This document shows positions 1 to 32,557 of a stretch of DNA of 32,557 nucleotides, in pieces. Source of the DNA: a virus. Positions within the stretch are counted from its first letter, which is position 1, and the number at the start of each line of letters is the position of its first letter. Both the position numbers and the translations under genes were made by a program. The DNA lies in the IMG/VR virus record IMGVR_UViG_3300050015_000091, positions 1 through 32,557 of that record, one strand, 5' to 3'. The notes below the pieces were generated by a model. It saw only the letters and a program-made list of their open reading frames with translations. It was not told the origin of the DNA and searched no databases.

Positions 1-151
1 CAACGCTGGGGACATCACCGCTAGGGACATCACCGCTTGGGACATCACCGCTAGGGACATCAACGCTGGGGACATCAACGCTGGGAACATCAACGCTGGG
101 GACATCACCGCTAGGGACATCACCGCTAGGGACATCAACGCTGGGAACATC
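1..151 (+). repeat. Tandem 15-base coding repeat (left part)
   Basis: About ten tandem 15-base units of the form GACATCACCGCTAGG or GACATCAACGCTGGG lie in frame, each coding a five-residue unit (D/N)-I-(T/N)-A-(G/R/W). The array continues at the right edge (about 32527-32557), where GGGAACATCACCGCTGGT and the next unit appear. The last nine bases of the window equal the first nine. The true copy number is uncertain because such arrays collapse easily in assembly. Confidence 0.9.
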
Positions 152-355
152 CTATATTATGCGCTCTGTAGTGTTTACAACTCAATTAAATGCTTATCTA
201 TAAAAGCCATACGAGAAGTCCATAGTGAACCTATTTGTCTTGACGGTGAACTGACAATTAAAACTGATGAACCAAAAGAAACCATAAAAATAGGCAACCA
301 AACCTATAATAAAGATGAAGTCGAGCAAGCATTAAAGGATGTTAAATCACTATGA
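2..355 (+). CDS. DI-repeat protein, 3' part (split by window edge)
   Basis: This frame is open from base 2 to the TGA at 353-355 and lacks its start, which lies at 32403 on the right edge. It encodes pentapeptide units such as GDITA, RDITA and GDINA, followed by a tail beginning ILYYALCSVYNSIKCLSIKA and containing PICLDGE. I recognise this as a common phage and bacterial family of unknown function with an N-terminal cap, a variable (D/N)I repeat region and a conserved Cys/Leu-Asp-Gly tail. The repeats resemble pentapeptide-repeat or right-handed beta-helix proteins, but the Ala is out of register with the classical A(D/N)LXX pattern. Its function is unknown; DNA mimicry or a structural scaffold are only possibilities. 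The stop overlaps an ATG (ATGA). Confidence 0.8.
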   Translation, partial: NAGDITARDITAWDITARDINAGDINAGNINAGDITARDITARDINAGNILYYALCSVYNSIKCLSIKAIREVHSEPICLDGELTIKTDEPKETIKIGNQTYNKDEVEQALKDVKSL

Positions 356-384
356 CCAACTCACAAACAAAGGAGAGCAAAGTA

Positions 385-549
385 ATGAGTAAGCGAGTAA
401 CATTAAACATTAGGGAAATTGAATATATTGTCAGTGCATTAAAAGATTTACAAAACCCTGGCCTTGTAGATTATGAAGTTGTAAAAACTGGCAGACGAGT
501 TTATCAAGATATAATTGACAAATTAACAGGGTTAGACAAGGGGGAATAA
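385..549 (+). CDS. Small hypothetical protein (54 aa)
   Basis: I chose the ATG at 385 because AAAGGAG lies at a normal distance upstream. The in-frame ATG at 352 overlaps the previous stop and has no ribosome site of its own, and the codons between resemble the untranslated or leader stretch at 32359-32403. The protein starts MSKRVTLNIREIEYIVSALK, predicts as mostly helical, and ends in a charged tail. I do not recognise a family. It lies in a run of very small closely spaced genes typical of phage early regions, so a host-interaction role is possible but not shown. Confidence 0.65.
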   Translation: MSKRVTLNIREIEYIVSALKDLQNPGLVDYEVVKTGRRVYQDIIDKLTGLDKGE

Positions 550-550
550 T

Positions 551-604
551 ATGACCCACTTAGGGTTATTGTGCTTTATGTTTATAAGGAGCAGTTATGA
601 TTAA
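551..604 (+). CDS. Possible very short ORF (17 aa)
   Basis: ATG at 551 follows AAGGGGGAATAAT directly and encodes MTHLGLLCFMFIRSSYD before TAA. It begins right after the stop of the preceding gene. The ribosome site is good but the peptide is too short to judge, and it overlaps the next short ORF. It may serve only for translational coupling. Confidence 0.25.
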   Translation: MTHLGLLCFMFIRSSYD

Positions 605-647
605 CGAACAAACAATAGAAATAGCTTGTGCTATAATAAAACTATAA
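597..647 (+). CDS. Possible very short ORF (16 aa)
   Basis: ATG at 597 follows a strong ATAAGGAG site and encodes MINEQTIEIACAIIKL before TAA. Its 3' end overlaps an extended -10 promoter (629-637). The ribosome site argues for translation, but the length gives no family evidence. It could be a remnant whose 3' part was replaced when the downstream promoter and gene were inserted. Confidence 0.3.
   Translation: MINEQTIEIACAIIKL
629..637 (+). promoter_or_regulatory. Extended -10 promoter TGcTATAAT
   Basis: A consensus TATAAT at 632-637 is preceded by TG at the extended -10 position. No good -35 lies 17 bases upstream (CAAACA at 609-614), as is usual for extended -10 promoters. It is 35 bases upstream of the GTG start at 672. 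The same TGcTATAAT occurs at 4741-4749. Confidence 0.6.
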
Positions 648-671
648 GCTGAATAAGGAGTTACTACCAAA

Positions 672-917
672 GTGAAAATAACAAATTACCGTTTAGAACT
701 AGCATTCTTGATACCAGATGACAAAAAGCTCTCCGTTGATGAAGTCAAAGCGACAGTTGAAAACTCGCTCAAGGCAATCAACAAAGATAGTTTGAAGCAA
801 ATGAAAAAGGGCGCAGTGAGATTTGAAAGTTTGCAAGACCTTGAGGACTATGACCTACAACTTCAAAAACTAAAGCGAGAGTGGAACTCTACGCAGAAAG
901 CTAAAAAAGGAAAATAA
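672..917 (+). CDS. Hypothetical protein (81 aa)
   Basis: The start is GTG at 672, preceded by AAGGAG at 655-660 and by its own extended -10 promoter. The product (MKITNYRLELAFLIPDD...) seems to have a short beta segment followed by amphipathic helices rich in Lys and Glu (residues 20-81). It is highly charged with a basic C-terminus (KAKKGK). No family is recognised. The next start codon follows one base after the stop, so the genes to 1494 are probably one transcription unit. Confidence 0.7.
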   Translation: MKITNYRLELAFLIPDDKKLSVDEVKATVENSLKAINKDSLKQMKKGAVRFESLQDLEDYDLQLQKLKREWNSTQKAKKGK

Positions 918-918
918 A

Positions 919-1083
919 ATGCGTGTGGTGGAAGATTATCAAGACAATGATAGTGGAAAAAAATTATCAATTCCTCACAAATGGGGTAGCAAAAGTTTTG
1001 ACTATAAGAAGCAAGTATTGATACAACGTAAAAAAGCCAGACAGCGCAAATTGGCTGCAAGGCAAAGGACTAGAACACGATGA
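919..1083 (+). CDS. Small basic hypothetical protein (54 aa)
   Basis: This short gene starts at ATG 919 after AAAAAAGGAAAATAAA and ends at TGA 1081-1083, overlapping the next start by ATGA. The product begins MRVVEDYQDNDSGKKLSIPH and has an acidic N-terminus and a very basic C-terminal half (QRKKARQRKLAARQR), suggesting binding to nucleic acid or to acidic partners. Tight coupling to both neighbours supports it as real. No family is recognised. Confidence 0.65.
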   Translation: MRVVEDYQDNDSGKKLSIPHKWGSKSFDYKKQVLIQRKKARQRKLAARQRTRTR

Positions 1084-1268
1084 AATCACAACCAACAATC
1101 ACAACCTCATTATTCACATTGACGATACTGTCATTTGCTATTTGGGTAACAATGACCTATGGCTGGTTTGCATTGGGCTTGTATCTATTCCTATGTGCAG
1201 TTATATCACTGGCGTTTGATGTCGTAAGAATTATGAGGGTAATCAATGATGGAAAATCTGGAAAATAA
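1080..1268 (+). CDS. Small two-helix membrane protein (62 aa)
   Basis: The protein has two predicted membrane segments (about residues 9-28 and 30-50; TSLFTLTILSFAIWVTMTYG, then WFALGLYLFLCAVISLAF) and a short charged C-terminus. It overlaps the upstream gene by four bases (ATGA) and the downstream KGG-motif gene by 23 bases. Small early membrane proteins in phages often act in superinfection exclusion or membrane remodelling, but nothing here proves that. It is not next to the lysin, so a holin role is less likely than for the proteins at 25589-25904. Confidence 0.65.
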   Translation: MKSQPTITTSLFTLTILSFAIWVTMTYGWFALGLYLFLCAVISLAFDVVRIMRVINDGKSGK

Positions 1269-1494
1269 TGAAAGAGATAAACGACTTGGCACAGTCAATC
1301 GTGTCGGTAGGGGTGCGCACAATCGCACTCATGCCCAAAACGTGGCACTTGGTAAAAAAGGTGGCACAACGAAAACCAATAGAACCCAATACAAAGGTTT
1401 CGGTTCAATGGATAGGGACAGACTTAAAGAAATTACTCGCAAAGGCGGCAAAAATCGTTGGCAAACCAAGCCGATTGACGAAACACAAGCTTGA
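1246..1494 (+). CDS. KGG-motif protein (about 82 aa)
   Basis: The product contains two KGG-type segments: a short GKKGGTTK near residue 37 and KGFGSMDRDRLKEITRKGGK in the C-terminal half. The latter closely matches the stress-induced KGG repeat (GFASMD...REIASKGG) seen in small bacterial and phage proteins. This match favours this frame over the overlapping ORF at 1268-1561. The start may be ATG 1246 or 1249, with GAGGG upstream. KGG proteins are small, basic and poorly understood, and some are thought to bind nucleic acid. Very basic composition fits that idea. Confidence 0.65.
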   Translation: MMENLENNERDKRLGTVNRVGRGAHNRTHAQNVALGKKGGTTKTNRTQYKGFGSMDRDRLKEITRKGGKNRWQTKPIDETQA

Positions 1495-1538
1495 TTTTGA
1501 ATATGACAAGACGTTACCAGAAATAAAAAAGGAACTGC

Positions 1539-2021
1539 ATGGTATCACGAAAGATAACTAACCAATTGGACGCTATGAAGTCCGCTGTATGCCCTAAATG
1601 CGACAGCACAAGGCTTTTATATGCACATGGCAAGTTGTCCTGCACCAACTGTGGACACGTGATTGGTGCAACCATGAACAAGTATGGTGCAAAAAAGAGT
1701 ACCTATAATGGCTACAATTATGACAGCAAGTTTGAAAGCCAAGTGGCACAAGATTTGGACTTGAGATTACGTGCTGGCGACATCAAGGAAGTGCAGCGAC
1801 AGGTAAAAATACCACTTGACGCTTACGGCAAACATATCACCAATTATTTCATTGACTTTATGATTACTCGCAGTGATGGCACGCATGAATATATTGAAGC
1901 CAAAGGTATGGAAACAGATGTTTGGAAACTCAAATGGAAAATGTTTGAAGCCAAGATGAACCAACAAGAGCCAGAGGCAGTGTTGACGGTTATCAAACAA
2001 AAACAATGGAAAAACCATTGA
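1539..2021 (+). CDS. Zinc-ribbon plus DUF1064-like putative endonuclease
   Basis: The start at 1539 follows AAAAAAGGAACTGC. Residues 18-38 form a zinc ribbon (CPKC...CTNC; C18, C21, C35, C38). From residue 46 the protein matches the DUF1064 phage family (MNKYGAKKSTYNGYNYDSKF). That family keeps an acidic/PD-(D/E)XK-like core, seen here as FIDFMI and YIEAKG (E-x-K). DUF1064 proteins usually lie among phage replication or recombination genes and are predicted nucleases. The N-terminal zinc ribbon is not part of the usual domain, and an internal ATG at 1674 would give the bare domain. The last codons overlap the -35 of the next promoter. Confidence 0.75.
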   Translation: MVSRKITNQLDAMKSAVCPKCDSTRLLYAHGKLSCTNCGHVIGATMNKYGAKKSTYNGYNYDSKFESQVAQDLDLRLRAGDIKEVQRQVKIPLDAYGKHITNYFIDFMITRSDGTHEYIEAKGMETDVWKLKWKMFEAKMNQQEPEAVLTVIKQKQWKNH

Positions 2022-2046
2022 CAGAACACCTAAAGTTTGCTAGAGT
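2001..2046 (+). promoter_or_regulatory. Promoter with palindromic operator (cassette copy 1)
   Basis: TTGACA (2018-2023), a 17-base spacer ending in TGC, and TAGAGT (2041-2046) form a promoter with an extended -10. The inverted repeat CAATGG-N5-CCATTG (2004-2020) runs into the -35. The 23-base block 2001-2023 differs by one base from 28830-28852, which also ends in a TTGACA with a TAGAAT 17 bases later. It overlaps the 3' end of the DUF1064 gene and drives the genes at 2106 and 2325. Confidence 0.8.
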
Positions 2047-2105
2047 AGTGTTATAGGCAAAACAAAATAAACATAAAAATAGCCTATGGAAAAGAGAACA
2101 GCAAA

Positions 2106-2303
2106 ATGGGTAAAACAATATCAAAATTAGACACAGCAAAAACAAACACAGTCGCAACCGTCAAAGTTATTTTGGCGTTGGCGTTTTTGGTAGCAGCTTT
2201 GAACTTAGGCGGTTACTTGCTATTGAGTGACTTGGCTAAAAACATTTTGGCAGTCATTGTTGGCTTCACTGGCGTTTGGATATTAGTTAGTAACGTGAGA
2301 TAA
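2106..2303 (+). CDS. Small two-helix membrane protein (65 aa)
   Basis: It starts at ATG 2106 after the leader GAGAACAGCAAA, a motif shared with five other genes in the window. A basic N-terminus with Thr/Lys (residues 1-18) precedes two membrane segments (about 19-40 and 44-62). It is co-transcribed with the lysozyme-like protein downstream (21-base gap), so a role in membrane targeting or control of that enzyme, or in superinfection exclusion, is possible. No family is recognised. Confidence 0.65.
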   Translation: MGKTISKLDTAKTNTVATVKVILALAFLVAALNLGGYLLLSDLAKNILAVIVGFTGVWILVSNVR

Positions 2304-2324
2304 TCAGAACTGCTGAAAAGCATT

Positions 2325-2777
2325 ATGAAATTGATTATTACATCTATGATAACAGTAGTGATTTGGGGGTTGATAGCAATACCGACCCCAAAACCACGCA
2401 TTGAGGGAAGCCCAGCGATTGCACCAATTCCTTTTATAAGCGCACCTAAGCCAATCAAGTTAGCTGATGTAGTTGCTATTGCACCTTTGGCAACAAACAC
2501 GCAGCAGAGCGCACAGGCGCAAAGCACAGCGCAAATTAGCGTTAGCGAAGCAGCAGCCAAAGCATTTATCTACCAACATGAAAGCGGAAATGACACCACC
2601 AGCGTCAACAAGAACAGCGGGGCTTGTGGACTGGGGCAAGCGTTACCATGCAGCAAAATGCCTTGCTCAATGACTGATTATGGCTGTCAAGACAGCTTTT
2701 TCACTGAGTATATGCAGGGTCGGTATGGCAGTTGGATAAATGCTTATAATTTTTGGCAAAGTCATTGTTGGTGGTAG
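2325..2777 (+). CDS. Membrane-anchored APF/SLT-like muralytic protein
   Basis: Residues 1-20 form a signal peptide or membrane anchor, residues 20-75 a Pro/Ala/Gln-rich linker, and residues 76-150 a lysozyme-like domain. The domain has FIYQHESGND (likely catalytic Glu86), the signature GACGLGQALPCSKMPC, and a C-terminal RYGSWINAYNFWQSHCWW like that of aggregation-promoting-factor and SLT-type domains. Several cysteines (C101, C109, C114, C121 and C148) suggest disulfides outside the cytoplasm. It lies far from the tail and lysis genes under its own promoter, so it may act in exclusion, wall remodelling or lysis support. The domain call is by motif recall only. Confidence 0.75.
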   Translation: MKLIITSMITVVIWGLIAIPTPKPRIEGSPAIAPIPFISAPKPIKLADVVAIAPLATNTQQSAQAQSTAQISVSEAAAKAFIYQHESGNDTTSVNKNSGACGLGQALPCSKMPCSMTDYGCQDSFFTEYMQGRYGSWINAYNFWQSHCWW

Positions 2778-2796
2778 TAACCACGAGTGATATACT
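2768..2796 (+). promoter_or_regulatory. Promoter TTGGTG-N17-TATACT with TGa
   Basis: TTGGTG at 2768-2773 and TATACT at 2791-2796 are 17 bases apart, and TGA immediately precedes the -10 (extended -10). The -35 overlaps the end of the muralytic gene. It would drive the gene at 2823 and probably the ParB/PAPS-reductase module behind it. Confidence 0.65.
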
Positions 2797-2822
2797 ATAA
2801 GCAAGAAAGGAACAGCAACTCT

Positions 2823-3089
2823 ATGAGGTTATTTGATAAACTGAAAGAACAGACTAATGCGATAATTCCAAGTCAGTGTTATTTGCACTTTGACACGCAT
2901 GGTTTGATAATACGGTTTCAAGTTGAACGTGACATATCACCACCAATTTTGATTGATGAAACTATGGCACGAGCGATAAGTGAATACCTAACAGAGTATC
3001 TGACTGTTTTTGATGATGTGAAAAAGCATGGTTGGAAAAATAGCGTGAAAGGAAAAGACAATGGAAGTCAAACAAATACCACTAAGTAA
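2823..3089 (+). CDS. Hypothetical protein (88 aa)
   Basis: I chose ATG 2823 because GAAAGGA precedes it and because an upstream GTG at 2787 lies inside the promoter. The protein starts MRLFDKLKEQTNAIIPSQCY, appears to have a beta-rich middle (HFDTHGLIIRFQVERDI) and a C-terminal helix, and ends in a polar tail. It overlaps the ParB-like gene by 29 bases, so the two are translationally coupled. It may belong to the same module, but no family is recognised. Confidence 0.6.
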   Translation: MRLFDKLKEQTNAIIPSQCYLHFDTHGLIIRFQVERDISPPILIDETMARAISEYLTEYLTVFDDVKKHGWKNSVKGKDNGSQTNTTK

Positions 3090-3648
3090 GATTAAACCAG
3101 CAGAATATAACCCAAGAACTTTGACAAAAGAGGAGTTCGCTGGACTAAAAACTAGCATTGAAACATTTGGGCAAGTTGAAAATCTGGTAGTCAATAAAGA
3201 TGGCACGCTGATTAGTGGACATCAAAGATTTGAAGTTATGAAGTCATTGGGCTGGAAAACAGCAGCAGCGCACCAAGTTGACCTCAATAAAAGGCAAGAG
3301 AAAAAGCTCAATATCACCATGAATAACCAAGCAATCGCTGGTGCATGGGATAGCATAAAATTATCAGAGATTTTGGAAGAACTGAAAAGCGATGACGATT
3401 ATGAAAGCCTACGCTTGAATAAATTAGAACCATTGGACTTATCTGGGCTTAATCAGACCAGTCTTGATGACGGTGAAGCACCTAAAAACCAAGAGTATGA
3501 AACTGGTGGTGGTATCAAGCAATATACAATCGTATTTGACACTATTGACCAACAAGATATTTTCATGGAGTGGGTGCAAGGCTTGAGAGCAGCATACCCA
3601 GACGGTGAAACAATCGCTGAACGCATAATCTTGGCAATTCAACCATGA
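3061..3648 (+). CDS. ParB/Srx-fold nuclease-like protein
   Basis: Residues 1-100 form a ParB N-terminal-like domain: an opening strand with PLSKIKPAEYNPR, then LVVNKDGTLISGHQRFEVMK, with the signature I-S-G-H-x-R (residues 51-56) that in this fold binds and hydrolyses nucleotides. The C-terminal part has an acidic linker and a short beta/alpha segment (IKQYTIVFDTIDQQDIFMEW). Such free-standing ParB-like proteins in phages often pair with methyltransferases or PAPS-reductase-like enzymes. Here the next gene overlaps by four bases and is exactly such an enzyme. It is not a partition protein by context, because there is no ParA and no plasmid-like module. Confidence 0.85.
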   Translation: MEVKQIPLSKIKPAEYNPRTLTKEEFAGLKTSIETFGQVENLVVNKDGTLISGHQRFEVMKSLGWKTAAAHQVDLNKRQEKKLNITMNNQAIAGAWDSIKLSEILEELKSDDDYESLRLNKLEPLDLSGLNQTSLDDGEAPKNQEYETGGGIKQYTIVFDTIDQQDIFMEWVQGLRAAYPDGETIAERIILAIQP

Positions 3649-4736
3649 ATATAAAGCATTTCACTGACACTGATGTACTGACGGCTGCAAAAGACCGTAT
3701 CAAAGAGGTTATAAACACCTTTGACAAGTGCCATGTGATGTTTAGTGGTGGCAAAGATAGCCTTGTGTTGCTGCATTTGACACAGGAAGTCTATGACGAA
3801 ATGGGTATCAAAGAAAAAGTCAACGTGATATTCAGAGATGAGGAAATAATACCCCAAATTGTTATTGATTTTGTCATAAAACATTGGAAATCTGGCAAAT
3901 ATAACTTTAGGTACTACGCAACGCAGCTCAAAAGCGAGAAGTTTATCATGGGCAAAAAGGTGGCGTATATTCAATGGGACGAAAACCGCAAATGGATACG
4001 TGAAAAGCCAGAGGGCGCACTTGAGTTCCCAGGTTTAGTTTTAGACCAGTACAATAGTGACTTTAAGATAACAGAGGGTGATAAGGGGCTGATTGCCTTA
4101 CTGACTGGACAAAGAGCCGATGAAAGTTTGGTACGTCTTGGCAGTGTTTTGAACAAATTAAACAAACCCTTTATATCTAAAAGTGGCAGCGATAATTGTA
4201 GAATAATTAAACCATTGTACGATTGGAACGAGAGCGATATTTTCAAGTATATGCATGATAAAAGTATTGAATATTGCCCAATTTACGACCAAGAGTTATT
4301 CAATGGCTCTAATCTACGTGTTTCAACACCACTACACGCTGAAACATCAAAGCGTATTTATCAATTGAAAACACAAGACCCACAATTCTACAATCAGATA
4401 ATAAGTGTATTCCCCGAAATGGAAACTCAAGCACGATATTACAAGGACTTTGCCAATGGGCGCAAAGACATCATGGAGTTATACCCTCGTGGTTGGAATG
4501 GCGTAATTAAATACATCGATGATAACTTAGAGGGCAAAACAAGGGCGCTGGCACTCAACCGCGTGCAAACTGCTATCAAGTTGCGCGCGAACAAGATTGA
4601 GCAGTACCCACAGTCGCTTGGTGGTTACCCAATACGCTACGTGTTCCAAATGGTTATCAATGGTGCATACAAGCGTCAAATACTACCGAAAAATAAAGCC
4701 TCAAAATTAGATTTGGAATATGAAAATATCGTCTAG
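3645..4736 (+). CDS. PAPS-reductase/IbrA-like PP-loop ATPase
   Basis: The N-terminus has the PP-loop SGGKDS (residues 34-39) of N-type ATP pyrophosphatases, followed by VNVIFRDEEI and, downstream, LLTGQRADES, KPLYDWNESDIFKYMHD, YCPIYDQELFNG and LRVSTPLHAETSKR. This set fits the phage PAPS-reductase family and IbrA/DUF3440 proteins rather than metabolic CysH. DndC, which works in DNA phosphorothioation, shares the same core. It likely adenylates a substrate, possibly for sulfur or nucleotide transfer, but the substrate is unknown. It overlaps the ParB-like gene, and a second ParB-like protein of IbrB type follows at 6135. The 363 residues look full length. Confidence 0.85.
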   Translation: MNIKHFTDTDVLTAAKDRIKEVINTFDKCHVMFSGGKDSLVLLHLTQEVYDEMGIKEKVNVIFRDEEIIPQIVIDFVIKHWKSGKYNFRYYATQLKSEKFIMGKKVAYIQWDENRKWIREKPEGALEFPGLVLDQYNSDFKITEGDKGLIALLTGQRADESLVRLGSVLNKLNKPFISKSGSDNCRIIKPLYDWNESDIFKYMHDKSIEYCPIYDQELFNGSNLRVSTPLHAETSKRIYQLKTQDPQFYNQIISVFPEMETQARYYKDFANGRKDIMELYPRGWNGVIKYIDDNLEGKTRALALNRVQTAIKLRANKIEQYPQSLGGYPIRYVFQMVINGAYKRQILPKNKASKLDLEYENIV

Positions 4737-4740
4737 GTTA

Positions 4741-4749
4741 TGCTATAAT
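4741..4749 (+). promoter_or_regulatory. Extended -10 promoter TGcTATAAT
   Basis: A perfect TATAAT (4744-4749) with TG at the extended position lies directly after the stop of the PAPS-reductase-like gene. The -35 is poor (TGAAAA at 4721-4726). It serves the AT-rich HNH-like gene at 4773 through an AAGGAGAACAGC leader (4757-4768). Confidence 0.7.
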
Positions 4750-4772
4750 AACAGGTAAGGAGAACAGCAAAA

Positions 4773-5201
4773 ATGAAAAAACTAGGGCTTGAAGCACATA
4801 GCAGAAACAACAAATTATATGTTTGTTGGCAAAATATGATTAGGCGTTGCTATGATAATAAAACAAATCACTTTGAAAATTATGGTGGTAGAGGGATTAT
4901 AGTCTGTGATGATTGGCGCAATTTTGATAATTTTTATAATGATATGCATATTAGTTACAAAATTGGTTTACCACTTGATAGAAAAGACAATAATGGTAAT
5001 TATTCAAAACATAATTGTCATTGGGTTACTCAAAAACATCAATTAAATAATACGAGTAGAAATAGATTTATAACCTATGGTGGAAAAACTTTGACATTAT
5101 CACAATGGGCAGAAGAAATTGGCGTAAAGCGTAGCACTTTTGCTCAACGATTTTATGTTTATAAGTGGAGTTTGAATAGAATATTTGGGGGTATTGTGTA
5201 A
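4773..5201 (+). CDS. HNH-like, homing-endonuclease-type protein
   Basis: The protein carries the pattern YGGRGIIVCDDWRNFDNFYN (residues 37-56), LDRKDNNGNY (68-77) and NCHWVTQKHQLNN (81-93). These are typical of a family of phage HNH-like endonucleases, followed by a C-terminal DNA-binding segment (GGKTLTLSQWAEEIGVKRST) resembling NUMOD or HTH tails of homing enzymes. The gene is visibly more AT-rich than its neighbours and has its own promoter and ribosome site. It sits between otherwise overlapping genes, which suggests a free-standing homing gene inserted into the module. It also overlaps the next start (TAATG). Nuclease activity is inferred from the family. Confidence 0.75.
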   Translation: MKKLGLEAHSRNNKLYVCWQNMIRRCYDNKTNHFENYGGRGIIVCDDWRNFDNFYNDMHISYKIGLPLDRKDNNGNYSKHNCHWVTQKHQLNNTSRNRFITYGGKTLTLSQWAEEIGVKRSTFAQRFYVYKWSLNRIFGGIV

Positions 5202-5581
5202 TGGCAACTGGTATTTACAATGGCTTCAAAGGGGACTTACGAGATAAAGTTGGACAACTGCAAGAGTTGTTGATACGTGATGGCTATATGCCACCGCATG
5301 ATAAATGCTATTTGTGCAACCAAACACAAGGGCGCATACTCTATCATCTTGAGGACTACACGAAAGTCTTGGACAGCTCAATGCCTATGTGTTTTATGTG
5401 TCATATGATGTTGCACTGTTGCATAAAAAGACGACCAGATTTGTGGGAAGCTTATCAAAAAGAGGTATGCAATGGCTATCAATATCTATTACAGGGTTAC
5501 GAAGTGCAGCGATTATTTGATGAACTTGACAAAGGTAACTACCATTTGGAAAAAATAAACAATGCGAGGTTATTTGTATGA
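5201..5581 (+). CDS. HNH/zinc-finger-like protein (126 aa)
   Basis: Two Cys pairs (C36/C39 and C64/C67) surround H49 and are followed by H68 and H72 (CYLC, YHLEDY, CFMCHMMLH). This matches small phage and bacterial proteins annotated as HNH-type or zinc-binding, where the His-Glu-Asp-Tyr and C-x-x-C-H segments form a treble-clef-like site. The C-terminal half appears helical. It overlaps its neighbours at both ends (TAATG before, ATGA after), so it is an integral part of the ParB/PAPS-reductase/methyltransferase operon. It could be the nuclease arm of this module, or it could be a small DNA-binding protein. Confidence 0.65.
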   Translation: MATGIYNGFKGDLRDKVGQLQELLIRDGYMPPHDKCYLCNQTQGRILYHLEDYTKVLDSSMPMCFMCHMMLHCCIKRRPDLWEAYQKEVCNGYQYLLQGYEVQRLFDELDKGNYHLEKINNARLFV

Positions 5582-6135
5582 GATTTAATGAACATCATGA
5601 CGTAATAATGGCTGGTGGTTATCCAAAAATACATGACAAAATCAAGTCAATCATCAGACCAATGGATATAAAGGGCAAAGTTGTCTTTGATGTTGGTGCT
5701 TGCACTGGCTCACTTGGACTGTGGGCTGCCGCACAGGGCGCAAAGGCTGTTTTGATAAATGATAGTAACCAAGAATACTTGGATAGAGCCAAATTGTACG
5801 CTATGCAGCACGCAATCAAGAACAACTTTGACATTGATAAAATGATATTCAACCTTGCCAAAGTGGACGGCTTTTGGAAATGCCCAATTGATATTCAAAC
5901 TGTAATCGCTAGACGCTTTGTTTATTTGCTACGTGATGAGGGCATACGAACTAACTTTGTCTATCAACTCAAACAGAACGGCTGTAAGGTGGTGTATTTA
6001 CAGGGGTTAGTACGTGTCAAAAATCATGTTGAGCCATTGTGGAATGTTGACCTTGAGGCGCAATCATTCATAGACGCAGGGTATAAAGTGACATACAATA
6101 ATGGTAATGACCTCATAAGATTGGAGTTGCGATAA
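5578..6135 (+). CDS. Class I SAM-dependent methyltransferase-like protein
   Basis: Residues 33-72 hold the SAM-binding core: GKVVFDVGACTGSLGLWAA (motif I) and AKAVLINDSNQEYLDRA (an acidic end of the second strand). The N-terminus (HHDVIMAGGYPKIHDKIKSI) resembles substrate-lid segments of small-molecule or RNA methyltransferases. No (D/N)PP(Y/F) motif is visible, so a classical N6-adenine or N4-cytosine DNA methyltransferase is unlikely, and the substrate is unknown. The 185 residues make a compact domain. It sits inside the IbrA/ParB module and overlaps both neighbours, so it probably acts in the same pathway. Confidence 0.75.
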   Translation: MRFNEHHDVIMAGGYPKIHDKIKSIIRPMDIKGKVVFDVGACTGSLGLWAAAQGAKAVLINDSNQEYLDRAKLYAMQHAIKNNFDIDKMIFNLAKVDGFWKCPIDIQTVIARRFVYLLRDEGIRTNFVYQLKQNGCKVVYLQGLVRVKNHVEPLWNVDLEAQSFIDAGYKVTYNNGNDLIRLELR

Positions 6136-6662
6136 TGAAGCAACCGATAAATAGCGTTGACTGGCTAGACGCAAAAGCATTGACCGCCAATGACTACAAT
6201 CCAAATGTGGTGCTTGACCAAGAGTTGCGCCTATTGAAGTTTAGTCTATTACGAACTGGTTGGCTGCAGCCGATACTTATTACCAAGAACATGGAAATCA
6301 TTGACGGTTTTCACAGGTGGTGGCTCACACAGAACGATGAGGCAATCAAAAACATGACCGATGGGCTTGTGCCTTGCGTAGTGCTTGACCTAGATGAACC
6401 ACAGCGCATGATGTTGACTATTCGTATCAATCGAGCCAAAGGCAACCATGTTAGTTTCAAAATGCATGAGATTATATCAAAGTTGTATAATGAAATGGCA
6501 GTACCACAGGACGTAATTGCAAAGGAAATTGGCGCAGACGCACACGAAATAAACCTACTGCTTCAAGAGGGTGTATTTGCAGCCAAAAATATCAAAGAGC
6601 ATAAATACAGCAAAGCATGGATACCAGTCAAGAAAGTTGAAAAAGACAATGGCAAAAACTAA
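6135..6662 (+). CDS. IbrB-like ParB-domain protein
   Basis: This second ParB-like protein shows YNPNVVLDQELRLLKFSLLR, WLQPILITKNMEIIDGFHRW (D-G-F-H-R in place of S-G-H-x-R, residues 57-61), then a helical region with a likely HTH (VPQDVIAKEIGADAHEINLL). The YNPN / IDGFHRW form is what I associate with IbrB proteins, which occur with IbrA-type PAPS-reductase-like proteins. It overlaps the small terminase start by 14 bases, so the module is coupled to packaging genes. It could guide the module to DNA or take part in packaging. The enzymatic role is not established. Confidence 0.8.
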   Translation: MKQPINSVDWLDAKALTANDYNPNVVLDQELRLLKFSLLRTGWLQPILITKNMEIIDGFHRWWLTQNDEAIKNMTDGLVPCVVLDLDEPQRMMLTIRINRAKGNHVSFKMHEIISKLYNEMAVPQDVIAKEIGADAHEINLLLQEGVFAAKNIKEHKYSKAWIPVKKVEKDNGKN

Positions 6663-7167
6663 AAAAAGTCAAGACGCAACCAAAGCCTCAAAAGTCACAG
6701 GCGATGAGTTGATTAGGTTCGTACCCACAAAGGAAATCAATGACCAATTTGGTAGACCAAAAGTTATTAGCCTAGAAGTGTTGAAAGACTTGAAATATGC
6801 TTTTCTAATTGGTTGCACAAATCGTGAAGCAGCATTATACGCAGGGATTAGTGAACAAACCTATTACAATTTTGTGAATGGGCTAGACGTTGAATTAAAT
6901 GGTGACTTTTTGGGGCTAGTTGAGGCATGGAAAAATGATATGATATTGGCTGCTCGTCAAACTTTACGCAGAGCAACATCGACACCAGAACACGCAAAGT
7001 GGTTATTGGAACGTAGGCGCAAAGATGAGTTCGCACCTCGTACTCAACATGAAATAAAAGAGGTTAGCGACTTTGACAGTCTAAGCGATGAAGAATTGGA
7101 AAAGATAGCAAATGCAGGACATACAGCAAATCAAGGCGCAGATAGAACTAGCGAAACGCAGAAGTAG
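6649..7167 (+). CDS. terS: Terminase small subunit
   Basis: I chose ATG 6649 (MAKTKKSQDATKASK), because earlier in-frame codons lie inside the preceding gene. A central helix-turn-helix (NREAALYAGISEQTYYNFVN, about residues 58-77), further helices, and a charged C-terminus ending in SDEELEKIANAG fit TerS. The protein recognises the packaging site on concatemeric DNA and loads TerL. It overlaps TerL by 56 bases and the IbrB-like gene by 14 bases. No strong ribosome site is visible, so translation may depend on coupling. Confidence 0.8.
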   Translation: MAKTKKSQDATKASKVTGDELIRFVPTKEINDQFGRPKVISLEVLKDLKYAFLIGCTNREAALYAGISEQTYYNFVNGLDVELNGDFLGLVEAWKNDMILAARQTLRRATSTPEHAKWLLERRRKDEFAPRTQHEIKEVSDFDSLSDEELEKIANAGHTANQGADRTSETQK

Positions 7168-8500
7168 AAACCCCATAGGTGGCTTCACGTGGTTCGTGTA
7201 TAACGTGTTCAGCGCAAGTTTCGAGTGCTTTGTTGGCGGTGACTATATTGATGATGTCTGTAGTGGCATGGAAGCGCACGACTGGACTATGGACGTTACA
7301 GGGCGTGATATGTTCAAATCAACACGCCTATATGCCCAAGTGATGTATGACATTTTCACTGCTGAAACAGACGTTGAGGGACATTATTTTTCATATATTT
7401 CAACGCTGTCACGCTATCATCTAGCCAAAGTGAAACAGATGATTAGTCGTAACCCATTCTATAAGGGCATGAAAGACTTGAACACGCAGTCAGATAGTAT
7501 TATTGACTACTGGAATGGCAAAGCACGTGTCAGTGTTACGCCAGAGGGCTTGCTATCATTCAAACGTGGTATTCACGCAGACCGTATCTATATTGATGAC
7601 CCCTTGAAAGACCCAGAGAACAAACTTGCGCCTGTGACTATTCATCGTATCAACCGCATTATAACAACCGAAGTCTATCCAATGGTAAACAAAGGCGGCA
7701 AATGCCGTATTGTTGGCACGCCACAAACATACGATGACTTTTTCTTTGATGAGCAACTGCAAACCAAGTTCAAGACACGTATTCGTGACAGCATTGTTGA
7801 TGAAGCCAACAAAATCAGTCTATGGCCAGAATGGAAAACCTTTGCTGAACTCATGACAATACGTGAAATTATTGGTGAAAAGACGTTCAACCAAGAATAT
7901 CGTGCCAAACCAGCCTACACTGAGGACAGTTTTATCACACGCAAATCATTACAGAAGTTAGTAGACCCAGATTTGATAAACCAACGTGAATATGATGGTG
8001 ACAATGACGTTGTAGCAGGGTATGATATAGGCAAACACAAGCACCCAGCGCACCTTGCCGTATTTGAACGGTGGAAAGATGAACAACGTGGTGTCTATAT
8101 GTACAAAGAGTTATTATCACAGTGGTTTGACAATTGGGACTATGAAGCCCAAGTCAATCATTTAATTGAAATAATCATGTTGTTCAATATAAGCATTTTG
8201 AGGTATGATAATACCAGAGGCGAGTTTGAGGGTTTTGACGAACAAGGAAAACTACCCAAACAAATGAAACCTGTAATCTTTGGACTAAGGAGTAAGAACG
8301 CAATGGCAGCCAGTTTTGATAGCATAGTCACAGGCGAACGTGCAAGTTTCATCAATGACAAACGTCAAATTGACCAAATCTTAGCTGTCACAAGTGACTT
8401 ACAGGCATTTGAAAGCGCAGAGGGGCATGGCGATAGCTTCTGGTCAGTGGCTATGGCTCTAACTGAAGAAAAAGAAAAAGTTTATAGAGTAAGGACTTAA
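7112..8500 (+). CDS. terL: Terminase large subunit
   Basis: This is the packaging motor and headful or site nuclease. A degenerate Walker A (GRDMFKST, residues 64-71), Walker B (RIYIDDP, 158-164), coupling motif GTPQ (202-205), and the RNase H-like nuclease triad (AGYDIG D305, LRYDN D366, GHGDSFW D441) are in the expected order. Its 462 residues fit a normal size. The overlap with TerS and a three-base-class spacing to the portal gene are standard. The gene starts at ATG 7112; no other in-frame ATG occurs before residue 53. Confidence 0.95.
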   Translation: MQDIQQIKAQIELAKRRSRNPIGGFTWFVYNVFSASFECFVGGDYIDDVCSGMEAHDWTMDVTGRDMFKSTRLYAQVMYDIFTAETDVEGHYFSYISTLSRYHLAKVKQMISRNPFYKGMKDLNTQSDSIIDYWNGKARVSVTPEGLLSFKRGIHADRIYIDDPLKDPENKLAPVTIHRINRIITTEVYPMVNKGGKCRIVGTPQTYDDFFFDEQLQTKFKTRIRDSIVDEANKISLWPEWKTFAELMTIREIIGEKTFNQEYRAKPAYTEDSFITRKSLQKLVDPDLINQREYDGDNDVVAGYDIGKHKHPAHLAVFERWKDEQRGVYMYKELLSQWFDNWDYEAQVNHLIEIIMLFNISILRYDNTRGEFEGFDEQGKLPKQMKPVIFGLRSKNAMAASFDSIVTGERASFINDKRQIDQILAVTSDLQAFESAEGHGDSFWSVAMALTEEKEKVYRVRT

Positions 8501-8502
8501 CT

Positions 8503-10647
8503 ATGGCAAACAAAGTATTTCAATCAATCCAAATTGCATTACAAGGTGGCATATCATCGACCAAAAAAGAGTTTATACCGACATTGGCTTCAATGGACAC
8601 ATTCTTTGGCGTTGGACTTGGTAGCCGTATTAAGACCTACAAATTAAAACAAGAACAAGTCAATGCCAATATAGGTTGGGTATTCGCTGCAAACAGTGCA
8701 ATATCTGAGGCTTGTGCTTCTGTGCCATTGCATTTGTATCAATTGAAGTCAGATGGTGACCGAGAGGAAATCATGACACATGATATTTTGGACTTATTAG
8801 ACACACCAAATGCGTCACATACTGGCGAACAGTTTAGGCAATTGCATTTTACATACATGAACCTTACTGGTGAGAGTTACTTGCTAAAGATGATGGGCAG
8901 TAAGCCACTTGAGGATAATAAAAAGCTACCATTGGCATTGCATATTATGCCAAGCCACCATGTTGACTTCATATTAGGTAAAGACTATTGGACTAGCGTT
9001 GTCAAACTTGATAATGTTGAGTATCCAATCAAAGCAGTCATTCGTGACATCAACCCAGACCCAAACAACCCATACAAAGGGCGTTCAATCATATCTGCTA
9101 GTGCTGCAACCATTGATACTGATGACCAAATGAAAGAGTGGAATAGGCGTTTCTTTGCCAACAGCGCACGCCCTAGCGTCACCATTGAGATACCAGACAC
9201 AATGGAAGATAAGGCATACAATCGCTATCAACAACAACTGAACGACGCTGCAACAGGCACAGAAGCAGCATTTAAGCCATTGATACTTGAGGGCGGTGCA
9301 AAAGCTTCACCTTATATGATGAGCCAACAAGATTTGGACTTCTTGGAAAGCCGTAAGTTTAGCAAAGATGAAATACTTGCCATGTTCAGACTATCACCAG
9401 CCATGCTTGGTATGACTGAAAATGTCAATCGCTCAAACGCTGAAAGTGCTGAATATATCTTTGCCAAATACGTTGTATTGCCACGAGTAAGACAGTTCGT
9501 GCAAACATTGAATGCAACATTAGTGAAGCCATTTGACGCAACATTAGTTTTAGACTTTGATAACCCTGTACCAGATGACGTTCAAGCAAAGCGTGAAGAC
9601 GCTGTTGCTGGCATTGACAAGTGGCTAACAATCAATGAAACACGTGCATTGTATGACTACGAAGCATTGCCAGAGGGCGGTGAAGAACTGTATCGCCCAT
9701 TGAGCGAAGTACCTTTGTCTATGTTGGGCAGTATCAAACCAACTGCTGGAACATCTGACGCTACTGATAATGGTGACGGCACTGCAAACGCTGATGAACC
9801 AGCCAAAGCCCTTGATTTGGGTAAAAAAAAAGACGATTTGCCAGAAGTAGACGCAGTGAAACTATACGGAGAGCGCAAAGCACTTCTATATAATCGTTAC
9901 GCTGCACAATATGAGAGCAAGTTCATGAAAGTCATGCGATTTGAGTTCATAAAGCAGGAAAAGACTGTGTTACAAGCCATTATTGACCGCAAACTTGGCA
10001 AAGCATTCAAGAAAAAGGGAATTGTTGATGACCTTATCAGTTGGCAAGCAGCAAACGCTCAAATGAAAAAAGCCACACAGCCATTATTGGCACTGATTGT
10101 TGGTGAAACTGGCAAACTGGCAATGGGTGAAGTATCCGATACGATAGACTTTGACCCATTCCAAAGCAAAGTAACTGGCTTCTATGATGAACGCAGCACT
10201 GCAATTGCAAAAGATGTCAACGCTGAAACTGAAAAACAACTCAAGGCAACATTGACCGAGGGCATTAGCCAAGGTGAAACAACAACTCAGCTATCCACAC
10301 GTGTTCGTGATGTGTTTGGCAATGCCAGCACTATGAGGGCAGACCGAATTGCACGCAGTGAAGTTGCAAGGGCGCAAGGCTTCGCAGATATTAGCGCATG
10401 GACGCAATCTGGCGTTGTATCTGGCAAGCAATGGTACACAGCCGAGGATACAACTGTATGTGAGTTTTGTGCTTCAATGGACGGTATTAAAATAGACCTT
10501 GAGCAAAACTTCTTTGACAAGGGCGATGAAATGTCCTCCACCAGTGAGAGTGGCAAGGATATGACAATGACATTGGGTTATGAGGATATTGAACACCCAC
10601 CTTTGCATAATAATTGCCGTTGTGTATTGATACCAATTACTGGATAA
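8503..10647 (+). CDS. Portal protein fused to MuF-like head domain
   Basis: Residues about 40-410 form an HK97-type portal (VNANIGWVFAANSAISEACASV, then ...ILAMFRLSPAMLGMTENVNRSNAES). Residues about 470-714 form an SPP1 gp7/Mu gpF-like domain with RADRIARSEVARAQG (near 612-626), a CxxC at 652-655, and HPPLHNNCRCVL at the end. The fusion puts the portal vertex and the minor head protein, which usually enters the capsid, in one 714-residue chain. Such fusions are known in phages of Gram-positive hosts. An acidic linker (near 420-450) joins the two parts. Confidence 0.92.
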   Translation: MANKVFQSIQIALQGGISSTKKEFIPTLASMDTFFGVGLGSRIKTYKLKQEQVNANIGWVFAANSAISEACASVPLHLYQLKSDGDREEIMTHDILDLLDTPNASHTGEQFRQLHFTYMNLTGESYLLKMMGSKPLEDNKKLPLALHIMPSHHVDFILGKDYWTSVVKLDNVEYPIKAVIRDINPDPNNPYKGRSIISASAATIDTDDQMKEWNRRFFANSARPSVTIEIPDTMEDKAYNRYQQQLNDAATGTEAAFKPLILEGGAKASPYMMSQQDLDFLESRKFSKDEILAMFRLSPAMLGMTENVNRSNAESAEYIFAKYVVLPRVRQFVQTLNATLVKPFDATLVLDFDNPVPDDVQAKREDAVAGIDKWLTINETRALYDYEALPEGGEELYRPLSEVPLSMLGSIKPTAGTSDATDNGDGTANADEPAKALDLGKKKDDLPEVDAVKLYGERKALLYNRYAAQYESKFMKVMRFEFIKQEKTVLQAIIDRKLGKAFKKKGIVDDLISWQAANAQMKKATQPLLALIVGETGKLAMGEVSDTIDFDPFQSKVTGFYDERSTAIAKDVNAETEKQLKATLTEGISQGETTTQLSTRVRDVFGNASTMRADRIARSEVARAQGFADISAWTQSGVVSGKQWYTAEDTTVCEFCASMDGIKIDLEQNFFDKGDEMSSTSESGKDMTMTLGYEDIEHPPLHNNCRCVLIPITG

Positions 10648-10650
10648 TGG

Positions 10651-10659
10651 TGGTATATT
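10651..10659 (+). promoter_or_regulatory. Possible extended -10 promoter TGgTATATT
   Basis: TGG followed by TATATT lies directly after the portal stop. TTGATA at 10627-10632 is too far (21-base spacer) to be a normal -35. If active it would boost the protease, scaffold and capsid genes. Confidence 0.4.
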
Positions 10660-10678
10660 GAATACAAGGAGTAGCACT

Positions 10679-11701
10679 ATGCGAAAAGTAACAAAACTAT
10701 TTATCTCAAAAGCTCAATCTATTGATGAGAAAGCCATGACAGCTAAGTTCAAAATTAGCGATGGCAATGTAGACCGAATGGGCGAAATTGTTGACCAAGA
10801 GAGTTGGGACTTTGCTAATTTCTTGCAAAACCCACTATTGCTTTGGGGACATGACCCTAGCCAGCCAAAGAATGTACTTGGACAGATTACTGCACTTGAG
10901 TATGACCCAAAAGAGAACGCTACAATCGCAACTGCTCAATTCGACACAGATATTAACGACAACGCTGCATTGATATTCAACCAAGTTGCACGTGGCACGC
11001 TACGTTGCACATCAGTTGGCTTTATACCACATGAGGAAGCTGTTGAAAATGATATACCAACACTGAAAAACTGTGAACTCTTGGAAGTTTCAGTTGTACC
11101 TATTCCAGCGAACCCACGAGCAATTGCATTAGCATTTTCAGAGGGTACGATAAATAAAAAGGACGCTTCATTCTTAATAGAGAGCATGGAACGTGAAATA
11201 AAACTATTGTCAAAAGAATTAAATAATGGTACAAAGGAGTTAGTTATGAGTAAAGTAGCAAAATCAATCAACGCAATAAAAAACAAGGCAGCAAGCACTG
11301 ACCTTAGTGACGCAGATACAAAGTTTTTGACCGATATGCTTACCGCAATCAATGAATGTGACACCATGTGTGATACTATGTGTGAAAAAATGGACGCAGT
11401 TGTCAAAAGCCTAGCAGATTTCTTGGGTGTTGAAGACCCAGACGCTGACGCTGGCGAAGATGATGGCGAGGGCGATGGTGCAGACGCAGGTGACGGTGAA
11501 CCAATGCCACCAGCAAAAAGTTTGAAATCAACAAAGCAAAAAGCTAACGACGGCAGTGATGACCAGTCGGGTGCTGAAAGCGAAGATGATGGTGCAGATG
11601 AGGCAGAGGAAGTATCGGAAGATACTGAATTGACCCCAGAGCAGGAAAAAGAGTTTGAGGCTGAACTTGCCAAAGAACTAGCAGAGTTACAGACAAAATA
11701 A
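10679..11701 (+). CDS. Prohead protease with scaffold-like C-terminus
   Basis: I chose ATG 10679 because AAGGAG (10666-10671) precedes it. Residues 1-160 form a U35/S78 prohead protease: DGNVDRMGEIVDQ, LLLWGHDPS (catalytic His58), TSVGF (Ser112) and LLEVSVVPIPANP. The C-terminal half is helical and then strongly acidic (from about residue 240, with many D/E/G), resembling a scaffold or delta domain removed during maturation. A second strong start at 11246 would make this part separately. The protease cleaves scaffold and capsid N-termini in the prohead. Confidence 0.92.
   Translation: MRKVTKLFISKAQSIDEKAMTAKFKISDGNVDRMGEIVDQESWDFANFLQNPLLLWGHDPSQPKNVLGQITALEYDPKENATIATAQFDTDINDNAALIFNQVARGTLRCTSVGFIPHEEAVENDIPTLKNCELLEVSVVPIPANPRAIALAFSEGTINKKDASFLIESMEREIKLLSKELNNGTKELVMSKVAKSINAIKNKAASTDLSDADTKFLTDMLTAINECDTMCDTMCEKMDAVVKSLADFLGVEDPDADAGEDDGEGDGADAGDGEPMPPAKSLKSTKQKANDGSDDQSGAESEDDGADEAEEVSEDTELTPEQEKEFEAELAKELAELQTK
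11246..11701 (+). CDS. Nested scaffolding protein (internal start)
   Basis: AAAGGAG at 11233-11239 stands six bases before an in-frame ATG at 11246 inside the protease gene. It would give a separate 151-residue protein (MSKVAKSINAIKNKAA...) with helices, a CDTMCDTMCEKM segment and an acidic C-terminus. This copies the lambda C/Nu3 arrangement, in which a scaffold is translated in excess from an internal start of the protease gene. The internal ribosome site is at least as good as those of most genes here. Its role is inferred from that arrangement and from its place before the capsid gene. Confidence 0.7.
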   Translation: MSKVAKSINAIKNKAASTDLSDADTKFLTDMLTAINECDTMCDTMCEKMDAVVKSLADFLGVEDPDADAGEDDGEGDGADAGDGEPMPPAKSLKSTKQKANDGSDDQSGAESEDDGADEAEEVSEDTELTPEQEKEFEAELAKELAELQTK

Positions 11702-11731
11702 TTTAAGATTTATAGAAAGTTGAATAATGTT

Positions 11732-12838
11732 ATGACTATCAAAGAATTAGCAGCAGCAAAAGCAAAAGAAATGGCAGCAGAAGCTGCTAAAGGTGCAATC
11801 ATCGCTGATGGCGAGTTTAAGGGTGCAGAAACTTCAGCCGAGAAAGACCAAATCTCAAAGTGGTTTAAGGCTCTTGCAAGTGGTGATAAGACCACACTAC
11901 GTGAATTAGATACTGAAATTGAAAAAGACTATATTGCCAAAGGCTTCACAGTCACTAAAGCTCAAGACGCAACAACAGGTGCAAACGGTGGCTTCCTAGT
12001 CCCTACAACGCTTGATGGTGCTATCCGTAAGAAACTACGTTTCGTTTCACCAATGCGTCAAATCGCAACTGTCATTGAGAATATGCCAGCAATTTTGAAC
12101 CTACCAAGTGAGAACGTTTTACCTACTGTCTATTGGGCAGCAGAGGGCGCACCAGGAACAGATAGTGGTTCAACATTCGATTTGAACTCGCTAATTCCTA
12201 AAAAGTTGATTGGTCTTGATACGATGACACATGAAACCCTAGTTGACGCAGCAACAAATGAAAGTGTACAGAACTTTGTTCTTGACCGCTTCACGTTGGC
12301 TATCGCCCTAGCAGAGAATGCAGCATTCGTAAATGGTGATGGTACATCAATGCCATTTGGCTTCCGTTCAACTGCAATCACACCAGAAAGCGTTGCACAG
12401 GTTGGCGTAACTGTTGGTTCAACTGTTTACACTGACCTAACAGCCCTAAAGTACAAATTGAACGCTGCTTACCGACAACTTGGTGTGTTCGTCACATCTG
12501 GCTCGGGTATGCAAAAGCTTGAAAACTTGAAAGACACTCAAGGTCGCCCATTGTTCTTACCTAGCATTGTAGAGGGTCGCCCAGACCAACTGCTTGCTCG
12601 CCCAATCTATGAAGTTTCTGAAATACCAGAAAACCTTGGTGCTGGCACAAACGCCACCGAAGTTTGGTTCGGAATGTTCAGTAACTACATCATTGGTGAC
12701 CGAGAAGCCCTACGTGTTGATGTTGGTACAAACGCTGGTGACTTCGCAGCCGATAAATTGACCCTACGTATTATCAAACGAGTTGCTGGTAAACCAATTA
12801 TCAGTGAAAGCTTCGCTAAATTAACAGCAGTACTTTAG
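11732..12838 (+). CDS. Major capsid protein, HK97 fold
   Basis: The N-terminal helical region (MTIKELAAAKAKEMAAEAAK, to about residue 90) is the expected delta domain. It is followed by GANGGFLVPTTLDGAIRKKL, typical of HK97-type capsid proteins, and the P and A domains with AENAAFVNGDGTSMPFGF and GMFSNYIIGDREALRVDV. It builds the icosahedral shell after proteolysis by the upstream protease. The start is uncertain: ATG 11732 or TTG 11720. The region before it has only AGAAAG as a ribosome site, which is weak for the most abundant virion protein. Confidence 0.93.
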   Translation: MTIKELAAAKAKEMAAEAAKGAIIADGEFKGAETSAEKDQISKWFKALASGDKTTLRELDTEIEKDYIAKGFTVTKAQDATTGANGGFLVPTTLDGAIRKKLRFVSPMRQIATVIENMPAILNLPSENVLPTVYWAAEGAPGTDSGSTFDLNSLIPKKLIGLDTMTHETLVDAATNESVQNFVLDRFTLAIALAENAAFVNGDGTSMPFGFRSTAITPESVAQVGVTVGSTVYTDLTALKYKLNAAYRQLGVFVTSGSGMQKLENLKDTQGRPLFLPSIVEGRPDQLLARPIYEVSEIPENLGAGTNATEVWFGMFSNYIIGDREALRVDVGTNAGDFAADKLTLRIIKRVAGKPIISESFAKLTAVL

Positions 12839-12848
12839 TAATAAAGTA
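12831..12848 (+). other. Hairpin with GTAA loop at capsid gene end
   Basis: TACTTTA and TAAAGTA form a perfect 7-bp stem closed by the four-base loop GTAA (a GNRA-type loop). It contains the capsid stop codon, and no T run follows, so it is not a simple terminator. It may mark a processing or mRNA-stabilising site. Confidence 0.5.
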
Positions 12849-12871
12849 TTTAAGAAAGGCAAGGTATAGTT

Positions 12872-13063
12872 ATGAGTAAATTAGTAGAGTTCACACAGGA
12901 TATTGCACCTTATTGTAAGGGTGATGTCGTAAAGCTAGAAGATGATGAAATTAAGCGAGTTGAAAAACGAGCGAAATCACTCAACATTGAAAGCGCATAC
13001 AAGGCTTACGCCAAAGTTGGCAAAGCAGTTGACGAAAAAGTCGCTGCTGTCAAAGAAGCGTAG
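12872..13063 (+). CDS. Small protein after the capsid gene (63 aa)
   Basis: It starts after AAAGGCAAGG with MSKLVEFTQDIAPYCKGDVV. The pattern (strand, Y-x-x-G-D-x-x-x-L-x-D-x-E, then a helix) is like the short phage proteins often found directly after capsid genes, whose role is not settled. The C-terminus is a Lys/Ala/Val helix (VGKAVDEKVAAVKEA). A strong terminator follows, so it ends the head operon. Decoration or head stabilisation is possible but not shown. Confidence 0.7.
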   Translation: MSKLVEFTQDIAPYCKGDVVKLEDDEIKRVEKRAKSLNIESAYKAYAKVGKAVDEKVAAVKEA

Positions 13064-13077
13064 CAACCTCAAAACTC

Positions 13078-13107
13078 AAAGCCCTAGTGTAAAAACTGGG
13101 GCTTTTT
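13078..13107 (+). terminator. Rho-independent terminator after the head genes
   Basis: AAAGCCCTAGT pairs with ACTGGGGCTTT (11 bp with one U-G), with loop GTAAAA and a run of five T. It separates head genes from connector and tail genes, and its T run merges into the next promoter. Confidence 0.85.
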
Positions 13108-13115
13108 GATATAGT
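13107..13115 (+). promoter_or_regulatory. Extended -10 promoter TGaTATAGT fused to terminator
   Basis: TG-A-TATAGT starts at the last T of the terminator's T run. The -35 position (GTGTAA, 13087-13092) lies in the terminator stem. It would restart transcription for the connector and tail genes, 20 bases before the ATG at 13136. Confidence 0.55.
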
Positions 13116-13135
13116 GAATACAAGAGGATATCATT

Positions 13136-13699
13136 ATGCCAATAACACCTACAACAATTATCACAGTGACCGATTTAGGCACTTATATGAATAAACCACT
13201 AGCCAGTGACACAAAAGCCGCTCAAGTTGTAGCCGCTATAAATGCCTGGGTTCATAATTTCACAGGTAGACAGTTTGGCACTCCTATTATAGCGACTGGC
13301 GAAAAGCATGACTACAAGCCTGTTATTTGGACAAATCACCAAGACGTTATTAGTATTGAAGCCACTAGAATTGGCTATCCAAATCAAGTAGCACAGACAA
13401 TACCTATTGGAAACTATTATTTCAATGAGTTTGGACGTATTGTATTGAACCCTGGGGGCATTGACTTGCCGTCTCGTGGTAACTATGACTTACTTGAGTT
13501 AGATTACACCTATGGCGTTGCAACCGTCCCAGATGACCTCAAAATAGCTGCATTAGCATTAGCAGCAGACACTTACAATGATACTGGTGCTTCAACTGGT
13601 GCTATCACAATGGCAATGGTTGGGCAAATGCGCTTTAGTTACGCCCAAAAGGACACATATACACCTATATTTGAAAGTTATAGAACGAAAAGAGCCTAA
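13136..13699 (+). CDS. Head-tail connector (adaptor, gp6/gp15-like)
   Basis: The N-terminal helices (TDLGTYMNKPLASDTKAAQVVAAINAWV...) and later YTYGVATVPDDLKIAALALAADTYN match the fold and pattern of head-tail connector adaptors such as HK97 gp6 and SPP1 gp15, which form a ring under the portal. Its 187 residues fit the family. Position directly after the capsid block and before a stopper-like protein supports the role. AAGAGG precedes the start. Confidence 0.8.
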   Translation: MPITPTTIITVTDLGTYMNKPLASDTKAAQVVAAINAWVHNFTGRQFGTPIIATGEKHDYKPVIWTNHQDVISIEATRIGYPNQVAQTIPIGNYYFNEFGRIVLNPGGIDLPSRGNYDLLELDYTYGVATVPDDLKIAALALAADTYNDTGASTGAITMAMVGQMRFSYAQKDTYTPIFESYRTKRA

Positions 13700-13701
13700 A
13701 T

Positions 13702-14016
13702 ATGCCACCTTATGTTCACACTTGCGACATTTATAGAATGACAACTGTCAATGGACAGGGTATTTCAAAGACTATGCAGAAAATAGCCACTGCAGTTGCT
13801 TGCACTGTTACGCCAATGGACAACCAAAGCACAATTGACAATGGTTGGGAGTGGGGGCAGGGCTATGAAGCGTTCTTTGACCCTACTGTTGACATCAAAA
13901 AGGGTGATAAATTGGTAGTAAATAGCCTAAATATCATCATTCAAGGCATAAAAGACTACGTTGGTATGCCGAAACTATCACACAAACAGGCAATTTGCCA
14001 AAGAGATGACGCATAA
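13702..14016 (+). CDS. Head-tail stopper (SPP1 gp16-like)
   Basis: A protein of 104 residues, apparently beta-rich, with YRMTTVNGQGISKT, VACTVTPMDNQST, GYEAFFDPTVDIKKGDKLVV and a final IIIQGIKDYV. This is the pattern of phage head-closure or stopper proteins (SPP1 gp16 and HK97 gp9-like), which close the DNA channel until infection. It is two bases behind the adaptor and overlaps the next gene by one base (TAATG). Assignment combines sequence pattern with the very conserved gene order. Confidence 0.75.
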   Translation: MPPYVHTCDIYRMTTVNGQGISKTMQKIATAVACTVTPMDNQSTIDNGWEWGQGYEAFFDPTVDIKKGDKLVVNSLNIIIQGIKDYVGMPKLSHKQAICQRDDA

Positions 14017-14486
14017 TGAGTGGTGAAGTCCAAATCAAGATTGATGACAGTGCTATACGTGCCATGTTTGACAAAGCACCAGAGGAAACACAGAAAACTG
14101 TTCACAATCTACTTGAAAAAAGTGGCATTGAGACAATGGCAATCATGCGGTTAGTCGCACCTGTTGGTGTAACTGGTGATATGCGTCGCAGCGCACACTA
14201 TATATTCAGGAATAAGGAAGAAGTCATCATTGAGCCAACTGCATTATACGCACCATACGTTGAGTTTGGTACAAAGCCACATTGGACATCAATCAAACCT
14301 GGGACTGCGTTGTATAAGTGGGCAATGCAAAAGGGCATACCACCATTCGCCCTACAGCGTTCAATTGCTAAAAAGGGTACAAAGGCGCACCCATTTATTC
14401 AACCGACCTATGACGAGGCTGAACCAGTAGTGCAGTCTATATTCAATGATGGTATTATGGACTTAGCGAGGCGACTAAATGGGTAA
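14016..14486 (+). CDS. Tail completion/neck protein (HK97 gp10-like)
   Basis: The region from TMAIMRLVAPVGVTGDMRRS through APYVEFGTKPHW to KAHPFIQPTYDEA contains the hallmarks of the HK97 gp10 family (V-x-T-G-x-x-R-x-S, Y-x-x-x-V-E-F-G-T, P-x-P-F-x-x-P). This protein sits at the neck and finishes the tail. A Lys/Trp-rich insert (HWTSIKPGTALYKWAMQKGIPP) is often seen in phages of Gram-positive hosts. It overlaps the next gene by eight bases. Confidence 0.85.
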   Translation: MSGEVQIKIDDSAIRAMFDKAPEETQKTVHNLLEKSGIETMAIMRLVAPVGVTGDMRRSAHYIFRNKEEVIIEPTALYAPYVEFGTKPHWTSIKPGTALYKWAMQKGIPPFALQRSIAKKGTKAHPFIQPTYDEAEPVVQSIFNDGIMDLARRLNG

Positions 14487-14919
14487 AGCAAAAGACATCA
14501 AGAACGCAATCATTACCAAACTGACAGCAATGCCAGCCTTAAGTGATGGTACAAAGTTGAAGTCTATTCTTGACAATACACGTGGTGCATTTGAGGGCTA
14601 CCCTGCTGCTCAACTTCTACCGCTAAACCTTGTCAATGATACGTTGGCAAATCATCAACAGCAACGCACCAGTGGTTACGTCATTTTACTGCACATACCA
14701 ATGGAAGATACTGCTGAAACTGAAAGCCAAGCCTACGATATTATGTATGACCTTGTTGACCAGATAACAGATACATTGGACACTGGAAGTTTTGATTTAG
14801 GTGTTGGCGCATTGTTTCTTGAAACCACTCTTGCTGATTGGCAAGTGGCAACAATGAAAAATGGTGTTACACTATTAGTCAGACTAGATATAAAAGTAAT
14901 GTACACAAAAGATGTGTAA
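14479..14919 (+). CDS. Tail terminator protein
   Basis: By position (after the gp10-like protein and before the tail-tube gene) and by its alpha/beta pattern with the segment GYVILLHIPMEDTAETESQA and a final beta hairpin (GVTLLVRLDIKVMY), this is the tail terminator that caps the growing tube and fixes its length with the tape measure. Its 146 residues are typical. The sequence match alone is weak, so most of the support is gene order. Confidence 0.7.
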   Translation: MGKAKDIKNAIITKLTAMPALSDGTKLKSILDNTRGAFEGYPAAQLLPLNLVNDTLANHQQQRTSGYVILLHIPMEDTAETESQAYDIMYDLVDQITDTLDTGSFDLGVGALFLETTLADWQVATMKNGVTLLVRLDIKVMYTKDV

Positions 14920-14930
14920 TGAGGTAGAAT
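14902..14930 (+). promoter_or_regulatory. Weak promoter TACACA-N17-TAGAAT
   Basis: The -10 TAGAAT (14925-14930) matches that of the 28870 promoter. The -35 TACACA is four of six. The ATG at 14937 begins only seven bases after the -10, so a transcript from here would be leaderless or nearly so. Confidence 0.35.
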
Positions 14931-14936
14931 AAAGCT

Positions 14937-15125
14937 ATGGACGAAAACATCACCAAGACCCCAGAGGAACAAGGCAAAAAGGCTATTGCTAATAAAGTCA
15001 TAACTCCCAAAAGGCGTTACTTCTTCCCAGACATGAACAAATCAGTTGAGATTGAAATCGGTGATGACGATAGCAAAAATATGGCTAAGGCTATTGCCGA
15101 AGCGGAAAAGGAGAATAAATCATGA
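14937..15125 (+). CDS. Small charged protein before the tail tube gene (62 aa)
   Basis: It starts MDENITKTPEEQGKKAIANK and has a segment KRRYFFPDMNKSVEIEIGDD that resembles short phage proteins in which a Y-F-F-P-like strand precedes a helix. Its end overlaps the tail-tube start (ATGA). Similar short genes lie just before major tail proteins in other siphoviruses, where their role is unclear. A GAGG at 14921-14924 lies 12 bases from the start, and a promoter may overlap it. Confidence 0.65.
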   Translation: MDENITKTPEEQGKKAIANKVITPKRRYFFPDMNKSVEIEIGDDDSKNMAKAIAEAEKENKS

Positions 15126-16108
15126 GTGGAAACTTTATTGGACGCAGAGTAGCTGTTGGTGTTGGTGTTGAAACAGTACGTGGTACAGCCGTCGCACCTG
15201 CATATTGGATACGACATTTATCATTGGACTTTTCACAGAAAGCCAAGAAAATACAGAACGTCAGTGCAATGAACCGCATGGAAGAAGTCAATGGCGCAGC
15301 TCTAACAGAGCAATGGGCAGATGGCAAACTTGAGGGTAAAGTTGGTGATTTCAGTATTGGCTATTTATTGCTAAATATGTTTGGCTCAGTATCAAGTGCT
15401 GCTGAAATTGCACCAAATGCACTAGCATTTGACCACACATTCACGATTGCGCAGACAAACACTCCACCAACAATGACAATTGTTCGTACAGACGCAAACT
15501 CCAATAGGCGGCACGCTTTTGGAACACTGAAAAATCTTGAAATTAACTGTGGCGTTGGCGAATACGTCAAAGTCAATGGTGAATTGGTTGCTCTTAAAGG
15601 CACAACTGGCATAGATACGGTTGCATTTATACAAGAAAATGAGTTTACAAGTAAGCACATCAGTGCCAAAATCGCTGCTGACCTTGCAAGTATCCCTGGC
15701 GCAACCGATATCAAAGCAAGCAACTTGAAACTAAAGATTGACCGCAAAGCAGAACCTTACTTCGCATTCAATAGCACAGACCCAGCAAACGTATTTGTTG
15801 GCAGCTATGCAATCAGTGGTGAAATAACATTAACCTATGATGATACTGTTTACGAAGACCTATTCACAACCAACGCAACCAAGTATATGCAAATTGCTAT
15901 CACGAATACTGATGTAGTGCTTGCCACAAGTGCAAACCCTAAATTAGTGTTCAATATCCCACAGGCACGTATTTCTGATTGGGGCATGAGCAATGACTTG
16001 GACAAAGTTATTGAGCAGACTGTATCATTCACAGCAGAGTTCAATGTTACCGCTTCTGCTGCTATCACAGCCGTTCTGACCAACGTGAAAACAAATTACA
16101 CATCTTAG
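15122..16108 (+). CDS. Major tail (tube) protein
   Basis: The 328-residue protein starts GNFIGRRVAVGVGVETVRGT and has a repeated beta-sandwich pattern. The motif RRVAVGVGxETxxG with later ISGEITLTYDD is common in siphovirus tail tube proteins of Gram-positive hosts. It polymerises around the tape measure into the tail tube. It is directly followed by the chaperone gene with the frameshift site, as expected. No C-terminal Ig-like domain is evident, apart from a last strand-rich segment (about 230-328). Confidence 0.85.
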   Translation: MSGNFIGRRVAVGVGVETVRGTAVAPAYWIRHLSLDFSQKAKKIQNVSAMNRMEEVNGAALTEQWADGKLEGKVGDFSIGYLLLNMFGSVSSAAEIAPNALAFDHTFTIAQTNTPPTMTIVRTDANSNRRHAFGTLKNLEINCGVGEYVKVNGELVALKGTTGIDTVAFIQENEFTSKHISAKIAADLASIPGATDIKASNLKLKIDRKAEPYFAFNSTDPANVFVGSYAISGEITLTYDDTVYEDLFTTNATKYMQIAITNTDVVLATSANPKLVFNIPQARISDWGMSNDLDKVIEQTVSFTAEFNVTASAAITAVLTNVKTNYTS

Positions 16109-16134
16109 TAAGCAAATAAAAGGAGAACAGCACT

Positions 16135-16560
16135 ATGTCACGAACAATCGCAATTCTAAAGAAAATCAGTTTAGCTGGACTGGCTGATAATTGGGACGAA
16201 AACAGTTTCATTATCGCAAAGCCAGTGAGTTATAAAGACTACCAAGAATATACTGACCTTGATGTAAAGGCAATGGACGAAAAAGCTGGCGTGAAACTTA
16301 TGATTGACATGGTTAAATCACACTTTGTATCTGGCAAGTTACCGATATTGGCTGACAGTGGTGAGGTCACAATTGAGGACGCAGAAAAAGATGACATTGA
16401 AAATCTTGGTGTTGAAATGTTGAGCAAATTGTTTTCAGAGATTATGGGGGTGAACTACGACCCAAAAGCTATCCAGACGGCAGCGCAAGCCAACAAGATT
16501 GCGTCAACGTCCGAAAACAGTATCGAAACCTCATCGTCAGAGACAGTACCAGTGGAATAG
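16135..16560 (+). CDS. Tail assembly chaperone (gpG-like)
   Basis: ATG 16135 follows the AGGAGAACAGC leader. The 141-residue protein (MSRTIAILKKISLAGLADNW...) lies between tail tube and tape measure, appears helical, and has an acidic middle. A slippery heptamer C CCA AAA at 16461-16467 would move part of the ribosomes to the -1 frame, replacing the last 30 residues by the longer T extension. The G-type and GT-type products together coat the tape measure during tail assembly, as in lambda. Confidence 0.85.
   Translation: MSRTIAILKKISLAGLADNWDENSFIIAKPVSYKDYQEYTDLDVKAMDEKAGVKLMIDMVKSHFVSGKLPILADSGEVTIEDAEKDDIENLGVEMLSKLFSEIMGVNYDPKAIQTAAQANKIASTSENSIETSSSETVPVE
16461..16467 (+). promoter_or_regulatory. 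-1 ribosomal frameshift site C CCA AAA
   Basis: In the zero frame the codons are GAC CCA AAA GCT, so CCCAAAA is a canonical X XXY YYZ slippery heptamer. The -1 frame is open from here to TAA at 16740-16742 and covers the otherwise empty gap before the tape measure gene. Confidence 0.85.
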
Positions 16561-16742
16561 ACCAAAGAGTTGTTGACGACTTGCTGTTGGCTCGTTACAT
16601 GGAAAAACTAGGCATACCTTATCTTGTTGCGATACAAGAACCCCTTGAGGTTATTAGGCGTATGATATTCATCTGGTCGCTTGACAAAGAGCGTGATAAA
16701 CTAGAGACAAAGCGAATGGAACGAGAGAACAATCATGGCTAA
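16467..16742 (+). CDS. Tail chaperone frameshift extension (gpT-like)
   Basis: This is the -1 frame continuation, read only after slipping at CCCAAAA, so the full product is joined from 16135-16467 and 16467-16742. It encodes SYPDGSASQQDCVNVRKQYR and then a helical, conserved-looking part (LLLARYMEKLGIPY, LEVIRRMIFIWSLDKERDK). The W-S-L-D-K region and location fit T-type extensions that bind the tape measure protein. It overlaps the tape measure start by eight bases. There is no independent start with a ribosome site. Confidence 0.8.
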   Translation, partial: SYPDGSASQQDCVNVRKQYRNLIVRDSTSGIDQRVVDDLLLARYMEKLGIPYLVAIQEPLEVIRRMIFIWSLDKERDKLETKRMERENNHG

Positions 16743-18720
16743 CATTATACAAATCCTTATTTCAGCAAAAGATGAAGCAAGCGCAAAAATCAAGAGTATT
16801 GGTGATAGTTCTAAAGATAGCTTCAAAAAAATGGAAGACAGTTCAAACGCTGCTGCTGGTGCAATTGCACTGATTGGTGCTGCTGCTGTTGGCTTTGGGG
16901 CATTGGCTGTCAAAGCCTATGATGAGGGACAGGCTGCAATCGCCCAGACAAATGCAGTTTTGCAGTCAACTGGTGGCGTGGCTGGAGTAACTGGCAAACA
17001 GGTTGAGGACTTGGCTGACCACTTTAGAAACCTTACCAAATATGATGATGAGACTGTACGTGGCGCAGAAAATATGCTGTTGACATTCACAAACATTCAT
17101 AGCAACGTATTCCCAGCAACCACACAGGCAGTTCTGGATATGTCAACCGCAATGGGTACAGACCTAAAAAGCACATCAATTCAAGTGGGCAAAGCCTTAC
17201 AAGACCCTGTGTTGGGTGCAACCGCATTGCAACGTGTTGGTGTTCGTATGACCGAGAGCCAAAAAGAAACAATCAAGACAATGGTTTCACTTGGTGATAC
17301 GGCTGGTGCGCAAAAGATTATCTTAAAAGAACTATCAACTGAGTTCGGTGGTAGTGCAGAAGCAGCAGGAAAGACATTTGGCGGCCAATTGATTATTACC
17401 AAAAATCAATTGGATGAAGTCCAAAAGAGCATTGGTGGCGTGATACAAAATGCCATAACTCCGTTACTCACATCATTCAATGACTGGTTTCAAAAGGCTG
17501 GTGGTGTAAATGGAATTATGAAAACATTGGGCGAGACTTGGAAAAGAGTACAACCATATTTGCCAGTCATAGCAATCACCATTTTTTCAATGCTTATCCC
17601 AGCCTTTGTGGGGCTTGCTGTAAGCACTTGGGCTGCAATAGCACCATTGATACCATTCATAGCAGTTGGCGTGGCTGTGGGGCTTATGCTCAAAGGATTA
17701 GCCGATAAAATGGGCGGTTGGAATAACTTAATGGCTGCTGCACAACCAATTTTGAGCAGTATAGCCAGTTTCATTGGTACTGTATTCACACAAGCGTTCA
17801 CGATACTATTGCAAGTTTGGAACTTCCTAGCACCTAGCCTTATGCAGTTATGGAATGGCGTACAGCAATTATTTGGCGCGCTCATGAATCTCTGGAACGT
17901 CCTCGCGCCAGTATTACTTCCAGTGCTGCAGGCGATTGGCATAATCATTGGCGTGACGATTGTCGCCGCTATCTATATCCTTATCGCAGTATTCAATGTG
18001 GTCGCCGCCGTCATCACGACTGTTATAAACATCATTGTTGGTATAATCACATTCCTATACAACGCAATCAGTGGTTACATTGGGCTGATTGTTGGAGTAT
18101 TCAGTTACATGGGCGCAGTTATTGGTGGAATTGTGACCGCAGTGGATAGGGCAACTGGTGGCGCATTCACAAATGCTTGGAATACAGTCAAATCTGTATG
18201 GAATGGGGCGATTGGCTTCTTCAAAGGCATATTTGACACAGTTACAAGTGCTGTTGGTTCACTTGGCAAAGCAATTGGCAGTGCTGTTGGTGGCGCATTC
18301 AATGGGATTACAGGCGCAATCAAGGGCGCAATCAATGGAATGATTGATTTGGTGAATGGCGCAATTGGCGCAATCAATGATACGGCTGGAAAACTTCCAG
18401 GCGTACCAAAGATTGGCAAAATAGCACACCTATATACTGGTACAGACAATTGGGGTGGTGGTTTGGCGGTTGTTGGTGATGTTCAAGGCAAGGGTGGCGA
18501 ATTGATTAACCTACCAAAAGGTTCACAGGTGTTTAATAACGCCCAAAGCAAACAAATCATGCAGAATATGAGCAATAGCAGCAATATATCTATCAATTTG
18601 AACTACAATGGCAGAGGACAGTTTAGCCAAGGTGACGCAGTTGATATGGCGAAGCAGATACGTGACGCATTACGAGCGCAAGGCTTGGATATGACGCAAT
18701 TAGGGGCTTTGAGGGGATAA
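16735..18720 (+). CDS. Tape measure protein
   Basis: This is the longest tail gene (661 residues) with an N-terminal helical region (IQILISAKDEASAKIKSIGD), several hydrophobic segments (about residues 275-325 and 395-475) and a Gly/Ala-rich, helical C-terminal part (GAIKGAINGMIDLVNGAIGA, then LPGVPKIGKIAHLYTGTDNW). It fixes tail length and helps DNA entry into the cell. At about 1.5 angstrom per residue it predicts a tail near 100 nm. The stretch near 17868-18010 uses C/G-ending codons unlike the rest, suggesting a recombined patch. Confidence 0.93.
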   Translation: MANIIQILISAKDEASAKIKSIGDSSKDSFKKMEDSSNAAAGAIALIGAAAVGFGALAVKAYDEGQAAIAQTNAVLQSTGGVAGVTGKQVEDLADHFRNLTKYDDETVRGAENMLLTFTNIHSNVFPATTQAVLDMSTAMGTDLKSTSIQVGKALQDPVLGATALQRVGVRMTESQKETIKTMVSLGDTAGAQKIILKELSTEFGGSAEAAGKTFGGQLIITKNQLDEVQKSIGGVIQNAITPLLTSFNDWFQKAGGVNGIMKTLGETWKRVQPYLPVIAITIFSMLIPAFVGLAVSTWAAIAPLIPFIAVGVAVGLMLKGLADKMGGWNNLMAAAQPILSSIASFIGTVFTQAFTILLQVWNFLAPSLMQLWNGVQQLFGALMNLWNVLAPVLLPVLQAIGIIIGVTIVAAIYILIAVFNVVAAVITTVINIIVGIITFLYNAISGYIGLIVGVFSYMGAVIGGIVTAVDRATGGAFTNAWNTVKSVWNGAIGFFKGIFDTVTSAVGSLGKAIGSAVGGAFNGITGAIKGAINGMIDLVNGAIGAINDTAGKLPGVPKIGKIAHLYTGTDNWGGGLAVVGDVQGKGGELINLPKGSQVFNNAQSKQIMQNMSNSSNISINLNYNGRGQFSQGDAVDMAKQIRDALRAQGLDMTQLGALRG

Positions 18721-18722
18721 TT

Positions 18723-19073
18723 ATGGCAATACAAATAAATAGCACATCAATCAAACAGCCAAATGCCGATGGACTTATTGAGGAATACGCAAACTATGAA
18801 ACAACCCAAGTGGCAATCAATGGTGGCAAACAGCGTACTCGTGCAGGACAAAAAAAGTATGCCACTCTGAATTGGAATGGTTGCAACATCGCAGAATACC
18901 AACAATTGAACACCCTATTGAATAGTGGCGCAGCGGTGTTATATTACAATGACACGACAAACAAGCCAACAGGTATATTCACATTTACTGGCTTACCAAC
19001 ATTCAAGAGCAATTCATATTGGAGAGGCGCAAGTTTATTGGTTGATTGTAGCGTAACTATTGAGGAAGTATAA
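18723..19073 (+). CDS. Tail protein behind tape measure (116 aa)
   Basis: It follows the tape measure gene by two bases and precedes the tail hub-like gene by two bases. The predicted beta-rich protein (INSTSIKQPNADGLIEEYAN, then QRTRAGQKKYATLNWNGCNI, LLVDCSVTIEEV) is in the place of a distal tail protein, though shorter than usual Dit proteins. The R-x-x-x-G-x-x-x-x-x-T-L-x-W pattern recalls small tail proteins in other siphoviruses. The role is inferred from gene order. Confidence 0.65.
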   Translation: MAIQINSTSIKQPNADGLIEEYANYETTQVAINGGKQRTRAGQKKYATLNWNGCNIAEYQQLNTLLNSGAAVLYYNDTTNKPTGIFTFTGLPTFKSNSYWRGASLLVDCSVTIEEV

Positions 19074-19075
19074 TC

Positions 19076-20659
19076 ATGCAAACAGTCAGTAGTGCATTCT
19101 TGACATCAACCGCAGCAGCCTCAAAGAAAATAGGTGTAGGCGTTTTGATTGCATGGCAAAAGGCTATCAACTCAACGTATAGCTTTTTCACAATTGGGCA
19201 AAGCAAAATCGGTGGCGCAGATATGATTAAGGGCGCAGGTGGCAGTGTCACATTCTTTGACAAGTATCAATACAACAATGAAACCGCAAATGTTGCCAGT
19301 TTTAGCATAACTCGTAATACCAGCAGTCTACCTTGGGGCGTTATTATGGCGCAAGCCAATATCAAACTGTTGAACTCCACTAATAGATACACGCCAAAAT
19401 ATGATGGCACAATTGGTAACTACATTTTGCCAGATAGACCAGTCAAATTGAGTGTTGGGCTAGACGATGAATATGTTAGTCTTTTCACTGGTTACACTGA
19501 TTTGCCAATGAGCAGTATCAACAGCCGAGAAACGACTATAACCGCATGGGACGCATTGAAGTTCTTGAGTAATAAGAAAAGCGCACTGCAGGTGTTTGTG
19601 AACACACGAGCCGACCAGATTATCATTGCACTATTGCAAGAACAGGGCTTTGTTGCAGGGCAATATAACATTGAAAGTAGTTTACAGCAGAACATTGGCT
19701 ATTTAATGGTACAGGACAAAATAATTACTGATATTTTCAAAGATATTTGCGAGGCCGAGGGCGCGCTAATGTTTGTTGACGAAAACGGCATTATACAATT
19801 TTGGAACAGGCTACATTTGAACAGCAATAGCACAAGCCGTTGGACATTCAATTATAGCAACATGACTGATATAAATTGGGACACAACCCCAATCGTCAAT
19901 GACGCAATAGTGACCGCCAAACCACTGAAACAAGTCGCATTCAACAAACTCTGGGAAAGTGGACAGATTTATACGATACCACCAAGTGGAACGCTTGATA
20001 TTTTTGCTGATTTCAGAGATGACGTTGGCAGTTACCCAGCAATTAGCGTTGTAACACCAGTAAACGTGTCTACAGCAGTAACTAGCAGCTATCAGACTAA
20101 CTATGACAGCGATGGAACTGGCAGTGACGCTAGTGGTGTTATGTCACTTAGCAGCGTGTACTTATTCGGTGAACGATACCGAATGACATTTGCAAATAGC
20201 AGTGGTGTGAATGTCTACGTCACGAAAATACAGCTTTATGGCACACCAGCCAAAGTCCAGGTGATTGATAGCAAAGAGCAAACTGACGCAACCAGTATAT
20301 TGAACTATGGCATTAACCCAGACAACAGTGGGCAAGTCATTACAATCAACAATGATTTGGTTCAAGACGCAAGTACCGCCAACTCACTCGCCTATATTTA
20401 TGTGAAGTTATTTAGCGCACCAATGCAGCGCATAAAAGCCACTGTTTTTGGCGTGCCACATTTGCAATTAGGTGACTTCGTGACTGTCACTGAGGAAACT
20501 ACTAGCCAATCATTGAACATGACGATTGTTGGCAATAATATCAGTGTTGATAAAAATGGCTCACTCAAGCAGGAATTAGATTTTGAACAACGTGGCACAT
20601 ACCAGTATTTCACTATTGGCGTGAGCAAAATTGGCGGTTCAGATTACATTGCACCATAA
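19076..20659 (+). CDS. Tail-tip hub/baseplate protein (Tal-like)
   Basis: This 527-residue protein has the pattern of phage tail hub proteins: YILPDRPVKLSVGLDDEYVSLFTGYTD (near 120-150), TTITAWDALKFLSNKK, ADQIIIALLQEQGFVAGQYN, and VQDKIITDIFKDICEAEGALMFVDENGIIQFWNR. These are features of gp27-like proteins in siphoviruses. A short segment near the N-terminus, FTIGQSKIGGADMI, recurs at the extreme C-terminus as FTIGVSKIGGSDYI. It forms the tail tip that contacts the cell and probably recruits the appendage proteins encoded next. Confidence 0.8.
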   Translation: MQTVSSAFLTSTAAASKKIGVGVLIAWQKAINSTYSFFTIGQSKIGGADMIKGAGGSVTFFDKYQYNNETANVASFSITRNTSSLPWGVIMAQANIKLLNSTNRYTPKYDGTIGNYILPDRPVKLSVGLDDEYVSLFTGYTDLPMSSINSRETTITAWDALKFLSNKKSALQVFVNTRADQIIIALLQEQGFVAGQYNIESSLQQNIGYLMVQDKIITDIFKDICEAEGALMFVDENGIIQFWNRLHLNSNSTSRWTFNYSNMTDINWDTTPIVNDAIVTAKPLKQVAFNKLWESGQIYTIPPSGTLDIFADFRDDVGSYPAISVVTPVNVSTAVTSSYQTNYDSDGTGSDASGVMSLSSVYLFGERYRMTFANSSGVNVYVTKIQLYGTPAKVQVIDSKEQTDATSILNYGINPDNSGQVITINNDLVQDASTANSLAYIYVKLFSAPMQRIKATVFGVPHLQLGDFVTVTEETTSQSLNMTIVGNNISVDKNGSLKQELDFEQRGTYQYFTIGVSKIGGSDYIAP

Positions 20660-20677
20660 GAAGTAATGATATACAAT
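20649..20677 (+). promoter_or_regulatory. Promoter TTGCAC-N17-TACAAT
   Basis: TTGCAC (20649-20654) overlaps the end of the hub gene, and TACAAT lies 17 bases downstream at 20672-20677. TGATATACA in the same place is an alternative extended -10. It would drive the appendage genes from 20697. Confidence 0.6.
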
Positions 20678-20696
20678 AACCACATAGGAGTTAGAA

Positions 20697-21203
20697 ATGA
20701 CTAAAGCAAAATACCCACAAGACGCTGATGAAATAAAAAAAATGCTAGATTATTATGCTGCGAATAATGGCGAAGTTTATAGTCTAACCTGTTTGAATTG
20801 CAAAAGAGTGATAGCGGTTGAAATCGCACCAGTCAAAGCCGATGGAATTGTGCTTGAAAAGGGTAGAACGCTATATACAGTTGGTGATTTATGTTTGAGT
20901 GTTAGGCGCAGAGAAGATTTGAATGAATTAGGGCAAAATATGTATGGTTATCAATGCACCTGTGGAAACAACACTATACTAGCCAAGATTGAAAAAGGTG
21001 AAGTTGCTGAACGTACTATCGTTATGGGCGCAGAGGGAATTGTCAAAGATAGTGGCGCAATCGCAGCCAGCAGTCCTTACGAACTAGCTCAAGTTCAAGA
21101 GAAAATCAAGCAAAAACAGGCAGACAGCAAAGCAAAAGCTGATTATGAACCTGATGGCAACAAAGAACGATTTGAAACATTTGTATTAGAGAGGGTAAAA
21201 TAA
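20697..21203 (+). CDS. Zinc-binding hypothetical protein (168 aa)
   Basis: The start follows ATAGGAGTTAGAA. C32/C35 (LTCLNCKRV) and C87/C89 (YQCTCGNN) form a likely zinc site in the N-terminal domain, and the C-terminus is a Lys/Gln-rich helix (SPYELAQVQEKIKQKQAD) ending in ERFETFVLERVK. The final R-x-E-T-F-x-x-E-R pattern recalls other phage proteins in tail regions, but I cannot name the family. It lies between the tail hub and the appendage genes, so it may be structural or an assembly factor. Confidence 0.65.
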   Translation: MTKAKYPQDADEIKKMLDYYAANNGEVYSLTCLNCKRVIAVEIAPVKADGIVLEKGRTLYTVGDLCLSVRRREDLNELGQNMYGYQCTCGNNTILAKIEKGEVAERTIVMGAEGIVKDSGAIAASSPYELAQVQEKIKQKQADSKAKADYEPDGNKERFETFVLERVK

Positions 21204-21204
21204 T

Positions 21205-21753
21205 ATGGCAAGTAGCGGCTACACAGCCATTGTATTTGTGGCTAACGAACAACCAACCACAGCTAAATGGAACTTAATAGGCAGTAACGATAGTAGTTTT
21301 AACTTAGGTACTGGACTTGAGGACAGCGTAATTATTAACCGACACCTTGCAACAAAGGCAGCAACACCAGATAAACTAGATACACCATACCAGCAATTAA
21401 GCTACTTTTTTAACCCAGCATTTACAGGTACAAGCGCGGGTGCAGCCGATATTACAGGCATGACCAAAAGTATAACTACCAAAGGTGGTGGCTTATTGGT
21501 ATTTTTCTGTTTACCTATTAAGGTTAGTACGAATACGGCAACCATTTACCTTGTAGTAGACGGTATAGTAAAAGGTACTTTTCAGACAAGTACGCTAACT
21601 ACCTTGTACATACCAAACCTTATGAAAGTTGATAGCCTAAGCGCGGGCGCGCACACAGTTAAATTACAGTATTCTATACCTGGCGGCGCTACCTTTACTT
21701 GCCAGATTTACGAAAGCGGCGTAATGACTTTAGTAGAAACAGGTAACACATAG
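21205..21753 (+). CDS. Phage appendage protein with NEQPTTAKWN motif
   Basis: The N-terminus (SGYTAIVFVANEQPTTAKWN, then LIGSNDSSFNLGTGLED) matches a recurrent segment in tail and appendage proteins, in which a V-x-x-E-x-P-T-x-x-K-W-N core precedes a variable binding domain. The C-terminal half (residues 65-182) looks like a beta sandwich. It is likely a receptor-binding or fibre-type protein. Its codon use differs somewhat from that of the neighbours (more GCG/CGC runs, as near 21645), consistent with exchange between phages. Confidence 0.65.
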   Translation: MASSGYTAIVFVANEQPTTAKWNLIGSNDSSFNLGTGLEDSVIINRHLATKAATPDKLDTPYQQLSYFFNPAFTGTSAGAADITGMTKSITTKGGGLLVFFCLPIKVSTNTATIYLVVDGIVKGTFQTSTLTTLYIPNLMKVDSLSAGAHTVKLQYSIPGGATFTCQIYESGVMTLVETGNT

Positions 21754-21763
21754 GGGTTAAACA

Positions 21764-22426
21764 ATGGGTAGCCTAGACAGGGTTGTACGCAACGAAATTG
21801 TTACGACACGTGGCAAAGTGTTGGGGCATAATTATAGTGATACGACAGATACCAATTTATTTGATGGAATTATTAGTGTGCCAGCAGCAGGGCAAAGTGA
21901 TTTGCTCAATATCATTGGGTACAACGTAGCCTATTACACACCAGCACCAGCAAGCGCCACAAATGCAGTTAGAGTGCTTTATCCTCACTATGGGCAGTTC
22001 GTAGAGGCATACCTAGACTTTGTATGCGCCCTTGCGACCAATGACGGCACAACAGCGATAGACAATCCTATTCAAGTACGTTTTGCGATTGGGCAATTTA
22101 CTCAAGTTAGCAGTTTGAGTGATGTGACACAGCCAATCTTGACAGCAGATTTCAATAGTGATTACGTCAAGAAATATCACAAACTTATCACTGGTAGTGA
22201 AAATGGAATAGTCAACAGTGGCATTACAATCAGTGCATTGCGATTGAACCTCACACAAGCGATTGAGTTTTACATGGCAAATGACAAATTGACAACCGCA
22301 TTAGACAATGACCCAGTGATTAGCCTATTGATTTGTTTCAATAAATTACCAACCGCCACTGGTAGCAATGCCAATTATGTGCTAACAACATTCAAAGTGA
22401 CATTTGGTGTCACAGGGATAAAATAA
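21764..22426 (+). CDS. Virion appendage protein (220 aa), function unknown
   Basis: Apparently beta-rich, with MGSLDRVVRNEIVTTRGKVL at the N-terminus and no signal peptide. It is followed by two further proteins of similar start (MGAQ..., MGGQ...), so the three may be related layers of one tail appendage. No known family is recognised. The location behind the fibre-type protein and before the lysis genes supports a structural or adsorption role. Confidence 0.6.
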   Translation: MGSLDRVVRNEIVTTRGKVLGHNYSDTTDTNLFDGIISVPAAGQSDLLNIIGYNVAYYTPAPASATNAVRVLYPHYGQFVEAYLDFVCALATNDGTTAIDNPIQVRFAIGQFTQVSSLSDVTQPILTADFNSDYVKKYHKLITGSENGIVNSGITISALRLNLTQAIEFYMANDKLTTALDNDPVISLLICFNKLPTATGSNANYVLTTFKVTFGVTGIK

Positions 22427-22427
22427 A

Positions 22428-22955
22428 ATGGGCGCACAAGATGTAAAAAGTCAAGGATTTTTCACCAACAACACCAAAGGTAATGACTTTGCGTATAGCC
22501 CAGGTTGTGGTGGCTCTGGGGCGGTAATGTGTCATTTGCCAGCGTCATTCAGATACATGGCTTACAAAATACCAGCCAGTGCATTTGTAGTCAAGAACCG
22601 CCAATTGATATTGCAGAATAATGGCTTCAAACAATACTATGACGCAGGGTTTGATGGTATTTGTGGACATTCTAATGGGGCAAGCGCAAACTATGACGTA
22701 TATCTAGCCTATGATTGGAATGGCACTTTTGACATCACCAAGACGACCAACAAAGTGAGAATTTTAGGCACAGCAACCTTGCCATTTTACATGACGTTCA
22801 ATGACGCACAATTGCCACAGCCAGACAATATCAAGTGGACTGGGTACATTTGGGTTATCACCGATTTACTGGCAACTGGTATGATGATAGGTGATAAGCC
22901 ATTTGATGAAAAGATATTTAAGACTTCAAACCATGACTTTGACGAGAGGTTATAA
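22428..22955 (+). CDS. Virion appendage protein (175 aa), function unknown
   Basis: Begins MGAQDVKSQGFFTNNTKGND with a Gly/Cys segment (SPGCGGSGAVMCHLP) and then beta-rich sequence. It is separated by one base from the gene before and two bases from the gene after. Cysteines at about residues 27, 35 and 79 are unusual for a virion protein but cannot be assigned. The gene order supports a tail-appendage role; no family is recognised. Confidence 0.6.
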   Translation: MGAQDVKSQGFFTNNTKGNDFAYSPGCGGSGAVMCHLPASFRYMAYKIPASAFVVKNRQLILQNNGFKQYYDAGFDGICGHSNGASANYDVYLAYDWNGTFDITKTTNKVRILGTATLPFYMTFNDAQLPQPDNIKWTGYIWVITDLLATGMMIGDKPFDEKIFKTSNHDFDERL

Positions 22956-22957
22956 TT

Positions 22958-23410
22958 ATGGGCGGACAATCACGAAATCAAGAATATGGTTATCAATATA
23001 AAAGCATTAGTCTTGCAGGTGCAACATCTTGTGGACAAGGTGGCACAGTTAGTTTCAATTTGCCACAGAACCTTTTGGAAATTAAAAACGTATTTACGCA
23101 CGTTATCATTGACTTCAACCCCAGCGAACCAATAGCCAACAAAAAAGTTGATGGCGTAGGTAGTCCAATATATCCACCAAATGGCGCACAACCCTACATG
23201 ATACCTATGAACGTCAGTGCAACTGGGAATAGAATTGAATTGGAAATAGACCTCACACAGATAAAAGACAAGTTGGTTATAACACCAGCGTCATCGTACG
23301 CACAGGGCTTTGTGTCTATTGGTATACACCACCCCAATAATCTAGCGTATGGTGCTACAATTAAACTATGGAAGATAGAGTTGATATATACTACCCAGGG
23401 AATACGGTAA
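22958..23410 (+). CDS. Virion appendage protein (150 aa), function unknown
   Basis: Begins MGGQSRNQEYGYQYKSISLA with a TSCGQGGTVSFNLP segment that resembles the SPGCGGSGAVMCHLP of the preceding protein (Cys-Gly-x-Gly, then a strand and L-P). This may be a diverged duplicate. The rest is likely beta sandwich. The 3' end overlaps the zinc-cluster gene by 43 bases. A role in adsorption is inferred from context only. Confidence 0.6.
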   Translation: MGGQSRNQEYGYQYKSISLAGATSCGQGGTVSFNLPQNLLEIKNVFTHVIIDFNPSEPIANKKVDGVGSPIYPPNGAQPYMIPMNVSATGNRIELEIDLTQIKDKLVITPASSYAQGFVSIGIHHPNNLAYGATIKLWKIELIYTTQGIR

Positions 23411-23700
23411 TACCACCTCACCCAGGGGTAAAACGTCGCAACAAAGTTGTCGGTGACGGCCTAGAACGCTATACATTCACTGGCAAAATTATGACTAACC
23501 AAACACCAAAAGTTTGCGCTGCAAGTCGTTGCGTTTGGTGTGGGCATAAGACCGACCACTATTTTATAACCTGTCAGAACTGTGGGAACTGTCAGTATTG
23601 CGGAATGATGGATAATGTTGACCCCTACCAGTGTTTCTTATGTGGCAATTATCTACCAATAGAAGCCAGAAGTGAGCAGGTTGAAATAAACACAGCATGA
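23368..23700 (+). CDS. Cys-rich double-zinc-cluster protein
   Basis: Residues 50-92 contain nine cysteines, including CVWC (55-58), CQNC-x-x-C-x-x-C (69-78) and CFLC (89-92), a pattern for two bound zinc ions. The N-terminus is Pro-rich. The start at 23368 has no good ribosome site and overlaps the previous gene by 43 bases, while M42 (23491) is an alternative that keeps all the Cys. It might be a structural knot of the tail tip, a folding factor, or a regulator. It is the last gene before the lysis promoter. Confidence 0.6.
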   Translation: MEDRVDIYYPGNTVIPPHPGVKRRNKVVGDGLERYTFTGKIMTNQTPKVCAASRCVWCGHKTDHYFITCQNCGNCQYCGMMDNVDPYQCFLCGNYLPIEARSEQVEINTA

Positions 23701-23704
23701 AACA

Positions 23705-23744
23705 TTGCCATTATTGGCTATTGACACTACACTGGTAATAGAAT
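23705..23744 (+). promoter_or_regulatory. Promoter region before lysis genes
   Basis: TTGCCA (23705-23710) and TACACT (23728-23733) are 17 bases apart. A perfect TTGACA (23721-23726) is also present but has only weak -10 partners at normal distance (TAAATA at 23744-23749; TAGAAT at 23739 is too close). At least one promoter is likely, driving the genes from 23770. Confidence 0.5.
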
Positions 23745-23769
23745 AAATAATAACTTAGGGTGAATATAT

Positions 23770-24108
23770 ATGGTTACGTCTAAATCACAAGAGGACATGG
23801 AAGCGACAGTAAAAGTCTATCAATTAGAGGCTGTATCCAAGCAAATTACAGAGTTCAAAGAACTATATATATCCAACTTGAATGTTTTTTCACAAACATA
23901 TATTACGAAATCTGAATACCATGCTGCACTACAAGACGCTATCACTGAGAGAGAAAAAGTAACAACCTCACTTTGTAGTAGAATTGATACGCTTGAACTT
24001 GAAGCGTCTAACCGTAAAAAGTTAATTTGGATATTGATTGGTTCAGTGGCAGTTTTGTTCGTGAACTTAGTTTGGCAGTATGTAATCAATTCGGGGAAAA
24101 TACAATGA
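23770..24108 (+). CDS. XhlA-like tail-anchored lysis protein
   Basis: Residues 1-80 predict as helical with coiled-coil character, and residues 84-106 form one C-terminal membrane helix (KLIWILIGSVAVLFVNLVW). This topology matches XhlA/haemolysin-like proteins of phages from Gram-positive hosts, which work with holins and endolysins. The following gene starts four bases before its stop, which supports a lysis cassette. The match is in topology and context, not a confident sequence match. Confidence 0.65.
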   Translation: MVTSKSQEDMEATVKVYQLEAVSKQITEFKELYISNLNVFSQTYITKSEYHAALQDAITEREKVTTSLCSRIDTLELEASNRKKLIWILIGSVAVLFVNLVWQYVINSGKIQ

Positions 24109-24716
24109 AAAGATTAAAGAAGATATTATTACCAATAATCGTGATTGCATTCTTTTTGCTGATGGGTTGGTTCATCTACACGAATAACGTAACCATTGAT
24201 AAGTTGCGTTCAGAGGGTAAACCATTTGTCACAGGTGTTACAACTATCAATGGAGTGAATGGTGACAAAGGTGCAACAGGTGACACAGGTAGAAGCCCAA
24301 CTCCAGAGGAAATTGCCCAAGCAGTCGCTAACTATTGCGCTACGACTGGGGCTTGCCTAGGGCAGATACCAACTGAGGCTGTTGTATTTGCTGCTGTCTC
24401 ACAGTTCTGCGCGAACAACGCCTGTCAAGGGACGGCTGGTCTAAATGCCACCCCTGCTGATGTACAACTGGCAGTCAATAGTTATTGTAGCAATGGTTCG
24501 TGTATTGGGGCGCAAGGCATTGCTGGCATAAATGGCACGAATGGTGAAAGTCCACAGCTGCAATGTGTCATACGGCTTGTCACTGATGTAAGTACCAACT
24601 TTATAGCTTGGAAATTGCCTAGTGAACCAAACACTTCGTATAGAGATTTATACAAGTTGCCTACTTGGGCAAGTTGCATAAGCCCTGTTGATTTAACTGT
24701 AACAATAACACCATAA
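24105..24716 (+). CDS. Membrane-anchored Cys-repeat protein in lysis cassette
   Basis: I chose ATG 24105 (MKRLKKILLPIIVIAFFLLM); earlier in-frame codons lie inside the XhlA-like gene. One N-terminal membrane helix (8-26) is followed by a collagen-like GVNGDKGATGDTGRSP (50-65). Three repeats of about 25 residues then carry A-V-x-x-Y/F-C with a second Cys and Gly (NYCATTGACLG, QFCANNACQG, SYCSNGSCIG), and a beta-like end follows. Three Cys pairs suggest disulfides outside the membrane. This type of protein in a lysis cassette may bridge membrane and wall or bind the virion, but no function is known to me. Confidence 0.65.
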   Translation: MKRLKKILLPIIVIAFFLLMGWFIYTNNVTIDKLRSEGKPFVTGVTTINGVNGDKGATGDTGRSPTPEEIAQAVANYCATTGACLGQIPTEAVVFAAVSQFCANNACQGTAGLNATPADVQLAVNSYCSNGSCIGAQGIAGINGTNGESPQLQCVIRLVTDVSTNFIAWKLPSEPNTSYRDLYKLPTWASCISPVDLTVTITP

Positions 24717-24728
24717 AGGAGTAATGAG

Positions 24729-25592
24729 ATGACATTACGAGGAATAGACACATCAAAATGGCAAGCAGGGCTACCAGACACAACAATTGACGCAGATTTT
24801 ATTATTTTCAAAGCCACTGAGGGCGTTGGATACACTGATAGCGATTGTGCAGCGAGTTATGCCGAGGCAAAAGCTGCTGGAAAATTGCTTGGCGTATATC
24901 ACTTTGCACGACCAGATGGAAATGACGCAATATCTGAAGCCAATTGGTTTGTATCACAGGTAAAAGGCTACATTGGTGAAGCGATTTTAGTACTTGACTG
25001 GGAAACTGACCCAAAAAGCAACGTATCTTGGGCAAAACAATGGCTAGACCAAGTTTATGCTTTGACTGGTGTACGCCCAATGATTTATATGAGTTCATCA
25101 GTTGTCAATTCATACGATTGGTCATCTGTTTATAATGACTACGCCCTATGGGTTGCTCAATATCGTGATAATAACATTGATATAAACTATGATATGTCCA
25201 ACGCTGGTGCATTGCCAGATGTGAACTGGCCTAACGCTTACGCAATGTGGCAATGGACATCAGCAGGTAGATTAAACGGTTATGGTGGAAATCTTGACTG
25301 TAATGTTTTCTATGGTGACGCAACCGCATGGCGTTCATTTGCCAAAGGCAGCCCAGTGACACCGCCTGTAGTAACTCCACCAGTTGTTACGCCACCGCCA
25401 GTCGTGACACCACCAGTTGTAGTCCCACCTGTGATTGTGCCACCAAAACCAACACCAGACCCAATTGTGACACCACCTATTGTTGAACCGCCAGTCATAA
25501 CACCAAAGCCAATACCTACACCAGTTATACAGTTGAAATGGTGGCAAGTTGTTATCAATTGGCTATTATCAATTTGGAATAAAAAGAAATGA
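24729..25592 (+). CDS. GH25 endolysin (N-acetylmuramidase)
   Basis: Residues 1-200 form a GH25 domain: GIDTSKWQ with D7, FKATEG with E31, GVYHFARP, and the catalytic pair in LVLDWE (D90, E92), and later AMWQWTS. It cuts the muramic-acid to glucosamine bond of the wall. A long Pro/Val/Thr linker (about 204-262; many TPPVV-type repeats) and a C-terminal Trp-rich helix ending in a Lys run (WWQVVINWLLSIWNKKK) follow. The C-terminus is not a usual wall-binding domain and may insert into the membrane. AAAGGAG lies before the start. Confidence 0.95.
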   Translation: MTLRGIDTSKWQAGLPDTTIDADFIIFKATEGVGYTDSDCAASYAEAKAAGKLLGVYHFARPDGNDAISEANWFVSQVKGYIGEAILVLDWETDPKSNVSWAKQWLDQVYALTGVRPMIYMSSSVVNSYDWSSVYNDYALWVAQYRDNNIDINYDMSNAGALPDVNWPNAYAMWQWTSAGRLNGYGGNLDCNVFYGDATAWRSFAKGSPVTPPVVTPPVVTPPPVVTPPVVVPPVIVPPKPTPDPIVTPPIVEPPVITPKPIPTPVIQLKWWQVVINWLLSIWNKKK

Positions 25593-25738
25593 TATTCTAT
25601 GTCCTAGTGGCTCTAATCGTAGTGCAACTGATGTCTTTGTTGGCTATGTTTTTGACAAGTTGGGGCATATTGCTTGCCATTCTTTTTGTGGTACTATCAA
25701 TAGTGATAGATATAATTGTAATCGTAGAGGAGTTCTAA
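25589..25738 (+). CDS. Small hydrophobic holin-like protein (49 aa)
   Basis: This gene overlaps the endolysin stop by ATGA. The product (MIFYVLVALIVVQLMSLLAM...) is hydrophobic almost throughout, with two likely membrane helices split near the Thr-Ser-Trp-Gly (residues 23-26), and ends in VIVEEF. Its place behind the lysin and size fit a class of small holins or pinholins. A second candidate holin follows. Confidence 0.6.
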   Translation: MIFYVLVALIVVQLMSLLAMFLTSWGILLAILFVVLSIVIDIIVIVEEF

Positions 25739-25739
25739 A

Positions 25740-25904
25740 ATGAAGCAATTTTTATTAAGTCTACTAAGTCGTAAATTATGGTTGGCAATATCAGCAGCTA
25801 TCGTTTGCGTAGTGAACAAAGATTATACAGCCCTAGCAGCAGTCGTTATTGGTTATTTCACTGCTAACGCCTACGAAGCAAAAGTAACTGCACCAAAAGT
25901 GTGA
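25740..25904 (+). CDS. Holin-like protein (54 aa)
   Basis: ATG 25740 follows AGAGGAG. The product (MKQFLLSLLSRKLWLAISAA...) has a basic N-terminal helix, a membrane segment (about 12-25) and another (about 30-45) with a charged end. The S-R-K-L-W-L-A pattern and location recall phage holins that begin with a K-F-L-L-S-x-K-x-W-L segment. Together with the preceding protein it probably forms the membrane lesion that frees the endolysin. Confidence 0.65.
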   Translation: MKQFLLSLLSRKLWLAISAAIVCVVNKDYTALAAVVIGYFTANAYEAKVTAPKV

Positions 25905-25908
25905 TGTT

Positions 25909-26076
25909 ATGGAATATGAACCACAACTTGATACTCATTTAGAAGTATTCACCGATGAGCAATTGGAAATGTTAGCCAGAGTTGCCGAAACAAACAGCCG
26001 TCATGCTGAATGTAGGCGAATTGGTGCTGAATTATTGAGACGCACCACAGAGGTTGCAGAACCAATCGAGGCATAG
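25909..26076 (+). CDS. Small acidic hypothetical protein (55 aa)
   Basis: ATG 25909 is four bases behind the holin-like gene, and the stop TAG (26074-26076) is four bases before the next start. The product (MEYEPQLDTHLEVFTDEQLE...) predicts as one long helix with many Glu. No clear ribosome site is seen, so translational coupling is likely. Unknown function, but the tight spacing supports a real gene. Confidence 0.55.
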   Translation: MEYEPQLDTHLEVFTDEQLEMLARVAETNSRHAECRRIGAELLRRTTEVAEPIEA

Positions 26077-26080
26077 TGTC

Positions 26081-26461
26081 ATGGCGAAAGGTCTAACAAC
26101 CAATCGCCACCACATTATGGAAACTAGAAGTGACTGGAGTTCTTGCCCCAATGCAAAGCGTCTTCGCAACACACAACAATTGATACCAGTCATGGAAATT
26201 GAACCTCACAATGAATTGACTGAAAACTGTCCAATCGTGCCATTGTTGGGCTTCAAAACGCTACAAATCGTAGCTTGTGAGTTCCAACCATTTGGCGGTA
26301 CGCTCAAGAGTATTGACAAACTGCTAATTGCTATCAATGAAGCTTCAAAACATCATAGTATTCATAAAATTGAACGTGATTTGGCGCAATTATCAATGCA
26401 AGCGATTGAAATGCAGATACCATACTTACGTGGCAACATTGTCAACCCTAAATATAATTGA
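26081..26461 (+). CDS. Conserved phage hypothetical protein (126 aa)
   Basis: I chose ATG 26081 (MAKGLTTNRHHIMETRSDWS). The protein has RHHIMETRSDWSSCPNAKRL, EIEPHNELTENCPIVPLLGF, and SIDKLLIAINEASKHHSIHK. I recall this arrangement (R-H-H-I-M, H-N-E-L, C-P-x-V-P-x-L-G) from small proteins in several phages and prophages, with no known function. It is the last gene before the noncoding interval and is followed by promoter elements inside its own 3' end (26439-26444). Confidence 0.7.
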   Translation: MAKGLTTNRHHIMETRSDWSSCPNAKRLRNTQQLIPVMEIEPHNELTENCPIVPLLGFKTLQIVACEFQPFGGTLKSIDKLLIAINEASKHHSIHKIERDLAQLSMQAIEMQIPYLRGNIVNPKYN

Positions 26462-26467
26462 TATACT
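26439..26467 (+). promoter_or_regulatory. Promoter TTGTCA-N17-TATACT with TGa
   Basis: TTGTCA (26439-26444), 17 bases, TATACT (26462-26467) preceded by TGA make a near-consensus extended -10 promoter. It overlaps the end of the last late gene and points into a region without ORFs, predicting a transcript start near 26474. Confidence 0.7.
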
Positions 26468-26473
26468 GATAGT

Positions 26474-26583
26474 CGCACTTAATAAACTCGTACCCATAGG
26501 GCAAGGCTTGATATAACTCTGAATATCAAACCGAGAGGCGAAACAACTACCAAGAGCGAAGCCACAGCATTTGTGGCTTTTTG
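26474..26583 (+). ncRNA. Predicted small RNA A (no ATG)
   Basis: A strong promoter ends at 26467 and a strong terminator at 26583; between them there is no ATG at all. The transcript of about 110 bases can fold a CCC-ATA-GGG mini-hairpin (near 26494-26502), a 7-bp stem TTGATAT/ATATCAA (about 26509-26530) and the terminator hairpin. It sits between the late and early operons. It is not a tRNA. It could be a trans-acting RNA, or the segment could be the late-transcript tail and the promoter a fortuitous match. Confidence 0.5.
26559..26583 (+). terminator. Rho-independent terminator of the late operon
   Basis: AAGCCACA pairs with TGTGGCTT (8 bp) around loop GCATT, followed by a T run. It ends transcripts from the late region and from the promoter at 26439-26467. 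Confidence 0.9.
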
Positions 26584-26694
26584 TGTGTAATGTGTTTTAA
26601 GCCGTTCTAACAGCCCTAGATTTTGAAATGAATAACTAATCGTCTTTGACACCAAAACGCAATCCAGCATAGGCAACGCAAAGAATTAGCCATA

Positions 26695-26723
26695 TTGACA
26701 CGTATTTGAGTTAGTACGATAAT
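26695..26723 (+). promoter_or_regulatory. Promoter TTGACA-N17-GATAAT
   Basis: TTGACA (26695-26700), a 17-base spacer and GATAAT (26718-26723) are one base from full consensus in total. The start would be near 26730, exactly where an inverted repeat begins. No protein gene follows before a terminator 100 bases downstream. Confidence 0.75.
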
Positions 26724-26734
26724 AGAAATTACCA

Positions 26735-26791
26735 ATGCAAAGCAGCGAACTCCCAAATGTCTACCTCGGGTACATTGGTGCTTATGTTTAG
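26735..26791 (+). CDS. Possible 18-residue leader peptide
   Basis: ATG 26735 opens a frame reading MQSSELPNVYLGYIGAYV and TAG (26789-26791), only two bases before the terminator hairpin begins. There is no ribosome site, and the predicted transcript start is only about five bases upstream, so it would be almost leaderless. Three Tyr codons in the last nine residues are noteworthy for an attenuator but may be chance. Confidence 0.25.
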   Translation: MQSSELPNVYLGYIGAYV

Positions 26792-26793
26792 GC

Positions 26794-26822
26794 AAAAAAG
26801 CACTCCTCGTAGGTGCTTTTTT
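26794..26822 (+). terminator. Strong terminator before the early promoter
   Basis: AAAAAAGCAC pairs perfectly with GTGCTTTTTT (10 bp). The loop is TCCTCGTAG, and the T run continues at the end. It ends RNA B and insulates the early promoter at 26846. Confidence 0.9.
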
Positions 26823-26845
26823 GCTATCAATCTATAAAAATACTA

Positions 26846-26874
26846 TTGCAAAACAATTGTTTTATCTTTATAAT
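26846..26874 (+). promoter_or_regulatory. Early promoter with palindromic operator in the spacer
   Basis: TTGCAA (26846-26851), 17-base spacer, TATAAT (26869-26874). The spacer region contains the 14-base perfect palindrome AAAACAATTGTTTT (26850-26863), well placed to bind a dimeric repressor. It drives the early operon from 26915 through the AGGAGAACAGC leader. Confidence 0.85.
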
Positions 26875-26914
26875 AGAGATGTAACATAACATAAGTAAAA
26901 AGGAGAACAGCAAA

Positions 26915-27379
26915 ATGTCGTTAGATTATGACGATGACACATTTGGGGCATATCCTGACCCAAATCCACAGGACGAGGACGCAAGAACAGCGCACCAAGA
27001 GGAAGTTGACGCTGACTTTGAAAGGGCGCAAGCGGACGCACTTGACGCAGAGGACGATACGAGCCAAAAACTCTATCAGTTCACACTGCTCAAACAGGAC
27101 GGAACGCAGGAAGATTTAGGCACACGACATGGTGATATGCCATTGGCTGAAATGTACAAAGTTTTGGGCTGCTCAACAATTGAGTTGATACCAAATGACT
27201 ACTATGAACGCAAAGATGTGCTGCTTTGGGGCGATGAAGAGGGGCGATTTGCACAAGAAGTCATTGACGGTGAAGTGCAACCCAAGAACCACCGCAACCC
27301 TCAATTTAAGGTATTACGTGATGATGTTGGCAACGCTTGGGACGTTGTTGGCGATATATTATTACAAGAGGAGTTGTAA
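26915..27379 (+). CDS. Acidic early protein with DUF3846-like domain
   Basis: First gene behind the strongest early promoter, with leader AGGAGAACAGC. Residues 1-50 are extremely acidic (DYDDD, QDEDAR, DADFERAQAD, DAEDD). Residues 70-154 resemble DUF3846, a small phage domain (MYKVLGCSTIELIPNDYYER, LLWGDEEGRF, NPQFKVLRDDVGNAWDVVGD). Such an acidic early protein could be a DNA mimic or an antirestriction factor, but that is only inference. It is one base before the next gene. Confidence 0.65.
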   Translation: MSLDYDDDTFGAYPDPNPQDEDARTAHQEEVDADFERAQADALDAEDDTSQKLYQFTLLKQDGTQEDLGTRHGDMPLAEMYKVLGCSTIELIPNDYYERKDVLLWGDEEGRFAQEVIDGEVQPKNHRNPQFKVLRDDVGNAWDVVGDILLQEEL

Positions 27380-27601
27380 ATGGCAGATGATAAGTTGATG
27401 AAAGAAGCGGAACAGGGGTATTGGTATATCGTTGTCCGTAAATACCTTGAACACGTTGAAGATTGGCGATACCTTGATGAAGCAACTATTGACTTTTTGA
27501 TAGGCACGCACAATCAAGATTACATAACAAATGAAATACTCTATCCAGTTTTGAAATGGCGAGAGTTAGAAAGCGAGAACGATAATGGCAGCAACAATTA
27601 A
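27380..27601 (+). CDS. Early hypothetical protein (73 aa)
   Basis: The start follows GAGGAGTTGTAA at the end of the previous gene. The product (MADDKLMKEAEQGYWYIVVR...) looks helical and acidic with several aromatic residues. It overlaps the ribbon-helix-helix gene by 17 bases. No family is recognised. Confidence 0.6.
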   Translation: MADDKLMKEAEQGYWYIVVRKYLEHVEDWRYLDEATIDFLIGTHNQDYITNEILYPVLKWRELESENDNGSNN

Positions 27602-27746
27602 AACGGTACAATTACCAGTGAAAGAGTGGACTATTTTAAAAGCTTTGGCGGTCAATGAAAACCGAACAATCGCCTCTTACTTGCGTAATTTGATTTATGC
27701 ACAGGCAAAGAAAAATAGCATTGCTATCACTGACATTAAAGGCTAA
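27585..27746 (+). CDS. Ribbon-helix-helix (Arc/CopG-like) regulator, 53 aa
   Basis: A short gene starting at ATG 27585 inside the end of the previous gene. The product has a strand IKTVQLPVKEWTILKALAVN followed by ENRTIASYLRNLIYAQAKKN: one strand and two helices, with the alternating strand and the helix N-cap pattern of RHH DNA-binding proteins. Those work as dimers on short palindromes or repeats. Candidate targets are the direct repeats at 27770 and 27818 or the palindrome in the early promoter. It is a good candidate for the early-operon repressor. Confidence 0.65.
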   Translation: MAATIKTVQLPVKEWTILKALAVNENRTIASYLRNLIYAQAKKNSIAITDIKG

Positions 27747-27769
27747 AATAAAGCTAATGTTACAGTCTT

Positions 27770-27845
27770 TGAACGGACTAAACAGAAACTAAAACAGCCA
27801 CATGGGGTGGCTGCTAGTGAACGGACTAAACTGGGTATAGTTTAG
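27770..27845 (+). repeat. Direct repeats with hairpins (operator or origin)
   Basis: TGAACGGACTAAAC occurs at 27770-27783 and again at 27818-27831, 48 bases apart. Between them CAGCCAC/GTGGCTG form a perfect 7-bp hairpin (27795-27813) without a T run. The second copy continues into CTAAACT/AGTTTAG (27826-27845). The place directly before the initiator-like gene suggests an origin or an operator for the RHH protein. Confidence 0.65.
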
Positions 27846-27866
27846 CAATTTTGAAGCACTAGCGCA

Positions 27867-27895
27867 ACCCCCTTTGGCTCAAACAAATAGGGGGT
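27867..27895 (+). promoter_or_regulatory. Hairpin that could hide the ribosome site of the initiator gene
   Basis: ACCCCC (27867-27872) can pair with GGGGGT (27890-27895), the purine-rich site three bases before the ATG at 27899. The loop is 17 bases. It may limit or control translation of the initiator-like protein. Confidence 0.45.
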
Positions 27896-27898
27896 AAC

Positions 27899-28600
27899 AT
27901 GATAATCAGAAACAAACCGTCAACAAACTTTACGATACTTCGTAATGCCGTATTGAATGATGAGAAATTAAGCCTAAAAGCGAAAGGTCTTTGGGCTTTT
28001 TTGATGTCAAAGCCAGACGGTTGGACGACATCTGTGCATGGACTAATGGCGCAAGTCAAAGACGGTGAAGCGTCAATCAGAACAGCATTGAAAGAACTTG
28101 AAGCAGCGCACCTTTATAGAAAGACTAGGGTGAATGATAAAAAGGGCTTATTGGTATGGCAAGACTTCGTATATGATAAACCATTCGTGGGAAATCCAGT
28201 TATGGATAATCCAGTAGTGGAAAATCGCACACAAGTAAATACTAATAAAGTAAAAACTGAAATAGTAAGTAATTCTACTAACGTAGAATTGGCTACGCCA
28301 AATGAGTTAGAAGTTTTTGGTAAACCAGAAATCAATGAGTTATTTGAATACTGGCTGGAAAAGACTGGCATACCAATCGCTGGCAACGTGCAACGCAATC
28401 GCTACGCCTGTAAAAACCTGCTAAAGAAGTATGAGTTAGTAGGCGTGAAAAAGTTGATAGAGGGCGTGGCATTGGCACAGACTGACAAATATGCACCAAG
28501 AATATGTGACTTTGCACAACTGCAATCAAAGTTATCTGACTTGCTGGTGTGGGGTAAAAAGAAATCAATAGGCGATAAAAAGGGAGTAATCAAAGTATGA
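27899..28600 (+). CDS. Winged-helix replication initiator-like protein
   Basis: The N-terminal domain (residues 1-95) has NFTILRNAVLNDEKLSLKAK, then LWAFLMSKPDGWTTSVHGLM and ASIRTALKELEAAHLYRKTR. This is the winged-helix pattern seen at the start of phage replisome-organiser and DnaD-like proteins. A polar linker (96-145) and a helical C-terminal domain (146-225) follow. It likely binds the origin and recruits host helicase, since no phage helicase is present. Repeats and hairpins upstream (27770-27895) fit an origin and self-regulation. Confidence 0.75.
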   Translation: MIIRNKPSTNFTILRNAVLNDEKLSLKAKGLWAFLMSKPDGWTTSVHGLMAQVKDGEASIRTALKELEAAHLYRKTRVNDKKGLLVWQDFVYDKPFVGNPVMDNPVVENRTQVNTNKVKTEIVSNSTNVELATPNELEVFGKPEINELFEYWLEKTGIPIAGNVQRNRYACKNLLKKYELVGVKKLIEGVALAQTDKYAPRICDFAQLQSKLSDLLVWGKKKSIGDKKGVIKV

Positions 28601-28860
28601 GTATGAAATATCAACTGACTGACTATCAAGGCAATTCAATCACGATACCAGATGACAAAGCTGCAAAAATTGCGGACATCGCTGGCTTGATTGAGGTTGA
28701 AGTCAATGGGCAAAAACATTATGTGAACCCAAGCAACATTGCGAGTATCAAGCCGATACGTGACGGTGGCTACAAATCGCCAAAAGAACTTGGTATGCCC
28801 GACTTGGGCGTTGACTATTCTACAACAAAAAACAATGGTAAAACCATTGACAACGCCTAA
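28597..28860 (+). CDS. Early hypothetical protein (87 aa)
   Basis: ATG 28597 overlaps the stop of the initiator gene (ATGA) after AAGGGAG. The N-terminal half looks like a small beta domain (MKYQLTDYQGNSITIPDDKA, VEVNGQKHYVNPSNIASIKP) similar to small phage proteins of unknown role. The C-terminus is polar and its last codons carry the operator/-35 block of the next promoter. No firm family. Confidence 0.6.
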   Translation: MSMKYQLTDYQGNSITIPDDKAAKIADIAGLIEVEVNGQKHYVNPSNIASIKPIRDGGYKSPKELGMPDLGVDYSTTKNNGKTIDNA

Positions 28861-28875
28861 GAATAAGCCTAGAAT
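28830..28875 (+). promoter_or_regulatory. Promoter with palindromic operator (cassette copy 2)
   Basis: TTGACA (28847-28852), 17-base spacer, TAGAAT (28870-28875). The inverted repeat CAATGGT-AAA-ACCATTG (28833-28849) runs into the -35. The block 28830-28852 differs from 2001-2023 by one base in 23. It drives the genes from 28912 through the AGGAGAACAGC leader. Confidence 0.85.
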
Positions 28876-28911
28876 AAAGGTATAAGCTAAACATAACAAA
28901 GGAGAACAGCA

Positions 28912-29262
28912 ATGGCAACCAAAGGGACAAAATACTACAATCTACAAACTAAACTAGAACAGTCACTAAAGACAGTTATGCTTGACAACGATTGTAGCCT
29001 ATTACAAGCACGTGGAATTATCAATGACGTACTTGGTGACGCAGTTGACACAATGCGAGTGGAATTGGGCGGTTTGGAATGCCCTAGATGTGGTGAAATG
29101 GAACTTGACCCTATTGAAGTACGCAACGCATTAAGCCGTAGAGATAATGAAACCGGTTTGCAAATCTTGAAAGCTGCACACTATGGGCTAGAGGATAGCA
29201 ACTTCCACAGTGAAGCAGCAATGGTTGAGTGTTTGGCTGATAACCTTGAGAGGGTTGGCTAA
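28912..29262 (+). CDS. Early hypothetical protein with CPRC motif (116 aa)
   Basis: Starts after AAAGGAGAACAGC under its own promoter. N-terminal helices (YYNLQTKLEQSLKTVMLDND...) are followed by a single CPRCGEMEL (residues 58-66), then more helices. One Cys pair alone could bind zinc in a dimer. No family is recognised. It begins a set of four small overlapping genes. Confidence 0.6.
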   Translation: MATKGTKYYNLQTKLEQSLKTVMLDNDCSLLQARGIINDVLGDAVDTMRVELGGLECPRCGEMELDPIEVRNALSRRDNETGLQILKAAHYGLEDSNFHSEAAMVECLADNLERVG

Positions 29263-29263
29263 T

Positions 29264-29443
29264 ATGCGCTATTGGGATATAAAAAGAACTTCACGTGAAA
29301 TGTGGACAGCAGATGATTGGGCTATCCACAAGTTTATTAAAAATCTTATGACAAGGGGGACTGTACAGGGAAATAGAATATATCTAATAATTTATAACGC
29401 AACGAAACCGAGCAAATCAACAATAATCATGGAGATGATGTAA
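29264..29443 (+). CDS. Small hypothetical protein (59 aa)
   Basis: I chose ATG 29264 (MRYWDIKRTSREMWTADDWA) because GAGAGGG precedes it; the frame also has an ATG at 29210 inside the preceding gene. The protein is Trp-rich and basic at the N-terminus. The stop overlaps the next start (ATG at 29443). No family is recognised. Confidence 0.55.
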   Translation: MRYWDIKRTSREMWTADDWAIHKFIKNLMTRGTVQGNRIYLIIYNATKPSKSTIIMEMM

Positions 29444-29673
29444 TGGAAAAAACAGAAGAACAGCAAGAAGTGGCAACACATAAGTCATTGTTTGACACTG
29501 ACTGTGGCGCACAATTTTATATATCTTTAGACCCAAAACAAGTTAGCAATGCAGGTTACATGGCATTCAATGGTAAGGGTGCTAGTTTTAGCCAGATTAT
29601 GAGCATTGACGATTTCAAAAGAGTTCAAGAAGCTATGAAAGAATTGGTTGACAATTATGAAAAATCTAATTAA
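29443..29673 (+). CDS. Early hypothetical protein (76 aa)
   Basis: The start codon shares a base with the stop of the gene before (TAATG). The product has an acidic N-terminus, a beta-like middle (AQFYISLDPKQVSNAGYMAF), and a C-terminal helix (SIDDFKRVQEAMKELVDNYE). No family is recognised. The gene overlaps the next small gene by 17 bases. Confidence 0.6.
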   Translation: MEKTEEQQEVATHKSLFDTDCGAQFYISLDPKQVSNAGYMAFNGKGASFSQIMSIDDFKRVQEAMKELVDNYEKSN

Positions 29674-29791
29674 ACGAATACGGCAGTGGTTCACTGACCG
29701 CAAAGTAATGCGCTTGAAGTTAGAGCAACTTACGGACTATACATTGATTGACCGTATGCTAGGCGATACTGAACCCTATATCAAAAAGTAG
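29657..29791 (+). CDS. Small basic hypothetical protein (44 aa)
   Basis: ATG 29657 lies inside the end of the gene before. The product is MKNLIKRIRQWFTDRKVMRL and continues to YIKK: a basic amphipathic N-terminal helix, then a mixed helix. No strong ribosome site, so it relies on coupling. The stop TAG is the start of a 9-bp inverted repeat. Real but unassigned. Confidence 0.5.
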   Translation: MKNLIKRIRQWFTDRKVMRLKLEQLTDYTLIDRMLGDTEPYIKK

Positions 29792-29830
29792 CCGTTGGGT
29801 TTAGAACAGCAAAGAACTAATCAACGGCTA
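29789..29830 (+). other. Inverted repeat around operon end
   Basis: TAGCCGTTG (29789-29797) and CAACGGCTA (29822-29830) are perfect reverse complements, with a second inner pair TTAG/CTAA. There is no T run behind, so it is not a standard terminator. It contains the stop codon and may slow RNase decay or bind a protein. Confidence 0.55.
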
Positions 29831-29851
29831 CGGTATAAGCATAACAATTAC

Positions 29852-29880
29852 TTGCAATTTATACAGCTATAAGCTAAAAT
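29852..29880 (+). promoter_or_regulatory. Promoter TTGCAA-N17-TAAAAT
   Basis: TTGCAA (29852-29857) and TAAAAT (29875-29880) are 17 bases apart. The region also has TATAAGC twice (29834 and 29868). It drives the recombination operon from 29916 through the AGGAGAACAGC leader. Confidence 0.7.
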
Positions 29881-29915
29881 ATAAGGGTAACTAATAACAT
29901 AAGGAGAACAGCAAA

Positions 29916-30308
29916 ATGGACATAGAACAGCAAATCAAAATGGAGTTGGAACTGTTTGAAACAGAGCAAACCACTCTACAACGAATGCAAAATGAATTAG
30001 AAGCCAACCCCAAGTTCGCACAATTCATTGAAGCAAAGAAAAACTTTGACACGTTGGCAAGCACGTTGTGGGGCAACGTGGAACAGGCAATGATTGACAA
30101 CAACATCAAGTCCATTAAAACGGACAAAATCACTCTAACAATAGCTGAACGAGTGAGCTTTGATATTGACGGTGAATTATTACCTGCAAAATACTACAAG
30201 AAAGTGCCAAATACGACACTTATCGCTAATACATTCAAGTTAGAGGGCAAACCAGTCAAAGGCACTAGCCCACGATTTACTCAATACTTGATGAAAAGGA
30301 TAAAATAA
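29916..30308 (+). CDS. Gp157-like coiled-coil early protein
   Basis: N-terminal coiled-coil helices (QQIKMELELFETEQTTLQRM...) precede a small beta part (KTDKITLTIAERVSFDIDGE, then LLPAKYYKKVP) and a basic end. This architecture and the segment I-K-T-D-K-x-T-L-T-I fit the siphovirus Gp157 group, placed in the recombination operon. Function is poorly known; resistance to phage or DNA handling has been proposed. Two bases separate it from the next gene. Confidence 0.6.
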   Translation: MDIEQQIKMELELFETEQTTLQRMQNELEANPKFAQFIEAKKNFDTLASTLWGNVEQAMIDNNIKSIKTDKITLTIAERVSFDIDGELLPAKYYKKVPNTTLIANTFKLEGKPVKGTSPRFTQYLMKRIK

Positions 30309-30310
30309 TC

Positions 30311-30871
30311 ATGGCAGATAAAAAATCATTGAGCATAACCGAAAAGACATCGGTAATAAGACTTGATAACCCAAAGGCGGTAGCGACTTTTGCGAAAGAG
30401 TTGAAAGCGTTTATTGTGACCAACAACCTATACGCAGCAATCAAAGATAAGAACTATGTGCTGGTTGAGGGTTGGCAGTACGCTGGTGCTTCAATGGGTA
30501 TATTCCCAATAATTGAAAAGGTTGAAGATATTTCAACTGATGAAAATATACGCTATCGAGCGGAAGTCAGATTGGTACGCATGGCTGACGATAGAACCAT
30601 TGGCTATGGCGTGGCAGTTTGCAGCAACAAAGAAGCATTGAAAAAATCATTTGATGAATACGCTGTGGCTTCAATGGCACAAACACGTGCAGTTGGTAAA
30701 GCCTTTAGGCTCACTATTGGTTGGATAATGAAATTGGCAGGTTATGAAGCAACCCCAGCCGAGGAAATGCCCACTGGCGAATACAAAGTGGACGTTGAAC
30801 CGACTGATGAACGCTTCAATGACATCGTAGACGCACACAAAGGCGCACAAAATGGCGATACAGATAATTAG
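30311..30871 (+). CDS. Candidate single-strand annealing protein (SSAP)
   Basis: The segments YVLVEGWQYAGASMGIFPII, YRAEVRLVRMADDRTIGYGV and FDEYAVASMAQTRAVGKAFR (then LTIGWIMKLAGYEATPAEEM) form a conserved group I have seen in phages next to exonucleases. The A-x-T-R-A-x-G-x-A-x-R signature is also found in Rad52/ERF-like annealing proteins. It overlaps the YqaJ exonuclease by 20 bases, as in Red-type pairs. An acidic C-terminus (TDERFNDIVDAHKGAQNGDT) is typical. The annealing role is inferred, not established. Confidence 0.65.
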   Translation: MADKKSLSITEKTSVIRLDNPKAVATFAKELKAFIVTNNLYAAIKDKNYVLVEGWQYAGASMGIFPIIEKVEDISTDENIRYRAEVRLVRMADDRTIGYGVAVCSNKEALKKSFDEYAVASMAQTRAVGKAFRLTIGWIMKLAGYEATPAEEMPTGEYKVDVEPTDERFNDIVDAHKGAQNGDTDN

Positions 30872-31415
30872 TATTGAGCAAAACACCGAGGAATGGCACA
30901 AAGTCAGAGAGGGTAGGGCTACTGGCAGCAATGCTGATAGCTTACTCTCTGGCGATTTGGCAAAAGCGTTGTCTTTGAATGATAAAGACAAACAGTTCAG
31001 AGGTAACTATTTCACTGACAGAGGGCATAAACTTGAACCAATAGCTATCAAGACGTATGAATTGATACATGATTGCAAAGTTGACCGCCCAGGTTTTGTG
31101 ATAAATGATGAATATCCAAACGCAGGGTGCAGCCCCGATGGTATCCACAAAGACTGGTTGATTGAAGTCAAGTGCTTTGCTGAAAAGCGACATTTAGAAA
31201 TCAAAACGCACAAAGATATACCATTCAAAATAATGGCACAATTGCAGTTCAATATGATGATTAGTGGACTACGAAAATCAAGGTTGGTGATGTATAACCC
31301 AGATTTGAAACTTGGCACACCACAAGAAAACAACATAAGGGCGTATTGCGAAATTGAGGTAACCGCGAACCCTATAATTCAACGTAACATGGCTAGAAAG
31401 TTGAGGGCGCAATGA
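30852..31415 (+). CDS. YqaJ-type (lambda exonuclease-like) recombinase
   Basis: The protein shows EWHKVREGRATGSNADSLLS near the start, GHKLEPIAI, GCSPDGI (active-site Asp) and LIEVKCFAEK (E-x-K), the PD-(D/E)XK core of YqaJ/lambda exonuclease. It digests DNA 5' to 3' to give single strands for the annealing protein encoded upstream. The 187-residue length is a little short for the family. It overlaps the genes on both sides. Confidence 0.9.
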   Translation: MAIQIISIEQNTEEWHKVREGRATGSNADSLLSGDLAKALSLNDKDKQFRGNYFTDRGHKLEPIAIKTYELIHDCKVDRPGFVINDEYPNAGCSPDGIHKDWLIEVKCFAEKRHLEIKTHKDIPFKIMAQLQFNMMISGLRKSRLVMYNPDLKLGTPQENNIRAYCEIEVTANPIIQRNMARKLRAQ

Positions 31416-31825
31416 ACTACGATTTAGCAAAGCCAGTTGAGTTGATAGCAGCACGCAGCAGGTTGACATATTTGGCACGCAAAAGGCGACGAGTGCATAT
31501 CAAAGAAGTCAGAGTGAATAGAACATTATCACAGAATAGTTATTTACATCTGATACTTGCAGCATTTGGCGCACACTTTGGCTATACACTTGAGGAAGCC
31601 AAAATGGTGTACAAAGACATCAACAGTGCAGTCTATCGGTACAACAAAAAAGGGCGCACTTTTATACGTTCAAGTGCAGATTTAAGCAAAGAGGAAATGG
31701 CACGTACAATTGACCACTTTATGGAAAAATCAAAAGAGGCTGGTTATGAACTACCACTGGCGACTGACCAAGAGTGGCTATTACAAATTGAGAATGAAAT
31801 TGAAAGGAATAGGCATTACCTATGA
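31412..31825 (+). CDS. NinB-like recombination protein
   Basis: The segment RVNRTLSQNSYLHLILAAFG (residues 34-53) and the later DLSKEEMARTIDHFMEKSKE, with W-L-L-Q near the end, match the pattern of NinB (RT-x-x-Q-N-x-x-L-H) proteins, which bind single-stranded DNA and assist Red recombination in phages. The N-terminus is very basic (ARKRRRVHIKEVR). It overlaps the exonuclease by four bases (ATGA). Confidence 0.75.
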   Translation: MNYDLAKPVELIAARSRLTYLARKRRRVHIKEVRVNRTLSQNSYLHLILAAFGAHFGYTLEEAKMVYKDINSAVYRYNKKGRTFIRSSADLSKEEMARTIDHFMEKSKEAGYELPLATDQEWLLQIENEIERNRHYL

Positions 31826-32073
31826 TTTTATCAAAAGACACACCCTGTCAAAAAATAGATATTTGGCAACCTCGCTGGAAAGACCGAACTGTGATGATAG
31901 CCAGATTTAAGGTTGGCATTCACAATGAAATCACGTTCAGTAAGACCAAATCAATGCCAGAAAAATACTATGTTAGCGGTGAAAAAATAAGGCAATACCC
32001 AATTCAACCAAATGGCAAAATTGACTGCTATTGTGTACCATTAGATGAGTTGGAAGTGTTGGAAAGGCAATAA
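31822..32073 (+). CDS. Conserved phage hypothetical protein (83 aa)
   Basis: Contains WQPRWKDRTVMIARFKVGIH, YYVSGEKIRQYPIQPNGKID and CYCVPLDELE. I recall this arrangement (a W-x-P-R-W, a strand, then Y-V-S and a final C-Y-x-V-P) in small proteins near recombination genes of other phages, with no known function. It overlaps the NinB-like gene by four bases. Confidence 0.65.
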   Translation: MILSKDTPCQKIDIWQPRWKDRTVMIARFKVGIHNEITFSKTKSMPEKYYVSGEKIRQYPIQPNGKIDCYCVPLDELEVLERQ

Positions 32074-32077
32074 AGTT

Positions 32078-32362
32078 ATGAGTAAAATACAAGTTGGAGA
32101 TATTGTCTATGTATCGTATATGCGTAAAGAGGGGACTGTGATTGCGTGCAGAGGTGGTTATGTTGGAAGATGGCAAATTGAAACAGATAGTGGTGAAAAG
32201 TTTTATGCTTCGTCAAGAGACTGTGTTGTTATAAAACCTTGCAAACCTATATATGCTACCGAAATGACAACTGAGGAAAAATTAGACACTTTACTTGATT
32301 ATCTTGGTCTTGAGATTGAACGTAAAACTAAAATTAGAGTTGTCAAAAAGGCAAAGTCATGA
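32078..32362 (+). CDS. Small KOW/SH3-like hypothetical protein
   Basis: I chose ATG 32078 (MSKIQVGDIVYVSYMRKEGT); GGAAAGG lies before it, while the earlier in-frame ATG at 32045 is inside the preceding gene. The first 50 residues (VGDIVYVSYMRKEGTVIACR, then GRWQIETDSGEKFYASSRDC) look like a small SH3/KOW beta barrel, and a helical basic end follows. The stop overlaps the ATGA that begins a short leader ORF. Function unknown. Confidence 0.6.
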   Translation: MSKIQVGDIVYVSYMRKEGTVIACRGGYVGRWQIETDSGEKFYASSRDCVVIKPCKPIYATEMTTEEKLDTLLDYLGLEIERKTKIRVVKKAKS

Positions 32363-32403
32363 CCAACTTACAAACAAATGGTAATAATAAAGGAGTAAAG
32401 TAA
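32359..32403 (+). CDS. Short leader ORF before the DI-repeat gene (14 aa)
   Basis: ATG 32359 overlaps the stop of the gene before and encodes MTNLQTNGNNKGVK, whose TAA overlaps the start of the repeat gene (TAATG). Its start ATGACCAACT-x-ACAAACAAA copies the segment at 352-372 on the other side of the repeat gene. AAAGGAG for the next gene lies inside it. It may be only a duplicated remnant. Confidence 0.35.
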   Translation: MTNLQTNGNNKGVK

Positions 32404-32557
32404 TGGAAGTATATAAAACACAATCAGCAGTAGAAAAAGACATTAAAGACGGTGTATTGACCATAGAGGGCGATGTTAGGTTTGAATGTTCAATATCTAT
32501 CTTGGCATCTATTAATGTAATATGTGGGAACATCACCGCTGGTAACATCAACGCTGG
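32403..32557 (+). CDS. DI-repeat protein, 5' part (runs off window)
   Basis: ATG 32403 follows AAAGGAGTAAAGTA. The product starts MEVYKTQSAVEKDIKDGVLT with the typical cap DVRFECSISI, then the first repeat units (GNITA, GNINA) and runs off the edge. It continues in frame at base 2 of the window if the 9-base overlap is merged, giving a protein of roughly 165 residues. The cap, repeat and tail then form the complete family architecture described for the 3' part. Confidence 0.75.
   Translation, partial: MEVYKTQSAVEKDIKDGVLTIEGDVRFECSISILASINVICGNITAGNINA

Follow-up and report, generated by a model that had tools for sequence, protein, structure and literature searches.

The DNA analysed here (the window, 32,557 bases of a virus record) contains two distant copies of a short operator-like block, each placed immediately upstream of, and partly inside, a predicted promoter. 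The first promoter, P1, precedes the lysis/late genes (2.1 kb onward), and the second, P2, the replication/recombination genes (28.9 kb onward). The relevant features are listed below, all on the plus strand, together with their counterparts in a related phage species (the relative) described further on.

1539..2021, + strand: DUF1064 / Holliday-junction-resolvase-like gene, whose 3' end holds the P1 block
2001..2023, + strand: P1 operator-like block, a palindrome CAATGG-AAAAA-CCATTG, ending in the -35 hexamer TTGACA; the same 23 bases are found in the relative
2018..2023, + strand: P1 -35 hexamer, TTGACA
2041..2046, + strand: P1 -10 hexamer, TAGAGT, after a 17-bp spacer (TAGTAT in the relative, at equal spacing)
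2052..2063, + strand: leader element TATAGGCAAAAC, about the predicted P1 transcript start
2106..2303, + strand: first gene of the predicted P1 transcript, encoding a small membrane protein, a holin candidate that shares 60% identity with its counterpart in the relative
2325..2777, + strand: transglycosylase-like lysis gene, with packaging and structural genes next
28597..28860, + strand: gene for an 87-aa protein, with the P2 block in its 3' end but in a different frame
28830..28852, + strand: P2 operator-like block, CAATGG-TAAAA-CCATTGACA (CAATTG-AAAAA-CCATTGACA in the relative)
28847..28852, + strand: P2 -35 hexamer, TTGACA
28870..28875, + strand: P2 -10 hexamer, TAGAAT, after a 17-bp spacer (TACGAT in the relative)
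28880..28892, + strand: leader element GTATAAGCTAAAC of the predicted P2 transcript
28912..29262, + strand: first gene 3' of P2, with Gam-like, YqaJ and NinB/Orf genes further on

The two blocks, AAACAATGGAAAAACCATTGACA at 2001-2023 and AAACAATGGTAAAACCATTGACA at 28830-28852, differ at only one of 23 bases; both are closed by TTGACA, with the -10 hexamer exactly 17 bases later and, 5 bases past it, TATAGGC at P1 and TATAAGC at P2. When sigma-70-type promoters are defined by a TTGACA-like and a TATAAT-like hexamer 16-18 bp apart, both sites qualify, with 10 of 12 hexamer bases matched at P1 and 11 of 12 at P2. Apart from a tandem repeat at the contig ends, this is the sole pair of 23-mers in the window that lie at least 100 bp apart and differ by no more than one mismatch, and no such pair occurred in any of 100 dinucleotide-preserving shuffles. 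The near-identity of the two promoter-linked blocks, to which a sequence-only reading had first drawn attention, is thereby confirmed, and the presence of a symmetric site at more than one predicted promoter of the window exceeds chance. The same reading had held that the copies differ in coding context, and this is indeed the case: at P1 the block encodes QWKNH-stop, the end of the DUF1064 protein, and at P2 it overlaps the 87-aa gene in a different frame. Recoding of the TGA stop at P1 was considered and rejected, as TGA terminates 15 of the 58 genes counted.

The half-sites of the palindrome CAATGG-N5-CCATTG are 11 bp, that is one helical turn, apart. With the -10 hexamer set at -12 to -7, TTGACA occupies -35 to -30 and the palindrome extends from -49 to -33, its centre at about -41, so that it overlaps the -35 element. 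A site centred near -41 can suit a repressor competing with polymerase or a class II activator.

Terminase searches of IMG/VR recovered five contigs (L122-L126), all representing one species, with 99.9-100% identity wherever they were compared; our comparison thus comprises two phage species, the one in the window and one relative, whose terminases are 79% identical and whose DNA is about 70% identical. The longest record of the relative (G001; 17,245 bases) runs from the tail end via P2 and P1 to the terminase. Both copies of the block are present in it, at the orthologous two places, in agreement with the earlier expectation that the block should precede the equivalent genes in related phages. 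At P1 the relative's copy again forms the end of the DUF1064 gene, though the DUF1064 protein is only 33% identical, and the exact match here (25 nt) is the longest between the two genomes, exceeding any in the terminase gene. At P2 the copy likewise precedes the recombination genes, with no sense-strand gene over it, and protein coding therefore cannot explain the second copy. The site is thus kept at orthologous promoters independently of coding, as far as one relative species can tell, which supports the proposal of selection at the DNA level, on an operator together with its promoter.

The sequence-only reading had gone further and suggested a mobile regulatory cassette, and a recent duplicate produced by gene conversion would be a variant of the same idea. 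Two near-identical distant copies in different coding contexts are what such an origin would leave behind. However, the positions of the two copies are shared by both species, which speaks against a recent duplication and against a mobile cassette; outside some 25 bp and the -10 hexamer the copies are not similar, and an IMG/VR scan for AACAATKGNAAAACCATTGACA found it only in the relative's species (two copies in each of two contigs spanning both sites). A mobile or freshly duplicated element is thus scarcely credible.

Another way to account for the block is to assume that it acts as RNA or as an insulator, its minus strand halting antisense transcription at the promoters. A terminator scan did pick up, at both sites, a weak intrinsic-terminator-like hairpin on the minus strand (CAATGGTTTTTCCATTG followed by TTTTT), the plus-strand hairpin has a folding energy of -6 to -6.9 kcal/mol, and the upstream A-run is retained at all four sites (P1 and P2 of both species). 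Yet the hairpin has only a short, weak stem, and the left arm of the relative's P2 copy, CAATTG against CCATTG, introduces one palindrome mismatch that is uncompensated in the hairpin. In addition, the recognised genes all point rightward, leaving no obvious leftward transcription to stop, and the exact link to the -35 hexamer would go unexplained. We consider this role very improbable.

Loose pattern scans of IMG/VR allowing any 5-base spacer returned matches that mostly do not combine an A-rich spacer with a promoter, and these were rejected. Two of the loose-scan matches, in contigs L142 and L143, have the AAAAA spacer in common, and of the two only L143 is plausible as a promoter: CAATCGAAAAACCATTGACA-17-TAAAAT, on the minus strand at 3051-3093, stands upstream of a gene in an unrelated phage contig of 53% GC and may represent either a convergent promoter or a distant regulon. 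One exact pattern scanned against a genome collection of 84,980 species, from which the host species may be missing, did not reveal the motif with a promoter; matches in Lutibacter and in a Methanoperedens MAG were discarded, there being no -10 hexamer behind either. Searches with terminase and RHH profiles added no further species. The GenBank phage collection contains no close phage, with no match for the DNA (bases 1-20000) or the terminase, and its best portal match is Geobacillus phage GBK2, at 28.6% identity.

It is also conceivable that there is no operator at all and that the block belongs to a strong constitutive promoter with an A-tract UP element and an extended -35, CCATTGACA, the palindrome being incidental. 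The A-rich stretch of the block, at about -52 to -39, falls where UP elements act, the TTGACA is perfect and its spacing is 17, and the unrelated L143 site could be a convergent instance of this promoter design. Such a promoter would, however, leave unexplained the conserved CAATKG and CCA with their 11-bp spacing, and equally strong promoters designated P4 (at 26695 in the window and 6845 in the relative) lack the block in both species. We therefore regard an operator-free promoter as distinctly unlikely, and the interpretation of the block as operator plus promoter as well supported by the comparison of the two genomes.

A possible clue to a protein that may bind the block comes from a third promoter, P3, and from the operon it is predicted to transcribe:

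26840..26862, + strand: P3 operator-like site of sequence CTATTG-N5-CAATTG; its half-sites are spaced by 11 bp, and it sits 11 bp further downstream in its promoter than the P1/P2 sites do
26846..26874, + strand: P3 promoter of the RHH operon, TTGCAA-17-TATAAT
27585..27746, + strand: gene for the candidate regulator, an RHH-like protein of 53 aa that has a 53% identical counterpart in the relative

A PWM derived from P1 and P2 of the two species (four sites in all) was scanned over both genomes. The P1 and P2 sites themselves score 35-36.5 bits, and no other position exceeds 9 bits in the window or 12.9 bits in the relative. The P3 site of the window, with 8.0 bits, ranks fifth among 32535 plus-strand positions, and that of the relative, with 12.9 bits, third among 17223, both ranks coming from a post hoc test in which the -35 itself contributes to the score. 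The window's half-sites are poor, with two mismatches, and the relative's site, CCATTG-N5-CCATTG, is a direct repeat, again 11 bp apart; in both species the site is displaced downstream by exactly 11 bp relative to P1 and P2. These similarities are suggestive only, and P3 may thus carry weaker, related half-sites of the P1/P2 operator.

Between the lysin and P2, no protein other than the 53-aa RHH-like one was detected in both phages. Its N-terminal predicted recognition strand, IKTVQLP, is identical in the two species, and in an RHH protein the N-terminal strand is the part reading DNA. The relative's protein matches RHH_7 with 20.1 bits, below the Pfam cut-off of 27, and the window's protein matches no RHH profile. 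The best PDB match of an alignment profile is a weak one (E 0.003) to 2K1O, which is HP0564, an RHH protein (PMC6269979); a chain named pArc is among the weak profile matches as well, with E 0.37. An RHH fold would show an N-terminal strand and then two helices, in a dimer; an AlphaFold monomer based on 2 sequences gives one unbroken helix with a mean pLDDT of 70, an uninformative, low-confidence model too weak for a structure search. Given the half-sites at P3 of its own operon and its status as the only protein between lysin and P2 common to both phages, it is plausible that this protein binds the block.

We are thus inclined, with moderate confidence, to view P1 and P2 as operator-promoters of a single phage regulon, with the phage's own 53-aa RHH-like protein as the most likely regulator, the identity of the latter being a reasoned guess. 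The block might instead serve a host regulator or another phage protein, for example the 81-aa product of the gene at 672-917. Its geometry and conservation would fit any regulator, and the gene at 672-917 is 77% conserved, better than the RHH gene. Against this stand the related half-sites at P3 of the RHH operon in both species and, as concerns a host regulator, the failure of the genome-collection scan described above to find the motif with a promoter. A different regulator is accordingly possible, albeit unlikely.

If the regulator is indeed the RHH-like protein, it would be produced early from P3 and would bind CAATGG-N5-CCATTG over the -35 of P1 and P2, controlling the two together, and P3 more weakly. 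It would thereby time, from P2, the replication/recombination operon at 28.9-32.5 kb (and, should the genome be circular, on as far as 2.0 kb) and, from P1, the lysis, packaging and structural/late genes from 2.1 kb onward. At P3 the half-sites, displaced downstream by one turn, would fall within the promoter itself, a position that suits autorepression. Repression appears more likely than activation also at P1 and P2, because a perfect TTGACA at a 17-bp spacer should fire unaided; the imperfect -10 hexamers of both promoters nevertheless leave room for activation. A more daring scheme would have the 53-aa protein use two registers one helical turn apart, with class II activation at the replication and late promoters, where the site is centred near -41, and self-repression at its own promoter, near -30, so that one protein would provide an early-to-late switch that needs no dedicated late sigma factor or antiterminator. 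We deem this scheme rather doubtful. The majority of RHH proteins act as repressors; AmrZ shows that a member of the class can do both, and in 2012 it and Helicobacter pylori NikR were the only two listed as characterised dual activator/repressors (PMC3325190). If the register shift is true, the phage would offer a minimal system for studying how the position of RHH half-sites sets the sign of control.

Small RHH proteins acting on several promoters have precedents. SvtR of the Sulfolobus virus SIRV1 represses its own promoter and binds the viral genome at three more positions, most strongly at a structural (late) gene, which it also represses. The sequences it binds are imperfect inverted repeats, the main one located about 80 nt upstream of TATA/BRE (PMC5569661). 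The present phage resembles this in having a small virus-encoded protein, RHH-like in its case, that is proposed to act on its own and late promoters; SvtR, in contrast, uses archaeal transcription machinery and its main site is not over a -35. In the case of Omega (ParB) of the plasmid pSM19035, repeats in direct or inverted orientation overlap several promoters and coordinate operons including its own, the sites comprising seven to ten contiguous 7-bp repeats and serving as a centromere too (PMC9499535). The proposed control of several promoters, including its own, through repeats in either orientation is shared with Omega, whereas each phage site comprises a pair of half-sites spaced by 11 bp, and no gene for ParA was recognised in the window. 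We count the phage system as a member of neither the SvtR nor the Omega type. The Arc repressor of phage P22 is a 53-aa protein of the RHH class that acts on the immI ant promoter region. Arc and our candidate are both 53-aa phage proteins; the predicted targets of the latter are a replication and a late promoter. Operators and stoperators of Cluster A mycobacteriophages likewise represent one short repeated site for one repressor, and they are asymmetric, numerous and distributed genome-wide (PMC9283540), unlike the two (perhaps three) near-symmetric sites seen here only at promoters. For an uncultivated phage with no close isolate, a regulon is thus predicted from sequence alone that comprises one operator, three promoters and a candidate regulator of 53 aa, and P1, P2 and P3 together with the regulator form a set small enough for laboratory testing.

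The element AGAACAGC, which had been taken as part of the cassette, turned out to be something more general, since it stands ahead of six genes in the window, those starting at 2106, 4773, 16135, 26915, 28912 and 29916. The leader AGGAGAACAGC, with its GAACAGC core, occurs correspondingly at 2096, 4762, 16125, 26905, 28904 and 29906, and its counterpart in the relative is AAAGGAACAGC. It is a recurrent ribosome-binding leader separate from the operator. Cluster K mycobacteriophages have Start Associated Sequences, a recurrent leader with a Shine-Dalgarno core found just before a subset of gene starts (PMC3203893); the two are alike in kind and differ in sequence, and the likeness concerns the leader, not the operator. 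Another recurrent block, CTATAAGCTAAAA, is found at 642, 2795, 28880 and 29867 in the window and, in gene sense, at 7379, 8469 and 13072 in G001. Its best matches are all on the plus strand shortly before gene starts, and at 29867 and at the relative's 8469 no clear -10 hexamer precedes it.

Several further details of the two genomes deserve mention. At 26695-26826 (about 94-180 in the relative's contig L124), a strong operator-less promoter is followed by a short stretch and a terminator-like hairpin, possibly specifying a small RNA, for which there is no Rfam match; a search for Rfam families and tRNAs found none. In the interval separating the RHH gene from the replication-initiator gene, a hairpin (CAGCCAC-loop-GTGGCTG) has a copy of TGAACGGACTAAAC on either side (27760-27840) and may be an origin or a terminator. 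In the relative's contig L135, AACCATTGACT at about 1221, right after the RHH gene stop and beside a 10-N gap, is a possible further half-site, and a pentapeptide-like repeat gene (1385-1798) adjoins the RHH gene. Finally, the contig ends of the window (1-150 and 32403-32557) both fall within a single short tandem repeat that encodes a repeat protein, where the contig probably broke, or else the contig is circular.

Follow-up and report, generated by a model that had tools for sequence, protein, structure and literature searches.

What is done by a run of tightly packed genes for ParB-like proteins, a PP-loop ATPase and a methyltransferase-family protein, placed directly upstream of the terminase genes of a phage, is the question raised by IMG/VR virus record IMGVR_UViG_3300050015_000091, of which positions 1 to 32,557 were analyzed (32,557 nucleotides, referred to below as the window). 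A sequence-only reading had presented six such genes as one unit joined to the packaging operon, and had suggested that this unit modifies phage DNA or a nucleotide through sulfur or methyl chemistry.

Gene content and organization of the locus

All six open reading frames were found where that reading had placed them, and their profile matches fit the ParB, PP-loop, HNH and SAM-fold assignments (Table 1). The ParB1 and IbrA genes overlap by 4 bp, as read from the sequence, and IbrA is separated from the HNH gene by a gap of 36 bp (4737 to 4772); TAATG overlaps of 1 bp occur at 5201 and at 6135, while the genes for the CxxC protein and the methyltransferase overlap by 4 bp at 5578. The gene run does extend into terS, as had been stated, with ParB2 overlapping terS (ATG at 6649) by 14 bp.

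Table 1. Genes of the ParB/IbrA locus and the adjoining terminase genes in the window
Feature	Coordinates	Strand	Motif or profile match
ParB1	3061-3648	+	ISGHQR; PF02195 1e-6; phrog_620 2e-34
IbrA/YbdN-type PP-loop ATPase, putative activating enzyme	3645-4736	+	SGGKDS; PF01507 7e-16; phrog_2302 1e-87
Homing-type HNH endonuclease gene, regarded as inserted	4773-5201	+	phrog_3377 2e-47
Small HNH-like Cys/His (CxxC) protein	5201-5581	+	phrog_2340, only 3e-3
SAM-methyltransferase-family protein, exchangeable tailoring slot	5578-6135	+	phrog_11826 1.5e-10; lacks [DN]PPY
ParB2, IbrB/YbdM-type	6135-6662	+	IDGFHRW; phrog_2159 6e-64
Terminase small subunit (terS)	6649-7167	+	phrog_4102 1.7e-17
Terminase large subunit (terL)	7112-8500	+	phrog_38 1.5e-11

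The notion of a single six-gene unit did not hold. The HNH gene was rejected as a module member, as it lacks a counterpart in related modules and resembles the HNH genes of Staphylococcus Twort-like phages, to which its DNA is 66 to 72% identical. The small Cys/His protein does belong to the module, as had been supposed, since it recurs in related modules (about 30 loci in the first survey). It conserves the pattern C..C-H-ED-Y-C..CH...H, with C36, C39, H49, Y53, C64, C67, H68 and H72 being invariant; its resemblance to HNH proteins in the PDB is weak (E=0.11), and no relatives of the window protein were found when it was searched alone.

The previously suggested IbrA/IbrB pair is present, in the form of a PAPS_reduct PP-loop protein with SGGKDS and a ParB protein with DGFHR and an NRARG-type motif. 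The IbrB-type partner, however, is ParB2 and not ParB1; in the window, the genes for the HNH, CxxC and methyltransferase proteins lie between IbrA and ParB2. The ParB2 family is characterized by invariant DGxHR and an NRAxGxH motif. ParB1, which holds the same position in related modules, also matches phrog_498, representing a DNA methyltransferase N terminus (2e-30), and the PADLOC model MTase_II (6e-20), and is predicted to be a ParB N-terminal-domain protein most similar to the N-terminal domains found in phage DNA methyltransferases. The ParABS-type ParB architecture (ParB_N followed by a central parS-binding domain) was found in neither protein: matches to the partition-type model TIGR00180 span positions 5 to 99 (ParB1) and 9 to 137 (ParB2) of 186 and fall far below the cutoff.

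Distribution of the module and its exchangeable slot

The module, which is common to many unrelated phages, consists of ParB1, IbrA, a tailoring enzyme, usually the small Cys/His protein, and ParB2, with terS and terL directly downstream; ParB1, IbrA and ParB2 constitute its conserved core. The proposed tie to packaging genes is real, and it is seen repeatedly with unrelated terminases. The IbrA-ParB2 pair is nearly obligate, being present at 17/17 IbrA loci with room for a partner and, conversely, at 74 of the 77 ParB2 loci, while the genus tallies of the two families match among 50,697 phage records (214 versus 223 records). Because linkage holds in related phages, where the families co-occur in modules, the earlier proposal escapes the refutation that it had named for unlinked genes. 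No experiments on this phage module were found in the literature.

The protein encoded at 5578-6135 has a SAM fold and, in agreement with the initial description, lacks the [DN]PP[YFW] motif of DNA adenine or cytosine-N4 methyltransferases. Across 14 aligned family members, an invariant ARR represents the most conserved stretch after the SAM loop; the window protein is divergent (20 to 31% identity) and is without the glutamate of the ARRxxPE motif. Searched alone, it returned no relatives, and these were reached only via the module and then with a family profile. The family lies within the module in 18/18 phage records and at 15 of the 16 viral or genome loci found from the methyltransferase alone, its gene being located on either side of ParB2, and these sequence counts indicate that it is module specific.

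Among 32 nonredundant loci of the window's IbrA clade, the tailoring slot holds a methyltransferase in 14, a GNAT acetyltransferase in 12, a 2OG-Fe(II) oxygenase in 1 (a single contig) and no such gene in 5, and in no case both a methyltransferase and a GNAT. At least six switches between methyltransferase and GNAT are apparent on the IbrA tree. Arthrobacter phages Salgado (methyltransferase) and Kovu (GNAT) display a precise replacement of one by the other between flanks that are 81% and 74% identical, a replacement seen likewise in L034/L113, and in L031 the GNAT is fused to the small CxxC protein. Arthrobacter phage Laroye, like Salgado, has the methyltransferase in its slot. Tailoring genes encountered elsewhere in the family encode ectoine-synthase-like cupins (PF06339, 6e-34), bicupins and a glucosyltransferase-like protein; a candidate class-II glutaminase (L042:4163-4747) was discarded, having no Pfam or PDB match. 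Some modules also carry a sodium symporter, which is an odd companion to DNA enzymes.

IbrA and the proposed modification of phage DNA

IbrA retains the conserved motifs SGGKDS, DxE, GxRxxES and PxYDWxxxD, its closest PDB match is CysD (1e-11), and the proteins of solved structure nearest to it are enzymes that adenylate sulfate (CysD) or FMN (FAD synthase). No conserved cysteine was identified: the best cysteine column reaches 58% of 86 sequences and is occupied by alanine in the window. PAPS reductase (CysH) possesses a catalytic C-terminal cysteine within an ECGLH motif, which is absent from the translated IbrA open reading frame of the window. The cysteines that DndC conserves for its Fe-S cluster and for sulfur transfer (PMC10853773) were similarly not found in IbrA across the 86-sequence alignment.

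Based on the IbrA-ParB2 linkage, the module-confined methyltransferase, the slot exchange, the GNAT-CxxC fusion, the resemblance of ParB1 to DNA methyltransferase N termini, the adenylating relatives of IbrA, the other tailoring genes of the family and the CmoX/CmoY and DpdB precedents discussed below, we propose, with a probability of about one-half, that the module hypermodifies phage DNA and sets its mark ahead of packaging. Modification of phage DNA or a nucleotide, as first suggested, remains the best reading, although the sulfur route is not supported, as IbrA has no conserved cysteine. IbrA would activate a carbonyl, carboxyl or phosphate group by ATP-dependent adenylation, and the activated group would then accept a small, probably amine-bearing, nucleophile. 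ParB1 and ParB2 may hold or remodel DNA and/or transfer phosphate, by analogy with the ParB-like partners of other DNA-modifying systems, while the slot enzyme would cap the attached group, with methyl in the window phage and with acetyl in sister phages. Each phage would in this way acquire a chemically different mark, which could defeat different restriction systems.

Several known systems offer partial parallels. In lysidine synthesis, a TilS-type PP-loop ATPase reportedly (a lead only, ascribed in part to Iyer et al. 2013) adenylates a base carbonyl, to which lysine is then attached; TilS differs in acting on tRNA and gives only a weak profile match to IbrA. In phage genomes, CmoX/CmoY comprises an ATP-dependent, AMP-forming, asparagine-synthetase-like ligase that joins glycine to 5-carboxymethylcytosine in DNA, and ParB-domain genes co-occur with it (PMC12783734). 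That system requires a C5-carboxymethyltransferase and CmoA to produce its handle, whereas IbrA is a PAPS_reduct-type PP-loop protein (PF01507) rather than an asparagine-synthetase homolog, and neither a C5-MTase nor CmoA was matched among the module genes; no such handle enzyme was detected beside IbrA. The Dpd 7-deazaguanine system likewise combines a ParB-like protein with a DNA-base-modifying enzyme, DpdB being a ParB-like ATPase described as needed for preQ0 insertion into DNA (PMC12839542); no TGT-like DpdA or preQ0 genes were detected among the module genes. The Dnd/Ssp and BrxP systems share the combination of a PP-loop PAPS-reductase-like protein (DndC/BrxP) with a ParB-family protein (DndB), but IbrA lacks the conserved cysteines, no DndA, DndD or DndE partner was seen among the module genes, and profile similarity is confined to the PP-loop region. 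It is possible, if doubtful, that the module represents a distinct hypermodification class, in which IbrA, together with two ParB proteins, joins an amino-acid-like group directly to a DNA base that carries no preinstalled handle (lysidine-like). Sister phages would then differ in their marks through the exchange of enzymes adding methyl, acetyl or hydroxyl groups, and YbdN/YbdM would be a simpler, unrecognized form.

Alternative functions and significance

The divergence of the window methyltransferase and its missing ARRxxPE glutamate count against the DNA-hypermodification reading, as do the sodium symporter of some modules and the existence of the core pair without tailoring genes or terminase in E. 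coli (ybdNM), a streptococcal phage and a mycobacteriophage. E. coli YbdN and YbdM belong to the IbrA and ParB2 families (318 and 178 bits with the respective profiles, DGFHR and NRARG being kept in YbdM) and are encoded adjacently in the IbrA/ParB2 order, but, unlike in the phage module, ParB1, the CxxC protein, a tailoring enzyme and a terminase are lacking. The basic function of the pair, therefore, need not concern phage DNA, and the module might instead act on tRNA, the nucleotide pool, a host protein or a free metabolite resembling an amino acid, perhaps to disarm a defense or alter metabolism. Host ybdNM is not located near DNA-modification genes and shares its regulation with citrate genes (PMC9068703), and the ectoine-synthase-like cupins, a HalD-like oxygenase and the symporter point to small amino-acid-like substrates. 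We consider a non-DNA target rather unlikely, since two or three ParB-family proteins and the terminase linkage are difficult to reconcile with a metabolite enzyme, and ParB1 is related to DNA methyltransferase N termini.

IbrAB is reported, according to later citations, to co-activate prophage eib genes (Sandt 2002), which also counts against the DNA-hypermodification reading and, together with the position immediately upstream of the terminase, would suit a role for IbrA and ParB2 in regulating late gene expression or packaging, with ParB2 binding DNA and IbrA acting as its nucleotide-sensing partner. Such a role is unlikely: IbrA retains every PP-loop signature residue, as expected of an active enzyme, both ParB proteins match only the N-terminal part of the partition model, and the exclusive methyl/acetyl slot is left unexplained.

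As terminase-adjacent genes vary among phages, and a homing HNH gene has inserted into the window's own module, the slot could be a mere accessory-gene hotspot carrying the methyltransferase, GNAT and oxygenase as unrelated cargo beside a separate two-gene IbrA/ParB unit. This is quite improbable given a methyltransferase that occurs almost nowhere else (18/18 and 15/16) and on either side of ParB2 yet within the module, its co-occurrence with GNAT in 0/32 loci, and the GNAT-CxxC fusion.

Sulfur chemistry, whether as PAPS reduction in auxiliary metabolism or as DndC-like DNA phosphorothioation, is suggested by the PAPS_reduct fold of IbrA and a weak DndC/BrxP similarity but is rejected as highly improbable because the conserved cysteines are missing, and no DndA, DndD or DndE gene was found in the module or elsewhere among the tested genes of the window, which is perhaps an incomplete genome.

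An IbrA/ParB pair that is usually annotated as functioning in sulfur metabolism or plasmid partition appears to form the center of a phage module that is widespread and has interchangeable chemical tailoring, and the same pair sits uncharacterized in E. coli as ybdNM. Should the DNA-hypermodification reading be true, hundreds of misannotated phage genes would be explained, and both a novel base chemistry and a new means of escaping restriction systems would be revealed.

The IbrA-ParB2 pair

IbrA and IbrB already constitute a named pair; phage copies carry the annotations PAPS reductase and ParB nuclease, which often mislead. With the PP-loop protein (IbrA) as query, 18 viral loci were matched, a ParB2 relative being located downstream in 17/17 of those with room, and a separate ParB2 search returned 238 relatives, among the best 80 of which a PP-loop protein was encoded nearby in 74, three were cut off, and three were related contigs without it. 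In 50,697 annotated phage records, 214 were matched by the PP-loop protein and 223 by ParB2, with agreeing genus counts. Because these linkage counts and genus tallies pair ParB2 with the PP-loop protein, ParB2, and not ParB1, is the IbrB-type partner. A conservation comparison also places ParB2 under far stronger sequence constraint than ParB1, suggesting that ParB2 acts in catalysis or binds a nucleotide.

The same pair is represented by YbdN and YbdM of E. coli (family-profile scores of 318 bits for IbrA and 178 bits for ParB2), encoded by an uncharacterised operon (locus L159, 2679-4501) which is repressed by YbdO/CitR (PMC9068703) and for which no function was found in the literature searched. 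ParB2 relatives without IbrA were observed beside a 617-aa helicase-like protein (L087, L088, and L090), and a second, divergent PP-loop protein adjoins IbrA in L046 (4081-4869) and L078 (3131-4198).

Module layout and the junction with packaging genes

All six open reading frames of the sequence-only reading were recovered as described, arranged head to tail and mostly overlapping.

Features of the module in the window
Feature	Position	Strand	Basis
ParB1	3061-3648	+	Family searches
PP-loop protein (IbrA)	3645-4736	+	PF01507 7e-16; phrog_2302 1e-87
HNH protein	4773-5201	+	Family searches
Small Cys/His protein	5201-5581	+	Family searches
SAM-fold protein	5578-6135	+	Family searches
ParB2	6135-6662	+	Family searches
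terS (ATG 6649), then terL	Downstream of ParB2		Family searches

An endolysin, a DnaD-like loader, an exonuclease, and NinB are encoded farther downstream in the 32.6-kb window, and positions 1539-2021 encode a protein with a zinc ribbon and DUF1064 that is similar to Holliday junction resolvases of phages (PF06356, 8e-17; phrog_190, 2e-25).

The HNH gene, formerly counted as a module member, is taken to be a homing insertion, as related modules lack a counterpart, it is the only part whose DNA resembles that of staphylococcal Twort-like phages (66-72% identity to their HNH genes), and a 36-bp gap containing a promoter-like site precedes it. The small Cys/His protein is recurrent in the module; its own putative HNH assignment is based on the pattern C..C-H-ED-Y-C..CH...H and a weak resemblance to an IscB HNH, and it is fused to a GNAT acetyltransferase domain in L031 (6506-7285). 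In L107 (2015-2761), this Cys/His (CxxC) protein is fused to a DUF488-like domain instead of GNAT.

ParB1 closely resembles, in family searches, the N-terminal domain of phage DNA methyltransferases, and an association between ParB domains and DNA methyltransferases has been noted too in PMC12783734. Within the IbrA clade of the window (26 rows, 100/100 support), the pair is usually joined by ParB1 and a downstream terminase, and the module genes are linked in related phages. Large terminases accounted for 10/10 representative ORFs lying downstream, drawn from this clade and others, and because they belong to several PHROG families (2, 9, 15, 38, 979, and 10250), this junction with the packaging genes recurs and was not inherited along with one terminase. 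Across 62 non-redundant loci from every clade, ParB1 and a terminase were both present in 28, ParB1 alone in 5, a terminase alone in 1, and neither in 12, the remainder being undecidable and the tally being biased by terminase profiles seeded mostly from loci of the ParB1 type.

An exchangeable tailoring-enzyme slot

The SAM-fold protein belongs to a methyltransferase family with the motifs FN...YPxIHD, DxGxxTGLL, ARRxxPE, and LEGR, of which the window copy is divergent. A search with this family alone recovered 14 viral and 2 genome loci, 15/16 of them inside the module (L109 is cut off after ParB2). In the sole exception, L112, a module-type methyltransferase (2712-3272) without IbrA/ParB2 has a terminase and an adenine-methyltransferase-like gene with a DPPW motif in its neighbourhood. 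The family was also present in 18 annotated records from phages of Bacillus, Arthrobacter, and Mycobacterium, 18/18 of which carry the pair.

In sister modules, a GNAT acetyltransferase replaces the methyltransferase: the slot of 32 non-redundant clade loci holds a methyltransferase in 14, GNAT in 12, an oxygenase in 1, none of these in 5, and both methyltransferase and GNAT in 0, an exclusivity (hypergeometric, 8e-5) calculated over related, and hence not independent, rows. At least six slot switches are placed on the IbrA tree. Arthrobacter phages Salgado and Kovu display an exact slot-gene replacement between flanks 81% and 74% identical, and such exchange is also evident between L034 and L113. 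The oxygenase, of the 2OG-Fe(II) type (L032), has as its top Pfam match HalD (6e-9), a free amino-acid halogenase family.

Other IbrA clades encode ectoine-synthase-like cupins, bicupins, a glucosyltransferase-like protein, other methyltransferases, or a sodium symporter. The ectoine-synthase-like cupin lies between IbrA and ParB2 (L067, L069, L074, L085, L086, L092, L095, L096, L098, and L099), in modules located away from the terminase, and is usually flanked by an uncharacterised ~140-aa protein (cluster C1). The SSF sodium:solute symporter is in or beside phage IbrA modules (L038, 693-2141; relatives in L036, L037, L039, L040, L042, and L068), the symporter matching phrog_20720, listed as of unknown function, at 5e-122. 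The literature searched yielded no account of the full module, of the methyltransferase family specific to it, or of the exchange between methyl- and acetyl-adding enzymes in the slot; Iyer et al. (2013) may hold a related prediction.

Predicted function of the module

A fixed core with swappable group-transfer enzymes beside packaging genes, together with two ParB precedents, favours a putative DNA hypermodification system, to which we assign a probability of approximately 0.5. In CmoX/CmoY, ParB proteins accompany DNA-modifying enzymes and glycine is ligated to DNA in an ATP-dependent manner (PMC12783734), and DpdA/DpdB combines a ParB protein with a DNA-modifying enzyme (PMC12839542). Modification of a molecule other than DNA is an unlikely reading of the same genes, a regulatory role is somewhat less likely again, and it is improbable that the slot represents an accessory-gene hotspot. 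The sulfur chemistry proposed earlier (PAPS reduction or DndC-like transfer) is highly improbable, since no conserved cysteine was found in an alignment of IbrA sequences.

IbrA retains the PP-loop signature residues, and its nearest relatives are the substrate-adenylating CysD and FAD synthase, followed by PAPS reductase. Gene linkage, family membership, exclusivity, and exchange are observed here. For the chemistry, each step of which we infer, an IbrA-type enzyme would be expected to adenylate its substrate, which a small nucleophile would then attack. More speculatively than the general reading of DNA hypermodification, the module may perform a lysidine-like attachment of an amino acid, a proposal which we advance tentatively.

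Follow-up and report, generated by a model that had tools for sequence, protein, structure and literature searches.

A promoter-terminator unit predicted to make a short RNA between the lysis and early genes of a tailed phage

A short unit comprising a near-consensus promoter and a strong intrinsic terminator lies between the lysis genes and the early genes of the phage represented by virus record IMGVR_UViG_3300050015_000091. We give a probability of about one half to our favored interpretation, in which the unit stands alone and produces a small RNA that is probably not translated, with the terminator serving additionally to insulate the promoter of the early genes. The existence of the promoter-terminator pair is observed directly; that its product is a functional RNA is something we infer from the sequence. 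Units of this type are an ordinary kind of element and are common in phages, and the case for this one acting as a switch on the early genes is weak.

The window analyzed here is the whole record, 32,557 bases in length, and its gene order is of the tailed-phage type, with terminase, portal and capsid genes; all of the likely genes are on the plus strand. Beyond the endolysin there are small genes up to position 26461, followed by ~450 bases of non-coding DNA and then the next genes (Table 1). The unit sits within this non-coding stretch, at the late/early junction, and its placement at the start of the early region in the initial annotation was correct. None of the GenBank phages is close to this phage, which thus belongs to a group without a well-studied member. 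No tRNA or tmRNA genes were found, and two scans of the genome gave no identification of the host, which might be a member of the Saccharibacteria, to judge from a lysozyme-like motif.

Table 1. Features of the window in and around the promoter-terminator unit
Feature	Position	Strand	Description
Endolysin gene	24729-25592		Glycosyl hydrolase 25
Upstream unit	26439-26580	+	Promoter TTGTCA-N17-TATACT (TG before -10) and terminator 26558-26580; scan
Promoter	26695-26723	+	Sigma-70-type, TTGACA (26695-26700), 17-base spacer, GATAAT (26718-26723); 11/12 consensus matches, ideal spacer; reading and scan
Predicted small RNA	26730-26822	+	~93 nt; both ends inferred from promoter and terminator positions
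7-bp stem	26731-26737 with 26773-26779	+	ACCAATG/CATTGGT, present in the sequence
18-codon ORF	26735-26791	+	MQSSELPNVYLGYIGAYV plus stop, three Tyr; ATG at 26735 to TAG ending at 26791
Minimum-energy leader hairpin	26737-26787	+	GCAAAGCA-GCG...CGGGTACATTGGTGCTTATGT region; -12.8 kcal/mol
GGTGCTT segment	26777-26783	+	Can pair with AAGCACT in the terminator 5' arm (one G-U)
Intrinsic terminator	26792-26824	+	Stem of 12 perfect pairs with A run / T run; arms GCAAAAAAGCAC (26792-26803) and GTGCTTTTTTGC (26813-26824)
Early promoter	26846-26874	+	TTGCAA-N17-TATAAT, downstream of the terminator
Ribosome-binding site and spacer	26900-26914	+	AAGGAGAACAGCAAA, of the first early gene
First early operon gene	26915-27379	+	154 aa; weak resemblance to DUF3846 (E 0.0018, short of the Pfam cut-off)
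Replication initiation protein gene	27899-28600		After the non-coding stretch
YqaJ-type recombinase gene	30852-31415		After the non-coding stretch

The promoter described in the initial annotation is borne out; promoters with 11 of 12 consensus matches number two in the window, where 0.58 would be expected. The strong terminator is likewise present, with a stem of 12 perfect base pairs rather than the 10 originally noted, and it is possibly bidirectional. Pairing each promoter that has 10 or more of the 12 matches with a terminator that follows within 160 bases and has at least three G-C pairs leaves four promoters at three distinct places (0.18 pairs are expected). Two of the three form a tandem between the late and early genes, at 26439-26580 and 26695-26824. 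Because this pairing is far above chance, a short transcript here is likely real, and the proposal of a small RNA ending at a terminator ~95 bases from its promoter is supported. The unit shows two features expected of a small RNA gene bounded by an intrinsic terminator: the terminator itself, and a promoter of its own at the right distance, of a quality that is rare in shuffled sequences. The upstream unit (26439-26585) predicts another short RNA of ~110 nt with a branched fold, for which the leader fold has a p value of 0.09.

In the favored interpretation, a host sigma-70-type polymerase would start near 26730, seven bases past the -10 box, and stop near 26820, within the T run; the product would be a small RNA of ~93 nt that is probably not translated. 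This RNA would accumulate and act free, either in trans or by serving as a decoy to a partner that binds RNA, and not via polymerase readthrough, and the terminator would shield the early promoter from transcription arriving from the lysis genes. The phage small RNAs OOP of lambda (77 nt) and sar of P22 (68/69 nt) similarly have their own promoters and end at intrinsic terminators (PMC12197685), and the unit resembles them in its shortness, its location at a regulatory junction, and its terminal hairpin. However, OOP and sar are each an antisense RNA of a neighboring gene, whereas the predicted RNA lies opposite no annotated gene. A search for targets in the window was negative, the longest exact complement being 11 nt (p 0.36). 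Codons 9-11 of the first early gene (26939-26947) are the complement of nine bases of the predicted RNA (CCCAAATGT, 26752-26760), and matches of this length are expected by chance somewhere in the window. Several observations count against a small RNA: its sequence is not conserved even in a sister phage (see below), although conservation might be expected if it acted in trans on a fixed phage target; it has no complementarity to the window beyond chance; and most of the predicted leader structure is no better than in shuffles. If the RNA is made, a lineage of phages lacking close cultivated relatives gains a candidate small RNA; as matters stand, the unit is chiefly an example of how terminators and promoters are usually arranged where late genes give way to early ones.

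The initial annotation further proposed that competing hairpins in the RNA form an attenuator or riboswitch, but neither the leader fold (p ~0.2) nor the capture energy (p ~0.8) beats shuffled sequences. The whole stretch folds with a z score of -4.14, which is due to the terminator; the leader itself (26730-26791) has a folding energy of -12.8 kcal/mol compared with -10.7 for shuffles (sd 2.6, z -0.80, p 0.22), and is thus not above chance. Both segments of the 7-bp stem are where they were described, but the stem is absent from the minimum-energy fold, in which the hairpin uses the same 3' strand, and a 7-bp helix arises in such a leader with a p value of 0.056. When the RNA is grown stepwise in the folding model, the stem forms at 26780 (-8.3 kcal/mol) and is displaced by an AAGCA...TGCTT hairpin by 26784, so that it would be at most a folding intermediate. 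The GGTGCTT segment is also present and could pair with the terminator 5' arm, but the predicted capture is not above shuffle level: with the 5' arm and loop present and the 3' arm absent, the leader gains 1.1 kcal/mol, compared with 2.9 for the average shuffled leader (p 0.79). The capture helix, counted as six Watson-Crick pairs or seven with the G-U, has a p value of 0.07-0.10; this and the 0.056 for the stem are values before correction for the number of patterns that a reader can notice. Neither by energy nor by helix length (p 0.056-0.10) is there a mutually exclusive antiterminator beyond chance.

The 18-codon open reading frame with its three tyrosine codons is present, as had been noted, and finishes directly at the terminator, but it has no ribosome-binding site on reading of the sequence and its length is that expected by chance, about one-fifth of shuffled leaders containing a frame as long as the longest one in this leader (p 0.22). 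It starts ~5 bases past the predicted 5' end of the RNA, its tyrosine codons are scattered and not adjacent, and no counterpart of the peptide was seen on reading the sister phage unit. The frame is probably not translated. Amino-acid attenuators of the leader-peptide type share with the unit a short reading frame, alternative pairings and a terminator, but the unit differs from them in having no ribosome-binding site, no run of regulatory codons, no biosynthetic operon, and no conservation in the sister.

The early operon has a predicted promoter of its own beyond the terminator, with a good ribosome-binding site before gene 26915, and would therefore not need readthrough; this promoter is what speaks most strongly against the early operon being attenuated. 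Its spacer contains a 14-base palindrome, AAAACAATTGTTTT (26850-26863), which is a likely candidate for an operator. A small protein encoded at 27585-27746 has a weak Arc-like repressor match and is 53% identical in the sister phage, and could be a repressor acting on this palindrome.

Searches with the terminase, capsid, endolysin, Rep and YqaJ proteins yielded one useful sister lineage (L002-L006, L013-L015), the others being distant; searches with the flanking proteins (26915-27379 and 26054-26461) yielded no relatives. In the sister phage (the record of L004, read whole as L013) the terminase is 79% identical and the head proteins are 72-80% identical, and homologous genes are in the same order as in the window. 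The corresponding junction, on the reverse strand, has a promoter of the extended -10 type at about 5499-5509 (TATGCTATGAT), a short RNA with the hairpin GCCAAC/GTTGGC, and a terminator at 5547-5575, followed by an early promoter, TTGACA-N17-TATCAT (5591-5619), and then AAAGGAACAGCAAATG, which is akin to AAGGAGAACAGCAAA of the window. The two phages have early promoters that can be aligned with each other (ACTATTGCAAAACAATTG and ACCATTGACAACCCATTG), and the layout of a short promoter-terminator unit followed by a separate early promoter is common to both. The short RNAs themselves are unrelated in sequence and cannot be aligned. In the sister leader GCGTGAGATGG can be read to pair with CCATCACACGC at 10 of 11 positions, spanning the 5' arm and loop of the terminator, with a capture energy of 8.8 to 10.1 kcal/mol that is reached by 4 to 8% of shuffles (p 0.04-0.08); set beside the unremarkable window result, this helix is a lead and not support for a switch. 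Elsewhere in the sister, the stretch at 6845-6925 of the reverse strand (L013:10321-10401) holds a promoter matching the consensus at all 12 positions (TTGACA-N17-TATAAT, with a TG ahead of the -10) and, after it, a ~55-nt unit that ends in a terminator-like hairpin; an inverted repeat (ACTTGTTACCAA/TTGGTAGCAAGT) lies just upstream.

No similar RNA body was found in the sister, which is the one informative relative, or in other loci, viral contigs, phages or plasmids, and a DNA search with the RNA in phages and plasmids gave no match. Comparison of the short units of the window, the sister and L011 revealed nothing convincing beyond matches of the terminator type. The pattern ACCAATG-N28-44-CATTGGTGCTT occurs in 30 stretches of the viral contigs, roughly the number estimated for chance, and none of the 30 lies between a promoter and a terminator as in the window unit. 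Rfam searches, at the gathering score for the window and down to E 5 for the junctions of window and sister, gave chance matches only, in agreement with the earlier remark that no known RNA family was recognizable.

Other roles for the unit can be weighed against this evidence. An attenuator in which the 7-bp stem competes with GGTGCTT:AAGCACT, so that a ligand or ribosomes on the tyrosine-containing frame decide the fate of the terminator and hence the reading of the early operon, was the initial proposal, and we regard it as very unlikely. The segments are present and overlap as described, and the unrelated leader of the sister has a capture helix of its own, but in the window capture is at shuffle level, the stem is outside the minimum-energy fold, the frame has no ribosome-binding site, and a separate early promoter, matched in the sister, lies downstream. 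It is similarly improbable that the two junctions exemplify a class of RNA switches in this phage group, short, fast-diverging and defined by position, each with an antiterminator helix (seen best in the sister, with 10 of 11 pairs) that would permit early readthrough only under some infection condition.

A conditional early leader is somewhat less remote, although still doubtful. Here the 26695 promoter would be an additional early one, with transcription normally ending at 26822 unless a phage protein, or the RNA itself by modifying the polymerase, lets it through. In lambda, the pR' leader RNA ends at tR', and pR' precedes the late genes as their only promoter; the unit is similar in that promoter and terminator are close together before an operon, but the early operon in the window has a second promoter past the terminator, as it does in the sister. 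The lambda pR' leader RNA is released by Q (PMC6606751), and the put RNA of HK022 is ~70 nt with two long stem-loops and acts in cis on distant terminators (PMC9378689). A promoter and terminator directly before an operon constitute a checkpoint layout of this kind (PMC9378689, PMC6606751), the sister layout is identical, and the predicted RNA resembles put in its position right after a promoter and ahead of early phage genes. However, it has one weak leader hairpin with the terminator immediately after, and not the two separate long stem-loops of put, and no antiterminator gene was recognized among the proteins that were put through general searches. That the unit is an insulator only, one of two terminators halting late transcription before the early promoter, with the promoter-like site being inactive or incidental, also seems unlikely. 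Tandem strong terminators (26558-26580 and 26792-26824) follow the last late gene and the RNA body is not conserved, both in favor of this reading, but the promoter is among the two best in the window and at the right distance, and three promoter-terminator places are well above the number of pairs expected.

Other features of the window include a strong terminator at 13079-13104 amid the structural genes, where it closely follows the capsid gene and a small gene (12872-13063). The ends of the contig (1-160 and 32500-32557) lie in one array of 15-base repeats (GGGACATCACCGCTG and variants), and the record has the appearance of a genome that is circular, or longer than the contig, and was broken within a repeat. 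Just 5' of the replication initiation gene a direct repeat, TGAACGGACTAAAC, is present at 27770-27783 and 27818-27831, 48 bases apart, and these copies are possible origin iterons.
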